Program-made: the position numbers and the translations under genes
DNA from: Gammaproteobacteria bacterium
Lineage (GTDB): Bacteria > Pseudomonadota > Gammaproteobacteria > UWMA-0217
Assembly: GCA_026981985.1 (NCBI GenBank)
Contig: JALSHZ010000101.1
Span: 1-53,998, forward strand
Reading direction: 5' to 3'
DNA: 53,998 nt
The notes under the pieces: generated by a model
What the model was told of the DNA's origin: nothing
Database searches by the model: none
Seen by the model: only the letters and a program-made list of their open reading frames with translations
Shown here: one piece after another, positions 1 through 53,998 of the stretch
How the letters are laid out: every line of letters begins with the position of its first letter
Numbering within the stretch: position 1 is the first letter of the stretch

Positions 1-125
1 CATGAACCTGTTTGAGCGGGAGCCATCTGCGTTGAGCCTGGCAAAAAAGCGCCGCAAAGCTGCATGGGATGATAACTACCGCGCTAAGGTATTATTTTCA
101 CGTTGATTTATATGCGCTCGCCCTG
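1..125 (+). mobile_element. 3' end of an ISAs1-like insertion sequence (transposase C-terminus plus terminal repeat)
   Basis: An open frame enters from outside the window and stops at 104-106. Its last 34 residues contain KKRRKAAWDDNYRAKVLF, which resembles the C-terminus of ISAs1/H-repeat transposases as I remember them (basic stretch, then AxWDxxYxxKVL). After the stop comes a segment ending GCGCTCGCCCTG at 114-125, so the complementary strand begins CAGGGC, as ISAs1-family ends often do. The cytochrome frame becomes recognisable directly after this point, so the IS boundary is probably at about 125. The family call rests on remembered similarity only; another DDE transposase is possible. 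Confidence 0.55.
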
Positions 126-1135
126 TGATGGGGGATCCGACAAAGGAAGGGGTGAAATCGAAAAAGGGAAAATATCCCGTTTGCCTGCGTTGCCATGCGC
201 CCAATGCTGCGCTGAGTAAAACCACCAAGCTCGACGCCAAGCCGGCCTTCAGGGAGGGCGTCAATTGCGTTTTTTGCCATACGGTTACCGGTTTCAAGGG
301 TACCAAGAAGCCAGATGGGAAGCTGCGGTTGGGGCAGGCCGCCTATGAGGTGTCTGATACATCATTGCAGGCGCCTTCCGGAAAAGACTACTCAACGTCA
401 CCGGCGGATCAAAATGGCTCGCCTGTATCCAAGCCGTTCCATCCATTCCCGATGGAGGGTGGTAATGCGGTCGTGTTCAAGACCAATGCCATCTGTATGG
501 GTTGTCATGACCGGCGTAACAATTTCCATGGCGTCCCGCTGTGTGCGACCGGAGACGAAATCGTGGACAGCAAGTCGCAAGTCACCTGCCAGTCCTGTCA
601 TATGCCAATGGTCAATGGCCATGCCAATCATTCGATGGCGGGTGGGCATGATGGCAATATGATTCGCCGTGCGATTACCATCAAGCTCGATGTCACGGAG
701 AAGAAGGCGGGTGGTTACGATGCCCAGGTGATGATGAAGAATCTGCTGCCACACAAGTTTCCGACGGGTGCGCCGTTCCGCATCGCCTACCTGAAGGTCG
801 CGGCCTACGATGGCGACGGCAAATTGTTGTGGCAAAACTTCAAGGAGCATCCGCTAAAGGACGACAAGCAGGCGGTATTGGTGTACACCCTGGGAGACAA
901 GGAAGGCAAGCCATCGATGCCGCCAAAGGCCACCCAGGTGTTGGGTGATAACCGCCTCAATCCGCATGAAGAGCGCGTATTGGAATACAGCATCCCGAAA
1001 AAGGGGGTGAAGGTGGTAAAAGCAGAGGTCTACTACAATCTGTTGCTGCCCAAACTCAACAAGAAACTGGACAAGGTGCTGACGAAGAACCTGAAAGCTT
1101 CGAAGTTGGCAGCTTCATCGGAAGTCCATTTGTAG
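126..1135 (+). pseudogene. Multihaem c-type cytochrome, 5' end lost to an insertion
   Basis: The frame carries four CXXCH haem sites (CLRCH, CVFCH, CMGCH, CQSCH) in the first 160 residues, followed by a haem-free C-terminal part of about 170 residues rich in beta-type sequence. There is no signal peptide, although c-type cytochromes must be exported. The sequence before the first haem site looks like the middle of a cytochrome c554-like protein, where one or more haem sites and a tryptophan-rich stretch would normally precede CLRCHAP. A GTG at 125 and ATG at 128 are therefore probably not real starts. An in-frame stop lies at 104-106, inside the adjoining insertion-sequence end. I infer that the insertion removed the 5' part. 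The rest of the frame is intact, which suggests the event is recent. Confidence 0.75.
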
Positions 1136-1167
1136 CACTTGTGCAGGCACCGATAAGGTAGACATGG

Positions 1168-1193
1168 AAACGCCCGGCAATTACCGGGCGTTT
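1168..1193. terminator. Rho-independent terminator, possibly bidirectional
   Basis: A GC-rich hairpin with arms AAACGCCCGG and CCGGGCGTTT is followed by a short T run, 33 bases after the cytochrome stop. The A run on the left makes it usable for the minus-strand gene ending at 1249 as well. Confidence 0.8.
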
Positions 1194-1248
1194 TCAGTTG
1201 GGTGTTTGTTTGGGCGCCAAGGTATCAGTTCAGCGCTTCGGCAGGTGA

Positions 1249-1512
1249 TCAATACGGAGAGATATCCAGCAGATCATCAGGAACCAGGCTGACGGTTGCA
1301 TTGGACTGTTCAGCACTGTCGCGCTTCTTGTTCGCGATTTCTTCTGCAGCGGCTGCTGCGGCCTTGCTGGATACTTGCTCCGGCACACCAAAGCTGGCGA
1401 TGGCGGCCTGCATCTGGGCGACATCGACATTTTGCTCATCTGCGCTGACAACCGCAGTACTTGCCGCGAGGCCGGCTGCGAGAAGCAGGGAAGCTGCTTT
1501 GTGAATGGTCAT
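1249..1512 (-). CDS. Small exported alanine-rich protein of unknown function
   Basis: The 87-residue product starts with a typical Sec signal: a lysine near the N-terminus, then a hydrophobic core with LLLAAGLAAS and a likely cleavage after VVSA. The mature part is about 63 residues, acidic and rich in alanine (a run of six), with no cysteines and no motif I recognise. The ATG is preceded by GGAGTAAAG at good spacing, which supports this start. It stands alone, convergent with the truncated cytochrome and divergent from parC. The signal peptide and ribosome binding site make it a real gene in my view, but I cannot assign a function. Confidence 0.65.
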   Translation of the reverse strand: MTIHKAASLLLAAGLAASTAVVSADEQNVDVAQMQAAIASFGVPEQVSSKAAAAAAEEIANKKRDSAEQSNATVSLVPDDLLDISPY

Positions 1513-1686
1513 GATCTTTACTCCATGTCTGTATATTAGGAAATACTAATTTACTTATAGCGCCCGATAGCCTTGGGGTCAACCCCGGGTCGGTGGATTT
1601 GTCGATCGTTCACGCCCGGCTTGCTTGAAAAGGTGACATAGATCAGTGAAGGTATGCGCCTTCCTGGAATGGTTGACGGATTGCTG

Positions 1687-3942
1687 ATGAACGACAACAT
1701 GGCTTTCGACTTCGATGGCATTGAAGAGCTGCCGCTACGTGAGTTTACCGAAAAGGCTTACCTCGACTATTCGATGTACGTCATCATGGATCGGGCGTTA
1801 CCGCATATTGGTGACGGCTTAAAGCCTGTACAGCGCCGGATCGTCTTTGCGATGTCCGAGTTGGGGCTGTCGGCGGCGTCGAAGCACAAGAAGTCGGCGC
1901 GCACCGTGGGTGATGTGCTCGGTAAGTATCATCCGCATGGTGATTCGGCCTGTTATGAGGCAATGGTGCTGATGGCGCAGCCGTTCTCCTATCGCTATCC
2001 CATTGTCGATGGCCAGGGCAACTGGGGTTCGCAGGACGATCCCAAGTCCTTTGCGGCGATGCGCTACACCGAATCACGCCTGACGCCCTATGCAAAAACG
2101 CTGCTCAGTGAGTTGGGGCAGGGAACAGTCGATTGGGGGCCGAATTTCGATGGCACCCTGAAAGAGCCGCTGATGCTTCCGGCAAGGCTGCCGAACGTGC
2201 TGCTCAACGGCAGCACTGGCATCGCTGTGGGTATGGCGACTGACATCCCCCCACACAACCTGCGTGAAGTCGCCGCGGCTTGTGTTCACCTGTTGGAGCA
2301 CCCGCGGGCGACACTCGACGAGGTGATGGAATATATTCAGGGGCCGGATTTTCCCTCCAGTGCTGAGATCATCACGCCGCGTGCCGACATCAGGAAAATC
2401 TACGAAACCGGCAACGGCGGTCTGCGCGCCCGCGCGGTCTGGCGCGTCGAGGATGGTGACATCATCGTCACCGCACTGCCGCAGCATGTGTCAGGCAGCA
2501 AGATTCTGGAACAGATCGCACAGCAAATGCAGGCGAAGAAGCTGCCGATGGTGGAGGATTTGCGCGACGAGTCGGATCACGAGAATCCCACCCGGCTGGT
2601 CATCACGCCGCGCTCCAATCGTGTCAACAAGGAAGAGTTGATGTCGCATCTGTTCGCGACCACCGACCTGGAACGCAGCTACCGCGTCAATCTGAACATG
2701 ATTGGCACCAATGGCCGGCCCCAGGTCAAAAACCTCGTGACGATTCTCAAAGAGTGGCTCGCGTTTCGTCTGGAGACGGTCAGGCGGCGGCTGCAATGGC
2801 GGCTCGACAAGGTGCTGGAACGGCTGCACCTGCTCGAAGGTTTGTTGATCGCGTTCCTCAATATCGACGAGGTCATCCGCATTATCCGCACTGAAGATGA
2901 GCCGCGCCCGGTGTTGATGGCGCGTTTCGGGCTCACCGAAGTGCAAGCAGACTACGTGCTGGACACAAAACTGCGCCAGCTCGCCCGGCTCGAGGAGATG
3001 AAAATCCGCGCCGAGCAGGAGGCACTGGCTGAAGAACGCGACAAGCTGGAAAAGATTCTCGGTTCCGAGGCGCGCCTGAAAACCTTGCTGAAAAAGGAGC
3101 TGCAAGCCGATGCCAAAGAGTATGGCGATGAGCGTCGCTCGCCGCTGATCGAGCGTGAACAGGCTCAGGCGCTCGACCCGAATGCGCTGGCCCCTGCCGA
3201 GCCGGTCACGGTGGTGTTGTCGCAGCAGGGCTGGATCCGCGCCGCCAAGGGGCATGAAGTCGATCCGCAGGCAATGAACTACAAATCGGGGGATGGCTTT
3301 CAGGCCGCGGTCAAGGGGCGCAGCAACCAGCCGGTGATCGTGATCGACTCCACCGGCAGAATCTATAACGTGCCCGCGCACACCCTGCCGTCGGCACGCG
3401 GTCAGGGTGAGCCGATGAGCGGACGGGTAACGGCCCCCGATGGTGCCCGGTTTGTTGCCCTGATCATGGGGAAGCCGGAGGACTACTATCTGATCAGCTC
3501 TAGCTTTGGCTATGGATTCGTTTGTCAGATCAAAGACATGCTGACACGCAACAAGTCTGGCAAGGTCCTGCTCAATCTCCCTGAAGGTGCTGATGTGACG
3601 CCGCCGGTCAAGGTGCGTGACATGGATCGCGACTGGGTGGCAGCCGCGACCAGTGAGGGTTACCTGCTGCTGCTGCCACTGCGTGACCTGCCACAAATGG
3701 CGCGCGGCAAGGGCATCAAAATCATCAATATTCCCACTGCCAGGCTAAAATCAGGCGAAGAGCAACTGGCGGCTGTCACGTTGATACAGCCCGGTGAAAA
3801 GCTCACCGTATTTGCCGGCAAGAAGCACAAGACGATGCCGGCCAGTGAGGTGGACGAATACGATGGCGAGCGCGGCAAGCGTGGCCGCAAGTTACCGCGG
3901 GGCTTTCAGAGGGTTGATGGTTTGCAGGCGATCATTCGTTAA
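1687..3942 (+). CDS. parC: DNA topoisomerase IV subunit A
   Basis: ParC is the DNA-breaking subunit of topoisomerase IV, which unlinks daughter chromosomes together with ParE. The N-terminus carries [20 protein letters not shown], shared by ParC and GyrA. The catalytic tyrosine lies in MRYTESRL, at about residue 127 from this start. The quinolone region reads [13 protein letters not shown], with the serine and glutamate seen in susceptible ParC. The length (about 751 residues) and the short C-terminal domain favour ParC over GyrA. The start at 1687 (MNDNMAF) fits the family's usual N-terminus. An upstream in-frame ATG at 1654 has a better ribosome binding site (GTGAAGG) and would add 11 residues. 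No parE is adjacent. Confidence 0.95.
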
Positions 3943-4032
3943 GAATTGTTCACAACAAATCCGGCATCTTGAAATTGGCTCGCCAAGGCCCAATCATTGG
4001 CGTCCATACGAAGTTAAAACTAAGGGGTAAAC

Positions 4033-4896
4033 ATGCTGAGAATCGCGCTGTTCCTGGCGACCAACTTTGCCATCATGATCATCCTGACATTGGTGATGTC
4101 GATTATCTCCAATGTCTTTGGCATCCAGCTGGGTGGTTACAGTCGGATGCTGGTGATATCCGCGGTCATCGGTTTTGCCGGTGCGCTGATATCGCTGTTC
4201 ATGTCCAAGATGATGGCGAAACGATCAATGGGCGTTCACATCATCGAACAGCCATCCAATGCGACTGAGCAGTGGCTGGTGAGTGTCGTTGCACGCCAAG
4301 CGAAGCAGGCTGGCATTGGCATGCCGGAAGTTGGCATTTTTCATGCCCACGATCCAAATGCTTTCGCCACCGGCTGGAACAAGAACGACGCGCTGGTGGC
4401 TGTGTCCACCGGTCTGCTCGAAAACATGACGCAGGATGAAGTCGAAGCAGTGTTGGCGCATGAGGTCAGCCACGTCGCCAATGGCGACATGGTGACGATG
4501 ACGCTGATTCAGGGTGTTGTGAACACCTTTGTTTATTTCTTTGCCATGATCATTGGCCGCTTTGTCGATCGCGTTATCTTCAAGAATGAAGAGGGCGTAG
4601 GCATTGGTTACTACATCACGCAAATGATCGCGCAGATCGTGCTGTCGTTTCTCGCCAGCATCATCGTTATGTGGTTCTCACGCTGGCGCGAGTTTCGTGC
4701 CGATGCTGGTGGTGCCCGCCTGGCAGGGCGCGAGAAGATGATCGCCGCGCTGGAACGGCTCAAGCAGGCGCACGAGCCGGAAGAGTTGCCGGCAGAAATG
4801 GCCGCGTTCGGCATCCATGGTGGGGAATGGAAAAAACTGTTTGCCAGCCATCCGCCGCTGGATGAGCGCATCGAGGCACTGCGTCGGGCCGCTTGA
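4033..4896 (+). CDS. htpX: Membrane zinc metalloprotease HtpX
   Basis: HtpX is an inner-membrane M48 protease that cleaves misfolded membrane proteins alongside FtsH. The 287-residue product has two N-terminal membrane segments (about 5-30 and 38-58), the zinc-binding HEVSH at residues 143-147, two further hydrophobic segments (about 155-180 and 190-215), and a downstream [11 protein letters not shown] supplying the third zinc ligand. Length and layout match the family. It starts at ATG after TAAGGGGTAAAC and ends just before a strong terminator, so it is probably a single-gene unit. Confidence 0.95.
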
Positions 4897-4911
4897 TCAA
4901 CCTACGCGCCC

Positions 4912-4941
4912 AAAAAAAGCCCTCTTCGGAGGGCTTTTTTT
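4912..4941. terminator. Strong bidirectional terminator between htpX and fimX
   Basis: A perfect 13-bp stem (A-run plus GCCCTC / GAGGGC plus T-run) with a TTCG tetraloop lies between the convergent ends of htpX (4896) and fimX (4960). A runs and T runs on both sides let it serve both strands. Confidence 0.93.
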
Positions 4942-4959
4942 GCTGTTGGCGGGTACGTT

Positions 4960-7035
4960 TCAGTCCGGATACTCAAAATCAAATTCCAGCGTCTCTTTCG
5001 GTCCACTGAGAAATTCGCCCTGCACAAAGTCAGCACCCAGCTCCTTTAGCAGAAAGAACTGATCGCCGTGTTCCACCTGCTGAGCAATGACCTTCTGACC
5101 CAGTTCGTGTGCATGGTGGGTGATGTAGGAGAGTAGCTGCTGATGCTGGTCGTTGCTGCTGATGTCCCGTGTCAGCGAGGCGTCAAGCTTGAGAAAGTCG
5201 ATCTCCACATGGCGCAGAATCTGGAATGGATTCAGCGAGGTGCCGAAGTCGTCCACAGCGAAGCGGCAGCCTAGTGGCTTGAGGTCGTCGATCAGCAGCC
5301 GGGTTTGCTGGAGATGATTGATCAGCGACGAGGTGTTGAACTCGAACACCAGTTGGCTGGTATCGATCTGGCGTGACTCCAGCTGGCGCCGGATCCAGGA
5401 GATGTCTTCCTCGTGATACAGCGTTCCTTGCGTCAGTTTGATGAACAGCGTGGGTTTCCTGCCATCCTGTGCCACTTCTGAAATAGTGCGGAATGCTTCG
5501 TCGATGACCCAGTGATCGATACCCTTGGCGTAGCCGGTGCGTTCGGCGCTGGGCATGAACTCGGCGGCATTGTCGAAGCCGCCATCAGCACGGGCGATTT
5601 TGACCGAGACACTATAGGCGTCACGAAGTTCCTGGCTGAGGTCGACCGTCGGCTGGAAAAATAGCCGGAATTGCCCTTCTTTCAGCGCCACACGCATTTT
5701 ATCCGTCCATTCCTGATCGACGATTTTTTGCGGTTTGTGGGTCTGCTGCGGCTGTTCATCATTGAAATCGATGCCCTTCAGATTGGCCAGGCGCAATGAT
5801 TCCAGTGCCTCCGAGATCAGCTGATAGGCGCTGATGGTGTTCTCATCGACCATCGCCAGGCCGCCACTCATCTGGCAGGGGACGTGCTTGCCATTGATGT
5901 CATATATTTGTGACGTGACGCTGTCGAGCAGTGTCCGTGTCAGTGATGCGGCGTCATCGATCGTCAACGGCGCAGTCAGCAGGCAAAAGGTGTGTGCGTC
6001 ATAGCGGCAGAGGATGTCGTCCAGGCTGAGATGACCCTTGAGTTCGGCGCCCACTTCAGAATAGAGCAGGTCTGCTTCCGCCAGACCCATGCCCGCAGCC
6101 AGCTCGCTGTAATTGTCCAGTGACAGCATGATCAACGCGGGACGGGCATTGCCGGCGTCGCGCTCGGGTGCAGCGGGAATGCAGCTTTCCAACTGCTCGA
6201 TCAGGTGGTTGCGGGTGTAGAGGCCGCTGGCGATGTCGTAGATGGCGAGGTAGTTGAACTGCTCAGTCAGCTGTGATGTCTCTTCACTGCTGGTAACTGG
6301 CTTGATAATAATCTGCTGACAAGGTTCGCCATCATAGTAGACATCGGTGATTTCCATGATGTACTCGGCATCATCGATCTGCACCGTCTGCGTATTGTCA
6401 CTCGCCGTTTCGCCGCGTTTGTGGCGTCGCAGGAACTCCTTGACCAGCAGTTGCTCGGAGCCGGGCAGCAGGTCCATCAGCGGAATGCCTTCGATTTCCT
6501 CGTCGGGCTGAAGACCAAACAGCTGTCGGTAGGCCTGGTTGACTTGCAGATGAATGCCTTCATGCAGGTAGGCGACTGGCGCCTCGTAAGTCTCCATCAG
6601 GGTTGCATAGAGGTTTTCCAGATCCTTGAAACTGGTTTTCAGCTGCTGCAACTTTCTCTGTTCTGCATGCGCACGCAGGGTGCGCTGTACGACCAGTTTC
6701 AGGTGTTCGAAGTTGTTGTTCTGGATCAGATCCGTGGCGCCTTCCGCTAGTGCTTCGGTGACGCTGTGCTGGTTGTCGGGGTCGAGGCTGATGATGGCGG
6801 GGTGGATATGTGACTGGCGCACCACCTCGGCGACTTCGGCCAGTGGCAGGTTGTCGAAGTCCATATCGTTGAAGATGAAATCGTAGTGCCCGTTTTGCAG
6901 AACATCGATCAGGGATGCCAGATCTTCCACCTGCTGGCTGCGGACGACATGCCCCAGCGACTTGAGGCTGGTGAGCAAGCGCTCGGCAGCCGCAGGATCA
7001 TCGATAATGGTCAGAACTTGCAGGATTTCAGACAT
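4960..7035 (-). CDS. fimX: FimX-like degenerate GGDEF/EAL protein (c-di-GMP effector for type IV pili)
   Basis: The 691-residue product matches the length and domain order of FimX, which binds c-di-GMP and controls type IV pilus assembly. The order is a degenerate receiver domain (about 1-120), a PAS domain (about 150-240), a GGDEF domain (about 265-420) and an EAL domain (about 440-685). The GGDEF motif is replaced by RYDAH and the EAL signature region by YSVSV, so it should neither make nor degrade c-di-GMP. EAL-fold residues that hold the ligand in FimX look kept (ERTGYAKGIDHW, VDDFGTSLNPF). I chose the start MSEILQV at 7035; an ATG at 7047 adds four residues. The upstream neighbour is a PilZ-like protein, which suggests a c-di-GMP pair. 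Confidence 0.88.
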   Translation of the reverse strand: MSEILQVLTIIDDPAAAERLLTSLKSLGHVVRSQQVEDLASLIDVLQNGHYDFIFNDMDFDNLPLAEVAEVVRQSHIHPAIISLDPDNQHSVTEALAEGATDLIQNNNFEHLKLVVQRTLRAHAEQRKLQQLKTSFKDLENLYATLMETYEAPVAYLHEGIHLQVNQAYRQLFGLQPDEEIEGIPLMDLLPGSEQLLVKEFLRRHKRGETASDNTQTVQIDDAEYIMEITDVYYDGEPCQQIIIKPVTSSEETSQLTEQFNYLAIYDIASGLYTRNHLIEQLESCIPAAPERDAGNARPALIMLSLDNYSELAAGMGLAEADLLYSEVGAELKGHLSLDDILCRYDAHTFCLLTAPLTIDDAASLTRTLLDSVTSQIYDINGKHVPCQMSGGLAMVDENTISAYQLISEALESLRLANLKGIDFNDEQPQQTHKPQKIVDQEWTDKMRVALKEGQFRLFFQPTVDLSQELRDAYSVSVKIARADGGFDNAAEFMPSAERTGYAKGIDHWVIDEAFRTISEVAQDGRKPTLFIKLTQGTLYHEEDISWIRRQLESRQIDTSQLVFEFNTSSLINHLQQTRLLIDDLKPLGCRFAVDDFGTSLNPFQILRHVEIDFLKLDASLTRDISSNDQHQQLLSYITHHAHELGQKVIAQQVEHGDQFFLLKELGADFVQGEFLSGPKETLEFDFEYPD

Positions 7036-7080
7036 GATCGTCAACATCCCTGTTGTGAATGATTGCGGGGATTGGTGGCA

Positions 7081-8865
7081 TTACAGTCGGTTCCACAGGT
7101 CGTCGAACTCTTCCTTCTTGCTGGCACTGCTCTTGATCTCGGAAGATTTGTAGAAAAACTGGGTGAAAAAGCTGGGAGACTCGCCGATGTTGCCCAGTTC
7201 GATGTCGAGTTTCTTGCCCAGCATGGCGATATCGAGAATGTCGCCAGACTCGAACATGCCGGTGGGTACCAGCAGGCTTGGCGGGTGCTGTAGTGTTTTC
7301 ATACCCGGCAGCATCAGCGCTTCCATCGGCATGATCTGGCTGTGACCGCGGTTGTGGATAGTTTCGACCGAGACGACGATGGAACGGGGAGCCAGCAGTT
7401 GCACGCCAACTTCAAGGCCGCGTTCATCGGAATTCTGCAGCCAGCGAATCACGCCGATGCGCCAGTAGTATTCGTGGTATTCCTTTTCCCGCAGCGCGAT
7501 GGCTTCGCCAACCTGAACCCCGGTGGTGTCGTCACTGTCCCAGCGCAGGCCGTAGCCGCCAGCGCCGGTATTGATGACCCGCCAGTCCATCCATGATGCT
7601 GGTGGCGGTGACTTGGGCATGACCGGTTCGTCGTTGACATCGTCGCCGACGTTGATCAGCTCGGAGTGATAGATGATTGAATCGGACGCGTCGGGATGGG
7701 GGAACTGTTCGGTGACGGCGTCAGCCGGGCCGGTAAAGGCCGATGTGCCGCTGCTATTACCATTGTTTGCGCGCTCACAATCGAACAGTTCCTCTTTCGA
7801 CAGCGTTGGGTCGATGTCGGCGGTGATGGCGTGAATGATGTTGCGGATGCCGATGGCGGCGACGATACCACGGTTGCTCAGCACGCGGCTGTAGCGGCGT
7901 TTTTCCTGGGTCGTCCATGTGGTGATCAGGCGCTCGATCAACGACGCTTCCAGTTTCAGCTCGCCTTTGCTGGGTAGCTGGTAGGCATCGCGAGTACTGT
8001 CATCCTCCAGCATGTCGTTGAGGGTACTGATCAACCGCGACAGGTCGAAACCGCGCAGGTTCGAGAACGTGGTAATGTCCGCCAGAGGGATATAGGCCGG
8101 TGGTTCCGACGATTTCAGGCTGGCGACATGGACCATGCCGTTGTCATCCGGAATCAGCGACTTTTTCATGTCGGCCAGATGACAAGCCTTTTCGAAATAG
8201 GTTTGCAGCCTGTTCACTTCGCCGGTGCGCAGCTTGAACGGTTGGCACATGGCGAGCAGGCAGGCCTGCTTGTAGACATCGCGCGGTGTGGAACTGGTGA
8301 TGGTGCTGTACATGCCGTCGCGGATTTCGGTATCTGCCAGATGGAACTGTTCAGCAAAGCCTTCCAGCCGATGCAGATCATGCCAGGTGCTGCTTGCGCC
8401 AGCGCGGTAGGTGCGGGCGTTATGTGCCAGCGTCAGCTCCAGAAAACGCATCGCCCGATGTACCGCCAGGCTGAGTGAGCGGTTGTCGAGCTTTTCATTT
8501 TGTCGGGAAACAGCGTAGACGACGTGCTTGTACCCAACCGACATCTCCAGCATCAATGCCTCGGCCAGGCGAGAGACTTGCCGGACTTTTCCGGACAGGG
8601 GGTGCGTCAACGCCTTGAGGTGCTTGTTCAGATGTTGCAACACGATCAGGCCGGTCGGGTGCAACAACTCCATCAGCTCCAGACGAAGCTTGGCGGGCAG
8701 CGCTTGGCGGTTGAGTCTACGGATGGCGAGATAGAACAGCCGCGTGGTTTCTCCCATGTTCACCAGTGGCAGTTCGGCCTGCCAGCGTTTGGCCGCACGA
8801 AGGGTGTTGGGCGATTGCTCAATCTCCTCGGGCGGTAATGTGAATTTGGGAAGGTGAAGGTTCAT
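7081..8865 (-). CDS. Large protein with C-terminal PilZ-like domain, FimX neighbour
   Basis: The 594-residue cytoplasmic protein has a long, mainly helical N-terminal part. Near residues 445-540 is a segment (DWRVINTGAGGYGLRWD, VGEAIALRE) that looks like a PilZ domain, the c-di-GMP-binding fold, with the N-x-GAGGYGL part in place of the usual DxSxxG. The start at 8865 (MNLHLPKF) is preferred over an in-frame TTG at 8877. Its stop lies 45 bases before the fimX start on the same strand, so the two are probably co-transcribed. I recall a similar unassigned gene beside fimX in Pseudomonas. A role in type IV pilus or surface signalling is inferred from this context. Confidence 0.7.
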   Translation of the reverse strand: MNLHLPKFTLPPEEIEQSPNTLRAAKRWQAELPLVNMGETTRLFYLAIRRLNRQALPAKLRLELMELLHPTGLIVLQHLNKHLKALTHPLSGKVRQVSRLAEALMLEMSVGYKHVVYAVSRQNEKLDNRSLSLAVHRAMRFLELTLAHNARTYRAGASSTWHDLHRLEGFAEQFHLADTEIRDGMYSTITSSTPRDVYKQACLLAMCQPFKLRTGEVNRLQTYFEKACHLADMKKSLIPDDNGMVHVASLKSSEPPAYIPLADITTFSNLRGFDLSRLISTLNDMLEDDSTRDAYQLPSKGELKLEASLIERLITTWTTQEKRRYSRVLSNRGIVAAIGIRNIIHAITADIDPTLSKEELFDCERANNGNSSGTSAFTGPADAVTEQFPHPDASDSIIYHSELINVGDDVNDEPVMPKSPPPASWMDWRVINTGAGGYGLRWDSDDTTGVQVGEAIALREKEYHEYYWRIGVIRWLQNSDERGLEVGVQLLAPRSIVVSVETIHNRGHSQIMPMEALMLPGMKTLQHPPSLLVPTGMFESGDILDIAMLGKKLDIELGNIGESPSFFTQFFYKSSEIKSSASKKEEFDDLWNRL

Positions 8866-8986
8866 CAAGCTGATCAATTTGCATCCGGTAAATTCGGATC
8901 ATAGGGGATTTGCAGCAGAACATGCACAAATCCAATCACATAGTTGGAAGTTTGACTGTCGAATTGGCAGGTTCGCGTATCGCTCA

Positions 8987-10003
8987 TTAGCCAAACCCAA
9001 GTATTCGTTTCGACCCTTCGCCGCTGATTTCGCGCGACAGCCTCGGCGTCATGTAGCCGGGCAGGCGGGCGCAAACCTCCGTGTACAGTCGTTGTGCGCT
9101 GGCCTCATCGATATCGAAGTGGGCCGCACCGTGGACCTTATCGAGCAAATGCAGATAGTATGGTTGAACGCCCAGTGAAAACAATCGTTTGTAGAGCTTT
9201 TCCAGAACGTCTGGCTGGTTGTTGATACCGTTCAGCAGAACGCTTTGGTTGAATAGCGTCATGCCGGCGTCGCGCATCTGCTGGCAGGCATTGGCCACAC
9301 TGTGGTCCAGTTCCGCCGGGTGGTTGGCGTGAATGACCATGATGCTCTTCAGCCGACTGCGCCGAATCCGTGCCAGCAGGGTGGTAGTGATGCGTTCCGG
9401 GAGCACCACTGGCATGCGGGAGTGAAAGCGCAGGCGGCGGATATGGGCTATGTCCTCTAATGCTGTGATCAGATGATCCAGGCGGCTGTCGGTCAGCATC
9501 AGTGGGTCGCCGCCACTGAGGATGACCTCTTCGATGTCGTCGTGTTGTCGCAGCCAATCCAATGTGGGTTGGAGTTGTTGTGGGCTGGCTGAGGCTTCGG
9601 CATAGGGGTAGTGGCGGCGAAAACAGTAGCGACAGTGAATGGCGCAGGCGCCGGTGGTGATCAGCAACACACGCCCGTGGTACTTGTGGATCAGTCCCGG
9701 CTGTGGGGAGGCGGCATCGTCGCCAACGGGGTCGCGGCGATAGCCGGGCGGCTGGGCAGCGACTTCCGCAGCCTGTGGCAGTACCTGTAGCAGCAGCGGG
9801 TCGTTGGGGTTGCCGCGCGCCATTCTGGCAAGATAACTGGGTGGCACCATGACCCTGAAAGCCCTCGCTGCTTGTAACGCTGCCGGGAGCTTCGCGGTGT
9901 CGAGTCCGAGCCGGTGAAACAGCGTCTCCGCATCGGTGATGGCCTGGCTGAGCAGGCGCTGCCAGGCGGCGGTTTTCTCTACTGATAGGATTCGGGGTAT
10001 CAT
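8987..10003 (-). CDS. epmB: EF-P (R)-beta-lysylation protein EpmB (lysine 2,3-aminomutase-like)
   Basis: EpmB is a radical-SAM, PLP-dependent enzyme that converts L-alpha-lysine to (R)-beta-lysine for attachment to elongation factor P. The radical-SAM cluster motif is visible as CAIHCRYCF (CxxxCxxC) near residue 110, followed by SGGDPLM. Length from the chosen start (338 residues, MIPRILSVEKT) fits EpmB (about 342 in E. coli). That ATG follows AAAGG; an upstream ATG at 10078 overlaps the efp start on the other strand and is unlikely. It is divergent from efp-epmA, the substrate and ligase genes, which strongly supports the assignment over the catabolic lysine aminomutases. Confidence 0.93.
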   Translation of the reverse strand: MIPRILSVEKTAAWQRLLSQAITDAETLFHRLGLDTAKLPAALQAARAFRVMVPPSYLARMARGNPNDPLLLQVLPQAAEVAAQPPGYRRDPVGDDAASPQPGLIHKYHGRVLLITTGACAIHCRYCFRRHYPYAEASASPQQLQPTLDWLRQHDDIEEVILSGGDPLMLTDSRLDHLITALEDIAHIRRLRFHSRMPVVLPERITTTLLARIRRSRLKSIMVIHANHPAELDHSVANACQQMRDAGMTLFNQSVLLNGINNQPDVLEKLYKRLFSLGVQPYYLHLLDKVHGAAHFDIDEASAQRLYTEVCARLPGYMTPRLSREISGEGSKRILGFG

Positions 10004-10076
10004 CAATGCCTTTTTCGTGATCGGCGGGGTTAGCACTCCGCAGGTCTGATTGCAGACACAAACGGGTAACGACGAC

Positions 10077-10646
10077 ATGGCAACCTATAGTACCAATGAA
10101 TTTCGCGGCGGCATGAAAATTCTGCTCGACGGCGACCCCTACACCATCCTCGAAAATGAATTCGTCAAGCCCGGCAAAGGCCAGGCCTTCAACCGCGTCA
10201 AAGTGCGCAACCTGAAGAACGGCAAGGTGCTGGAGAAAACCTTCAAATCAGGGGAAACGGTGGAGGCGGCCGATGTCATCGACACCGAGCTGCAATACCT
10301 CTATACCGATGGTGATTTCTGGTATTTCATGGACCCCAATACCTTCGAGCAGATCGGTGCTGGCGCAGCCGCAGTCGAAGGGGCGATCAAATACCTGAAA
10401 GAGCAGGATAGCTGCGTGGTGACGTTGTGGAACGGCGAGCCGCTGCTGGTCACGCCGCCCAACTTTGTCGAATTGCTGGTAACGCAATGCGACCCCGGCA
10501 TCCGTGGCGATACGGCGCAGGGCGCAACGAAGCCAGCTACGGTCGAGACCGGTGCTACCATTCGTGTGCCGCTATTCGTTGAGGAAGGTGATGTACTTAA
10601 AATCGACACCCGCACCGGAGAGTACGTTTCCCGCGTTAATAAGTGA
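10077..10646 (+). CDS. efp: Translation elongation factor P
   Basis: EF-P rescues ribosomes stalled at polyproline stretches. The 189-residue product has the family's normal length when started at MATYSTNEF. The modified lysine is present at position 34 in the loop PGKGQAF, which fits the beta-lysylation system encoded by the flanking genes. The domain-III motif [23 protein letters not shown] is clear at the C-terminus. Its last bases overlap the GTG start of epmA, so the two are translationally coupled. Confidence 0.96.
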
Positions 10647-11590
10647 GCGATAGCTGGAAACCAAGCGCCGGTATCGGCGTATTGCAAAAAAGGGCGCGGA
10701 TGTTGCAGCGCATTCGCGCCTTTTTCATGCAGCGCGGCGTGCTGGAGGTGGAAACCCCGCTGCTATCCTCAGCTGGGAACACTGACCCATCGATCGAATC
10801 GATCAAGGCCAGCAGTGATGGCTACCTGCACACCTCTCCCGAATTCCCGATGAAGCGCCTGCTGGCCATTGGCAGCAGTGATATCTATCAGATCTGCAAA
10901 GTGTTTCGGCAGGGCGAGGCAGGGCGTTACCACAACCCGGAATTCACCCTGCTGGAGTGGTACCGGCTGGGTTTCGATGCGCCGCAGCTGGTCGATGAAG
11001 TACTTGAACTGATTCGCGCGCTAGCCGCTGATGCAGGGATGGGGCTTACCGACGCTCGTCTCTCGTACCAGTCGTTGTTTGTCACGTCGCTTGGAATCGA
11101 CCCGCTGAGCGCAGATGAAAACGAACTGGCGCGGGCCGCAGATGCGCGAGGCTTGCATCCAGGCTGCAACATGCCCCGCGATGACTGGCTCGATCTGCTG
11201 TTGTCGCACTGCATCACGCCCGATTTTCCGCCAGATCGCCTCACCGTGATCACCGACTACCCGGCCAGTCAGGCGGCGCTGGCACGTCTTAACGCCGATG
11301 GCCAGACTGCGGCAAGGTTCGAGGTTTACTGGGGCGGTGTCGAGCTTGCCAATGGCTATCAAGAGCTGACTGATGGGGCTGAGCAACGCCGGCGGGTGCA
11401 GCAGGAGCTGGCCGAACGTGAGCAGCGTAAGCTGCCCACCGTGCCGGTGGATGAGCGTTTCCTGCAAGCTGTCGATGCAGGCCTGCCCGACTGCGCTGGC
11501 GTGGCGCTGGGTATCGACCGCTTGCTGATGATGTTGCTAGGGGCAGAGCACATCCGGGAAGTCATCAGTTTCCCCGCAGACCTGGCGTAG
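10643..11590 (+). CDS. epmA: EF-P--lysine ligase EpmA (LysRS paralogue)
   Basis: EpmA (GenX/PoxA) charges beta-lysine onto Lys34 of EF-P. The 315-residue product is a class II lysyl-tRNA synthetase catalytic core without the anticodon-binding domain, as expected. Motif 2 ([21 protein letters not shown]) and motif 3 ([13 protein letters not shown]) are visible. The GTG start overlaps the efp stop (GTGA), which indicates an efp-epmA operon and justifies the unusual start codon. With epmB divergent next door, the first two steps of the modification are encoded together; an epmC hydroxylase is not in the window. Confidence 0.94.
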
Positions 11591-11669
11591 CCTCGTCCTG
11601 GGACCGCTGGCATCCTGCCGGCCCGTCGCCACAAGGCGACTCAAGATCAGCGCGAAACACCCCCAGCAC

Positions 11670-12539
11670 CTAGCGTACCTTAGCCAACCCCTCGCCCATT
11701 CTGATATCACTGTAAGTCTCCAGCCCATCGAGCCATTCCCAGCGTTCGCCTTCCATTAACACGATGACCGTCGAGCCCATATTGAAGCGCCCCAGTTCCT
11801 CCCCCCGCTTCAGCTCGATGGGTTCGTCGTAATGGGTATGGCGAACCGCCTTGCCCGGTGGCGGTGTGATCAGCCCGGCCCAGACAGTTTCGATGGCGGC
11901 CACATTGATGGCGCCGACCAGCACCACGGCCATGCGCCCGGCATCGGTGTCGAAGAAGCAGGCGACACGCTCGTTGCGGGTGAAGATTTCGGGAATCGTC
12001 CGGGTGGTCATCAGCGATACGCTGTGCAGCCGCCCCGGAATGTAGATCATGTCCGTCAGCCTGCCGCTAAACGGCATGTGAAAACGGTGGTAGTCGCGTG
12101 GTGATAGGTAAACGGTGGCGAACAGTCCGTCGTTGAATGGACGGTTCAAATCGGCATTGCCACCGAGCAGCAAGTCATGGCTGTAGTAGTGCCCCTTGGC
12201 CTGGATCATCAGCGTATTGGCGATGCTGCCGAACTCGCTGATGACGCCATCGGCAGGGGCGACGAGCATGTCGGGATCATCGGGCAATGGCCGTGCCTCA
12301 GGTTTTAGAGCGCGGGTGAACAGCGCATTCATTGAGGGGTAGGCAAGCGGATCGGGCTCGACCACCTCGCTCATGTCCAGTTTGAACAGCGTCGTGTAGA
12401 GGCGGATGATCGCGTTCTTGATGGCCGGGGTCTCGATGCGCACCAGCCGGTAGGTCAGGCGCGAGATCCAGTGTTGGGGTAGGATGAAAATGAGTCCTGT
12501 GGCCAGCAGCTCCAGCAGCCGTATCAGTTGTGATTTCAC
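11670..12539 (-). CDS. psd: Phosphatidylserine decarboxylase proenzyme
   Basis: Psd converts phosphatidylserine to phosphatidylethanolamine at the inner membrane. The 289-residue proenzyme has the self-cleavage motif as MGST (LGST in E. coli) near residue 250, where the serine becomes the pyruvoyl group. The HMPFSGR region and the N-terminal hydrophobic segment (ELLATGLIFILPQHWI) are also present. I chose a GTG start (VKSQLIRLL) with GGAAG upstream; a longer frame reaching 12722 would overlap the divergent prmB start by 100 bases and has no family-like sequence. It ends convergent with epmA. Confidence 0.93.
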   Translation of the reverse strand: MKSQLIRLLELLATGLIFILPQHWISRLTYRLVRIETPAIKNAIIRLYTTLFKLDMSEVVEPDPLAYPSMNALFTRALKPEARPLPDDPDMLVAPADGVISEFGSIANTLMIQAKGHYYSHDLLLGGNADLNRPFNDGLFATVYLSPRDYHRFHMPFSGRLTDMIYIPGRLHSVSLMTTRTIPEIFTRNERVACFFDTDAGRMAVVLVGAINVAAIETVWAGLITPPPGKAVRHTHYDEPIELKRGEELGRFNMGSTVIVLMEGERWEWLDGLETYSDIRMGEGLAKVR

Positions 12540-12620
12540 GATGTCAGTCTTCCGTTCAGGTGAGAAACGGCCACGTTTGGGGCACAATCGTAGCTTCGCG
12601 AACTTTAGCAGACAACTTCG

Positions 12621-13520
12621 ATGAATGAAGCACAGCTGGCAGCTACCGAATTGCGCACCATCCGGGATCTGATTCGCTGGGGCGCCAGCCGCTTTACCGA
12701 AGCAGAATTGTTCTTTGGTCACGGCACCGACAACGCTTTCGACGAAGCCGCCTGGCTGGTGTTACATGCGCTGTCGTTGCCGCTCGATCTGCGCGGCGAC
12801 TACCTCGATTGCCGTCTGACGAGTAGCGAGCGGGAACAGGTGGTTGCGCTACTGATGCAGCGCGTGGAGCAGCGCAAACCGGCGGCCTATCTCACCGGCG
12901 AGGCCTGGTTCTGTGATCTCCCGTTTACTGTGAATGAGTCGGTACTGGTGCCGCGGTCGCCTGTTGCAGAATTGATCCGCGCTGGCTTCGAGCCATGGAT
13001 TGGTCCAAACCCGGTTTCTGCTATTCTCGATTTGTGTACCGGTAGCGGTTGTATTGGTATTGCCTGTGCACAGGCTTTCCTGGACGCAGAAGTGGTGTTG
13101 AGCGATGTCTCGCCCGCGGCACTTGAACTGGCCGAGGCAAATATCGAACGTCATGGACTCGGTGGGCGGGTGCGCACGGTAGCGTCGGACGTGTTTGCCG
13201 CAATACCGCAGCAGCGGTTCGATCTGATCGTCAGCAATCCGCCGTATGTGGATGAACAGGACATGGCGGCATTGCCAGCGGAATACCACCATGAACCGCG
13301 CCTGGGGCTGGAAGCCGGTGACGATGGCCTCGATATCGTCAGGCGCATTCTCGCAGATGCGCCGCGCTACCTGGCGGAGGACGGCTTGCTGGTGGTCGAG
13401 GTGGGAAATTCCGCCAACGCCCTCGAAGCCGCCTTCCCGCAGCTGCCGTTCACCTGGGTCGAGTTTGAATCCGGCGGACACGGGGTGTTTGTGCTGACGC
13501 ACGAAGCGCTGACGATGTAA
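12621..13520 (+). CDS. prmB: Ribosomal protein L3 N5-glutamine methyltransferase
   Basis: PrmB methylates a glutamine of ribosomal protein L3 using S-adenosylmethionine. The 299-residue product has the helical N-terminal substrate domain, the SAM-binding glycine motif [12 protein letters not shown] near residue 135, and the catalytic [10 protein letters not shown], typical of the PrmB/PrmC/HemK family. The N-terminus ([13 protein letters not shown]) and YLTGEAWF fit PrmB better than PrmC. It is divergent from psd, 81 bases away. Confidence 0.93.
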
Positions 13521-13556
13521 GGTTTGGCATCCCAACGATATGAAAGAGGCGATGTG

Positions 13557-13760
13557 ATGAAGTTGAAAGTGGTTGTGCATGAGGCAGAGGAAGGCGGTTA
13601 TTGGGCAGAAGTCCCTTCGATTCCTGGCTGCGCTACCCAAGGTGAAACCTTTGATGAATTGTTGACCAATATCTATGAGGCTGTGGAAGGCTGTCTTTCT
13701 GTAGATGTTGAGCACATCTCAATATCCGGGAATGACAAGGTGATGGAGATAGCTGTTTGA
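13557..13760 (+). CDS. hicB: HicB family antitoxin
   Basis: HicB binds and neutralises the HicA mRNA interferase. The 67-residue product shows the HicB-lobe pattern: KVVVHEAEEGGYWAEVPSIPG, then a cysteine and the TFDELLTNIYEAV helix. There is no added ribbon-helix-helix domain, so this is the short HicB form and DNA binding by this protein alone is doubtful. The ATG at 13557 follows AAAGAGGCG. It overlaps the hicA start by four bases. The order hicB-hicA is the reverse of the commoner one. Confidence 0.85.
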   Translation: MKLKVVVHEAEEGGYWAEVPSIPGCATQGETFDELLTNIYEAVEGCLSVDVEHISISGNDKVMEIAV

Positions 13761-13963
13761 AGGCTGTCAGCGGCAAGCGTTTCTGCAAGCTCATCGAAAA
13801 GGCGGGCTGGGAATTGAAACGAATAAACGGCAGTCACCACATTTATGCAAAACCTGGCCGGGATGCTCGCATTTCTGTGCCAGTTCATGGAAATGCCCCG
13901 TTGAAGACTGGGTTGCAGCGGCATTTGATGAAAGTCGCCGGAATTGACGATGGGGATTTGTAA
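13757..13963 (+). CDS. hicA: HicA family mRNA interferase toxin
   Basis: HicA is a small double-stranded-RNA-binding-like RNase that degrades mRNA. The 68-residue product has the family pattern FCKLIEKAGWELKR, the catalytic-histidine motif GSHHIY and the downstream VPVHGNAPLKTGLQRHLMK. The start is a TTG that overlaps the hicB TGA; no in-frame ATG precedes the conserved part. This coupling would keep toxin translation tied to antitoxin translation. Confidence 0.85.
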   Translation: MKAVSGKRFCKLIEKAGWELKRINGSHHIYAKPGRDARISVPVHGNAPLKTGLQRHLMKVAGIDDGDL

Positions 13964-14049
13964 GAGACAACGATGCCTGTCACACGACTGCTGTGCCGCA
14001 GTCGATACATAGCGGTGGGTAATATCGTTTACGACAAGGAAAAGTTCAA

Positions 14050-14919
14050 GTGAGCAGAAAACACGATAACTCCGCCATCTTATTGATTCACTGCCCCGAC
14101 CAGAAAGGGCTGGTCATCGCAGTGACTGAATTCATCTTCAAGAACGGCGGCAATATTCTCCACCTCGACCAGCACGTAGATGAGCAGCAATCGGTGTTCT
14201 TCATGCGGGTGCAGTGGGATCTTGAGACGTTCGCGATTCCGAACGACCGCATCAGCGAGTATTTCGAGACGCTGGTGGCGTCGCGCTTCGACATGCATTT
14301 TCAGATCCACTTTTCCGGTGAAAAGCCACGCATGGCGCTGTTCGTCTCCAAGCTGCCGCATTGCTTCTATGATCTGTTGGCACGTTATGAATCGGGTGAG
14401 CTGGAGGTGGAGATTCCGGTTATCGTCAGCAACCATGACGACATGCGTCCCGTGGCGGAGCGTCTGGGCATCGACTACCACCGCATCGAAATCACCAAAG
14501 ACAACAAGCTCGAACAGGAGCAGAAGCAAATGGAGCTGCTGGCGCGGCACAATATCGACTTCGTCGTGCTGGCGCGCTACATGCAGATTCTCAGTGAGCA
14601 GTTCATCGATGCCTACCCGCAGCGGATCATCAACATCCACCACTCGTTTCTGCCCGCCTTCCCCGGTGCGCGCCCGTACCATTCCGCCTACCAGCGCGGC
14701 GTCAAGATCATCGGCGCCACCAGCCACTATGTCACCACCGAACTCGACGCCGGCCCCATCATCGAACAGGATGTCAGCCGCGTCAGCCACGAAGACTCGG
14801 TCGAAGACATGGTGCGCAAGGGGCGCGATCTGGAGAAAATCGTCCTCGCGCGGGCGGTATGGAACCACCTGCACCGCAATGTGCTGGTGTACGACAATCG
14901 GACGGTGGTTTTTGGGTAG
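14050..14919 (+). CDS. purU: Formyltetrahydrofolate deformylase
   Basis: PurU hydrolyses 10-formyltetrahydrofolate to tetrahydrofolate and formate, balancing one-carbon pools and feeding formate to PurT. The 289-residue product has an N-terminal ACT domain (LLIHCPDQKGLVIAVTEFIF, about 10-85) and a C-terminal formyltransferase fold with the catalytic residues in NIHHSFLPAFPGARPY and the aspartate in ELDAGPII. The start is GTG after AAGGAAAAG. Length and order of domains are typical. Confidence 0.95.
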   Translation: MSRKHDNSAILLIHCPDQKGLVIAVTEFIFKNGGNILHLDQHVDEQQSVFFMRVQWDLETFAIPNDRISEYFETLVASRFDMHFQIHFSGEKPRMALFVSKLPHCFYDLLARYESGELEVEIPVIVSNHDDMRPVAERLGIDYHRIEITKDNKLEQEQKQMELLARHNIDFVVLARYMQILSEQFIDAYPQRIINIHHSFLPAFPGARPYHSAYQRGVKIIGATSHYVTTELDAGPIIEQDVSRVSHEDSVEDMVRKGRDLEKIVLARAVWNHLHRNVLVYDNRTVVFG

Positions 14920-14968
14920 GAAGGCTTTAGACGGCTATTATAAAAGCAAGATCCAGCACAACGTGCAC

Positions 14969-15051
14969 AAGCGCAGCGCCATCCACCAGCAGTGGTGAAA
15001 TCTGGCTAAGGGCTTTTGTCGGTGCGCTATATGGTGGATCCTGCTGCGCTT
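14969..15051. repeat. Imperfect inverted repeat (dispersed palindromic element)
   Basis: Two 19-base arms, AAGCGCAGCGCCATCCACC at 14969-14987 and the inverse at 15033-15051, differ at three positions and flank a 45-base centre. They lie between convergent purU and lpxH. Such GCGCAGC/ATCCACC palindromes occur scattered in gammaproteobacterial genomes as far as I recall. It could act as a terminator-like structure or be a decayed miniature element. Confidence 0.5.
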
Positions 15052-15090
15052 TTCCACCTTAGTGTGCCCACTCCCATGGCAGATCCGTTG

Positions 15091-15810
15091 CTACATGCCT
15101 TCCAGCCGGCAGCCGCGTGCGTCGCAAACCAGCACGCTGCCTTGTTTATACCAGTCACCGAGGACGATTCGCTGTGCGCGCTGGCCGTTCACTTCCAGGT
15201 CGTGGATGGCGGGGCGGTGGGTGTGGCCGTGAATCAGGCGTGTCACGCCGGCTTTTGCCATTTCGTTGCTGACGGTGGTGGAGTTGACGTCCATGATCAT
15301 GCTTTCCTTGGCGCCGGTTTCGGCTTCGCTTTGTTCCCTCAGCGCGAGTGCTTGCTGGATGCGTTCTTCCAGGGGTAGCGCCAGGAACTGCTGTTGCCAG
15401 TCGGCTGCGCGCAATATGTTTCGCAGTTGCTGGTAGCGTGTGTCGTCGGTGCAGAGGGTGTCGCCATGCATGATCAGGGTTGGCTGGCCATAGAGGTCGA
15501 TAACGGTACTGTCTGGCAGCCGGGTGATGCCATGGCGTTTGGCGAATGCATCGCCTAGCAGGAAGTCGCGGTTGCCGGCGATAAAGAAGATGGGGGTTTG
15601 CTTTGCCTTGAGTGTCTCAAAGGCTTCCAGTACTGGTGTCAACCCGGCGGTTGGCTGGTCGTCGCCTATCCAGAATTCGAACAGGTCGCCGAGGATGTAG
15701 AGCGCGTCGGTGTGCATGGCGCGGGTGGTGAGAAATTCCGCAGCCAGGTCGATGATCTCCGTCCTGCCGGGATCAAGGTGGAGGTCGGAAATAAACAGTG
15801 TCTCAGCCAT
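15091..15810 (-). CDS. lpxH: UDP-2,3-diacylglucosamine diphosphatase
   Basis: LpxH cleaves UDP-2,3-diacylglucosamine to lipid X in lipid A synthesis at the inner membrane. The 239-residue product shows the calcineurin-like metal motifs in order: SDLHLD, GDLFEFWIGD, AGNRDF, HGDT and HGHTHRP. Length and motifs match LpxH. It sits 60 bases downstream of the cyclophilin gene on the same strand, an arrangement also known from other Gammaproteobacteria (often with cysS, absent here). Confidence 0.95.
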   Translation of the reverse strand: MAETLFISDLHLDPGRTEIIDLAAEFLTTRAMHTDALYILGDLFEFWIGDDQPTAGLTPVLEAFETLKAKQTPIFFIAGNRDFLLGDAFAKRHGITRLPDSTVIDLYGQPTLIMHGDTLCTDDTRYQQLRNILRAADWQQQFLALPLEERIQQALALREQSEAETGAKESMIMDVNSTTVSNEMAKAGVTRLIHGHTHRPAIHDLEVNGQRAQRIVLGDWYKQGSVLVCDARGCRLEGM

Positions 15811-15870
15811 GGGTGTGCTCGAAAGAGGATGCCGGCTGTGCCGTAAGCTCAGCCGGCATTGATGGGGCGA

Positions 15871-16458
15871 CTACTCTTCGACGGTCGCCTTGATAATGAC
15901 GATGTTCTCGGTTGGAACGTCCTGATGGCCCATCTTGTTGCCGGTCTGGACTTTCTCGATTTCGCGAACGACGTCGAGACCGTCGACAACTTTGCCGAAC
16001 ACCGCATAGCCCCAGCCTTGCTGCGTTGGCGCGGTGAAGTCGAGGAAGCTGTTGTCCTTGGTGTTGATGAAGAATTGTGCCGTGGCGGAGTGCGGATTGC
16101 CTGTACGGGCCATGGCAACGGTGCCGGTTTCGTTCTTCAGCCCGTTGTTGGCTTCATTCTCGATGGGGGCTTTGGTCTCTTTCTGTTGCATATCTTCGGT
16201 AAAGCCACCACCCTGAATCATGAAGTTGGGGATGACGCGATGGAAGATGGTGCCGTCGAAAAAGCCGTCTTTCACGTAGGAGATGAAGTTGGCGACCGTC
16301 TTGGGTGCCTTGTCTGGATACAACTCGAGGACGATATTGCCCTTGTTGGTTTCCAGCGTAACCTTCGGGTTTGAAGATTCTGTCTCAGTCATGGAATTAC
16401 ATCCTGTCGTCATAATGGAAAGTAGGATCAACAGACCGATAGTGCGAAACAGCGCCAT
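15871..16458 (-). CDS. Cyclophilin-type peptidyl-prolyl isomerase, probable lipoprotein
   Basis: The 195-residue protein is a cyclophilin that accelerates cis-trans proline isomerisation. Conserved stretches are [13 protein letters not shown] (catalytic arginine), [12 protein letters not shown] and [10 protein letters not shown]. Unlike cytosolic PpiB, it begins with a hydrophobic segment ending TTGC at about residue 20, which looks like a lipoprotein signal although the residue at -3 is not the usual leucine. I therefore place it in the cell envelope. It is probably co-transcribed with lpxH. Confidence 0.88.
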
Positions 16459-16593
16459 GGCGTTTGCCTCCTGGTTCGATCAAAGCGCGACATGATATAG
16501 GCCGAAGGCCAATTGTGAAAGGTTCGGCGCGTTGGTGCTGCTGTCGTAAACCCTTTATAATCCTGTGGATTCACGTTCCAGGCAAAGACGATC

Positions 16594-17487
16594 ATGAACA
16601 AGCTCCCCGCCGCCACACTGGCACTTCTGATGATTCTGATCGTGACGATGGTGTTAATCATCAACACGGTCGAGCGGGTGCGCGAGTTCAACAACTCCCA
16701 GCAGGAAATTCAGCAGGCGGTGGTCAATGGGGCCGCCTACGCGGCGACCAGGCAGATCATCGATGTCAAGAAGATGGTACTGCTGTTTGCCGACGAGTAC
16801 CGGGATCTGATCACCCGGCTGGCGATCTACCCGCAGGATGAAGCGACAAGGCTGGCACTGCGGCAACGGCTGCAGGAACGCTTCGAGAACCTGTTCACGT
16901 TCACCATCGCCACCCCTGAAGGCGTGCCGGTATTGTCGGACATCGAGACCAAGGTGGGTGCTGTCTGCCAGCAGGATCTCAGCAATTTTTCGGCGGCCAT
17001 TGCCAAAGGGCATCCGCTGGAAAGGAACAATCGACTGGCGATTCACCCCAACCCTTCCGGGTATCACTATGATGTCATGGTGCCGCTCACGGTCTCCGGC
17101 GTCGCCCGGGTGTTTTTCGTCAGTTTCTTTCCCAGCGATCTGGCGGAAATTGCGGCGACCCACGCACCACCCGGGCATCAGCTCTATTTCATCAACACCG
17201 ATAAGCCCCGGCTGATTGAGATTGGTGCCGCTGGAGCCCGCGATGTACTGGGTCGTGACATCGTACTTACCGAAGCTGAGTCGAATCGGGCAAAAGCGGT
17301 GAAGAACATCCCCGGCAGCCGCTGGCAACTGGTCGATGTGCCTGACGCAACATTGAGCAGCGACTATGAGCACCGGCTCTGGGTCGAAGTCGGGATCATC
17401 ATCAGCTTCGTTGCACTGATCAGCTTTATCATGATGATGTACATGATCAGGCTATGCCGTCAGTGCAGCAATTCCGGCTGCAAGTAG
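16594..17487 (+). CDS. Membrane protein with a periplasmic Cache/PDC-like sensor domain and no output domain
   Basis: The 297-residue protein has a membrane segment at about 6-26, a periplasmic region of about 240 residues and a second membrane segment at about 270-290. The layout (helical linker, then two alpha/beta halves with a YHYDVMVPL strand) resembles the PDC/Cache sensors in front of diguanylate cyclases and chemoreceptors. After the second segment only about ten residues remain, containing CRQCSNSGC, so no HAMP, GGDEF or kinase domain follows. Either the output is a separate protein or the cysteine tail is functional. I see no frameshift that would reconnect an output domain. Confidence 0.6.
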   Translation: MNKLPAATLALLMILIVTMVLIINTVERVREFNNSQQEIQQAVVNGAAYAATRQIIDVKKMVLLFADEYRDLITRLAIYPQDEATRLALRQRLQERFENLFTFTIATPEGVPVLSDIETKVGAVCQQDLSNFSAAIAKGHPLERNNRLAIHPNPSGYHYDVMVPLTVSGVARVFFVSFFPSDLAEIAATHAPPGHQLYFINTDKPRLIEIGAAGARDVLGRDIVLTEAESNRAKAVKNIPGSRWQLVDVPDATLSSDYEHRLWVEVGIIISFVALISFIMMMYMIRLCRQCSNSGCK

Positions 17488-17707
17488 CACCTTTGAGCCT
17501 CCGCTCACCCCCCCTTGATTTTCCTGAAGTGCCCATATTTTTCGTGACATGGCTCTCTAAACGGGGGTTGATGATCCAGACCTGACAAATTTATGTGCCG
17601 TTGGTCACGGAACTTTGTCATCTTGTCTGCCAATCTTTTCCCCAGCCCCCAATCACGAACCCATGGATTTGGCACATGCCATCCAACCTTGAACTGAGGT
17701 GAATGCT

Positions 17708-17803
17708 ATGGAAATCAGGAAAACAGCCGTGATGAAAGTAAATATGGACAGGATTCTGGGGCTTCTGTTGTTACTGGCAGCATTGCTGCTGATGCGTTAC
17801 TGA
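17708..17803 (+). CDS. 31-residue single-pass membrane peptide
   Basis: An ATG preceded by GAGGTGAATGCT opens a frame of 31 residues. The first 15 are polar and basic; the rest is a leucine/alanine-rich segment (ILGLLLLLAALLLMRY) long enough to cross the membrane. The good ribosome binding site and the compact basic-then-hydrophobic design argue for a real small protein. It resembles no small subunit I know. It lies alone between the sensor-like gene and glnS. Confidence 0.4.
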   Translation: MEIRKTAVMKVNMDRILGLLLLLAALLLMRY

Positions 17804-17843
17804 AGAAGCCCCTCCTGTTTGGTTAATAGGAACTGATTTTGTC

Positions 17844-17872
17844 GCAGGGAAGCGACCTTTTTCCTTCCCTGC
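17844..17872. terminator. Hairpin downstream of the small membrane peptide
   Basis: Perfect 9-bp arms GCAGGGAAG and CTTCCCTGC flank an 11-base loop, 40 bases after the small open frame. There is no T run after the stem, so termination is only possible, not clear. Confidence 0.35.
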
Positions 17873-17896
17873 CAATCCCCTTCGACCCGCCAAACC

Positions 17897-17977
17897 CTGT
17901 AGAGGCGAATTCATTCGCCAACCCACCGCAACTCACCAAGCGCTTGTAGGGGCAAATGCATCCACCAACCCACCGCA
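17897..17977. repeat. Two copies of a 34-base degenerate repeat
   Basis: CTGTAGAGGCGAATTCATTC... at 17897-17930 and TTGTAGGGGCAAATGCATCC... at 17944-17977 are related copies sharing the ending CCAACCCACCGCA. TGTAGGGGCGAATTCATTCGCC-type sequences are common dispersed repeats in environmental bacteria as I recall. They lie upstream of glnS and leave about 95 bases for its promoter. Confidence 0.6.
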
Positions 17978-18072
17978 CCCATCCCCACCCACCAACTTTT
18001 CTTCTGACCTCTCTCTTGCACCCCGATTCCCGTTACAATAGCGCCCCTTTACCGGAAGCTTTGGCGTAAACA

Positions 18073-19731
18073 ATGGAAGAGAAGAAACCCAGCAATTTCA
18101 TCCGTCAGATCATCGATGCCGATCTGGCCAGCGGCAAGGTCGATCGCGTGCGTACCCGGTTCCCGCCCGAACCCAATGGTTACCTCCATATCGGTCATGC
18201 CAAATCCATCACGCTGAATTTCGGTATTGCGATCGACTACAACGGCAGTTGCAACCTGCGTTTCGACGATACCAACCCGGCAAAGGAAGACGAGACATTC
18301 ATCGAAGCCATCAAGCAGGATGTGCACTGGCTGGGCTATGAATGGGATGGCTTGTACTTCGCCTCAGACTATTTTGAGCGGCTCTATGGCTATGCGGTCG
18401 AGCTGATCGAGAAGGGACTCGCCTATGTCTGCGAGCTGAATGCTGAACAGATGCGTGAATACCGCGGTACCTTGACGGAGCCTGGGAAGAACAGTCCGTA
18501 TCGCGACCGTTCGGTTGCAGATAACCTCGACCTGTTCCGGCGTATGCGTGACGGCGAGTTTGCCGATGGCAGCCGCGTGCTGCGGGCAAAGATCGACATG
18601 GCTTCCGGCAATATGAACATGCGTGACCCGGTGCTCTACCGCATCCGCAGCGGCTTGGTGCATCATCAGACGGGTGACAGCTGGTGCCTGTACCCGATGT
18701 ACGATTTCACCCACCCAATCTCCGATGCGATCGAAGGCATCACGCACTCCCTGTGTACGCTCGAATTTGCCGATCACAAACCGCTCTACGACTGGGTGCT
18801 GGACAATATCTCCATCGATTGCCACCCGGAGCAGATCGAATTCTCGCGTTTGAATCTTGAATATACCGTGATGAGCAAGCGCAAGCTGACCGAGTTGGTA
18901 GATGAAGGGCTGGTCTCAGGCTGGGACGATCCGCGCATGCCGACCATCGCCGGATTGCGTCGGCGCGGTTTCACGGCGGCGTCGATTCGGGAGTTCTGCA
19001 ACCGTATCGGCGTGACGCGGCAAGACAACAGCATCGAGATGGGGGTACTCGAAAGCGCCATCCGCGAAGACCTGGACGCTGCTGCGCCACGCCGCATGGC
19101 GGTGCTCGATCCGCTCAAAGTGACGCTGACGAATTATCCCGAAGGGCAGCAGGAAACACTGACAGCGCCCAATCACCCCAAGGACGAGGCGATGGGCAGC
19201 CGCAGTCTGCCGTTTTCCCGCACGCTCTACATCGATCGCAGTGATTTTCTCGAAGTGGCGCCGAACAAGAAGTTCAAACGCTTGGTCAGCGGTGGGGAAG
19301 TCCGCTTGCGCAACAGTTATGTAATTCGCTGTGATGAGGTGGTCAAGGATGCGCAAGGTGAGATCAGAGAGTTGATCTGTAGTTATGATCCGGACACGCT
19401 GGGCAAGAATCCGGAAGGCCGTAAGGTCAAGGGTGTGATCCACTGGGTCTCCGCCGAGTTCGGGGTTCCTGTCGAGATCCGCCTTTATGACCGGCTGCTG
19501 AAAACCGCGCAGGCTGGAGACAATTGGAAAGAGGACCTCAACCCCGACTCCCTGGTCGTCATCGACCATGCCTTCGTTGAACCGTCACTGGCGGATTGCG
19601 AGCCCGGCCAGCAGTTTCAGTTCGAGCGGGAAGGCTATTTCTGCCGCGACAGTGGTGACGCAGATCGATTGGTGTTCAATCGTGTTGTCACGCTGCGGGA
19701 CTCTTGGGCGAAGATCGAGCAGGGCGGCTAG
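18073..19731 (+). CDS. glnS: Glutaminyl-tRNA synthetase
   Basis: GlnS charges tRNA-Gln with glutamine. The 552-residue class I synthetase shows the HIGH motif in [15 protein letters not shown] near residue 35-48 and the KMSKS counterpart as VMSKRKL near residue 268, followed by [17 protein letters not shown], typical of GlnRS rather than GluRS. The two C-terminal beta-barrels are present to the end. Its stop codon is directly followed by the serB ATG, so the two are probably co-transcribed. Confidence 0.96.
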
Positions 19732-20961
19732 ATGTCCAATCCTGATATCGTACTGATCCAGGTCTCCGGCCAGGATCGGCCCGGCATCACCGCCGCGTTG
19801 ACCCGCATTCTCGCCCGCTATGGCGTGTCGATTCTCGATATTGGGCAGTCGGTGATTCACGACACGCTGTCGCTCGGTATTCTGGCGATGTTGCCGGAAG
19901 AGGCAGCCTCCTGCGCGGTGTTCCGCGACCTGCTGTTTTCCGCGCACGAGCAGGGGCTGACGGTCCGTTTTACGCCAGTCAGCGCAGATGATTACGAAGC
20001 CTGGGTGGCAGAGCAGGGCCAGCCACGCCACATCGTAACGTTGCTCGGGCGCGAACTGACGGCGGATCATATCGCCCGCGTTGCCACCGTCGTCACCGAC
20101 AACGGACTCAATATCGAGAGTATCAACCGACTTTCGGGGCGAATCTCGCTGCGTCAGGCTGATACAGCGCCGCAGCGCGAGTCGGTTGAAATCTGGCTCA
20201 AGGGCGCGGTGTCCGATGTCACGGCATTGCATGCGGCGTTTCTGCATCTGGCGCAGGAGATGGCCGTCGATATCGCTTTTCAGGAAGATGATATTTTCCG
20301 CCGCAATCGCCGCCTGGTCTGCTTCGACATGGATTCGACGCTGATTCAGGTCGAAGTCATCGACGAACTGGCAAAAGTGCATGGTGTTGGTGATCAGGTC
20401 GCAGCAATTACTGAAGCGGCGATGCGGGGCGAACTGGATTTCCAGGAAAGTTTCCGCCGTCGCATGGCCTTGCTCGAAGGCATGGATGAGTCGGTACTGG
20501 CCGCGGTCGCAGAACGTCTGCCGCTTACCGATGGTGCCGAGCGGTTGATCTCGACGCTCAAGCAGCTTGGTTACAAGGTCGCCATTCTGTCCGGCGGATT
20601 CACCTATTTTGCCGAGCATCTTCAGCGTAGGCTCGGCATCGATTATGTGCATGCGAACCAGCTTGAATTCGACAATGGCAAGCTGACCGGGCGGGTTAGT
20701 GGCGAGATCGTCGATGGCGCCCGCAAAGCCGCGCTGCTGAAAGAAATTGCTGCCAAAGAAGCACTGCGCCTGGAACAGGTCATCGCCGTGGGTGATGGTG
20801 CCAATGATCTGCCGATGCTCGCCATCGCGGGACTCGGCATCGCCTTTCACGCCAACCCCCTGGTCAAAGAGAAAGCCCGCCACTCCATCGCAACCCTGGG
20901 GCTGGATGGCATTCTCTATCTGCTCGGCATGCGCGACGAGGATTTGCAGCGGCTGTCTTAG
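19732..20961 (+). CDS. serB: Phosphoserine phosphatase with tandem ACT domains
   Basis: SerB makes L-serine from phosphoserine. The 409-residue protein has two ACT-like domains (about 1-190; QVSGQDRPGITAALTRIL starts the first) and a C-terminal HAD phosphatase with the nucleophile in FDMDSTLIQVEVIDE, the ILSGGF motif and VGDGANDLPML. The long ACT-containing form is usual in Pseudomonas and relatives. There is no gap between the glnS stop and this ATG. Confidence 0.95.
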   Translation: MSNPDIVLIQVSGQDRPGITAALTRILARYGVSILDIGQSVIHDTLSLGILAMLPEEAASCAVFRDLLFSAHEQGLTVRFTPVSADDYEAWVAEQGQPRHIVTLLGRELTADHIARVATVVTDNGLNIESINRLSGRISLRQADTAPQRESVEIWLKGAVSDVTALHAAFLHLAQEMAVDIAFQEDDIFRRNRRLVCFDMDSTLIQVEVIDELAKVHGVGDQVAAITEAAMRGELDFQESFRRRMALLEGMDESVLAAVAERLPLTDGAERLISTLKQLGYKVAILSGGFTYFAEHLQRRLGIDYVHANQLEFDNGKLTGRVSGEIVDGARKAALLKEIAAKEALRLEQVIAVGDGANDLPMLAIAGLGIAFHANPLVKEKARHSIATLGLDGILYLLGMRDEDLQRLS

Positions 20962-21011
20962 AGCCGGTAGGGTGGTGTGCGCAACTAGCGTGTCCACCAA
21001 CGGCGTATGAC

Positions 21012-21037
21012 CGGTGGGCACCTGGCGGTGCCCACCG
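21012..21037. terminator. 10-bp hairpin between convergent serB and GMC oxidoreductase
   Basis: CGGTGGGCAC and GTGCCCACCG form a perfect stem with a six-base loop. It lies 5 bases from the GMC stop and 50 from the serB stop. No T run follows, so it may be a dispersed palindromic repeat used as a bidirectional end; the preceding GGTAGGGTGG segment fits such a repeat. Confidence 0.45.
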
Positions 21038-21042
21038 CAGTG

Positions 21043-22602
21043 TCACGTTTTCAATGTGCCGTCGAGGTGTTCTGCCAGGCGCAGCGCCAGTTGCACGATC
21101 GTCAACGTTGGGTTGGCGAAGCCCGCAGTAGAAAAGACGCTTGAGCCGCCGATATAGAGGTTGTTGGTCGAGAACACCCTGCAGTTTGGGTCGACGACAC
21201 CTTCTTCCGGTGAGTCGGCCATTCGTGTGCTGCACATGTGCTGAGGGCCGTGAACCATCGACGCCGTGTTGGCGTGGGGGCCGGGCAGGCGAACATCTTC
21301 TTCGCGAATCCAGCGCTCCAGCCTTACCCTGCCGGTGTGGGTCGTGGCGAGTTTCTTTGCCGCGAACCAGGCGACATCACGGACGGTCTTGCGGTCGAGT
21401 TTGGAGTGATACCAGTGGAGGTCGGCCTGTCGTAGGCCGAAACGATCTTTTTTCTTCGACAGCCGCACCTGGCTCTCGTAGTTGGGTTCCTGTTCCGCCG
21501 AGATGGTGACATAGCCATCGACGACCATATTGCAGGTTACCGCGCCGCCCTTGAGTGCCTCGGCAGTATCTCTCACCGTGTCGGAGGTGCAGATCAGCTT
21601 GCGCAGGGTGGATTTGAACAGACCGTCTTCGGCTGTTCGGCTGCTGACGCCGCCAGCCTCGAATTCCAGCGAGTGGTTCAGCAGCTTGTCTTCCACGAGT
21701 TTTGAGTCTTCGGGGCGGAAATAGCGACCGGTTGGCTCGTAAGGCTCGCGCTTGGCTGCCATATCCTTGTCCTTCACCGCCTTTGGCTCGTCTTCGAGAA
21801 TGAACTCACCCAACTGGTGGTGGGGGTGTTCGGCAAAGAAACGTCCGACCAGATCGTTTTCATTGCCGATACCTGAAGGAATTTGCTTGTTGGCATTCAG
21901 CAGAATCCGCGGGTTTTCGATACCGCCTGCGGCGACGATGAAGTTACGCGCACGCACCTGATATTTTCGCTCGTTGTAATCGGTGACCTCGAAGTGATTT
22001 ACGGTCTTGAGATCATCATCGAGCTGAATATCAGTGACGTTGGCATGGAAAAATGTATCGACATTTTCGTTGGTTTCGACGAAGTCACGGTATTTGATGC
22101 CGACGTTGACGTGGGGGAAACTCACCCAGTATTTCATCTCCTCGTAGCCGTCGATCGGTGGCAGCCATTCGGGACGCTCGCCTTGCTGACAGGCTTCTTT
22201 TTCACCATGGTTGGCGTTGAGGATGTTACGGGCTTCGGCGAGATAAGGTTCGAGATCTTCGCGCTGGATTGGCCAGCCGCTGTATTTCACCAGGGGGCGT
22301 TTCTTGAAGTCACGTGCATCCAGTGGCCGGCAAGTGCCACCCCAGGCGACTGAGGAGCCACCAAACTGACGAAAGCGAATGGTATCCAGATCCGCATAGT
22401 CTTCCCCCGTCACCTCGCCCTTGTAGAGCGACTGTGATTCCTCGCTGTATTCCAGCCCGCCGGCTTCAAGCAGGCATACGCTGTGATTTTCCGCCAGCTT
22501 CAAGGCCAGGGTCATCCCCGCTGGGCCGGTACCGCAGATACAGGCGTCGTAGGTTTTGCCCTCGAATGGATTGCCTTCAATGGTGTTGAGATCCTTGAGT
22601 AC
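21043..22602 (-). CDS. GMC-family FAD oxidoreductase, start codon abnormal
   Basis: This is an FAD-dependent alcohol/sugar-type oxidoreductase (GMC family). The FAD-binding CGTGPAGMTLALKLAE and LLEAGG lie at the N-terminus, FGGSSVAWGG follows, and the C-terminal domain ends with HMCSTRMAD and VFSTAGFANPTLTIVQLALRLAEHL. The first in-frame ATG (22515) would cut off the dinucleotide-binding glycines, so translation must begin earlier. Upstream only an AGGGGG ribosome site followed nine bases later by GTA (22602-22600) is found; an in-frame TAA precedes it. GTA is not a normal start, so a mutated GTG, a sequencing error or a rare start such as ATT is possible. From GTA the protein is 519 residues. 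The substrate is unknown. Confidence 0.75.
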   Translation of the reverse strand, partial: VLKDLNTIEGNPFEGKTYDACICGTGPAGMTLALKLAENHSVCLLEAGGLEYSEESQSLYKGEVTGEDYADLDTIRFRQFGGSSVAWGGTCRPLDARDFKKRPLVKYSGWPIQREDLEPYLAEARNILNANHGEKEACQQGERPEWLPPIDGYEEMKYWVSFPHVNVGIKYRDFVETNENVDTFFHANVTDIQLDDDLKTVNHFEVTDYNERKYQVRARNFIVAAGGIENPRILLNANKQIPSGIGNENDLVGRFFAEHPHHQLGEFILEDEPKAVKDKDMAAKREPYEPTGRYFRPEDSKLVEDKLLNHSLEFEAGGVSSRTAEDGLFKSTLRKLICTSDTVRDTAEALKGGAVTCNMVVDGYVTISAEQEPNYESQVRLSKKKDRFGLRQADLHWYHSKLDRKTVRDVAWFAAKKLATTHTGRVRLERWIREEDVRLPGPHANTASMVHGPQHMCSTRMADSPEEGVVDPNCRVFSTNNLYIGGSSVFSTAGFANPTLTIVQLALRLAEHLDGTLKT

Positions 22603-22662
22603 GTTTGTTTTCCCCCTTTATATCTCGTAATAGCGGCTCGTCATTCTGGTGAGAAATTCGAT

Positions 22663-22824
22663 CTAGTGAAGATCCGATTCCAGAACCACCCAACCATTGA
22701 CAAGCAGGAGCCGGTCATAGGATTTGTCGTCAGGGCTGTTGACTGTCAGCGGGACAATGACGCTGCCCAGCAGGGGAAGTGCGAAGAGTCGTTGCAGGAA
22801 CTGCCGTCTTGCGATGTTGAACAT
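22663..22824 (-). CDS. Short twin-arginine-signal protein, likely partner of the GMC oxidoreductase
   Basis: The 53-residue product starts MFNIARRQFLQRLFALPLLG: a twin-arginine-like RRQFL followed by a hydrophobic stretch. The remaining 30 residues contain NGWVVLESDL. The ATG has GAGG at ideal spacing (GAGGTTGAAATG). It ends 60 bases upstream of the GMC reading frame on the same strand. Small Tat-signal subunits often accompany GMC dehydrogenases and carry the signal for the unsignalled large subunit; the known ones (gluconate dehydrogenase subunit 3 type) are much longer. I infer the same hitch-hiker role. Confidence 0.55.
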   Translation of the reverse strand: MFNIARRQFLQRLFALPLLGSVIVPLTVNSPDDKSYDRLLLVNGWVVLESDLH

Positions 22825-23039
22825 TTCAACCTCATCGAACAGGACGATCACGGCGATTTTTCCATTGGCCATGAAGTCGTTCGGGGTAGCGCTGGCTTCC
22901 TTGCACTCGCGACAAGCTGATTTGTTCAGAGGGTTGCAAGCAAACAAGTGTCAGGCCGTGATCGCTTTCACGTATCCGCAGCTTGTTAAACAGGGATTGT
23001 TTCAAAATGAGGTAAATTGCTCATGGATCTGACGGATCG

Positions 23040-23057
23040 CCGTGATTTGCATCACGG
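23040..23057. promoter_or_regulatory. CRP/Vfr-like palindrome
   Basis: CCGTGAT-TTGC-ATCACGG is a perfect 18-base palindrome matching GTGA-N6-TCAC, the core of CRP-family sites. It lies in the 282-base gap upstream of the Tat-peptide/GMC genes and 50 bases beyond the kinase stop, so it could control the GMC pair. No other gene lies in this gap. Confidence 0.45.
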
Positions 23058-23106
23058 TCTGACTGTTGGTGCCGATGGGGAAGGGAGCTTCAGTGGGTGT
23101 CCGTGA

Positions 23107-24825
23107 TCACCGCAGCCAGGCAATACCGAGCGCAACAAGAATCAGAAACTCCGCCGCAGCGATCAGACGCCAGAAGGCGGTCGGGTTGCGCTCCACCAGC
23201 GGTTGGAATTCGGTGGCCGCCACCAGCGATTCGTTGGGATGAGTGAGGTCGTGAATGAACTCGGAGAGCAGGGAGTAGCGTTTTTCCGGATTGGGGTGGA
23301 CGGCCTTGCGTAGTGCGGCATCGACCCATTCCGGCACACTGGGATTGTGGTAGCGCGCGGGGGTGTAAACGAATTTCTTCTTCGCGGCCCGTTCCGGGGT
23401 GATTTCTCCATATGGCAGTTTGCCGGTGAACATTTCGTAGGCGATAACGCCCAGGGAATAGAGGTCGGAGCGGTTGCTGCCAGGCTCCCCCTTGAAATAT
23501 TCGGGTGCCGAGTAGTTCGCGGTGCCGACGATATGGCTGTGATCTAGCACCGACTGCACTTCGGCCAGGCCCGCCACCTTGGTCGAGCCGAAATCGATGA
23601 TCACCAGCGTGTTGTTTTTGTCGATGAGGATATTGTCGGGCTTTAAATCCTGATGGATCATCTCCATTCGGTGCATGCAGCGCAGGCCGCGGGCGATTTG
23701 ATCGACCGTGCCACGTACCTGGGGCAGTGTCGGGTTGGGGTTGTCCAGCATCCACTGGCTCAGCGTCTGGCCCTGGATGTACTGCACCACGGTGTAGAGA
23801 AAGCTGCGTGGCTTTTGCAGCGGGCAGACCTTGATCAGATGGGGTGAGTTGAGTCGTTTCGCTACCCACTCTTCGTGCAGAAAGAGGTCGATATAGGTGG
23901 GGTCGTCCTGAAAGTTGACCGATGGCGTCTTGATGACCACCTGGCGTTTTTCGCCCTCGGTGGTTTCCGCCAGATAGACCTGGCTGCGGGATGTCGCGTT
24001 GAGTTCGCGGATGATACGAAAGCCATCGAGAATATTGCCGGCTTTCAAATCGGGTGGAAAAGGTAGCCGGGTCAGTTTTTCATAAAACTCATTCTTGTCG
24101 GCGCGTGGTAACGATTCGATGCGCACTGCCTGGCAGGTGATATTGTCATCGCTGCCACCGGCACGTGCTGCTGCTACCACTTCATCGGTCAGCTGTTCCA
24201 GATCGCTCTTGTAGCGCTCGATCAGTTGTTGCAATTCAGCTTCGCCAATGAAGTCGTGGACGCCGTCGGTGCTGAGGAAATAGATATCGCCCTCTTGCAT
24301 CAAGGTGTGGCGATAATCGATTTCCAGATGGGTATCGATGCCGAGCGCACGGCTAAGATAGTCGCGGTCGTTGCTGATCCAAACGCGGTGGTCGTTGGTG
24401 AGCTGCACCAGTTTGCCGTCACGATAGCGGTAGATACGGCTGTCGCCGACATGGAACAAATGGGCCGTCTGCGACTTGAAAATGATCGCATCGAACGTCG
24501 TCACCAGTCCCTTGGCCGAGCCGTAGCGTTCCTGCCCCTGGCTGTATAGCCAACTGTTCAGCGTTGTCATCACCTGGTTGACGGCGCGTTTCACCGTCCA
24601 TGATTCAGGGGTCGCGTAATAGTCCGACAGAAATTGCTTGATGCTGATCTGGCTCGCCTCCTTGCCGCCGTCGCTGCCGCTCATGCCATCGGCAATGGCG
24701 ACCGCAATGCCCTTTTCGTCGAGCTGTTTGTCGGTGGGAATATAGGCGCCGTGGAAGTCCTCGTTATCATCCTTGGCGCCGGCGATGGAGCTTTGGCCGA
24801 GGGAGATCTGGAGGTTGTTGCTCAC
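23107..24825 (-). CDS. Fused PP2C phosphatase and Ser/Thr protein kinase, membrane-anchored
   Basis: The 572-residue protein joins a PP2C phosphatase (about 1-240; IADGMSGSDGGKEAS, LSTDGVHDF, GGSDDNITC) to a eukaryotic-type kinase (about 265-535; VVIKTP with the ATP lysine, HQDLKPDNILID, DFGSTKVAG) and ends in a single membrane segment (about 550-570). Both active sites look complete. The start is GTG after AGGAAATCG. It follows the nitrate transporter on the same strand by 83 bases. I recall the same kinase next to nirB and the nitrate transporter in Pseudomonas aeruginosa. A role in tuning nitrate assimilation by protein phosphorylation is inferred. Confidence 0.88.
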   Translation of the reverse strand: MSNNLQISLGQSSIAGAKDDNEDFHGAYIPTDKQLDEKGIAVAIADGMSGSDGGKEASQISIKQFLSDYYATPESWTVKRAVNQVMTTLNSWLYSQGQERYGSAKGLVTTFDAIIFKSQTAHLFHVGDSRIYRYRDGKLVQLTNDHRVWISNDRDYLSRALGIDTHLEIDYRHTLMQEGDIYFLSTDGVHDFIGEAELQQLIERYKSDLEQLTDEVVAAARAGGSDDNITCQAVRIESLPRADKNEFYEKLTRLPFPPDLKAGNILDGFRIIRELNATSRSQVYLAETTEGEKRQVVIKTPSVNFQDDPTYIDLFLHEEWVAKRLNSPHLIKVCPLQKPRSFLYTVVQYIQGQTLSQWMLDNPNPTLPQVRGTVDQIARGLRCMHRMEMIHQDLKPDNILIDKNNTLVIIDFGSTKVAGLAEVQSVLDHSHIVGTANYSAPEYFKGEPGSNRSDLYSLGVIAYEMFTGKLPYGEITPERAAKKKFVYTPARYHNPSVPEWVDAALRKAVHPNPEKRYSLLSEFIHDLTHPNESLVAATEFQPLVERNPTAFWRLIAAAEFLILVALGIAWLR

Positions 24826-24874
24826 TTGTCGATTTCCTAATGTTGGGTCGCCAGGTTGATGTTTGCGTACTGCC

Positions 24875-24893
24875 CCCCCTCCGTCGGAGGGGG
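24875..24893. terminator. GC-rich hairpin between nitrate transporter and kinase genes
   Basis: CCCCCTCC and GGAGGGGG form an 8-bp stem with a three-base loop in the 83-base gap. There is no T run on the minus strand, so it may attenuate rather than end transcription or protect the transporter mRNA. Confidence 0.35.
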
Positions 24894-24908
24894 TTCAGTC
24901 GCATCCAC

Positions 24909-26378
24909 CTACTTTACGTCGATCATCTCAACGGTGCCATCGGGAAGCACTTCCGCCATCTGACCTTCCGGCTCATCGAGGAACACGACGATCAGCAAGA
25001 AAACGAAAGCCGAAATCAGGCCAATGAACATGAAGAATTGATCGTAGTCCACCAGCGAGTTGACTGTCAGGAACATGACCGCACCGACGTTGCCAAAGGC
25101 ACCGGCCATACCGGCGATCTGCCCGGTCATGCGGCGCTGGATCAGCGGCACCATCGCATAGACTGCGCCCGAACCAGCCTTGGAAAAGATGCCACCGATG
25201 ATGGTGAGACCGACGACCATGATCACAGGCCAGTCCTTATCGACGAAGCCGAGGGCGACGAAGCTGGCGGTGATGCCGGCGAAGACGATCATCAGCGTCA
25301 GTTTGCGGCCAATCTTGTCGCTGATCCAGCCACCACCGGGGCGGGCAACCAGGTTGATGAAGGGGTAGATTCCCGCCAGCAGTGCTGCCGATACCTTCGG
25401 GATGTCGAACCACGAAACGTAGAACATCGCCAGCATCGAAACCACCGCCAGTTCGGTGCCGAAGGTCACCAGGTAGGCCCAGTCGAGAATCGCAACCTGC
25501 TTGAATTTGTAGCGGTGCAGCTCAGGTACTGGCTCTTTGAGGATGTGTTTGTTGATGCTCCAGATCTTCCAGGTTTGAAACAGAAACAGCGCCACGAGCA
25601 CCAGGTAGACGATATCGGCCATGGCGGTGCTGATCAGCCCCATTTTCACCGGCGACAGCTTCCATGTCAGTAGTGCCAGTGCCGCATAGAGCGGGATATT
25701 CATCAGAATATAGATCACCAGGTCGCCGACGCTTGTCACCTCCATGCCACCGCTTTTCTTGGGTTTGAAGTAGGTCGAGCCTTTCGGTGTATTGGAGACG
25801 ATGAAGTAATACAGCGCGCCATAGGCCATGGCGGCGATGCTGGCGAAAGTGATGGCATAGCGCCATCCCTCATCGCCGCCGAAGTTGGCCGCGATAAAAG
25901 GCAGTGTCATGGCAGCACCGGCTGAACCGAAGTTACCCCAGCCGCCGTAGATGCCTTGGGCAGTGCCGGTCTGACGCGCCGGAAACCATTCGCTGATCAT
26001 GCGAATGCCGACGACGAAGCCTGCGCCGATGAATCCGGACAGAAAGCGCAGCACCGCCAGTGTCTCGTAGTCATCCGCCCAGGCAAAAGCAATGCTGATT
26101 GCGCCGCCCAGAATCAGAATGCTCGAAAACATGATGCGTGGGCCGTATTTGTCCACCAGCATGCCGACGATAATACGTGCAGGAATGGTCATCGCCACGT
26201 TGAGAATCAGCAGCACCTTGGCCTGCTGGTCGGTCAGGTCCAGTGCCTCCTTGATAAACGGCATCATCGGCCCGAGCCCGAGCCAGACGACGAAGGTCAT
26301 GAAGAATGCAAACCAGGTGTAGTGAAGAATGCGAATATTGGGTTTGGACAGGTTGAATATGTTGAGTCGTTCAGCCAT
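24909..26378 (-). CDS. nasA: Nitrate/nitrite transporter of the major facilitator family (NarK/NasA type)
   Basis: The 489-residue protein has about 12 membrane segments and the NarK/NasA nitrate signatures: FMTFVVWLGLGPMMPF in the first helix, GGWGNFGSAGAAM (glycine-rich nitrate motif) in helix 5 and GAFGNVGAVMFLTV in helix 11. The absence of a fused second copy and the link to nirBD/nasC favour an uptake role in assimilation. AGGAGAA precedes the ATG. A perfect sigma-54 promoter lies 42-57 bases upstream. Confidence 0.92.
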   Translation of the reverse strand: MAERLNIFNLSKPNIRILHYTWFAFFMTFVVWLGLGPMMPFIKEALDLTDQQAKVLLILNVAMTIPARIIVGMLVDKYGPRIMFSSILILGGAISIAFAWADDYETLAVLRFLSGFIGAGFVVGIRMISEWFPARQTGTAQGIYGGWGNFGSAGAAMTLPFIAANFGGDEGWRYAITFASIAAMAYGALYYFIVSNTPKGSTYFKPKKSGGMEVTSVGDLVIYILMNIPLYAALALLTWKLSPVKMGLISTAMADIVYLVLVALFLFQTWKIWSINKHILKEPVPELHRYKFKQVAILDWAYLVTFGTELAVVSMLAMFYVSWFDIPKVSAALLAGIYPFINLVARPGGGWISDKIGRKLTLMIVFAGITASFVALGFVDKDWPVIMVVGLTIIGGIFSKAGSGAVYAMVPLIQRRMTGQIAGMAGAFGNVGAVMFLTVNSLVDYDQFFMFIGLISAFVFLLIVVFLDEPEGQMAEVLPDGTVEMIDVK

Positions 26379-26419
26379 GCGGGTTCTCCTGAAAAAATGT
26401 GCCTTTCAGTGATAGCTTT

Positions 26420-26435
26420 AGCAACTACCGTGCCA
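26420..26435 (-). promoter_or_regulatory. Sigma-54 promoter of the transporter-kinase operon
   Basis: On the minus strand the sequence reads TGGCAC-GGTAG-TTGCT, an exact match to the -24/-12 consensus TGGCAC-N5-TTGCW. The -12 end lies 42 bases before the transporter ATG. Confidence 0.88.
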
Positions 26436-26506
26436 ACGATGAAAGTCGCGGTTTTAACGCAATATCCACACGATTTTGAGTTGTTTTCCGGCGCAATCGC
26501 GGGGTA

Positions 26507-26523
26507 TGCACCATGCTGGCGCA
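26507..26523. promoter_or_regulatory. NtrC-type enhancer site 1
   Basis: TGCACCATGCTGGCGCA agrees with GCACY-N5-RGTGC except one position in the right half. It is centred exactly 32 bp (three helical turns) from site 2, the spacing seen in classical NtrC enhancers. Confidence 0.7.
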
Positions 26524-26538
26524 GTGGTTGCCAAGCGT

Positions 26539-26555
26539 CGCACCACGATGGTGCG
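26539..26555. promoter_or_regulatory. NtrC-type enhancer site 2
   Basis: CGCACCACGATGGTGCG is a palindrome that matches the GCACC-N5-GGTGC core perfectly. It lies about 130 bases upstream of the expected starts of both divergent sigma-54 promoters. Confidence 0.8.
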
Positions 26556-26652
26556 ATCGCGGGCGAGAGCAGGGCTCAGGGCTTCGGTATCGGCGATGAA
26601 TTTGTGCCTGATCAAGCGGCAAGTGATTGTTTATAAGAGGTGTGCTGTATAT

Positions 26653-26668
26653 TGGCACGACTGTTGCT
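26653..26668 (+). promoter_or_regulatory. Sigma-54 promoter of the nirBD-nasC operon
   Basis: TGGCAC-GACTG-TTGCT matches the -24/-12 consensus exactly. The predicted start of transcription at about 26680 leaves a leader of about 35 bases before nirB, too short for a NasR/NasT-type antitermination leader. Confidence 0.9.
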
Positions 26669-26714
26669 TAAGGTGATTACATAGTATTAATGAGACTGTC
26701 TGGAGTCAGTTCAA

Positions 26715-29147
26715 ATGAAAGAAAATCTCGTCCTGATTGGAAACGGAATGGCCGGCATGCGCACCATCGAGGAGCTGCTCAAGCTCGCGCCGGAGAAATA
26801 CAACATCACCGTCTTCGGTGAAGAGCCTTACGGCAACTACAACCGCATCATGCTGTCGCCGGTGCTGGCCAACGAGAAGACGCTCGACGAGATCATGCTC
26901 AATGATGAGCAGTGGTATGCCGATAATAATATCAAGCTGGAAAAGGGCAAGAAGGTCGTTGAGATCAATCGTGCCCGACGCGAAGTCATCGCCGAAGATG
27001 GCACGGTTGCACCCTACGACAGGCTGATCATCGCCACTGGCTCCACCTCGTTCATGCTGCCGCTGCCCGGCGCGGATAAGTACGGTGTCATCGGCTTCCG
27101 TGATGTTGCCGATGTGGACATGATGATCGAGGCAGCGCAGCAGTACAAAAAGGCGGTCGTGATCGGTGGTGGTCTGCTTGGTCTCGAAGCGGCCAACGGT
27201 CTGATGAAGCAGGGCATGGATGTCACCGTGGTGCATCTGCTCGACACCCTGATGGAGCGTCAGCTCGACAAGCCAGCCGCAAAAATGCTGCAACAGTCAC
27301 TGGAAGACCGGGGCATGAAATTCCTCATGGATCACGCCACCGAGGAGATTCTCGGTGATGACCGCGTGACCGGCCTGCGTTTTACCAATGGCGACGAGGT
27401 CGAGGCCGATCTGGTGGTCATGGCGGTCGGTATCAAACCCAATATCGAGCTGGCACAAAAGGCTGGTTTGCACTGCGAGCGCGGCATTGTCGTCAGCGAC
27501 ACCATGCAGACCTTCGATCCCCGTATCTGGTCTGTGGGTGAGTGTGTGCAGCACCGCGGTGTGACCTACGGCTTGGTGGCACCGTTGTTCGAGCAGGCCA
27601 AGGTTGCAGCGAATCACCTCGCCGAGTTTGGTATTGCCCGCTACGAAGGCACGGTGACGTCGACCAAGCTCAAGGTCACTGGTATCGAACTCTTTTCCGC
27701 CGGCGATTTTCATGGTGACGAGACCACCGAAGAACTGCTGTTCCACGATGTTGCGGGTGGTACCTATAAAAAGCTGGTGCTCAAAGACAATATCATTATC
27801 GGTGCAGTGCTCTACGGCGACACCGTCGATGGCACTTGGTACTTCCAGTTGATGCGCGATGGCACCGATGTATCAGATTTTCGCAATACACTGCTATTCG
27901 GTCAGGCACACCTTGGGGACGCTGGTCACGGTGATGAAACCCGGGTAGCCGCAATGCCAGACGATGCCGAGATTTGTGGCTGTAATGGCGTCTGCAAAGG
28001 TGAGATCGTACAGGCGATCACCGACAAGAAACTCTTTACGCTGGAAGAGGTCCGCGCCCACACCAAGGCATCGGCTTCCTGCGGCTCTTGTACCGGCCTG
28101 GTCGAATCCCTGCTGGCGCATACGCTGGGTGGTGACTATTCCGAAGCACCGAGCAAAAAGCCGATGTGTGGCTGTACCGATTACAGTCATGATGAAGTCC
28201 GCGCGGCGATCCGCGAACATGGTCTGAAGTCACAGGAAGAAATCCGCCAGATGATGGAGTGGAAAACGCCGGATGGTTGCGCCGCTTGCCGCACCGCACT
28301 GAATTACTATCTGCTCTGCGAATATCCCGGCTACGACGATCCCGAATCACGTTTCATCAATGAACGGGCCCACGGCAATATTCAAAAAGATGGCAGTTAT
28401 TCGGTCGTGCCACGGATGTTTGGTGGGCTGTGTACGCCGCAGGAGCTACGAGCGATTGCCGATGTCGCGGAAAAATACGATGTCAAGGAGATGAAAGTCA
28501 CCGGCGGTCAGCGCATCGACATGTTCGGCATCAAAAAAGAAGATCTGCCTGCGATGTGGAAAGACCTCTCAGAAGCCGGTTTTGTCTCAGGTCACGCCTA
28601 CGGCAAGGCGATGCGGACCTGCAAAACCTGTGTCGGCAAAACCTGGTGCCGCATGGGAACGCAGGACTCCACCGGCCTTGGCGTCAAACTCGAAGAGCTG
28701 ACCTGGGGATCGTGGATGCCGCATAAGTTCAAACTGGCGGTGTCGGGTTGCCCGCGTAACTGTGCTGAAGCGACGATCAAGGATTTTGGTGTCGTCTGCG
28801 TCGATTCCGGCTACGAGCTGCATATCGGCGGTAACGGCGGCATCAAGGTGCGCGTCACCGATTTTCTGACCAAGGTAGATACCGAAGAAGAGGTGCTGGA
28901 ATGGTGTGGCGCATTCTGTCAGCTGTATCGTGAAGATGCCCATTACCTGGAACGTACCGCACCGTGGGTCGAGCGTGTCGGGCTGCAAAAGATCAAGGAT
29001 ATTCTCGAAGACGAAAAGCAGCGCAAGACATTGCATGAGCGTTTTCTCGTCTCGCAAAAACCGGCGCAGATCGACCCCTGGAAAGCTTATGCCGAAGGTG
29101 AGCGTAGCGATCACTTTTTCGAGCCGATCAAGCTCAAGGTTTCTTAA
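26715..29147 (+). CDS. nirB: NAD(P)H-dependent nitrite reductase, large subunit
   Basis: NirB with NirD reduces nitrite to ammonium in the cytoplasm. The 810-residue protein shows, in order, an FAD-binding domain (IGNGMAGMRTIEELL at the N-terminus), an NAD-binding motif (VVIGGGLLGLEAA, about 140-155), a [2Fe-2S] BFD-like domain (CGCNGVCKGEI and ASCGSCTG, about 420-475) and the sirohaem/4Fe-4S part with CVGKTWC (about 640) and the second cysteine pair in GCPRNC (about 680). All ligands are present. GGAG precedes the ATG. It is the first gene of a long plus-strand operon. Confidence 0.95.
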   Translation: MKENLVLIGNGMAGMRTIEELLKLAPEKYNITVFGEEPYGNYNRIMLSPVLANEKTLDEIMLNDEQWYADNNIKLEKGKKVVEINRARREVIAEDGTVAPYDRLIIATGSTSFMLPLPGADKYGVIGFRDVADVDMMIEAAQQYKKAVVIGGGLLGLEAANGLMKQGMDVTVVHLLDTLMERQLDKPAAKMLQQSLEDRGMKFLMDHATEEILGDDRVTGLRFTNGDEVEADLVVMAVGIKPNIELAQKAGLHCERGIVVSDTMQTFDPRIWSVGECVQHRGVTYGLVAPLFEQAKVAANHLAEFGIARYEGTVTSTKLKVTGIELFSAGDFHGDETTEELLFHDVAGGTYKKLVLKDNIIIGAVLYGDTVDGTWYFQLMRDGTDVSDFRNTLLFGQAHLGDAGHGDETRVAAMPDDAEICGCNGVCKGEIVQAITDKKLFTLEEVRAHTKASASCGSCTGLVESLLAHTLGGDYSEAPSKKPMCGCTDYSHDEVRAAIREHGLKSQEEIRQMMEWKTPDGCAACRTALNYYLLCEYPGYDDPESRFINERAHGNIQKDGSYSVVPRMFGGLCTPQELRAIADVAEKYDVKEMKVTGGQRIDMFGIKKEDLPAMWKDLSEAGFVSGHAYGKAMRTCKTCVGKTWCRMGTQDSTGLGVKLEELTWGSWMPHKFKLAVSGCPRNCAEATIKDFGVVCVDSGYELHIGGNGGIKVRVTDFLTKVDTEEEVLEWCGAFCQLYREDAHYLERTAPWVERVGLQKIKDILEDEKQRKTLHERFLVSQKPAQIDPWKAYAEGERSDHFFEPIKLKVS

Positions 29148-29200
29148 TCCTCCTCTCCCCTTGAGGGGAGAGGGTCGGGGAGAGGGGTGAGAGCGGTTCT
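29148..29200. repeat. GC-rich hairpin repeat between nirB and nirD (copy 1)
   Basis: CCTCTCCCC-TTGA-GGGGAGAGG (29152-29173) is a perfect 9-bp hairpin, followed by GGTCGGGGAGAGGGGTGAGAGCGG. It starts directly after the nirB stop and belongs to the same repeat type found around the DUF559 gene at 34.5-35.1 kb. It may protect nirB mRNA or reduce downstream expression. Confidence 0.75.
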
Positions 29201-29307
29201 TGAATACTTGCCTCGTCCCGTACGAGGGAACCATCGGAAGCTACCTGAAAATCCCAATTCAAATACGCTGCGCCCTAAGCCGCGCAGCACGGAAAGAGAG
29301 TTTAATC

Positions 29308-29619
29308 ATGAGTGAATGGCTGGAAATAACGACGCTGGATCAGATTCCCGTGCTGGGGTCGCGTGTGGTCGAAACCGATACGATGAATGTCGCGATTTTT
29401 CGTGGTCGTGACGACACCGTCTATGCAATAAAAGATGCCTGTCCGCACAAGAATGGGCCGTTGTCCCAGGGCATCATGCATGGTCACTCGGTGACCTGCC
29501 CGCTGCACAACTGGAAAATCGATCTCACCACCGGCGAGGCCATGGGACCCGATGAGGGTTGCACCAATGTTTTCGAGACCAAGGTCGAAAACGGTACGGT
29601 TTTTCTGCGGCTGCCATAG
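29308..29619 (+). CDS. nirD: Nitrite reductase small subunit (Rieske-type)
   Basis: NirD is the small subunit of assimilatory nitrite reductase. The 103-residue protein has complete Rieske [2Fe-2S] ligands: CPHKNGP and CPLHNW, 15-17 residues apart. The ATG at 29308 gives the family's usual length; the frame upstream runs through the hairpin repeat and is not protein-like. It ends 10 bases before nasC. The 160-base gap from nirB is unusually long and is filled partly by the repeat. Confidence 0.94.
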   Translation: MSEWLEITTLDQIPVLGSRVVETDTMNVAIFRGRDDTVYAIKDACPHKNGPLSQGIMHGHSVTCPLHNWKIDLTTGEAMGPDEGCTNVFETKVENGTVFLRLP

Positions 29620-29629
29620 GGTACGATAA

Positions 29630-32284
29630 ATGGCCGTCAAGACCACCTGTCCCTACTGTGGCGTTGGCTGCGGCGTCATCGCTTCGCTGGACGAGGATGG
29701 CGTCGTCACCGTCAAGGGCGACCCCGATCATCCTGCCAATCGCGGTCGTCTCTGTTCCAAAGGCACGGCGTTGGGCGAGACGGTCTATTTGCAGGAGCGC
29801 CTGCTGTACCCGGAGATTGCTGATCAGCAAGTCAGTTGGGAACAGGCCATCGCAACTGTGGCGGGGCGGTTTCGCGACATCATCGACGAACATGGCCCGG
29901 ATGCGGTCGCATTTTATGTGTCCGGGCAGTTACTGACGGAAGATTACTACGTCGCCAACAAGTTGATGAAAGGCTTTATCGGCTCGGCGAATATCGACAC
30001 CAATTCCCGGCTTTGCATGTCATCGGCGGTTGCCGGTTACAAGCGCGCCTTTGGCGAAGATGTGATGCCCTGTAGTTATGACGATATCGACCGGGCAAAA
30101 ATGATCGTCATCACCGGCAGCAATATGGCATGGTGCCATCCGGTGATTTTCCAGCGCATTGTGCGCGCCAAAAAAGCCAATCCCGATCTTTTTGTTGTTG
30201 TCATCGATCCGCGCAAAACCCAGACGGCGAGCGTCGCCGACTTGCACCTGGCGCTGGAGCCGGGTAGCGACAGCGTCTTGTTCAATGGTCTGCTGGCCCA
30301 TCTCGATGCGTCAGACGAGCGCAATGAGCTGTTTACCGAGAATTTCACCTTGGGAATGACGGCGGCGCTCGAGGCGGCAAGGAAATCGGCGCCCGATGTG
30401 GCATCAGTTGCACGGCAATGCGGTCTTAGCGACAGTGATGTTGCCGAGTTTTTCCGCATGTTTGCGCGTACCGAACGCGTATTGACGTTCTATTCGCAAG
30501 GGATAAATCAGTCGAGTAGCGCCGTCGACAAGGTCAACAGCATCATCAATTGCCATCTGCTTACCGGCCGCATCGGCCGCCCTGGCATGGGGCCTTTTTC
30601 CCTCACCGGGCAGCCGAACGCCATGGGTGGGCGTGAAGTCGGGGGATTGGCGAACCAGCTTGCTGCGCATATGGAACTGTCAAACCCGATCCATCGTGAG
30701 CGGCTACAGCGTTTCTGGCAGTCGCCGGTGATGTCTGACAAGGACGGGCTCAAAGCCGTTGATCTGTTCAGGGCCGTTGATGCGGGCAAGGTGAAAGCCG
30801 TCTGGATCATGGCGACCAATCCGGTCGTCAGCATGCCCGAAGCGGATGCTGTCAAGGCAGCGCTCGAAAAATGCGAGTTTGTGGTGGTATCGGATTGCGT
30901 GCGTGAGACCGACACCGTGCGTTTGGCGGATGTTCGCCTGCCGGCGCTGACCTGGGGCGAGAAGGATGGCACTGTCACCAATTCCGAGCGTTATATATCG
31001 CGAACACGCCGTTTTCTGCCACTGCCTGGCCAGGCGCGTCCAGACTGGTGGATTATTAGCGAAGTTGCGCGCCAGATGGGGTTTGGCGAGCAGTTTTCCT
31101 ATCGTTCTGCGCACGATATTTTTCGCGAGCATGCAGCACTGTCGGGTTTTGAGAACGATGGTGAACGCAGTTTCGATATCAGTGCCCTGGCGGATATCAG
31201 CTGGGAAGAGTACGGGGCATTCAACCCCGTACAGTGGCCGGTTAATGCGGAAAATCCGCAAGGCAAGGCACGTATCTATGGCGATGGGCGTTTCAATACC
31301 GAAGATGGCAAGGCACGATTTATCGCCGTCACGCCACGGCCGCCGGTAAGAAAACCCGATCGTGAGTTTCCGTTTGTTTTGAACACCGGGCGAGTTCGCG
31401 ATCAGTGGCACACAATGACCCGTACCGGGATGTCTCCGCGGCTGTCGCAGCATATTCCAGAGCCATATATTGAAATGCATCCTGAAGATGCGACAGCGCA
31501 GCAGTTGAATGAGGATGATCTCGTTGCCGTCAGCAGTTCGCGCGGTGAGATCTATGTGCGCGTCAAGATTGGCAAAGGGCAGCGCAAAGGAAGTGTGTTC
31601 GTACCGATGCACTGGAACGGGGTTTTTTCCGGCAAGGGGCGCGTCAATACGCTGGTCGAGGCGAATGTCGATCCGATTTCCGGGCAGCCGGAATCGAAAC
31701 ACAGTGTCGCACGGATTGCGCCATGCCAACCGCGCTGGCATGGATTCATCCTGACTCGTCGCAATCGCCTCAATCTGGAATATTCCACTTACTGGACGCG
31801 CTCCCGCGCCACTGGATTGTGGCGTTACGAAATCGCCGGACGGGAGACACCCGATGATTGGGCCGACCGCGCCCGTGTGCTGCTCAGTGATGAAAATGAC
31901 GCCGATGCCAATTGGGTCGAATTCTTCGATAAACACCAGAATCACTATCGCGCCGCGCGTTTTATCGGTGAGCAGCTGGAAAGCTGCGTATTCATCGGTG
32001 CAAGCGCCGTGTTGCCGGAACGCGACTGGCTGGTCAGCCTGTTTATGAAAGAAAAGCTGGAACCCGCCGAGCGCCAAAGCCTGCTCACCGGCAAGCCACC
32101 GCTGGATCATGTGGATGTGGGTCGTATCGTCTGCGCCTGTTTCAATGTGGGCGAAAAAACGATCAAAAAAGCCATTGCCGAGCATGGGCTCAAGACACCC
32201 GAGCAAATTGGTGAGCTGTTACAGGCGGGAACGAATTGTGGTTCCTGCATACCTGAATTACGCGAGTTTCTGGCGACGCCATAG
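29630..32284 (+). CDS. nasC: Assimilatory nitrate reductase catalytic subunit
   Basis: This cytoplasmic molybdenum enzyme reduces nitrate to nitrite. The 884-residue product has the N-terminal 4Fe-4S cysteines (CPYCGVGCGV, then C at about 42), the molybdenum-ligand cysteine in SRLCMSSAVAGYKRAFG (about 125-135), the molybdopterin domains with SLTGQPNAMGGREVG, and a C-terminal BFD-like [2Fe-2S] domain (CACFNVGEK, CGSCIPEL). There is no Tat signal, as expected for the assimilatory type. The BFD tail suggests electrons come from a flavoprotein or NAD(P)H-linked partner; no separate reductase subunit lies nearby. The symbol nasC follows Pseudomonas usage; nasA is used elsewhere. Confidence 0.92.
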   Translation: MAVKTTCPYCGVGCGVIASLDEDGVVTVKGDPDHPANRGRLCSKGTALGETVYLQERLLYPEIADQQVSWEQAIATVAGRFRDIIDEHGPDAVAFYVSGQLLTEDYYVANKLMKGFIGSANIDTNSRLCMSSAVAGYKRAFGEDVMPCSYDDIDRAKMIVITGSNMAWCHPVIFQRIVRAKKANPDLFVVVIDPRKTQTASVADLHLALEPGSDSVLFNGLLAHLDASDERNELFTENFTLGMTAALEAARKSAPDVASVARQCGLSDSDVAEFFRMFARTERVLTFYSQGINQSSSAVDKVNSIINCHLLTGRIGRPGMGPFSLTGQPNAMGGREVGGLANQLAAHMELSNPIHRERLQRFWQSPVMSDKDGLKAVDLFRAVDAGKVKAVWIMATNPVVSMPEADAVKAALEKCEFVVVSDCVRETDTVRLADVRLPALTWGEKDGTVTNSERYISRTRRFLPLPGQARPDWWIISEVARQMGFGEQFSYRSAHDIFREHAALSGFENDGERSFDISALADISWEEYGAFNPVQWPVNAENPQGKARIYGDGRFNTEDGKARFIAVTPRPPVRKPDREFPFVLNTGRVRDQWHTMTRTGMSPRLSQHIPEPYIEMHPEDATAQQLNEDDLVAVSSSRGEIYVRVKIGKGQRKGSVFVPMHWNGVFSGKGRVNTLVEANVDPISGQPESKHSVARIAPCQPRWHGFILTRRNRLNLEYSTYWTRSRATGLWRYEIAGRETPDDWADRARVLLSDENDADANWVEFFDKHQNHYRAARFIGEQLESCVFIGASAVLPERDWLVSLFMKEKLEPAERQSLLTGKPPLDHVDVGRIVCACFNVGEKTIKKAIAEHGLKTPEQIGELLQAGTNCGSCIPELREFLATP

Positions 32285-32308
32285 CACCGCCACCCTGGAG
32301 GAAGATCA

Positions 32309-34513
32309 ATGTTGTTTGGACGTGGCAAGAAAAAAAGTATCAATATCGCCGATAAAAAGGTCGTGGAGTGGAAATACTCCACCTGTGGTTATTGTTCGAC
32401 TGGCTGCGCCATCGAAGTGGGCATCAACAACGAAGGCAAGCCGGTGGCGTCGCGTGGCGTTGGCGGCGCCGATGTCAATCGTGGCAAGCTCTGCGTCAAG
32501 GGGATTTTCGAGCATGAACTGTTCGAATCGTCCGGACGCGGCGACAACCCGCTGATTCGCGAACACATCCACGAAGGCTATCGCGAGACTGACTGGGACA
32601 GTGCGCTGGAACACATGAAAGATGAAATTCTCCGCATCCAGAAAACCTGGGGCCGAGACTCGTTCGCCATCGTCTCGACTGGACAGTTGCTGACCGAAGA
32701 ATTCTATACCCTCGGTAAACTCACCCGTGCGGTGATTGGCACCAACAACTACGACGGAAACACCACGCTGTGCATGGCCTCAGCCGTTTCAGGTTACAAA
32801 CGCTCCTTTGGGTCCGATGGGCCACCGGGCAGCTATGAAGATTTCGAGCACACCGACTGCCTGATCGCCTGGGGTTCCAACCTCGCGGAACAGCACCCGA
32901 TCATCTACTGGCGGCTCAAAGAGGCGCAGGAAAAGCGCAAATTTCCGATGATCGTGGTTGATCCGCGCACCACCATGCTGGCGCAGAACGCCGATATCCA
33001 TCTGGCCATCACGCCGGGCACCGACGTGGTGCTCATGAACGCGATGATGCACGTCATCCTCGATGAGGGCCTGGAGGATCGGGATTATATCGAAGCCAAT
33101 ACGGTAGGTTTCGAGCAGGTCGAGCAGGAGGTGCAGAAATATGATCCTGCCACCGCCGCGAAAATCTGTGGCATCGATGAGGATACGATCCGTAATGTCG
33201 CCAGGATTTTTGCCAAGGCCGATGCTGCGATGCAGATCTGGACCATGGGCATCAACCAGAGTACACACGGCAGCGATGGCGTCGTCGGCATCAACAACCT
33301 CGCCCTGAGCACCGGCAATATCGGCAAGCCGGGGGGCACTGCGTTATCGATCACTGGGCAGTGTAATGCCATGGGCACCCGGGAGTGGTCATCCTGCTCC
33401 GGACTGCCGGGCTACCGGCTGCTGGAAAAACCGGAGGATCGCGAAGAAATTGCCCAATTCTGGGGCGTTGATCCAGAATTCTTTCCGAAACAGCGGGGTC
33501 TCACCGAAACCGACATTTTTCCCGCCATCGAAACGGGGCAGATCAAAGGGCTGTGGCTGGTCGCCACCAACCCGATGACATCAATGGCCAACACCAGCCG
33601 CATTCGCCGTATGCTGGAAAAGCTGGAATTTCTCGTCGTGCAGGATTCCTACGCCGATGTGGAGACGACGCAATATGCCCACCTCTACCTGCCCGCAGCA
33701 ACCTGGGCCGAGAAGGAGGGCGTGTTCACCAATACCGAGCGCCGGGTCAATATCGTGCGTCAGGCAACGCAGCCGCATGGCAACTCGAAATCGGACCTGT
33801 GGATTTTCACCGAGCTGGCCAAGCATTTCGAACAGGGGCGGAAAATCCGTTTTCCGGAAAAACCGGCCGAAGTGTTCGAAGAGATGCGCGAATTGTCGAA
33901 AGGGCGACTGGTCGATATCTCCGGCATGGACCACGATCTGATCGAAGAGAAGCGGGGGATTCAATGGCCCTATACCGAAGCGGAGCGTCAGGCGGGCACG
34001 GAGCCGGTCAAAGGGGGGAAACGTCTGTACACCGAGGAACGCAGCTTCCGCTACCCCGATGGCCGCGCCAAAATGATTCCGTTGCCGTTCATCGACAATA
34101 ACGAAGTACCCGATGACGAATACCCCTACTGGCTCAATACTGGCCGCGTCGTCGAGCATTTCCACACCCGAACCAAGACCGGAAAACTTGGCAACAACAA
34201 CAAATACAGCCCAATACCCTATATGGAGATCAACCCCGACGCGGCCGCCGACATGGGTATTCGCAACGGTGAATATGTTCGCTGTGTCTCGCGCCGTGGT
34301 GACGCCATCGTCATGGCGCAGTTGACCCAACGGGTACCGCACAACATGGTGTTCATCCCGTTTCATTATCACGATTGCGTCAACCGCCTGACCCTGGGAC
34401 TGCTCGACCCGCACTCCCGCCAGCCTGCGTTCAAACAGTCGGCGGTTCGCATCGAGTTAGTGGAGGATCAGGTCGAGGCCGCGAAGTTGAGCATGGAGCG
34501 ACGGGAGTTTTGA
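32309..34513 (+). CDS. Second nitrate-reductase-like cytoplasmic molybdoenzyme
   Basis: The 734-residue protein belongs to the same Nas/Nap/Fdh branch of molybdopterin enzymes as NasC but lacks the BFD tail. It shows an N-terminal 4Fe-4S site (CGYCSTGCAI, then C at about 60) and the likely molybdenum-ligand cysteine in TTLCMASAVSGYKRSFG, as in nitrate reductases, not the selenocysteine/cysteine-His pattern of formate dehydrogenases. SITGQCNAMGTREW follows. There is no Tat signal, so it is cytoplasmic. GGAGGAAG precedes the ATG, 24 bases after nasC. A matching iron-sulfur/membrane subunit lies downstream, suggesting it is the catalytic part of a membrane-attached complex. The substrate could be nitrate or another oxyanion. 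Confidence 0.85.
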   Translation: MLFGRGKKKSINIADKKVVEWKYSTCGYCSTGCAIEVGINNEGKPVASRGVGGADVNRGKLCVKGIFEHELFESSGRGDNPLIREHIHEGYRETDWDSALEHMKDEILRIQKTWGRDSFAIVSTGQLLTEEFYTLGKLTRAVIGTNNYDGNTTLCMASAVSGYKRSFGSDGPPGSYEDFEHTDCLIAWGSNLAEQHPIIYWRLKEAQEKRKFPMIVVDPRTTMLAQNADIHLAITPGTDVVLMNAMMHVILDEGLEDRDYIEANTVGFEQVEQEVQKYDPATAAKICGIDEDTIRNVARIFAKADAAMQIWTMGINQSTHGSDGVVGINNLALSTGNIGKPGGTALSITGQCNAMGTREWSSCSGLPGYRLLEKPEDREEIAQFWGVDPEFFPKQRGLTETDIFPAIETGQIKGLWLVATNPMTSMANTSRIRRMLEKLEFLVVQDSYADVETTQYAHLYLPAATWAEKEGVFTNTERRVNIVRQATQPHGNSKSDLWIFTELAKHFEQGRKIRFPEKPAEVFEEMRELSKGRLVDISGMDHDLIEEKRGIQWPYTEAERQAGTEPVKGGKRLYTEERSFRYPDGRAKMIPLPFIDNNEVPDDEYPYWLNTGRVVEHFHTRTKTGKLGNNNKYSPIPYMEINPDAAADMGIRNGEYVRCVSRRGDAIVMAQLTQRVPHNMVFIPFHYHDCVNRLTLGLLDPHSRQPAFKQSAVRIELVEDQVEAAKLSMERREF

Positions 34514-34528
34514 GGTTTGGTGGTGTGC

Positions 34529-34625
34529 CCCCCTTCCTAACCCTCCCCCTGGCAGGGGGAGGGAATAACTAATTTTCCCTCTCCCCGCCGGGGAGAGGGT
34601 TAGGGTGAGGGGGTGCGAGCGCTGC
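34529..34625. repeat. GC-rich hairpin repeat array (copy 2), left of DUF559 gene
   Basis: Two perfect 10-bp hairpins lie in tandem: CCCTCCCCCT/AGGGGGAGGG (34541-34563) and CCCTCTCCCC/GGGGAGAGGG (34577-34599), followed by TTAGGGTGAGGGGGTGCGAGCGCTGCTCGC. The type matches the nirB-nirD repeat and the array at 34981-35060. Confidence 0.8.
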
Positions 34626-34654
34626 TCGCTTGTTTCCACAGACGCCTGAATAAC

Positions 34655-34989
34655 ATGAAGCTGATCAAATCCGCCCGCCAACTCAAAAAAACCAGACCGA
34701 AGCCGAAAAACGCATCTGGTATCAACTCCGAGCCAGACAGTTGGCAGGCCATAAATTTCGGCGACAGCATCCGATAGGGCCATATATTGTGGATTTTGTT
34801 TGCACAAAAGAGAAACTGGTTGTTGAACTCGATGGTGGGCAGCATATGGATGCCATCGAATATGATGGAAAAAGAACGCAGTTTCTGGAGGCAAAGGGGT
34901 ATACAGTATTACGTTTTTGGAATAATGAAGTGATGGAGAATCTCGAAGGGGTGTTGGAAATGATTCGGCGGCGTCTACCCCCTCCCTAA
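34655..34989 (+). pseudogene. DUF559 endonuclease-like protein, frameshifted
   Basis: Two frames join to one DUF559 protein. The first, from ATG at 34655, reads MKLIKSARQLKK. In a run of seven A (34685-34691) the reading must move back one base to continue as NQTEAEKRIWYQLRARQLAG, then HKFRRQHPIGPYIVDFVC, VVELDGGQH and TVLRFWNNEV, the restriction-enzyme-like core. One extra A would give a normal protein of about 111 residues. It could be a true frameshift, programmed or polymerase slippage on the A run, or a sequencing error. DUF559 proteins resemble Vsr-type nucleases; their job is unknown. It is boxed in by hairpin repeats and splits the molybdoenzyme operon. Confidence 0.8.
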
Positions 34990-35060
34990 AACTCTCCCTG
35001 GCAGGGGGAGGGCATTGACTCCTTCTCCCCCATTGGGGGAGAAGGCTGGGATGAGAGGGA
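34981..35060. repeat. GC-rich hairpin repeat array (copy 3), right of DUF559 gene
   Basis: CTCTCCCTG/CAGGGGGAG (near-perfect) and the perfect 11-bp hairpin CCTTCTCCCCC/GGGGGAGAAGG (35021-35045) follow the DUF559 stop, ending with GGCTGGGATGAGAGGG. It is the counterpart of copy 2 on the other side of the gene. The rest of the gap to 35167 holds nothing I recognise. Confidence 0.8.
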
Positions 35061-35166
35061 AACGAGCGCAGCTCATCAAAACCACCACAGCACTGCGATA
35101 CACCAAAGTAACCAAAAGCCCTCACCCAATCCATGACAAGGGTCCAACCAAACCAAAGAGCAAACC

Positions 35167-37065
35167 ATGTTCAACGTAAGATCCGACGAACCAAAATATG
35201 CATTTCTCTGGGATAAGGAGACGAAGCAGACCAATCGTTACGGCGATAGCATCGAAACCGTTCCGGAGTCGCACGAGCTGCGGCAGCAGCCATTCGTCAT
35301 CAACGATGAAGTACAGGAGCAGAAAAACCCCAACCGCTATAAGCAGCATGGCTTCTTTTTCAATGCCGATAACTGCATTTTCTGCCATGCCTGCGAGGCG
35401 GCGTGTTCAGAGAAAAATGACAACCCACCACATATCGCGTTTCGTTCAGTCGGCTTCCTCGAAAGTGGCGTCCACCCCAACTACACGCGGCTGTCGATTT
35501 CGATGGCCTGCAACCACTGTGATGATCCGGTTTGCCTGAAGGGTTGCCCAACGCGCGCTTACACCAAGTTCGCAGAATATGGCGCTGTGTTGCAGGACCC
35601 GGACACCTGTTTTGGCTGCGGTTATTGTACCTGGGTGTGTCCCTATAACGCGCCGCAGCTAGATCCGGTCAAAGGGCAGGTGAGTAAGTGCAATATGTGT
35701 GTCGACCGCCTGGAAGTGGGGTTGAAGCCTGCCTGTGTCGCTGCCTGTCTGGGTAATGCGCTCGATTTTGGCGTGGTCGAAAACATTCCAGAAAACAGAA
35801 TTCAAGCGGAGACTGAGATTCCCGGTTTTCCCCGCACCGATATCACCCACCCCAATATTCGTTTTCAGCAGACCCGCACGCTGCAAAAGGAGTTGACCCG
35901 CATCGATACGATGCCGGTCAAATATCAGCAGAGTCGCGATGGCGGCTATCAGTCGGTGGTGGACAAAAAACACGGCAAGGAGAGGTCCTGGGGGATTAAA
36001 ACCCTGCTGGCTTCCCACGAAAACGCCCACGTCATTTTCACGTTGAGCGCGCAGGCGGTGATGGGGGCATTTTTGATGATATTGCTCGGTTCCTGGTTTG
36101 GCATCGCCGATTTGGTTCGGGTGCGCGAATCAGCTGCGTTTTTGCCACTGTTGGGTAGCATGTTGGCGCTGATGGGCTTTGGCCTGTTCAAATTGAATAT
36201 GCACCTTGGCAAGCCGCACCGCTTCTACCGTGGCTTCAATAATTTGCGTCTGTCACCACTTAGCCGTGAAATTGCAGGCGTATCAGCTTTTTTTGCTGGC
36301 TTGGTTGGCTACGCATTTTTCTCGCTGTTCGACAACGCCTTCGCCAACTTGCTGGCCAATGTGACCGGATTGCTGGCCTTGGCCGGTTTCGCCGCTGGCT
36401 CTTATTACATGTACAAGCTCTATCGCATTCCGGCCCGACCGTTCTGGGATCATTGGCAAACGGCAACGGCTTTCTACGGCAGTATGCTGGTGCTAGGTAG
36501 TGTGCTGATCGGTATCGTTGCGCTCATTTTCATGCCCGCCTCTGATGTACCGGTGGCAACGCTCAGTGCAATGGCGCTTGTCGGTTTGCTGGTCGAAGCA
36601 GTTGGGCTGTTCTTCCATGCGCGTGATCTGGTGGCAGGTCAGGGTGAAGGCGCGGCAGCGCATTATCAGCAGACAACGGCATTTGGCAAAACCTACTGGC
36701 TGCGCAATATTCTGATGGCGGTCAATGGCATCATGTTACTGGTTTTGCCGTTGATTGGTGTCACCAGTGTCGCGGGTTTGCTGCTTGCATCGGCGCTGGC
36801 GGTGTCACTGCTGCTGATGGCCTATCTGGAGCGCATTATTTTTTATGCCCTGGTCATTCCAACCACGATGCCGGGCGCTTTTTTCTGGCGCAATAAGGGG
36901 TTTGTCGAACACGCGCGAGAAGTCGGGCTGGCGGATATGGAGCAGGTGGGCGTCGTGCATGAGCGCCATCATAAGTTCAAGCTTGACGAACTGTTGCAGA
37001 CGGTTCGTGAAAACAGCGTTCGCGATATGCTCGACCATGTGAAGTGGATACTCACCGGTAAGTGA
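35167..37065 (+). CDS. Fused four-cluster ferredoxin (DmsB-like) and DmsC-like membrane anchor
   Basis: The 632-residue protein combines the electron-transfer and membrane subunits of DMSO-reductase-type complexes. Residues about 65-210 carry 16 cysteines for four [4Fe-4S] clusters: CIFCHACEAAC, CNHCDDPVCLKGC, CFGCGYCTWVC and CNMC...CVAAC. From about 285 onward are eight or so membrane helices of the DmsC/NrfD-like quinol-handling type. There is no signal peptide or Tat motif, so the clusters face the cytoplasm, where they could pass electrons from quinol to the cytoplasmic molybdoenzyme encoded upstream. The ribosome binding site is weak. RavA/ViaA-like genes follow by 19 bases. Confidence 0.85.
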   Translation: MFNVRSDEPKYAFLWDKETKQTNRYGDSIETVPESHELRQQPFVINDEVQEQKNPNRYKQHGFFFNADNCIFCHACEAACSEKNDNPPHIAFRSVGFLESGVHPNYTRLSISMACNHCDDPVCLKGCPTRAYTKFAEYGAVLQDPDTCFGCGYCTWVCPYNAPQLDPVKGQVSKCNMCVDRLEVGLKPACVAACLGNALDFGVVENIPENRIQAETEIPGFPRTDITHPNIRFQQTRTLQKELTRIDTMPVKYQQSRDGGYQSVVDKKHGKERSWGIKTLLASHENAHVIFTLSAQAVMGAFLMILLGSWFGIADLVRVRESAAFLPLLGSMLALMGFGLFKLNMHLGKPHRFYRGFNNLRLSPLSREIAGVSAFFAGLVGYAFFSLFDNAFANLLANVTGLLALAGFAAGSYYMYKLYRIPARPFWDHWQTATAFYGSMLVLGSVLIGIVALIFMPASDVPVATLSAMALVGLLVEAVGLFFHARDLVAGQGEGAAAHYQQTTAFGKTYWLRNILMAVNGIMLLVLPLIGVTSVAGLLLASALAVSLLLMAYLERIIFYALVIPTTMPGAFFWRNKGFVEHAREVGLADMEQVGVVHERHHKFKLDELLQTVRENSVRDMLDHVKWILTGK

Positions 37066-37084
37066 TCCTCACTGGAGCAGACAA

Positions 37085-38605
37085 ATGAAAACACGGTTGC
37101 GCAATCTGATCGCGCAGGTCTCCGCCGGTCTGATCGAGCGGGAAGAGCCGGCGCGGCTGGCGCTGCTGTCGGCATTGGCGGGTGAACATCTGCTGCTAAT
37201 CGGTCTTCCCGGCACGGCCAAGAGTGTGATGGCGCGCCGTCTGCACCAGGCGTTTCGTGACAGCCGCTATTTCGAGCGCCTGTTGACGCGCTTTTCCGTA
37301 CCGGAGGAGCTGTTCGGGCCGCTGTCGATCAAAGCACTCGAGGATGACCGCTACGAACGCCAGACCGAACACTATCTACCCACCGCCAGCGTGGCGTTCA
37401 TCGATGAAATATTCAAGGCCAACAGCGCCATTCTCAATGCCTTGCTGACGCTGCTGAACGAGCGCGAGTTCGACAACGGCTCGCGGCGCTTCAAGACGCC
37501 ATTGATCGCGGTGGTTGCCGCCAGCAATGAATTGCCGGAGGAGGGCGAGCTGGACGCGCTCTACGACCGTTTCCTCTGTCGTTTTGAGGTGGCGCCCGTG
37601 TCGGCGGAGAAGTTCGTCGATCTATTGCAACTCGAGGAGGTGCCTTGTCAGATCGAACCGCAGCTGGCATTGGCGCCCGGTGAACTGGAAGCAATCCAGC
37701 AGGGCGCCGGGCAGGTTGGGTTGCCCGAAGATGTGAGAGCGTTATTGCAGGCATTACGTGAATTTTTACAGCAGCAGAATATCTATGTCTCTGACCGGCG
37801 TTGGCGCAAGGCCGTGAAGCTGTTGAAAATATCGGCGCATACCAATGACCGTGCAGCGGTTTCCATTTGGGACTGTGCATTGCTGCAGCACTGCCTGTGG
37901 CACCGGCCCGAGCAACGCAAGGTCATCTCGCGCTGGTATCAGCAGCATATTGGCGTTGGCAGCGGCTTCAATGGCGAGCGGCTGAAAAAACTGCTCGCGG
38001 TGTGGGAGGCGGCGCTCGAGGAGGATGCCAGCAGTAAAACGCCCATGCGTAATGCACGCAATGAGCTGCTTTATCTCGATGAGAAAAATAATCCCACGAC
38101 AGTGCGAAAAGTGCGGCGGCTGCGAGAGCGCGATGGCGAGCCGCTCTACCTCGCACCCCCAGATCAGAGCGACCGTACCAACGATAATCAGGGCTATACC
38201 GCCGCGGAGTTGCGTGAACAATTTTTCGATGATGTCTATGGTCAGTGCCATATCGACGGGGAGTGGCAGAGCATCGACCGCTATATTTCCCGAAACAAAA
38301 ACCGCTTGGTCGAATACACCGAAAATCCGCCGGCAATGGAACCGACGGTCCACGACCCCGCATTCATCGATTCGCGCTTGCGTGAAACCGGCAACCTGCT
38401 GGATGAAATTCGGCAGCTCAAAGTTCGGCTGGTGCTGCAGCTGCGATCGCTCGATGAGGAGGATGGTGCCCATCTCTGGGTTGATCAGCAATTCATTGAT
38501 GGTTCACGGAATTATTTGCAGCAGAATATCGATGAGGTGGGCAAAGTGATCAGCCGTCTCGAAGCCATCCACGAGCGCTACAAAACCCTGCCCGTGCGGG
38601 CCTGA
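37085..38605 (+). CDS. MoxR-family AAA+ ATPase, RavA-like
   Basis: MoxR ATPases act with VWA proteins as chaperone-like machines that activate or assemble metalloenzymes. The 506-residue protein has Walker A (GLPGTAKS, about 40), Walker B (VAFIDEIFKAN, about 105), sensor 1 (AASNELPEEGELDALYDRF) and a long C-terminal region with helical, coiled-coil-like sequence. Length and the sequence around SVPEELFGPLSI fit the RavA subfamily (498 residues in E. coli). GGAG precedes the ATG. It is followed after 15 bases by its VWA partner. In E. coli, RavA-ViaA influences respiratory complexes such as fumarate reductase; here it is linked to a molybdoenzyme. Confidence 0.88.
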   Translation: MKTRLRNLIAQVSAGLIEREEPARLALLSALAGEHLLLIGLPGTAKSVMARRLHQAFRDSRYFERLLTRFSVPEELFGPLSIKALEDDRYERQTEHYLPTASVAFIDEIFKANSAILNALLTLLNEREFDNGSRRFKTPLIAVVAASNELPEEGELDALYDRFLCRFEVAPVSAEKFVDLLQLEEVPCQIEPQLALAPGELEAIQQGAGQVGLPEDVRALLQALREFLQQQNIYVSDRRWRKAVKLLKISAHTNDRAAVSIWDCALLQHCLWHRPEQRKVISRWYQQHIGVGSGFNGERLKKLLAVWEAALEEDASSKTPMRNARNELLYLDEKNNPTTVRKVRRLRERDGEPLYLAPPDQSDRTNDNQGYTAAELREQFFDDVYGQCHIDGEWQSIDRYISRNKNRLVEYTENPPAMEPTVHDPAFIDSRLRETGNLLDEIRQLKVRLVLQLRSLDEEDGAHLWVDQQFIDGSRNYLQQNIDEVGKVISRLEAIHERYKTLPVRA

Positions 38606-38620
38606 GCGGGCGGTGTCGCC

Positions 38621-40351
38621 GTGAGCCTGGAGGCCTTCGAAGCCCGTTTTGCTATTCTCGATCAAATACCTGAGGCGCTTTTTTCCAGTGTCGTCACCCA
38701 CACTCACGGCGAATTACTGACGCGTGCGGAGGGCGTGTTGCAATGGCGTGAGGCACTGTTGCAGGGTGAGCTGCCGGATGAAAAAAACCTTTGCTGGCCG
38801 GATAAATCACTGCGCCGGGTGATTCTGATGCGGCTGGAGGCGCTCGATATCGTGCGCTACTGCAAGGATGAACGGGCGCTGACTGACTCTATCCTTGAAA
38901 CCGTCCTCGAAGGCATCAGCAGCGCAGAGGACTATTTCAGCAAGGCGGGGGCGTTTGACGATCAGCTCGCGCAACGCCAGAAAATGCGCGACCGTGATTC
39001 GGTCTTCGAAGACGAGGAGGGTATTTCCGAGCATGCTGAATCCGGCAGCTCGCAGCCCGATGGTGGTGACCCTGATGATGCTTCTTCTGACGGTGAAGCG
39101 GGGAGTGATCCGGCTGCTGCTGGCGGCGGCAGCGGCATGCAAGCCAAATCCTCTGCCGACATCACTGCAAATATCGAAAACCAAATGTCGTCTGAAGACA
39201 GTAGGGAGATCGCGACTGCATCAGAAGTGATCGCAGATCAATCGGCACCACCACAAGCGGACGCCGATGCCACCGCGGCGCTCGACCAGTCAGGCGTTGG
39301 CCGCAATCTTCAAGCGCTGAACGATACCTTCGAGGGGCAGTGGGGCGAGTTGGCCATGAGCTGGAAGGCGCTGTCTGGCGTGCTTGATGAGCTGGGCGGA
39401 TTCCTCGGACGTGGCTGGGATCTTACGCGTGGTGTGCTGGCATCGCAGGGCTGGCGTGATATCGCACGCTATCGGAAATTGATGCGTGATATTCCAGAAC
39501 TCAAGCAACTGGTCGATGTGCTCGGGCGGATGCGTGGTGCCAATAATGGCGACACAGCAGAAACGTTGGTGGCACAATTCAGTGAGCCGTTGCGCAGAGT
39601 GCCGGAAAATCCACCGCGCGGCTTTTCACCCCATGCCATCGACACCACCGAAGGCATCAAACTGAGTGACGATATCGCCCGCATGCTGCCGGTCGAATCG
39701 GCCTTGCTCGGCCATCCCAAACTCAACACGCTTTGGCATGCACGCCGTGCCGAAAGCATGTTGCGCTGCTATCAACTGCATGGCGTGCTTTCCGAGCACA
39801 GCCCGATGCCGGAACCCGAAGAGCAACAAACCAGCAGTCAATCCCCAGAAAATCCTGGTCACGGCCCCATTATCGTCTGCCTCGACAGCTCGGCTTCGAT
39901 GCAAGGCAAGCCGGAAACCATCGCCAAAGCCGTCACCCTTGAAGCCCTGCGCATCGCCGCGGAAGAAAAACGCGACTGCTGCGTCATCACCTTCAGCGGC
40001 GAACAGCAGATGATCTCCTGGCAACTCGACTTCAGCCGCCATGGCTACCGTGCGCTGCTAGATTTTTTACAACATAGTTTTCACGGCGGCACCGACGTCA
40101 GCAGCGCTCTGACCGCCGCGCTGGAGAAAAATACTGAAGCAGGATGGGAACAGGCCGATATCTTGCTGGTCAGTGATGGCCGCTTCCCCAGTCCCGAGTC
40201 GATCGAACCCCAACTCAAAAAAGCTAAAGAAAAAACCGGCCTGCGCCTGCACGGCCTGCTGATTGGCCGCTGGCGAGGCGACGCCATGACCCGCCTGTGC
40301 GATCGACTGCACCGTTTCGATCTGTGGAGCAGGCCTGTGGAATTGGGCTAG
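38621..40351 (+). CDS. VWA-domain protein, ViaA-like partner of the MoxR ATPase
   Basis: The 576-residue protein ends in a von Willebrand factor A domain with a complete metal site: DSSASM (about residue 425), a threonine in GGTDVSSAL and VSDGRF. The N-terminal half is helical, with an acidic low-complexity linker (about 130-220; many D, E, S, G) and a conserved middle region (WDLTRGVLASQGWRDIARYR) as in ViaA. It is longer than E. coli ViaA (483), mostly because of the linker. The start is GTG (MSLEAFEARF). It closes the operon; a hairpin follows 54 bases later. Confidence 0.87.
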   Translation: MSLEAFEARFAILDQIPEALFSSVVTHTHGELLTRAEGVLQWREALLQGELPDEKNLCWPDKSLRRVILMRLEALDIVRYCKDERALTDSILETVLEGISSAEDYFSKAGAFDDQLAQRQKMRDRDSVFEDEEGISEHAESGSSQPDGGDPDDASSDGEAGSDPAAAGGGSGMQAKSSADITANIENQMSSEDSREIATASEVIADQSAPPQADADATAALDQSGVGRNLQALNDTFEGQWGELAMSWKALSGVLDELGGFLGRGWDLTRGVLASQGWRDIARYRKLMRDIPELKQLVDVLGRMRGANNGDTAETLVAQFSEPLRRVPENPPRGFSPHAIDTTEGIKLSDDIARMLPVESALLGHPKLNTLWHARRAESMLRCYQLHGVLSEHSPMPEPEEQQTSSQSPENPGHGPIIVCLDSSASMQGKPETIAKAVTLEALRIAAEEKRDCCVITFSGEQQMISWQLDFSRHGYRALLDFLQHSFHGGTDVSSALTAALEKNTEAGWEQADILLVSDGRFPSPESIEPQLKKAKEKTGLRLHGLLIGRWRGDAMTRLCDRLHRFDLWSRPVELG

Positions 40352-40404
40352 CCGGGTGGCAAGAGGATCAAGGCGAGGCGCGATCTAGGCACGAAGGTAT
40401 CCCC

Positions 40405-40429
40405 AAGGGTGCCGTATAACGACACCCTT
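40405..40429. terminator. Hairpin ending the molybdoenzyme operon
   Basis: AAGGGTGCCG and CGACACCCTT pair over 10 bases with one mismatch around a TATAA loop; three T follow. It lies between the convergent ViaA-like and OmpA genes. Confidence 0.65.
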
Positions 40430-40524
40430 TAGCCCGTCAAACCCATATCCAGAATCCGGCCCAGTGCCCCTGCTTTGCCAAAACCGACGAGCAATGCAAC
40501 GTCAGCGCCGAAGATTCGGAAGCC

Positions 40525-43170
40525 TTACTTCGTTTCGGCTTTTTCCACCTTGGCCGGGGTGGGGTAGAACTCCACGCGCCGGTTTTGTGCCCGACCTTCC
40601 TTGGTGCTGTTGTCGGCGACTGGCTCACGCTCACCACGCCCTTCATAGCTGAGGCGGGAGTTGGCGATGCCTTTGCGGACCAGGTAGGTGGTAGCAGCTT
40701 TGGCACGAGCGAGTGACAGACCCAGGTTATAGCTGTCACTGCCACGGCTATCGGTATGGCCGACGATCAGCAGCTTCACCTGTGGATAGGTGGTGAGCAC
40801 AGCCGCAATGCGATCCAGACGGGTGCGCGCGTCAGCGGTCAATGTCGATTTGTCGGTCTCGAAGTGGATGGGTTCGAGTACCAGGGTGATGACATCGGCG
40901 GGTTTCTTCGGTGGTGGCGGTGCCGGTGCGGGTTCTTTCACCTTGACGACTTTTGGTGCCGGGGCGACGGGTGGCACATACTCCTCTTCCTTGCCACCGA
41001 AACGTTTCACCAGGCTCATGGTGATCATCGTGGCATCTTTGTCGATGTAGTCATACTCGCCGCGGAAGGAAAAGTCGTTGTCGAATTGATACTCGATACC
41101 GATGCCGGCGTAGATCTGATGGCCTTCGACTTCACGAAAGTTAACGCTGTCACTGCTATTGTCGATCTGGCCATAGCCAAGCTTGCCAAGCACGGCGAAG
41201 CCGTCGCTGTTGTCGGGCAGGGTGGCGACCAGGCCGACGCCATAGCTATCGTAGTCGATATCACCGCCACCGCCCGCGCCGTCGGAGAGGCTGGCAGCGC
41301 CCATGCGGGCTGCGAAACCTTCTACCGAGAGCCAGTCCGTGGCATCGTAGCCGAGGAAGAGTTTGAATGCCTTGTCGTTTTCCTCAGTGACGCTCCAAGC
41401 GGGAAGGTTGACGATTTTCGGTTCCAGTTGTGACATGCCGAAGCCACCACCGACGTAGAATTGGCCTTGATCTGCGGCAGCGCTCGAACCAATCCCGAGC
41501 AGGACAGCAACGGAAATCAGCCGGCGTCGATGCAGTGCCAGTGGCAGCAGCATCAGGGCAAAGGGCAGTCCGAAACCACCTAAGCCACCATCGACACGAG
41601 TGAGAATCTCGGCCTCGCCGGTATCACCCAGCACAGCACGCCCCCGATCCCAGCCATCGCCGTCGGGATCGGTAAAGTTGTCGACAATCCCGTCGTTGTT
41701 GCTATCTGCCCGTCCGGTTCCTGCGATATCGAACTGGCCATCATTGTTACTATCGAGATCGCGATAGTCCTTGTTGCCATCACCATCGGTGTCGGGGCGT
41801 GTCCAGGGCGTTGTCGCCAGCGGGTCGTGGTAGCCATCGCCATTGGCATCGACGAAGTTGTCGACACGGCCATTGTTGTCGACATCGCTGCCTTGTGCTT
41901 CGAGGATATCAGGGATGGTGTCGTTGTCGGTATCGAGATCCAGGTGGTTTGGTACGCCGTCGCCGTCGAAATCGCCGCTGCCCTCCTCGCTGTCGAGAAT
42001 GCCGTCATTGTCGTCGTCGATGTCGATATCGTTCGGGATACCGTCGTTGTCGGCGTCGTCCCCGGTGTTGCCCTTGAGCGTCAGCAGCAGTGGGTTTTCA
42101 TCCGGGTCATTGGATGGGATCGAGAGTGCGCCAGTCTTGCTGCCTTCGGTGGTGGTGGAAAAGTTCATGACGATGGTGCAGGTACCTGCAGGTGCCAACG
42201 TCTTACTGCTGCAATTGTCGGTGACAATGGTGAAATCGGTGTTTGCAGGGTTTGCAATGTTACCGATGACCAAATCCCCGGTGCCCTTGTTGCTGACCGT
42301 GACCGTCTGGCTGACTGGGGTGCCACCCAATGTAAACGCAGGAAATAGAACGGTTGTCGTGCTGCTGCCGTTTACCGTGACATCGATATCGACGCCACCG
42401 ATGGGTACGCACTCCTGGAAGCTGATCAGCGTCATGGCAAAGTCGTTGCCGTAGGATGTAACGAACTGCTGTGCGTCATGAACCGAGAGTTTGGCTGTCG
42501 TCTTGCTGCCCGGGTTAACGGTGACACCAAGGCGCTGCCAGGTATCTTCAGTGGCCTCATTGATGCAATAGCCTGCCCCGGAATCGACGGGGCCGCCGCC
42601 ATCGCAAACCGCGATGATCTCACCAGCCTGTACACCATCGATACGAAAGCTGATCTGCGGCGCGATGGCCCCTCCTGCCTGCTGGCCCGGTGCCAAGGCA
42701 TTGGAGAGGTAGGCGGTGAACGCATAATCCTTGTTGGGTTTGAGCCCGGTGACTTCCTGCTCCCAGATCAACGTCGGTGCGCCGTCATTGACACCGTTGT
42801 ATGCCAGCCAGCTATCGGCGGCCGGTACAGGCGGTAGGCCAAATCCAGGGTTGGGATCACCGGGAAAGGCGATCTGTTTGACAACGCCAAAATCCACGTC
42901 GCCGTCGATAATGCTGATCCCTGTCTGCGGAAAGGCCGATGTGTTGGGTGGGTTGCCGTCGACCGGATACTGCCCCCTGGGAAACTTGAAGGGGATGTCG
43001 GTTCGGAAGCTGTCGTAGCCTTGGCTGAAATTGCTGTCGATAAACTTCTCGTTGCCGTCGGGTAAAAATCCGGTCGGACAACCGAGTTCGGCAGCGAGTG
43101 ATTGTGAAAGAATCGCCAGCGCAATGGCAGCTGCGAGTGTTGCCGGCCGTGCATTATATTGTTGTTTCAT
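40525..43170 (-). CDS. Composite surface protein: TSP3-repeat exoprotein fused to OmpA-type porin
   Basis: The 881-residue protein starts with a Sec signal ([12 protein letters not shown]). Next come a beta-rich exported domain (about 30-260), a choice-of-anchor-D/ASPM-like domain (about 265-365), calcium-binding thrombospondin type 3 repeats ([19 protein letters not shown] onward, about 370-510), a glycine-rich stretch and hydrophobic segment closing with arginines ([15 protein letters not shown]... HRRR), a second signal-like segment ([13 protein letters not shown]), an OmpA-like eight-strand barrel (about 570-740), a proline-rich linker and the peptidoglycan-binding OmpA C-domain ([19 protein letters not shown]). 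The middle resembles a GlyGly-CTERM sorting tail joined to a new signal peptide, as if two secreted proteins were fused. Confidence 0.85.
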
Positions 43171-43304
43171 GGATTCTAGTCCTCCGATATATCGACGTGC
43201 TCGCGTTGCCGGGAGCCAGGAATTTACTCTAATTATTCGTGATTTTATCGCAACAACCTTACCCTAAACTGTGACGTTTTAGATACATTTGCCGCCAGTG
43301 TCAT

Positions 43305-43892
43305 TCAGATGCCGAGGAAGTGACGTATTTCCGGCAGCGCTTCGCTGAGATGGTCAAAAGAATGACTGCCACCGGGGTAGACACAGGTCTTGCCCCTGAT
43401 GTGGCGGTATTTGTCTACGGCATGTTCAGGCGGGATCACGGTATCACCCGCATCGACCAGCAGCAGGGTTGGTTTGTGAATCTGATCCCCTGAGACATCA
43501 TAGCGAGTGAGTTGTTCCCAATCGGCGTGGCTAAAAAGAAAAGACTCACCGCTGACCATATTCGTATTGGTACCGATCCAGGGTCGCAGGGGCGCTTGGG
43601 GAGCAAGGGCAGGGTTGATCAATACTACCTTGTCGATGTCATCCCGTGCCGCCGCCAGGTATTGCGCATAGTAGCCGCCGAGTGAGCTCCCCATCAGTGC
43701 AAGTTGGCCTGTTGAATAATAACCCTGCTGGATCCTGTCGATGGTCTTGCTGATGGTCGCAACCGCGTTGGCTGGTTGGTGGGAAGGATAATCGAGGATG
43801 GTGAATGGGGTCGGCGCCAGTGCCTGTCGCAAGGCATTGGCCTTGTGTGATGCTGCCGCGCTGCTGAAACCATGCAGGTAGAGAATGTGCAT
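43305..43892 (-). CDS. YqiA-like alpha/beta hydrolase (esterase)
   Basis: The 195-residue protein is a small serine hydrolase of the UPF0227/YqiA type. It begins HILYLHGFSSA, and has the nucleophile motif GSSLGGYYA (about residue 69), an aspartate in VDAGDTVIPP and the histidine in GGSHSFDH, completing a triad. The ATG at 43892 overlaps the nsrR stop (TGATG); an in-frame TTG one codon earlier is less likely. Coupling to nsrR is physical; a link to nitric oxide is not evident. The natural substrate is unknown. Confidence 0.85.
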   Translation of the reverse strand: MHILYLHGFSSAAASHKANALRQALAPTPFTILDYPSHQPANAVATISKTIDRIQQGYYSTGQLALMGSSLGGYYAQYLAAARDDIDKVVLINPALAPQAPLRPWIGTNTNMVSGESFLFSHADWEQLTRYDVSGDQIHKPTLLLVDAGDTVIPPEHAVDKYRHIRGKTCVYPGGSHSFDHLSEALPEIRHFLGI

Positions 43893-44347
43893 CAATCTTC
43901 AGTGGTTGTATCGGTTTGGTGATGAATCCTCTGCAGTAAGCGGCGTGTTCTCTGTGGGTCGACCAAGTTCGCAAGCGTATAGTGTTTCAGTGTGCTGACA
44001 TAACTCGCCATCGCTTCCGCAAGAATGTGATTGAGATGACAGGCGGGTAACAGTTTACAGCCGAGCGCGTTGCAATCGATCGAAGTCAGCGTTGGTTCGA
44101 GGCGACTTACAACGTCCCCGATATTGATGGTTTCCGGCGCATGAGCAAGACGGATGCCGCCACCTTTGCCTCGCCGAGTGACGATATATCCCAACTGCCC
44201 AAGCCGGTGTACCACCTTGACGATGTGGTTGCGGGAAATCTCGTAGTCCGCAGCAATATCACCGAGCTGCGCGAGTTGTCCTTTTGGCAGAATGGCCAGA
44301 TACATCAGCACGCGCAGGGAATAGTCGGTTTGTCGGGTCAGCTGCAT
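43892..44347 (-). CDS. nsrR: Nitric-oxide-sensing Rrf2-family repressor NsrR
   Basis: NsrR represses NO-detoxification genes and releases DNA when NO attacks its iron-sulfur cluster. The 151-residue protein has the N-terminal winged helix (MQLTRQTDYSLRVLMYLA, SRNHIVKVVHRLGQLGYI, RGKGGGIRLA) and the three cluster cysteines in DCNALGCKLLPACHL (about residues 91-103). The sequence is closer to NsrR than to IscR. It is divergent from nnrS across a palindromic site, a classical NsrR target arrangement. Confidence 0.92.
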   Translation of the reverse strand: MQLTRQTDYSLRVLMYLAILPKGQLAQLGDIAADYEISRNHIVKVVHRLGQLGYIVTRRGKGGGIRLAHAPETINIGDVVSRLEPTLTSIDCNALGCKLLPACHLNHILAEAMASYVSTLKHYTLANLVDPQRTRRLLQRIHHQTDTTTED

Positions 44348-44386
44348 GAGTGGTGGTTGTCAGGTCGATGGAGAATCATATAACAT

Positions 44387-44404
44387 ATATGTAGTTTACA
44401 TCTT
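44387..44404. promoter_or_regulatory. Probable NsrR operator between nsrR and nnrS
   Basis: ATGTA-GTT-TACAT (44389-44401) is a perfect palindrome; on the minus strand it reads AAGATGTAAACTACATAT, close to the NsrR consensus half-site AAGATGYA and its inverse. It lies 40 bases before the nsrR ATG and 55 before nnrS, so it could control both. Confidence 0.7.
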
Positions 44405-44458
44405 AAAGGGCGTCTCAGTCACCCCTGACGACCACAAGCAACCCGAACAGGCAATCGA

Positions 44459-45652
44459 ATGCTGAATATCGAAGAACCCGTTACCGACAAAACCGCGTTT
44501 CTGAAGCTGGGGTTTCGGCCATTCTTCAGTGCCGCAATGATCTATGGCGTCATCGCCATGCTGCTGTGGATGGGCATGTATTTTCAAGGCTGGTTATTGT
44601 CCGTTTCCAGTTATCCCGCGACACTCTGGCATGCCCATGAAATGGTTTTCGGCTTTGGACTGGCCATCCTGGGCGGGTTTCTACTCACCGCCGAAATGAA
44701 CTGGACCGGGGTGCAAACTGTTCGAAATGCACCATTGCTGGTGCTGTTGCTGCTGTGGCTGGCGGGCAGGGGGCTGGTGTTTTTCATTACCGATGCGGGT
44801 CTTGTCGCGCTGGCAGCGGTGGATGTGCTGTTCAACCTGCTGTTGACGATCGCGCTGACGCAGCCGATCGTCAAATCCCGGCAGTGGCAGCAAATCGGTT
44901 TTCCTCTTCAGATTGGTCTGATGGCCGTTGCCAACCTGCTGTTCTATCTCGGTTTGCTCGGCATCTGGCCGGCCGCGTTGAATATCGGTCTCTATGCCGG
45001 TCTTTATCTGCTGCTGTCGATCATTTTCACGATGGGGCGCCGGGTGATCCCGTTCTTTATCGAAAAAGGTCTTGGCTGCCCATTTTCAGCGAAAAACTAC
45101 CAATGGCTCGACATCTCCACGGTCGTGCTGTTTGCCCTGTTTGTCATCGTCGATCTGATCAACCCAACCGCAATCATCACAGCTGCGTTGGCGCTCGTGC
45201 TGTTTCTACTTCATGGCTGGCGGCTGCTGGGTTGGTACCACGCCGGCATCTGGAAAAAGACGCTGCTGTGGACGCTTTACCTAGGGTACTGGTGGATTGT
45301 CTTTGGCTTTTTGCTCAAGGCAATCAGTATCGTTGCTGGCGTCTCTCCCTACCTCGCCATCCATAGTTTTGCCTATGGCGGCATCGGCCTGATCACCATT
45401 GGCATGATGGCGCGGGTCACACTGGGACATACCGGCCGCAACGTATTCGACCCGCCTGCAATTCTGCTGCCGATATTTCTACTGTTGGCAATCGGTGCGA
45501 TCATTCGCGTCATTTTGCCTTTGCTTGTCAGCGAACAATACGGTCTATGGATCGGGCTGTCACAGATATTATGGGCTGCCGCCTTCTTCGGCATGGCGGT
45601 GTTCTACGTTCCCATGTTGATCAAAGTCAGAATCGATGGGCGGCCAGGATGA
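44459..45652 (+). CDS. nnrS: NnrS family membrane protein
   Basis: NnrS is a polytopic haem/copper protein induced by nitric oxide that helps protect metabolism from NO. The 397-residue product has about 12 membrane segments and the typical N-terminus FLKLGFRPFFSAA, then LWHAHEMVFGFG with candidate metal-binding histidines, and GGIGLITIGMMARVTLGHTGR near the end. It is divergent from nsrR and shares the palindromic operator. Confidence 0.92.
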   Translation: MLNIEEPVTDKTAFLKLGFRPFFSAAMIYGVIAMLLWMGMYFQGWLLSVSSYPATLWHAHEMVFGFGLAILGGFLLTAEMNWTGVQTVRNAPLLVLLLLWLAGRGLVFFITDAGLVALAAVDVLFNLLLTIALTQPIVKSRQWQQIGFPLQIGLMAVANLLFYLGLLGIWPAALNIGLYAGLYLLLSIIFTMGRRVIPFFIEKGLGCPFSAKNYQWLDISTVVLFALFVIVDLINPTAIITAALALVLFLLHGWRLLGWYHAGIWKKTLLWTLYLGYWWIVFGFLLKAISIVAGVSPYLAIHSFAYGGIGLITIGMMARVTLGHTGRNVFDPPAILLPIFLLLAIGAIIRVILPLLVSEQYGLWIGLSQILWAAAFFGMAVFYVPMLIKVRIDGRPG

Positions 45653-45776
45653 GCTGCATCTCGTGATGCGGCCAGAAATCTTCCCGTGTTGCCGCTGGCC
45701 ATGATAAGGGTACAATGCTGTGAATCGCAGACACGCGAGCATTGCGCGAGTCTGCAAACGGGGGCATTGATCAATT

Positions 45777-46670
45777 ATGAAGCGGCCAGTCGCTGACAAG
45801 ATTCCGCCACCTGCGGCCGAATCGAAGCTAAGCAGACGTGAGCTGGATGCCACGCAGTTATACCTCAAGGAAATCGAGTTTTCGCCACTCCTGACGCCGG
45901 AAGAGGAGGTCTACTATGGCCGCCTTGCCCGCAAGGGGGATGAAACCGCCCGGCGCAAGATGATTGTCTGCAATCTACGCCTCGTCGTGAAGATTGCGCG
46001 GCGCTATCTCAATCGTGGTCTGAGCTTGCTGGACTTGGTCGAGGAAGGAAATCTTGGCCTGATGCGAGCGGTCGAGAAATTCGATCCCGAAAAAGGTTTT
46101 CGTTTCTCCACCTACGCAACGTGGTGGATCCGCCAGACCATCGAACGCGGACTGATGAACCAGACCCGCACCATTCGCCTGCCGATTCATGTTATCAAGG
46201 ACCTCAACAGCTATCTGCGCGGTGTCCGTGAGCTGACGCAAAAGCTCGGTCGTGATCCAAGCGCCGAAGAATCCGCCGAATATCTTGGCAGGGATCTGGA
46301 ACAAATCGAAAAACTGCTTGATCTCAGCGAAAAGGTAACGTCGCTCGACACCCCCATTAACAGCGACAACAACCACCCGGTACTCGAAAACATCATCGAC
46401 GATACCTTCCCGTCACCCGACGCAGCACTGGAGGATGGCGATATCATTCGCCTCGTCGGGAAGTGGCTCGACGATCTGGATGACAAGCAGAAAGAAGTCA
46501 TCGTGCGGCGCTTCGGTCTTCATGGCCATGAAGCAGCAACACTGGAGCGTGTCGGCAATGAACTGGGCGTCACCCGCGAGCGGGTACGCCAGATCCAGAT
46601 GGAAGCGTTGCGTCGCCTGCGGCGAATACTGGCTGGGCAGGGATTCTCTGAAGATACACTGTTGAGCTGA
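45777..46670 (+). CDS. rpoS: RNA polymerase sigma factor RpoS
   Basis: RpoS directs stationary-phase and general-stress transcription. The 297-residue protein shows region 1.2 ([22 protein letters not shown]), region 2 ([41 protein letters not shown]), region 3 and region 4 ([23 protein letters not shown]). The sequence DATQLYL with SPLLT is specific for RpoS over RpoD and RpoH. It is shorter than E. coli RpoS (330) because the N-terminal region is only about 25 residues. The usual upstream nlpD is missing; nnrS lies upstream instead. The stop codon lies within a dispersed-repeat remnant. Confidence 0.94.
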
Positions 46671-46708
46671 GCAGTCACGGTTCTATTTTCCTGCCTACTG
46701 AATAGTTA
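46667..46708. repeat. Degenerate copy of the right-end hairpin repeat, at the rpoS stop
   Basis: These 42 bases align without gaps to 53683-53724, with 32 identities by my count, including CTGAGCAGT, ACGGTTC and CTGAATAGTTA. The rpoS stop codon (46668-46670) lies in the first bases. It looks like a decayed half of the element seen near the right end. Confidence 0.5.
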
Positions 46709-46757
46709 AAGTTGATGTAACGCCTGAACACTTTGTTTTGGGCTACCCGCTGCGTGG

Positions 46758-47135
46758 TTACCGCTCGCCGACAATCAATCCCGCCGCCACACGCCGTCCT
46801 TCGGCAACAACGATATTCCAGGTACGGCAGGCCGATGGCGTGTTCATCACTTCACAGCCAATATCTCGCTGCATGATGTGGTGTAGCAATGCTGGGGGAA
46901 TAAACTGCTGCGTCATGCCGGTACCGATAATGACGATTTCAGGTGCATCCACCAGCAACATATCGAGGTCGGCTGTGGCTAGTGTGGCAATGCCGCTTGC
47001 CTGCCAGCGCTGCGGCGGTTGTGTTTCGGTGAGGGCCAGCGGGTGGCCAAAACGCTGTTCATCAACGGTGATGAAGTCATCGCCGTAGGCAGTGATCAAC
47101 CGGTGCTTACTGTCAACGTCTTCGCTGAATTTCAT
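46758..47135 (-). CDS. Mth938-like domain protein (DUF498/Xcc1710 type)
   Basis: The 125-residue protein has the Mth938 fold sequence: LITAYGDDFITVDEQRF at the N-terminus, then EIVIIGTGMTQQFIPPALLHHIMQRDIGCEVMNTPSACRTWNIVVAEGRRVAAGL. In other organisms relatives help respiratory complex assembly (human NDUFAF3) or are uncharacterised. It is convergent with rpoS and divergent from the aminotransferase gene. No catalytic residues can be named. Confidence 0.85.
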   Translation of the reverse strand: MKFSEDVDSKHRLITAYGDDFITVDEQRFGHPLALTETQPPQRWQASGIATLATADLDMLLVDAPEIVIIGTGMTQQFIPPALLHHIMQRDIGCEVMNTPSACRTWNIVVAEGRRVAAGLIVGER

Positions 47136-47245
47136 GGGGTTTTTCCATTGACGACCGGGGCTATTCTAGCATGCTGCGGCGGTGAATTGACGCTCATTCG
47201 CGAGGCGGTTAGAGTGCAGAGTTTTACTACTATCGGGCTCTGTGC

Positions 47246-48433
47246 ATGCAGGACTTTTCGCGTATCCAGCGGTTGCCACCATATGTGTTCAATATCGTCA
47301 ATGAACTCAAGGCGAAAGCCCGGGCACAAGGTGAGGACATTATCGACTTTGGCATGGGCAACCCCGATCAGCCGACGCCACAGCATATCGTCGATAAGCT
47401 GGTCGAAGCCGCGCAGCGTCCCGACACCCATCGCTACTCCATGTCGCGGGGTATCCCGCGGCTGCGCAAAGCGATCGCCGACTGGTACCGGCGCAAGTTC
47501 GATGTCGATATCGATCCGGAAACGGAGGCGATTGTCACCATTGGCTCCAAGGAAGGTTTGGCGCACCTCGCGTTGGCCACGCTTGGCCCCGGCGATGCAG
47601 TCATCGTACCGAACCCAGCCTATCCGATTCACCCCTATGGTTGTGTCATTGCCGGTGCGGATATTCTTTACCTGCCGATGACGCCGGATGCTGATTTTTT
47701 CAGCGAGCTGGAACGGGCTGTCGAAGACAGCTGGCCACGACCGAAAATGCTGATTCTCAACTATCCGGGCAATCCGACCACCGAATGCGTCGATCTCGAC
47801 TTCTTTGCGCAGGTCGTCGATTTCTGCAAGGAGCATGGAATCTGGCTGGTACACGATATCGCCTATGCCGAGATTGTTTTCGACGGCTACGAAGCGCCGT
47901 CGATTCTGCAGGTACCCGGTGCGAAGGATATCGCTGTCGAATTCTATTCACTGTCGAAAAGCTACAATATGCCCGGTTGGCGGGTTGGCTTCATGTGTGG
48001 CAATCAGAAGCTGGTCAAAGCGCTGGCGCGCATGAAGTCGTACCTGGATTACGGCATGTTCACGCCGATTCAGGTAGCTTCCATCGCGGCGCTGGAAGGC
48101 GATCAACAGTGTGTCGCCGATATCCGCGATATGTATTTGTCGCGTCGCAATGTGCTGTGCGAAGGGCTCGATGCGATGGGCTGGAAGGTGAACTGGCCCA
48201 AGGCGACGATGTTCGTCTGGGCGCAGATCCCCGAGCCTTACCGCGACATGGGATCATTGGAGTTTTCCAAGAAGCTGCTCACCGAGGCGAAGGTGGCCGT
48301 GTCGCCGGGGATCGGCTTCGGGCGCTATGGCGACGATCATGTTCGCTTCAGCCTGATTGAAAACGAACACCGTACCCGCCAGGCGCTGCGGGGACTGCGG
48401 CAGATGTTCCGCAAGGATGGCTTGCTGGGCTGA
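47246..48433 (+). CDS. alaC: PLP-dependent aminotransferase, AlaC-like
   Basis: The 395-residue class I aminotransferase resembles E. coli AlaC (glutamate-pyruvate transaminase) and the transaminase found before hom in many Proteobacteria. The PLP lysine lies in [15 protein letters not shown] (about residue 236), with NYPGNPTTE and [12 protein letters not shown] upstream, and the carboxylate-binding arginine in [12 protein letters not shown] near the end. It probably makes alanine or recycles a related amino group. It is followed by hom after 78 bases containing a hairpin. Confidence 0.85.
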
Positions 48434-48454
48434 CAGACTGTGGGTTAATGAGGA

Positions 48455-48485
48455 TATTGCACAACCCGTTCGGGGCTGTGCAATA
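48455..48485 (+). promoter_or_regulatory. Leader hairpin between alaC and hom
   Basis: TATTGCACA and TGTGCAATA form a 9-bp stem; an inner CCC-GTTC-GGG extends it. The structure ends 26 bases before the hom start codon. No T run follows, so a regulatory or mRNA-processing role is more likely than simple termination. Confidence 0.4.
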
Positions 48486-48511
48486 CAGGCAAAAGAACAG
48501 GAGAAAAATTC

Positions 48512-49825
48512 TTGAACGCTGTAAAAGTAGGTTTGCTGGGACTGGGTACTGTCGGTGGTGGCACTGCCACCGTGCTGCTGAAAAATGCCGCTGAAATTGC
48601 ACGCCGCGCGGGTCGCGACATCAAAGTCGATTTTGCTGCCACACTGGATCTCGGCATGGCAAAGCAACTTGGCTTGGGCGACGACGTCCGATTGACCACT
48701 GATGCTTTCGAGGTGGTGAATGATCCCGAGGTCGAAATCGTCGTCGAGCTGATTGGTGGTTATTCACCAGCCCGCGAGCTGGTATTGCAGGCCATCGACA
48801 ATGGCAAGCATGTCGTCACTGCCAACAAGGCACTGATCGCGCTGCATGGCGCGGAAATCTTCGCCCGGGCAGAAGAAAAGCAGGTGATGGTCGGGTTTGA
48901 AGCCGCCGTCGCTGGCGGTATTCCAATCATCAAGGCCATCCGTGAAGGTCTCGCAGCCAACCGTATTCAGTGGATTGCCGGCATTATCAACGGTACCGGC
49001 AACTTTATTCTGACCGAAATGCGCGACAAGGGCCGTGACTTCGCCGAGGTCCTCAAGGAAGCACAGCAACTCGGCTATGCCGAAGCCGACCCCACATTCG
49101 ACGTCGAAGGGATCGACGCCGCCCACAAGCTGACGATTCTCGGTTCCCTGGCATTTGGTATGCCGCTGAACTTCGATGCGACTTACACCGAGGGCATTTC
49201 CAAAGTCAGCCAGCTCGATGTGCAATACGCCGGTGAACTGGGCTATCGCATCAAGCACCTAGGCATCACCCGCCGCACGGACAAGGGCATCGAGCTGCGC
49301 GTGCATCCAACGCTGATTCCCGAGCGCCGCTTGATTGCCAATGTCGATGGCGTAATGAATGCAGTGCTGGTTCAGGGTGATGCTGTGGGGCCGACACTCT
49401 ACTACGGCGCAGGCGCGGGTGACCTGCCAACGGCGTCGGCCGTGGTGGCCGATATCGTCGACGTGGTGCGCTACATGGCCATCGACCACGAGCATCGTGT
49501 GCCAGTCATGGGCTTCAAGACCGCCGCCATCGAGGAGATGCCGATTCTGCCGATGGAAGACGTCGAAACCGGCTTCTACCTGCGTATGAAGGCAGTTGAC
49601 AGACCCGGTGTGCTGGCCGAGATCACACGCATTCTCAGCGAGCAGGAGATCAGCATCGAAGCCTTCCTGCAAAAAGAACCCTCGGAAGGCGAAACCGAGG
49701 TCAATATCATCATGCTGACCCACAAAGTCATCGAGGGCCGCATGAACACGGCATTGGCGCAGATCGAGGCGCTTGATGTCATTACCGAAAAGGTCACACG
49801 GATACGTTGGGAGTCGCTGAAATAG
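48512..49825 (+). CDS. hom: Homoserine dehydrogenase
   Basis: Hom reduces aspartate semialdehyde to homoserine, the branch to threonine and methionine. The 437-residue protein has the NAD(P)-binding GLLGLGTVGGGTA, the catalytic region GIINGTGNFIL and EADPTFDVEGIDAAHKL, and a C-terminal ACT domain (MKAVDRPGVLAEITRIL) that usually carries threonine feedback control. The start is TTG, supported by CAGGAGAAAA at correct spacing. thrC, its usual follower, is absent; an unrelated membrane protein gene follows directly. Confidence 0.95.
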   Translation: MNAVKVGLLGLGTVGGGTATVLLKNAAEIARRAGRDIKVDFAATLDLGMAKQLGLGDDVRLTTDAFEVVNDPEVEIVVELIGGYSPARELVLQAIDNGKHVVTANKALIALHGAEIFARAEEKQVMVGFEAAVAGGIPIIKAIREGLAANRIQWIAGIINGTGNFILTEMRDKGRDFAEVLKEAQQLGYAEADPTFDVEGIDAAHKLTILGSLAFGMPLNFDATYTEGISKVSQLDVQYAGELGYRIKHLGITRRTDKGIELRVHPTLIPERRLIANVDGVMNAVLVQGDAVGPTLYYGAGAGDLPTASAVVADIVDVVRYMAIDHEHRVPVMGFKTAAIEEMPILPMEDVETGFYLRMKAVDRPGVLAEITRILSEQEISIEAFLQKEPSEGETEVNIIMLTHKVIEGRMNTALAQIEALDVITEKVTRIRWESLK

Positions 49826-49827
49826 TG

Positions 49828-51048
49828 ATGGCAGGCGAGGGCATCACAGCAGCGGTGAGTGAGGTGAACCAGTCGGCGAACACACAGCACCGCCTCCGCT
49901 ACGCCCTGACGGCGGTGTTCGTGGTAGGAGCGCTGTATGCAACCGTCGTGGCCTTTCTCTGGTTTGCCGCCGATTTCATTGCGGCGTCGATCTACTCGCC
50001 CAACCTCGACCAGGCGCAGCAGGTATCCGACTTCAACGATTTCGCCTATATCAGCGATATGCTGGCGACGTATCGGTTTCCGCTGGGCGCGCTGGCGCTG
50101 ATCATGTCGGTGGCGCTACTGGTGCTGGCCGTCGTGATCAACGATCCGCGCCAGCGGCCACGTCCGGTATTCATCGCTGGCGGCATCGCACTGCTTTGCC
50201 TGAGCTTGCTGTTGGCGCAAGGTTTCAGCTGGGTGTTTGCGTTGCTGTTTGCGGCGACCGCGATTGTACTGTTTCAGGCAACGAACTGGCCATCATCAGC
50301 GCCTGAGGGTGAAACATCGGTGGCAGCCGCAGACAACGGACAAATGGCATTGTTGGGTTCAGCACCGGAGGTAGAACCCCAGCCCGTAGTCGATACGCAA
50401 CCGGTCGAAGCGGTGCTGCCAACGATCGAACGCGATGATCTCCACCAGCAGCCCGTTATAACCCACGCTGATACAGAAGAACCGGCCATTGTCGAACCGT
50501 TGATTCCGGCAGATGTTGAGGATACTGCGGCTGATGAACCCGCCATGGATTCCCTCGGGCTCGATATCGACAGTGATATCAACCTCGACTTGGAACAGGA
50601 CTACGAACTCGCACAGGATCCCGATACCGTGGAAGATCCACTGGTGTTGCTCAGCCAGGCCGACCTGGGTATCGAAGAGGACGATGCGCTGCTCCCGGAC
50701 GATACGATAGAAACAGCGGCAAAAATCGAAGCCGAAATCGGTATCGATGTGCCGCTGGAAGAGGCCGATACTGCGCAGATCAAGGCGATGATCGAAGCAG
50801 TGGACGTGGACGAAGATCAGGCAAGGCAAGAGCCGGAGGAGAAAGCTGTCAATGAGGCGGTAGTGGAAAAGCCCAAGCTTGCGGCAAGCCCCGCTGCTGC
50901 CGAGTTCAACCCGGAAGAGCTGGCACGACAGGAATTGTTATTGCCACCTCCGCCGACACGGGTGTGGAACCTGCTGGACTGGGTGATTGTGGCGATCATT
51001 ATTGTTGCCGTCCTCGCGCTGCTGGCCATGAACATGGGCGGCCAATAA
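49828..51048 (+). CDS. Membrane protein with long acidic cytoplasmic or periplasmic linker
   Basis: The 406-residue protein has about four hydrophobic segments in the N-terminal 130 residues, a long acidic, proline- and glutamate/aspartate-rich linker (about 140-370) and one C-terminal membrane segment (WVIVAIIIVAVLALLAMNM). No catalytic motif is visible. An ATG follows the hom stop by two bases; GTG at 49825 overlaps it. The acidic linker with DLGIEEDD- and LGLDIDSDINLDLEQDYEL-like pieces slightly recalls FimV-type proteins, but I would not name it. The tight spacing suggests coupling to hom. Confidence 0.6.
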   Translation: MAGEGITAAVSEVNQSANTQHRLRYALTAVFVVGALYATVVAFLWFAADFIAASIYSPNLDQAQQVSDFNDFAYISDMLATYRFPLGALALIMSVALLVLAVVINDPRQRPRPVFIAGGIALLCLSLLLAQGFSWVFALLFAATAIVLFQATNWPSSAPEGETSVAAADNGQMALLGSAPEVEPQPVVDTQPVEAVLPTIERDDLHQQPVITHADTEEPAIVEPLIPADVEDTAADEPAMDSLGLDIDSDINLDLEQDYELAQDPDTVEDPLVLLSQADLGIEEDDALLPDDTIETAAKIEAEIGIDVPLEEADTAQIKAMIEAVDVDEDQARQEPEEKAVNEAVVEKPKLAASPAAAEFNPEELARQELLLPPPPTRVWNLLDWVIVAIIIVAVLALLAMNMGGQ

Positions 51049-51083
51049 TTCCTGCGCAGCTGTTCTGGCTGACGCGCTGTGAC

Positions 51084-51974
51084 TCAGCCCCGAAAATCGA
51101 GCTGCGCTGCCAGCAAGCCGGCAAGGCTCACCACATTGGTGGCATGCGGAATCGAATCGCAGCTCCAGATATTGTCCACGCCAGCCTGGCGCAACAGTTC
51201 AACCGCCTGGTCGGACAGTAGCGCGTGGGTAACAAGCACCGATACCGAGGATGGCTTGAAGCCACTGAGCTGACGCGCCGTTTCGAGCAGAGTCTTGCCA
51301 GTACTGGCCACATCATCGACAAGCACGACGTCTTTGCCACCATATGCCGCCTGCGGCAGCGAAATTCTCACCTCTCGATCGCCGAGCCTTGTTTTCTCGG
51401 CCACGACGTATTCGAAATCGCCAATTGCAGCAATCGCCGCCACCCATTGCCTGGACTCGCTATCAGGACCGATAAGCATCGGGCGATCAAAGCGCTGTAG
51501 CAGAAATTCCGCCATCGGCCCCGTCGCGGTGACGTTGATGGCGTTTTTTGCGGGCACGGCTTCTTTGAGTGTATTGATCCGGTGCAGGTGTGCATCAACG
51601 GTAAGCACATTGTCGAAATGCGCTGCAAGCCAGCCACCGACGATGGTCTGACTGACGACCTCGCCGGGATTGAATGCCTTGTCCTGGCGCATGTAGCACA
51701 AATAGGGGCAAACAAGAGAAATCGTATCGGCGCCCAATGTCCTTGCACCACGGGCAGCGAGCATCAATTCGACGAGCTTATCGTTCGGGTGATCGAGGCT
51801 ACGGCAGAAAATAACCTCACCAGGGAGGCGCTCTGGCAGCGTGATCTTGCTTTCACCATCGGGGAAATGGTGGAGTCCGACTTCAGCCCAGGGTAAGCCG
51901 GCCTTTTTCGCCAGCTGTTGGGTTTGGCGCAGGTATTCAGGGAACCCCAGAATGAGCCTTGGATGGTGCGTCAC
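51084..51974 (-). CDS. Ribose-phosphate pyrophosphokinase-like protein
   Basis: The 296-residue protein is a PRPP-synthetase relative, shorter than housekeeping Prs (about 315). [13 protein letters not shown], the ATP/metal region TVDAHLHR and the PRPP loop [16 protein letters not shown] are present, as are candidate flexible-loop residues (KTRLGDREV). It overlaps the preceding phosphorylase gene by four bases (ATGA). The same two-gene pair occurs in other Proteobacteria as I recall. It probably acts with the phosphorylase on ribose phosphates rather than serving as the main PRPP source. Confidence 0.85.
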
Positions 51975-53479
51975 TCGGGGGCCTCCAGGGAATATCCGCT
52001 ATTTTCGTTCGCCGCCTTTTTGGCGAACTGGAAGTCAGCCGGAAATTCTGCATAAATAGTCAATAGCGGCTCCCCTTGTTCAACATGGTCATGAAGTTTT
52101 TTATGCAAATCGACCCCAGCGGCCTTGTCCATTGGTGCGCCGGCGAGTCGCGCGATATGAGCGATCTGCAGGTTGTCGATTGCAGTCACCACGCCGTCAT
52201 GGGGTGCGACCACCCTATGCTGTAAGCTGGCTGGTGGGAGAGGTTCATCGTTGGCGCCCTGCGCGTTGATAATAGCCTGCATCTTCTCCCAGGCACGGCC
52301 TGATTCGAGCAGATCACGGGCAAGATAGTAACCTTGGCCGCCGCGAACATCCGGATCGAATTCGAGAATCCGGCCGGCCATCTGCAACGCCTTCTCCCGC
52401 AAGTCGATCGGTGCTTGAGGATCGTTTTGCAGTACCAGCAAGACATCCCTGGCTTCCAGCGCCGGGCCGACACCATTGCCGATCGGCTGTTGGCCATCGC
52501 TGATCATAACTTCGATCTCCAGACCGGCACGGTCGCCAACATATTCAAACAACTTCCGCAGCCGCAGTGCTTCCGTTTGCGTATGAACCTTGGCGCTGGG
52601 ACCAACCGGGATGTCAATCAGCAGGTGGGTCGAACCGGCAGCAAGCTTCTTCGACAGGATCGATGCCACCAGCTGTCCCTTCGAGTCCATCGCCAGCGGT
52701 CTCTCTACGGAGATGAGTACATCATCGACGGGCGCCAGATTCGCTGTGCCACCCCAGGCAATGAAGCCGCGATGCTGCTGCACCACATTCCGCATCTTGT
52801 CCGGTGGCAGATTGACCTGTGCCAGCACCTCCATCGTATCAGCAGTACCCGCGGGTGACGTGATGGCACGACTCGATGTTTTTGGCATCAGCATGCCGTG
52901 AGCGGCGACGATCGGGACAATTACCATGGTTGTTCGATTTCCGGGGATGCCACCGATACAGTGCTTGTCGACGACCAGCGGTTCTCCCCAATCCAGCGTT
53001 TCGCCGGTTTTCACCATGGCCTGGGTCAAATAGAGCATCTCATCGCGCTCCATGCCCGACTCCGCACAGCCCACCAGGAAAGCGGCAATCTCGATCTTGG
53101 AATAGCGGTTATTGACGATGTCTTCGCAGATCTGAAGGAAATCGTCGGCATCGAGACGGTTCCCCGCAATTTTCTGGCGTACCGCGTTCAACGAGGACGG
53201 TGGAGAGGCATGATTGACAAAGACTGCACTGCCTTCATCCGTCTTGAACTGGGCAAATGTCTGCTCACTCAGCCCCAGCTCGTCCGGCGCGATGATGGCA
53301 TCGTCATCGACAATATTGAGTACCGCAATGACTGGCGCTCGACTGGCGCCATCCGTGATCTCGATCTTGCTCAGTGCCTGAAAGCCCTCACTGCGATACA
53401 GCGGGCAATTGCGATGCAGATAGGCAACGTTTTCATGATAGGTATCGATACAGACTTTGCGCAGCTTCAGAGATGTCAT
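51971..53479 (-). CDS. AMP phosphorylase / type 2 thymidine phosphorylase family
   Basis: The 502-residue protein has an N-terminal extension (about 1-85) before the nucleoside phosphorylase core, as in archaeal AMP phosphorylase and the bacterial type 2 thymidine phosphorylases. [36 protein letters not shown] and [14 protein letters not shown] carry the phosphate- and base-binding parts; the C-terminal barrel is present. AMP phosphorylase makes ribose 1,5-bisphosphate and adenine. Whether this enzyme uses AMP or thymidine cannot be told here. It is the first gene of a pair with the PRPP-synthetase-like gene. Confidence 0.87.
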
Positions 53480-53571
53480 TGGGCAAGGGATCGGGAGTAG
53501 GCTCAGAACTGGATGATAGCTGATTTATCCGCAGGATGGCTTCAACAGGGTAGACCCTGACACTACTATCT

Positions 53572-53696
53572 CGGTAACTACTCAGCTCACCACTGGAATG
53601 CGCCATCTCTGCGTTGGGAAATGGTCATTTACACGCGTAAACTCACATTTCCCGCCTTGATCTGACACATTCCAGCGGCAATCTGAGCAGTTACGG
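53572..53696. repeat. Long hairpin-forming element (MITE-like)
   Basis: The 26-base arms CGGTAACTACTCAGCTCACC... (53572-53597) and their inverse (53671-53696) differ at about five positions. Pairing goes on inward (CTGGAATG, then GGGAAATG...ATTTAC against GTAAA...CATTTCCC), so nearly the whole 125 bases fold into one hairpin with an ACGC tip. A second, decayed copy of its right side lies at the rpoS stop. The 323-base gap between the phosphorylase and the transposase fragment contains no gene. Confidence 0.7.
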
Positions 53697-53802
53697 TTCG
53701 ATCTGGACGAATGCTGAATAGTTACCTATCTCGAAGCGCCCGAACCGGGGTCTGGAAATAAGCGTCGAAAGAGTGGCTAACCCGGCAAAAACCTACCCGA
53801 CA

Positions 53803-53998
53803 TCAAGTTATTACATATTGCACATGCGACTCATGGAAAAACCGCTTGATTAAATCGCTGCTTTTCTGCAACGAACGCAGTGCAGAACGCGCACGGGTAG
53901 CCAACGCTTCCTTGGTTTTTACGACGGTTCGGCCTAATCGGTGGGTTTTGACATGGTTCCAAACCAGTTCGTCCGGGTTCAGCTCAGGTGAATAGGGT
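53803..53998 (-). mobile_element. IS630-family transposase, C-terminal fragment running off the window
   Basis: The minus strand has an open frame from the window edge to a stop at 53803-53805, giving 64 residues. It begins PYSPELNPDELVWNHVK, the hallmark end of the DDE_3 catalytic domain of IS630 transposases, including the final catalytic glutamate, and continues with a helical basic tail (RSALRSLQKSSDLIKRFF). The N-terminal part lies outside, so I cannot say whether the element is intact. Confidence 0.85.

What the first reader, a model, noticed from the sequence alone, without database searches (positions are those of the whole stretch)
32309..40351. Candidate new system: cytoplasmic molybdoenzyme + ferredoxin-DmsC fusion + RavA/ViaA-type pair
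Seen: four plus-strand genes encode a Tat-less nitrate-reductase-like molybdoenzyme, a 16-cysteine ferredoxin fused to a DmsC-like membrane anchor, a MoxR ATPase with complete Walker motifs and a VWA protein with an intact metal site. Known: MoxR/VWA pairs (NorQ/NorD, CbbQ/CbbO, RavA/ViaA) activate or assemble metalloenzymes, often from the same operon. Inference: this is a quinol-linked cytoplasmic reductase with its own maturation machine. All catalytic parts face the cytoplasm, which differs from DMSO reductase (exported) and Nar (different subunits).
Basis: partly seen in the sequence, partly recalled or inferred. Interest (0 to 1): 0.85.

Follow-up and report, generated by a model that had tools for sequence, protein, structure and literature searches.

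The report
Membrane-wired nitrate reductase with dedicated chaperone
This bacterium carries a little-described nitrate-reducing enzyme that appears to draw electrons straight from the membrane quinone pool on the inside of the cell, and in one branch of its family it travels with its own AAA+ motor pair, which makes the unknown client of such motor pairs testable.

Summary
The four genes are real and intact. They end a seven-gene nitrate-to-ammonia operon: nirB-nirD-nasA-moA-fdC-moxR-vwa, opposite a NarK-type transporter.

MoA is a Nas/Nap-lineage molybdoenzyme with a nitrate-reductase active-site signature and no signal peptide. FdC is a four-cluster ferredoxin fused to an 8-helix DmsC-like anchor. 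Its loop charges put the iron-sulfur part in the cytoplasm. nirB-moA-fdC is widespread: fdC occurs in 59 of 369 sampled Gammaproteobacteria, 50 of 59 loci also carry nirB, and narG is rare there. A 2020 phylogeny stated that no member of the Nas/Nap/soluble-FDH clade has such electron-transfer and anchor subunits, so MoA-FdC is an exception.

The ATPase/VWA pair is RavA-ViaA-like but distinct, with its own insert domain. In the class sample, all nine full-length ATPase copies lie beside fdC. Of 37 loci with the insert domain found among 84,980 species, 26 have fdC directly upstream and 6 more have fdC or moA elsewhere in the genome. On the MoA tree the pair was gained once and lost twice, so it is a client-linked accessory, not a universal part.

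Whether it matures, repairs or brakes the enzyme is untested. Verdict: new variant of a known kind.

The parts
32309..34513 (+). moA: Nas/Nap-type bis-MGD nitrate reductase catalytic subunit (734 aa), Cys-Met active site, no signal peptide, no BFD domain
35167..37065 (+). fdC: four-[4Fe-4S] DmsB-like ferredoxin fused to an 8-TM DmsC-like quinone anchor, N-in/C-in
37085..38605 (+). moxR: RavA-type MoxR AAA+ ATPase
38036..38344 (+). insert domain of the ATPase (about residues 318-420; motif LYLAPPDQ..R.N.G.GYT..EL...FFDD...Q.H..G.W), in the place of E. coli RavA's LARA domain; marker of the subfamily
38621..40351 (+). vwa: ViaA-like VWA protein with intact MIDAS
26715..29147 (+). nirB: NADH nitrite reductase large subunit, same operon
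   Evidence: TIGR02374 over cut-off
29308..29619 (+). nirD: nitrite reductase small subunit
   Evidence: nirB-nirD pattern in relatives
29630..32284 (+). nasA: second, soluble-type nitrate reductase with BFD [2Fe-2S] domain, grouping with Klebsiella/Azospirillum Nas
24909..26378 (-). NarK-type nitrate/nitrite MFS transporter, divergent from the operon
   Evidence: TIGR00886 307.5 bits, cut-off 311.7
34514..35166 (.). 653-bp insert-like spacer with palindromic repeats and a small ORF between moA and fdC, not part of the conserved unit

Best explanation
MoA-FdC is a membrane-bound, cytoplasm-facing quinol:nitrate oxidoreductase that feeds NirBD. Quinol is oxidised in the DmsC-like anchor; electrons pass through the four [4Fe-4S] clusters of the fused ferredoxin and the Fe4S4 cluster of MoA to the Mo site, where nitrate from NarK is reduced to nitrite; NirBD makes ammonia. 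Unlike Nar it probably conserves no energy, but it spares NAD(P)H, which is costly for lithotrophs and methanotrophs. The downstream pair forms a RavA-ViaA-like AAA+/VWA machine whose client is this complex: the VWA protein docks on the complex or its subunits, the ATPase hexamer remodels it, and the insert domain gives client or partner specificity. My first choice for its job is assembly or reactivation of the metal-containing complex. Shown: gene content, motifs, loop-charge topology, operon conservation, co-inheritance. Inferred: substrate, quinol as donor, physical interaction, direction of the ATPase effect.
For: Active site and surroundings of MoA follow NapA (GN.xLCMASAV.GY, MGINQ, TGQ.NA.G.R) and not formate dehydrogenase, which has Cys/Sec-His. 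nirB is at the same locus in 50 of 59 fdC loci and moA in 56 of 59; NarK-type transporters are common there. NarG is in only 4 of 60 such genomes. FdC: 16 invariant Cys; 8 helices; every one of 34 sequences has 7-13 K+R in loops 2-3/4-5/6-7 against 0-2 in the other loops, so N-in. Pair: 9 of 9 full-length ATPases in 369 genomes lie next to fdC, hypergeometric 4e-8 before correcting for kinship. Insert-domain scan: 37 loci, 26 with fdC in cis, 6 more with fdC or moA in the genome. One gain and two losses on the MoA tree, 3 changes against a minimum of 5 in 300 shuffles; ATPase-MoA distances r = 0.90. The unit stays together where nirB is a different, about 35% identical lineage. The ATPase model matches RavA over residues 1-490, Z 26.2. 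Precedent: RavA-ViaA binds and modulates quinol-linked fumarate reductase through the ViaA VWA domain (PMC10585395).
Against: Most moA-fdC lineages do without the pair (51 of 59 loci), so it is not essential for the enzyme. Five genomes with the insert-domain ATPase show neither fdC nor close moA (two MAGs, Thiomargarita, two Parabeggiatoa), so other clients may exist or the assemblies are incomplete. In some genomes the VWA gene lies elsewhere. MoA reaches no curated cut-off for nitrate reductase. Donor and substrate are not measured. The ferredoxin half of the FdC model and the AAA+ core of the ATPase model have low confidence.
Confidence: 0.62

Rival explanations
1. The ATPase/VWA pair is a brake or quality-control switch, not a maturation factor: it lowers electron flow through MoA-FdC, as E. 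coli RavA-ViaA does to fumarate reductase.
For: E. coli RavA-ViaA represses Frd, a cytoplasm-facing quinol-linked reductase, through ViaA binding FrdA (PMC10585395). The same overall architecture is found here. The pair is dispensable in most lineages.
Against: Nothing in the sequence decides between activation and inhibition. Other MoxR/VWA pairs (NorQ/NorD, CoxD/CoxE) are needed for activity of a metalloenzyme (PMC9976466, PMC4240915).
Confidence: 0.27
2. The pair is an ordinary housekeeping ravA-viaA with a general envelope or respiratory role that happens to sit in this operon.
For: RavA-like sequence over residues 4-308 and ViaA-like VWA region. Five insert-domain genomes lack fdC and close moA. 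In L152-L154 the ATPase follows ubiU-ubiV instead.
Against: Scores are far below the RavA and ViaA cut-offs (275.6 of 681; 182.1 of 500). The insert domain is absent from E. coli RavA and from the Vibrio halioticoli homologue. Co-inheritance with MoA, r = 0.90 and 3 changes on the tree. Nearly always in the fdC operon.
Confidence: 0.08
3. MoA-FdC is a formate dehydrogenase or another oxidase donating electrons to quinone, not a nitrate reductase.
For: The best NCBIfam score is Fdh-alpha (583 bits, cut-off 666) and the best PDB hits are FdhF-type. nasA already lies in the same operon.
Against: Cys-Met instead of Cys/Sec-His at the Mo ligand; NapA-like MGINQ and TGQ.NA.G.R motifs; nirBD and a NarK-type transporter in the operon; most loci have no nasA, leaving MoA as the only nitrate reductase candidate there.
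Confidence: 0.07
4. MoA-FdC runs in reverse or takes electrons from another membrane or thiol donor rather than quinol, for example a DsrC-like carrier encoded after fdC in many loci.
For: A DsrC-family gene lies by fdC in 13 loci.
Against: None in the window's operon, and the DsrC copies printed lack a Cys at or next to the C-terminus. DmsC-family anchors are quinone-reactive by precedent. The nitrate/nitrite couple is too positive for efficient quinone reduction (general knowledge).
Confidence: 0.06

Closest known systems
Assimilatory nitrate reductase NasA/NasC/NarB and periplasmic NapA (catalytic subunit)
   Same: Same lineage by profile score, same Cys ligand followed by Met, N-terminal Fe4S4, in an operon with nirBD and NarK
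   Different: Known members use ferredoxin, NAD(P)H flavoprotein or cytochrome partners. Wells et al. [quoted passage not shown] MoA is.
DMSO reductase DmsABC (E. coli)
   Same: DmsB-like four-cluster ferredoxin and DmsC-family anchor
   Different: Ferredoxin and anchor fused in one chain; loop charges inverted relative to DmsC; catalytic subunit of another lineage and without Tat signal
SoeABC sulfite dehydrogenase
   Same: Three-part molybdoenzyme complex with a membrane anchor that works on the cytoplasmic side (PMC6335251)
   Different: SoeC is NrfD/PsrC-like, substrate is sulfite, subunits separate; gene context here is nitrate to ammonia
Respiratory nitrate reductase NarGHI
   Same: Quinol-linked, cytoplasm-facing nitrate reduction (inferred here)
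   Different: MoA is far from NarG (55 bits, cut-off 1084), has no cytochrome b subunit, and narG is absent from 56 of 60 of these genomes
RavA-ViaA (E. coli)
   Same: AAA+ core, triple-helix bundle with an inserted domain, VWA partner encoded next door
   Different: Insert domain unrelated in sequence; below RavA/ViaA cut-offs; found with one enzyme operon rather than as a lone ravA-viaA operon
NorQ/NorD, CoxD/CoxE and CbbQ/CbbO MoxR-VWA pairs
   Same: MoxR ATPase plus VWA protein encoded beside the metalloenzyme they serve (PMC9976466, PMC4240915)
   Different: Different MoxR subfamily: RavA-type with C-terminal bundle and insert. Not required in most members of the enzyme family

Membership tests
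Nas/Nap-type nitrate reductase (catalytic subunit) | Cys Mo-ligand in LCM[AS]SAV context and NapA-like active-site motifs | tested here: met
   LCMASAV in window; LCM[AS]SAVSGYKR in 73 of 79, MGINQ in 79 of 79
Nas/Nap-type nitrate reductase (catalytic subunit) | Curated equivalog cut-off (NF047855 NasC, NF041323 NasA, NapA) | tested here: not met
   516.8 of 1100, 499.6 of 1000, 431.3 of 904 bits
Nas/Nap-type nitrate reductase (catalytic subunit) | Reduces nitrate | not testable with these tools
   needs an assay
Formate dehydrogenase alpha | Cys/Sec-His at the active site; TIGR01591 cut-off | tested here: not met
   Cys-Met; 583.1 of 666 bits
DmsABC-type complex iron-sulfur molybdoenzyme | Four-[4Fe-4S] ferredoxin subunit and DmsC-family anchor | tested here: met
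   PF13247 and PF04976 over cut-off, 16 invariant Cys, 8 TM
DmsABC-type complex iron-sulfur molybdoenzyme | DmsA-type catalytic subunit exported by Tat, periplasmic orientation | tested here: not met
   dmsA family 138.5 of 777.7 bits; no N-terminal signal in the sequence; N-in topology of FdC
SoeABC | Cytoplasm-facing orientation of molybdoenzyme with membrane anchor | tested here: met
   loop charges in 34 FdC sequences; inference from sequence only
SoeABC | SoeA-type catalytic subunit | not tested
   no SoeA sequence was fetched
NarGHI | NarG catalytic subunit | tested here: not met
   55 of 1084 bits
RavA | RavA architecture: AAA+ core, C-terminal helical bundle with inserted domain | tested here: met
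   model aligns 1-490 with 3nbx, Z 26.2, rmsd 4.9, 308 aligned
RavA | NF010054 equivalog cut-off and LARA-domain sequence | tested here: not met
   275.6 of 681 bits, match ends at residue 308; insert differs from E. coli
ViaA | C-terminal VWA domain with MIDAS | tested here: met
   DSSAS motif at about residue 420; VWA Pfam hits
ViaA | NF008230 equivalog cut-off | tested here: not met
   182.1 of 500 bits
MoxR/VWA metalloenzyme-linked pair | Adjacent to and co-inherited with one metalloenzyme | tested here: met
MoxR/VWA metalloenzyme-linked pair | Required for activity of that enzyme | not testable with these tools
   needs deletion and assay; most moA-fdC loci lack the pair

The most novel reading that the evidence does not exclude
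A previously unnamed class of quinol-driven, cytoplasm-facing assimilatory nitrate reductase: a Nas-lineage catalytic subunit wired to an inverted, fused DmsB-DmsC module. In one clade it gained a client-specific RavA-ViaA-type machine whose insert domain recognises the complex, which would make it the first RavA-ViaA-like pair with a genetically assigned client.
Probability: 0.5. Interest if true: 0.75.

Novelty: new variant of a known kind. Interest (0 to 1): 0.6.

Why it matters
If right, many sulfur-oxidising, methane-oxidising and hydrocarbon-degrading Gammaproteobacteria reduce nitrate for assimilation with quinol rather than NAD(P)H or ferredoxin. That would change energy budgets for autotrophs that otherwise make NADH by reverse electron transport. 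It would also break the published generalisation that Nas/Nap-lineage enzymes never pair with the canonical electron-transfer and anchor subunits. The clade with the ATPase pair offers a natural experiment on what RavA-ViaA-type machines do: the same enzyme exists with and without the pair.

Tried and rejected
Housekeeping ravA-viaA: rejected by cut-offs, insert domain, neighbourhood and tree. Formate dehydrogenase: best profile score but wrong active-site residues. Plasmid origin: fdC had no tblastn match at E <= 1e-40 in 72,556 plasmid records, and the plasmid ATPase homologues sit in other contexts. A link between the pair and FdC length or C-terminal extension: lengths overlap, nothing found. 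DsrC as partner: absent from the window, and the copies lack a Cys near the C-terminus. Tree of MoA with Nas, Nap and Fdh: MoA is one clade, but deep branches are long and unresolved, so its exact sister is not claimed. First order/family searches gave only five genomes. The ferredoxin half of the FdC model and the AAA+ core of the ATPase model were too poor to interpret. Literature searches for a quinol-linked Nas with a DmsC-type anchor, or a MoxR/VWA pair with nitrate reductase, found no description in the open-access library; subscription papers are not covered. I mis-took 21043-22515 for the transporter at first; it is a GMC-type oxidoreductase and the NarK-type gene is 24909-26378.
Full report
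What is there. The four ORFs are intact and placed as stated. They are the last four of a co-directional run: nirB 26715-29147, nirD about 29308-29619, nasA 29630-32284, moA 32309-34513, fdC 35167-37065, moxR 37085-38605, vwa 38621-40351. Gaps are about 10, 24, 653, 19 and 15 bp from nirD onward. A NarK-type transporter (24909-26378) and a PP2C-Ser/Thr kinase fusion (23107-24825) lie divergently upstream. NirB is over its cut-off. nasA (884 aa) has a C-terminal BFD domain and groups with Klebsiella and Azospirillum nitrate reductases. So this genome holds two different nitrate-reductase catalytic subunits in one operon.

MoA. The profile ranking is Fdh-alpha 583 bits, NasC 517, haloarchaeal NasA 500 and NapA 431, all under their cut-offs, with DmsA (139) and NarG (55) far behind. 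Residue-level alignment decides the substrate class: around the Mo ligand MoA reads GNTTLCMASAVSGYKRSFGSD against GNPRLCMASAVGGYVTSFGKD in Desulfovibrio NapA, while formate dehydrogenases have C/U-H there. MGINQ and TGQ.NA.G.R are also shared with NapA only. These motifs hold across 79 MoA sequences (LCM[AS]SAVSGYKR 73, MGINQ 79). MoA sequences form one supported clade apart from NasA, but the deep placement is unresolved. The N-terminus (MLFGRGKKKSINIADKKVVEW) has no signal peptide.

FdC. Sixteen invariant cysteines in four sets match the DmsB four-cluster pattern, followed by a DmsC-family domain with eight confidently predicted helices. Using those helices, loops 2-3, 4-5 and 6-7 together carry 7-13 K+R in every one of 34 sequences, and loops 1-2, 3-4, 5-6 and 7-8 carry 0-2. 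By the positive-inside rule the N-terminal ferredoxin is cytoplasmic. E. coli DmsC aligned to it does not show this pattern: by hand count from the sequence printed, about 8 K+R lie in the loops that are empty in FdC and about 5 in the others. That agrees with its known periplasmic N-terminus (own knowledge). The complex is therefore inverted relative to DmsABC, like SoeABC (PMC6335251).

Spread. fdC is in 59 of 369 sampled class genomes (46 of 272 genera) and in a few genomes of another class. Of 59 loci other than the window, 56 have moA directly upstream (two of the three exceptions are contig ends) and 50 have nirB. NarK-like transporters and the kinase are frequent companions. NarG is present in 4 of 60 fdC genomes. 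The common unit is therefore nirBD-moA-fdC.

The ATPase pair. In the class sample, a full-length homologue of the ATPase (E 1e-137 or better) occurs in nine genomes, all nine fdC-positive and with the gene in the fdC operon (hypergeometric 4e-8, or about 2e-5 counting six families as independent). A tenth, the same-genus genome G002, has the ATPase cut at a contig start and moA (96% identical) on another contig. The region after residue 305 has no Pfam match. It holds a conserved insert domain inside a helical bundle: the predicted model is confident there, and the whole protein aligns with E. coli RavA 3nbx at Z 26.2. E. coli RavA and a Vibrio halioticoli homologue lack this insert sequence. 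A scan of 84,980 species' contigs with the C-terminal region found only 37 loci; those with named taxa are all Gammaproteobacteria (Cycloclasticus, Ca. Marithrix, Methylococcaceae, a Bathymodiolus methanotroph symbiont, Chromatiales MAGs, Thiomargarita, Parabeggiatoa) and one record is titled only 'bacterium'. Twenty-six have fdC directly upstream. Of the other eleven, five genomes have fdC elsewhere (one partial), G002 has moA, and five have neither fdC nor close moA (two MAGs, Thiomargarita, two Parabeggiatoa). The VWA gene is unlinked in some genomes.

Co-inheritance. On the MoA tree the pair's presence changes three times: one gain and two losses on the simplest reading, one of the losses being a 16-row clade that includes G001 of the window's own family. 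Three hundred label shuffles on the unbiased class set never gave fewer than five changes. Distances of the ATPase and of MoA correlate at r = 0.90, of the ATPase and FdC at 0.85, and of VWA and MoA at 0.75 (permutation p about 0.0002). Where nirB belongs to another lineage (35-36% identity: Cycloclasticus and methanotrophs), moA-fdC-moxR-vwa still stay together. The window and G001 share a family but carry moA of different branches, which suggests transfer of the whole unit.

Mechanism. Shown: content, motifs, topology signal, conservation, co-inheritance. Inferred: quinol is oxidised in the anchor, electrons pass through five clusters to Mo, nitrate is reduced in the cytoplasm and NirBD finishes the job. 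The arrangement should be electroneutral and would spare reducing equivalents for lithotrophs. For the ATPase pair two readings stand: assembly/repair, by analogy with NorQ/NorD (PMC9976466) and CoxD/CoxE, which serve another molybdoenzyme (PMC4240915); or a brake, by analogy with RavA-ViaA repressing fumarate reductase through ViaA-FrdA contact (PMC10585395). E. coli RavA-ViaA was also linked genetically to isc and nap-ccm genes (PMC3893208). I prefer assembly/repair but only weakly.

Novelty. Wells et al. 2020 (PMC7331816) state that none of the Nas/Aio/Nap/soluble-FDH clade is associated with the canonical four-cluster or anchor subunits; MoA-FdC contradicts this. I found no description of the complex or of its ATPase pair in the open-access library, but subscription literature could not be searched. 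All component kinds are known; the combination and the client-linked RavA subfamily are the new part.

Naming. moA, fdC, moxR and vwa are working labels of this report, not established gene names.

Noticed in passing
window 34514-35166: A 653-bp spacer between moA and fdC carries imperfect palindromic repeats found elsewhere in the genome and a small ORF (34741-34989) that looks like a DUF559-type endonuclease fragment (recognised by eye, not tested), possibly frameshifted. Relatives mostly have a gap of under 150 bp here.
   Followed up: partly
window 29630-32284: A second nitrate reductase gene (nasA with BFD domain) lies in the same operon as moA; nasA also lies near fdC in about ten other loci. 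Why a genome keeps both is unexplained.
   Followed up: partly
window 23107-24825: A PP2C phosphatase-Ser/Thr kinase fusion sits by the nitrate operon and recurs in 22 related loci, suggesting phospho-control of nitrate uptake or reduction.
   Followed up: partly
L068, L073, L077, L078, L080-L083, L085, L087, L088, L094, L095: A DsrC-family gene lies by fdC in 13 loci, in L078/L080 between fdC and moxR. The copies lack a Cys at or next to the C-terminus; role unknown.
   Followed up: partly
L152, L153, L154: Here the insert-domain ATPase follows ubiU-ubiV (oxygen-independent ubiquinone synthesis) instead of fdC, with the VWA gene elsewhere or missing.
   Followed up: partly
L162, L165, L166: Thiomargarita and Parabeggiatoa carry the ATPase/VWA pair but no detectable fdC or close moA, so the pair may have another client there.
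   Followed up: partly
L131 (Azoarcus plasmid pAZKH, about 11966-14859): A RavA/ViaA-like pair lies directly downstream of 2-oxoglutarate dehydrogenase genes.
   Followed up: no
L215 (Vibrio halioticoli plasmid, 6347-11019): A RavA/ViaA-like pair without the insert motif follows a sigma-54 activator gene, in a context unrelated to nitrate.
   Followed up: no
L135, L137, L148, L157, L168: In methanotroph and Cycloclasticus-type loci nirB/nirD belong to a different lineage (about 35% identity), often with a PhzF-like gene before moA.
   Followed up: partly
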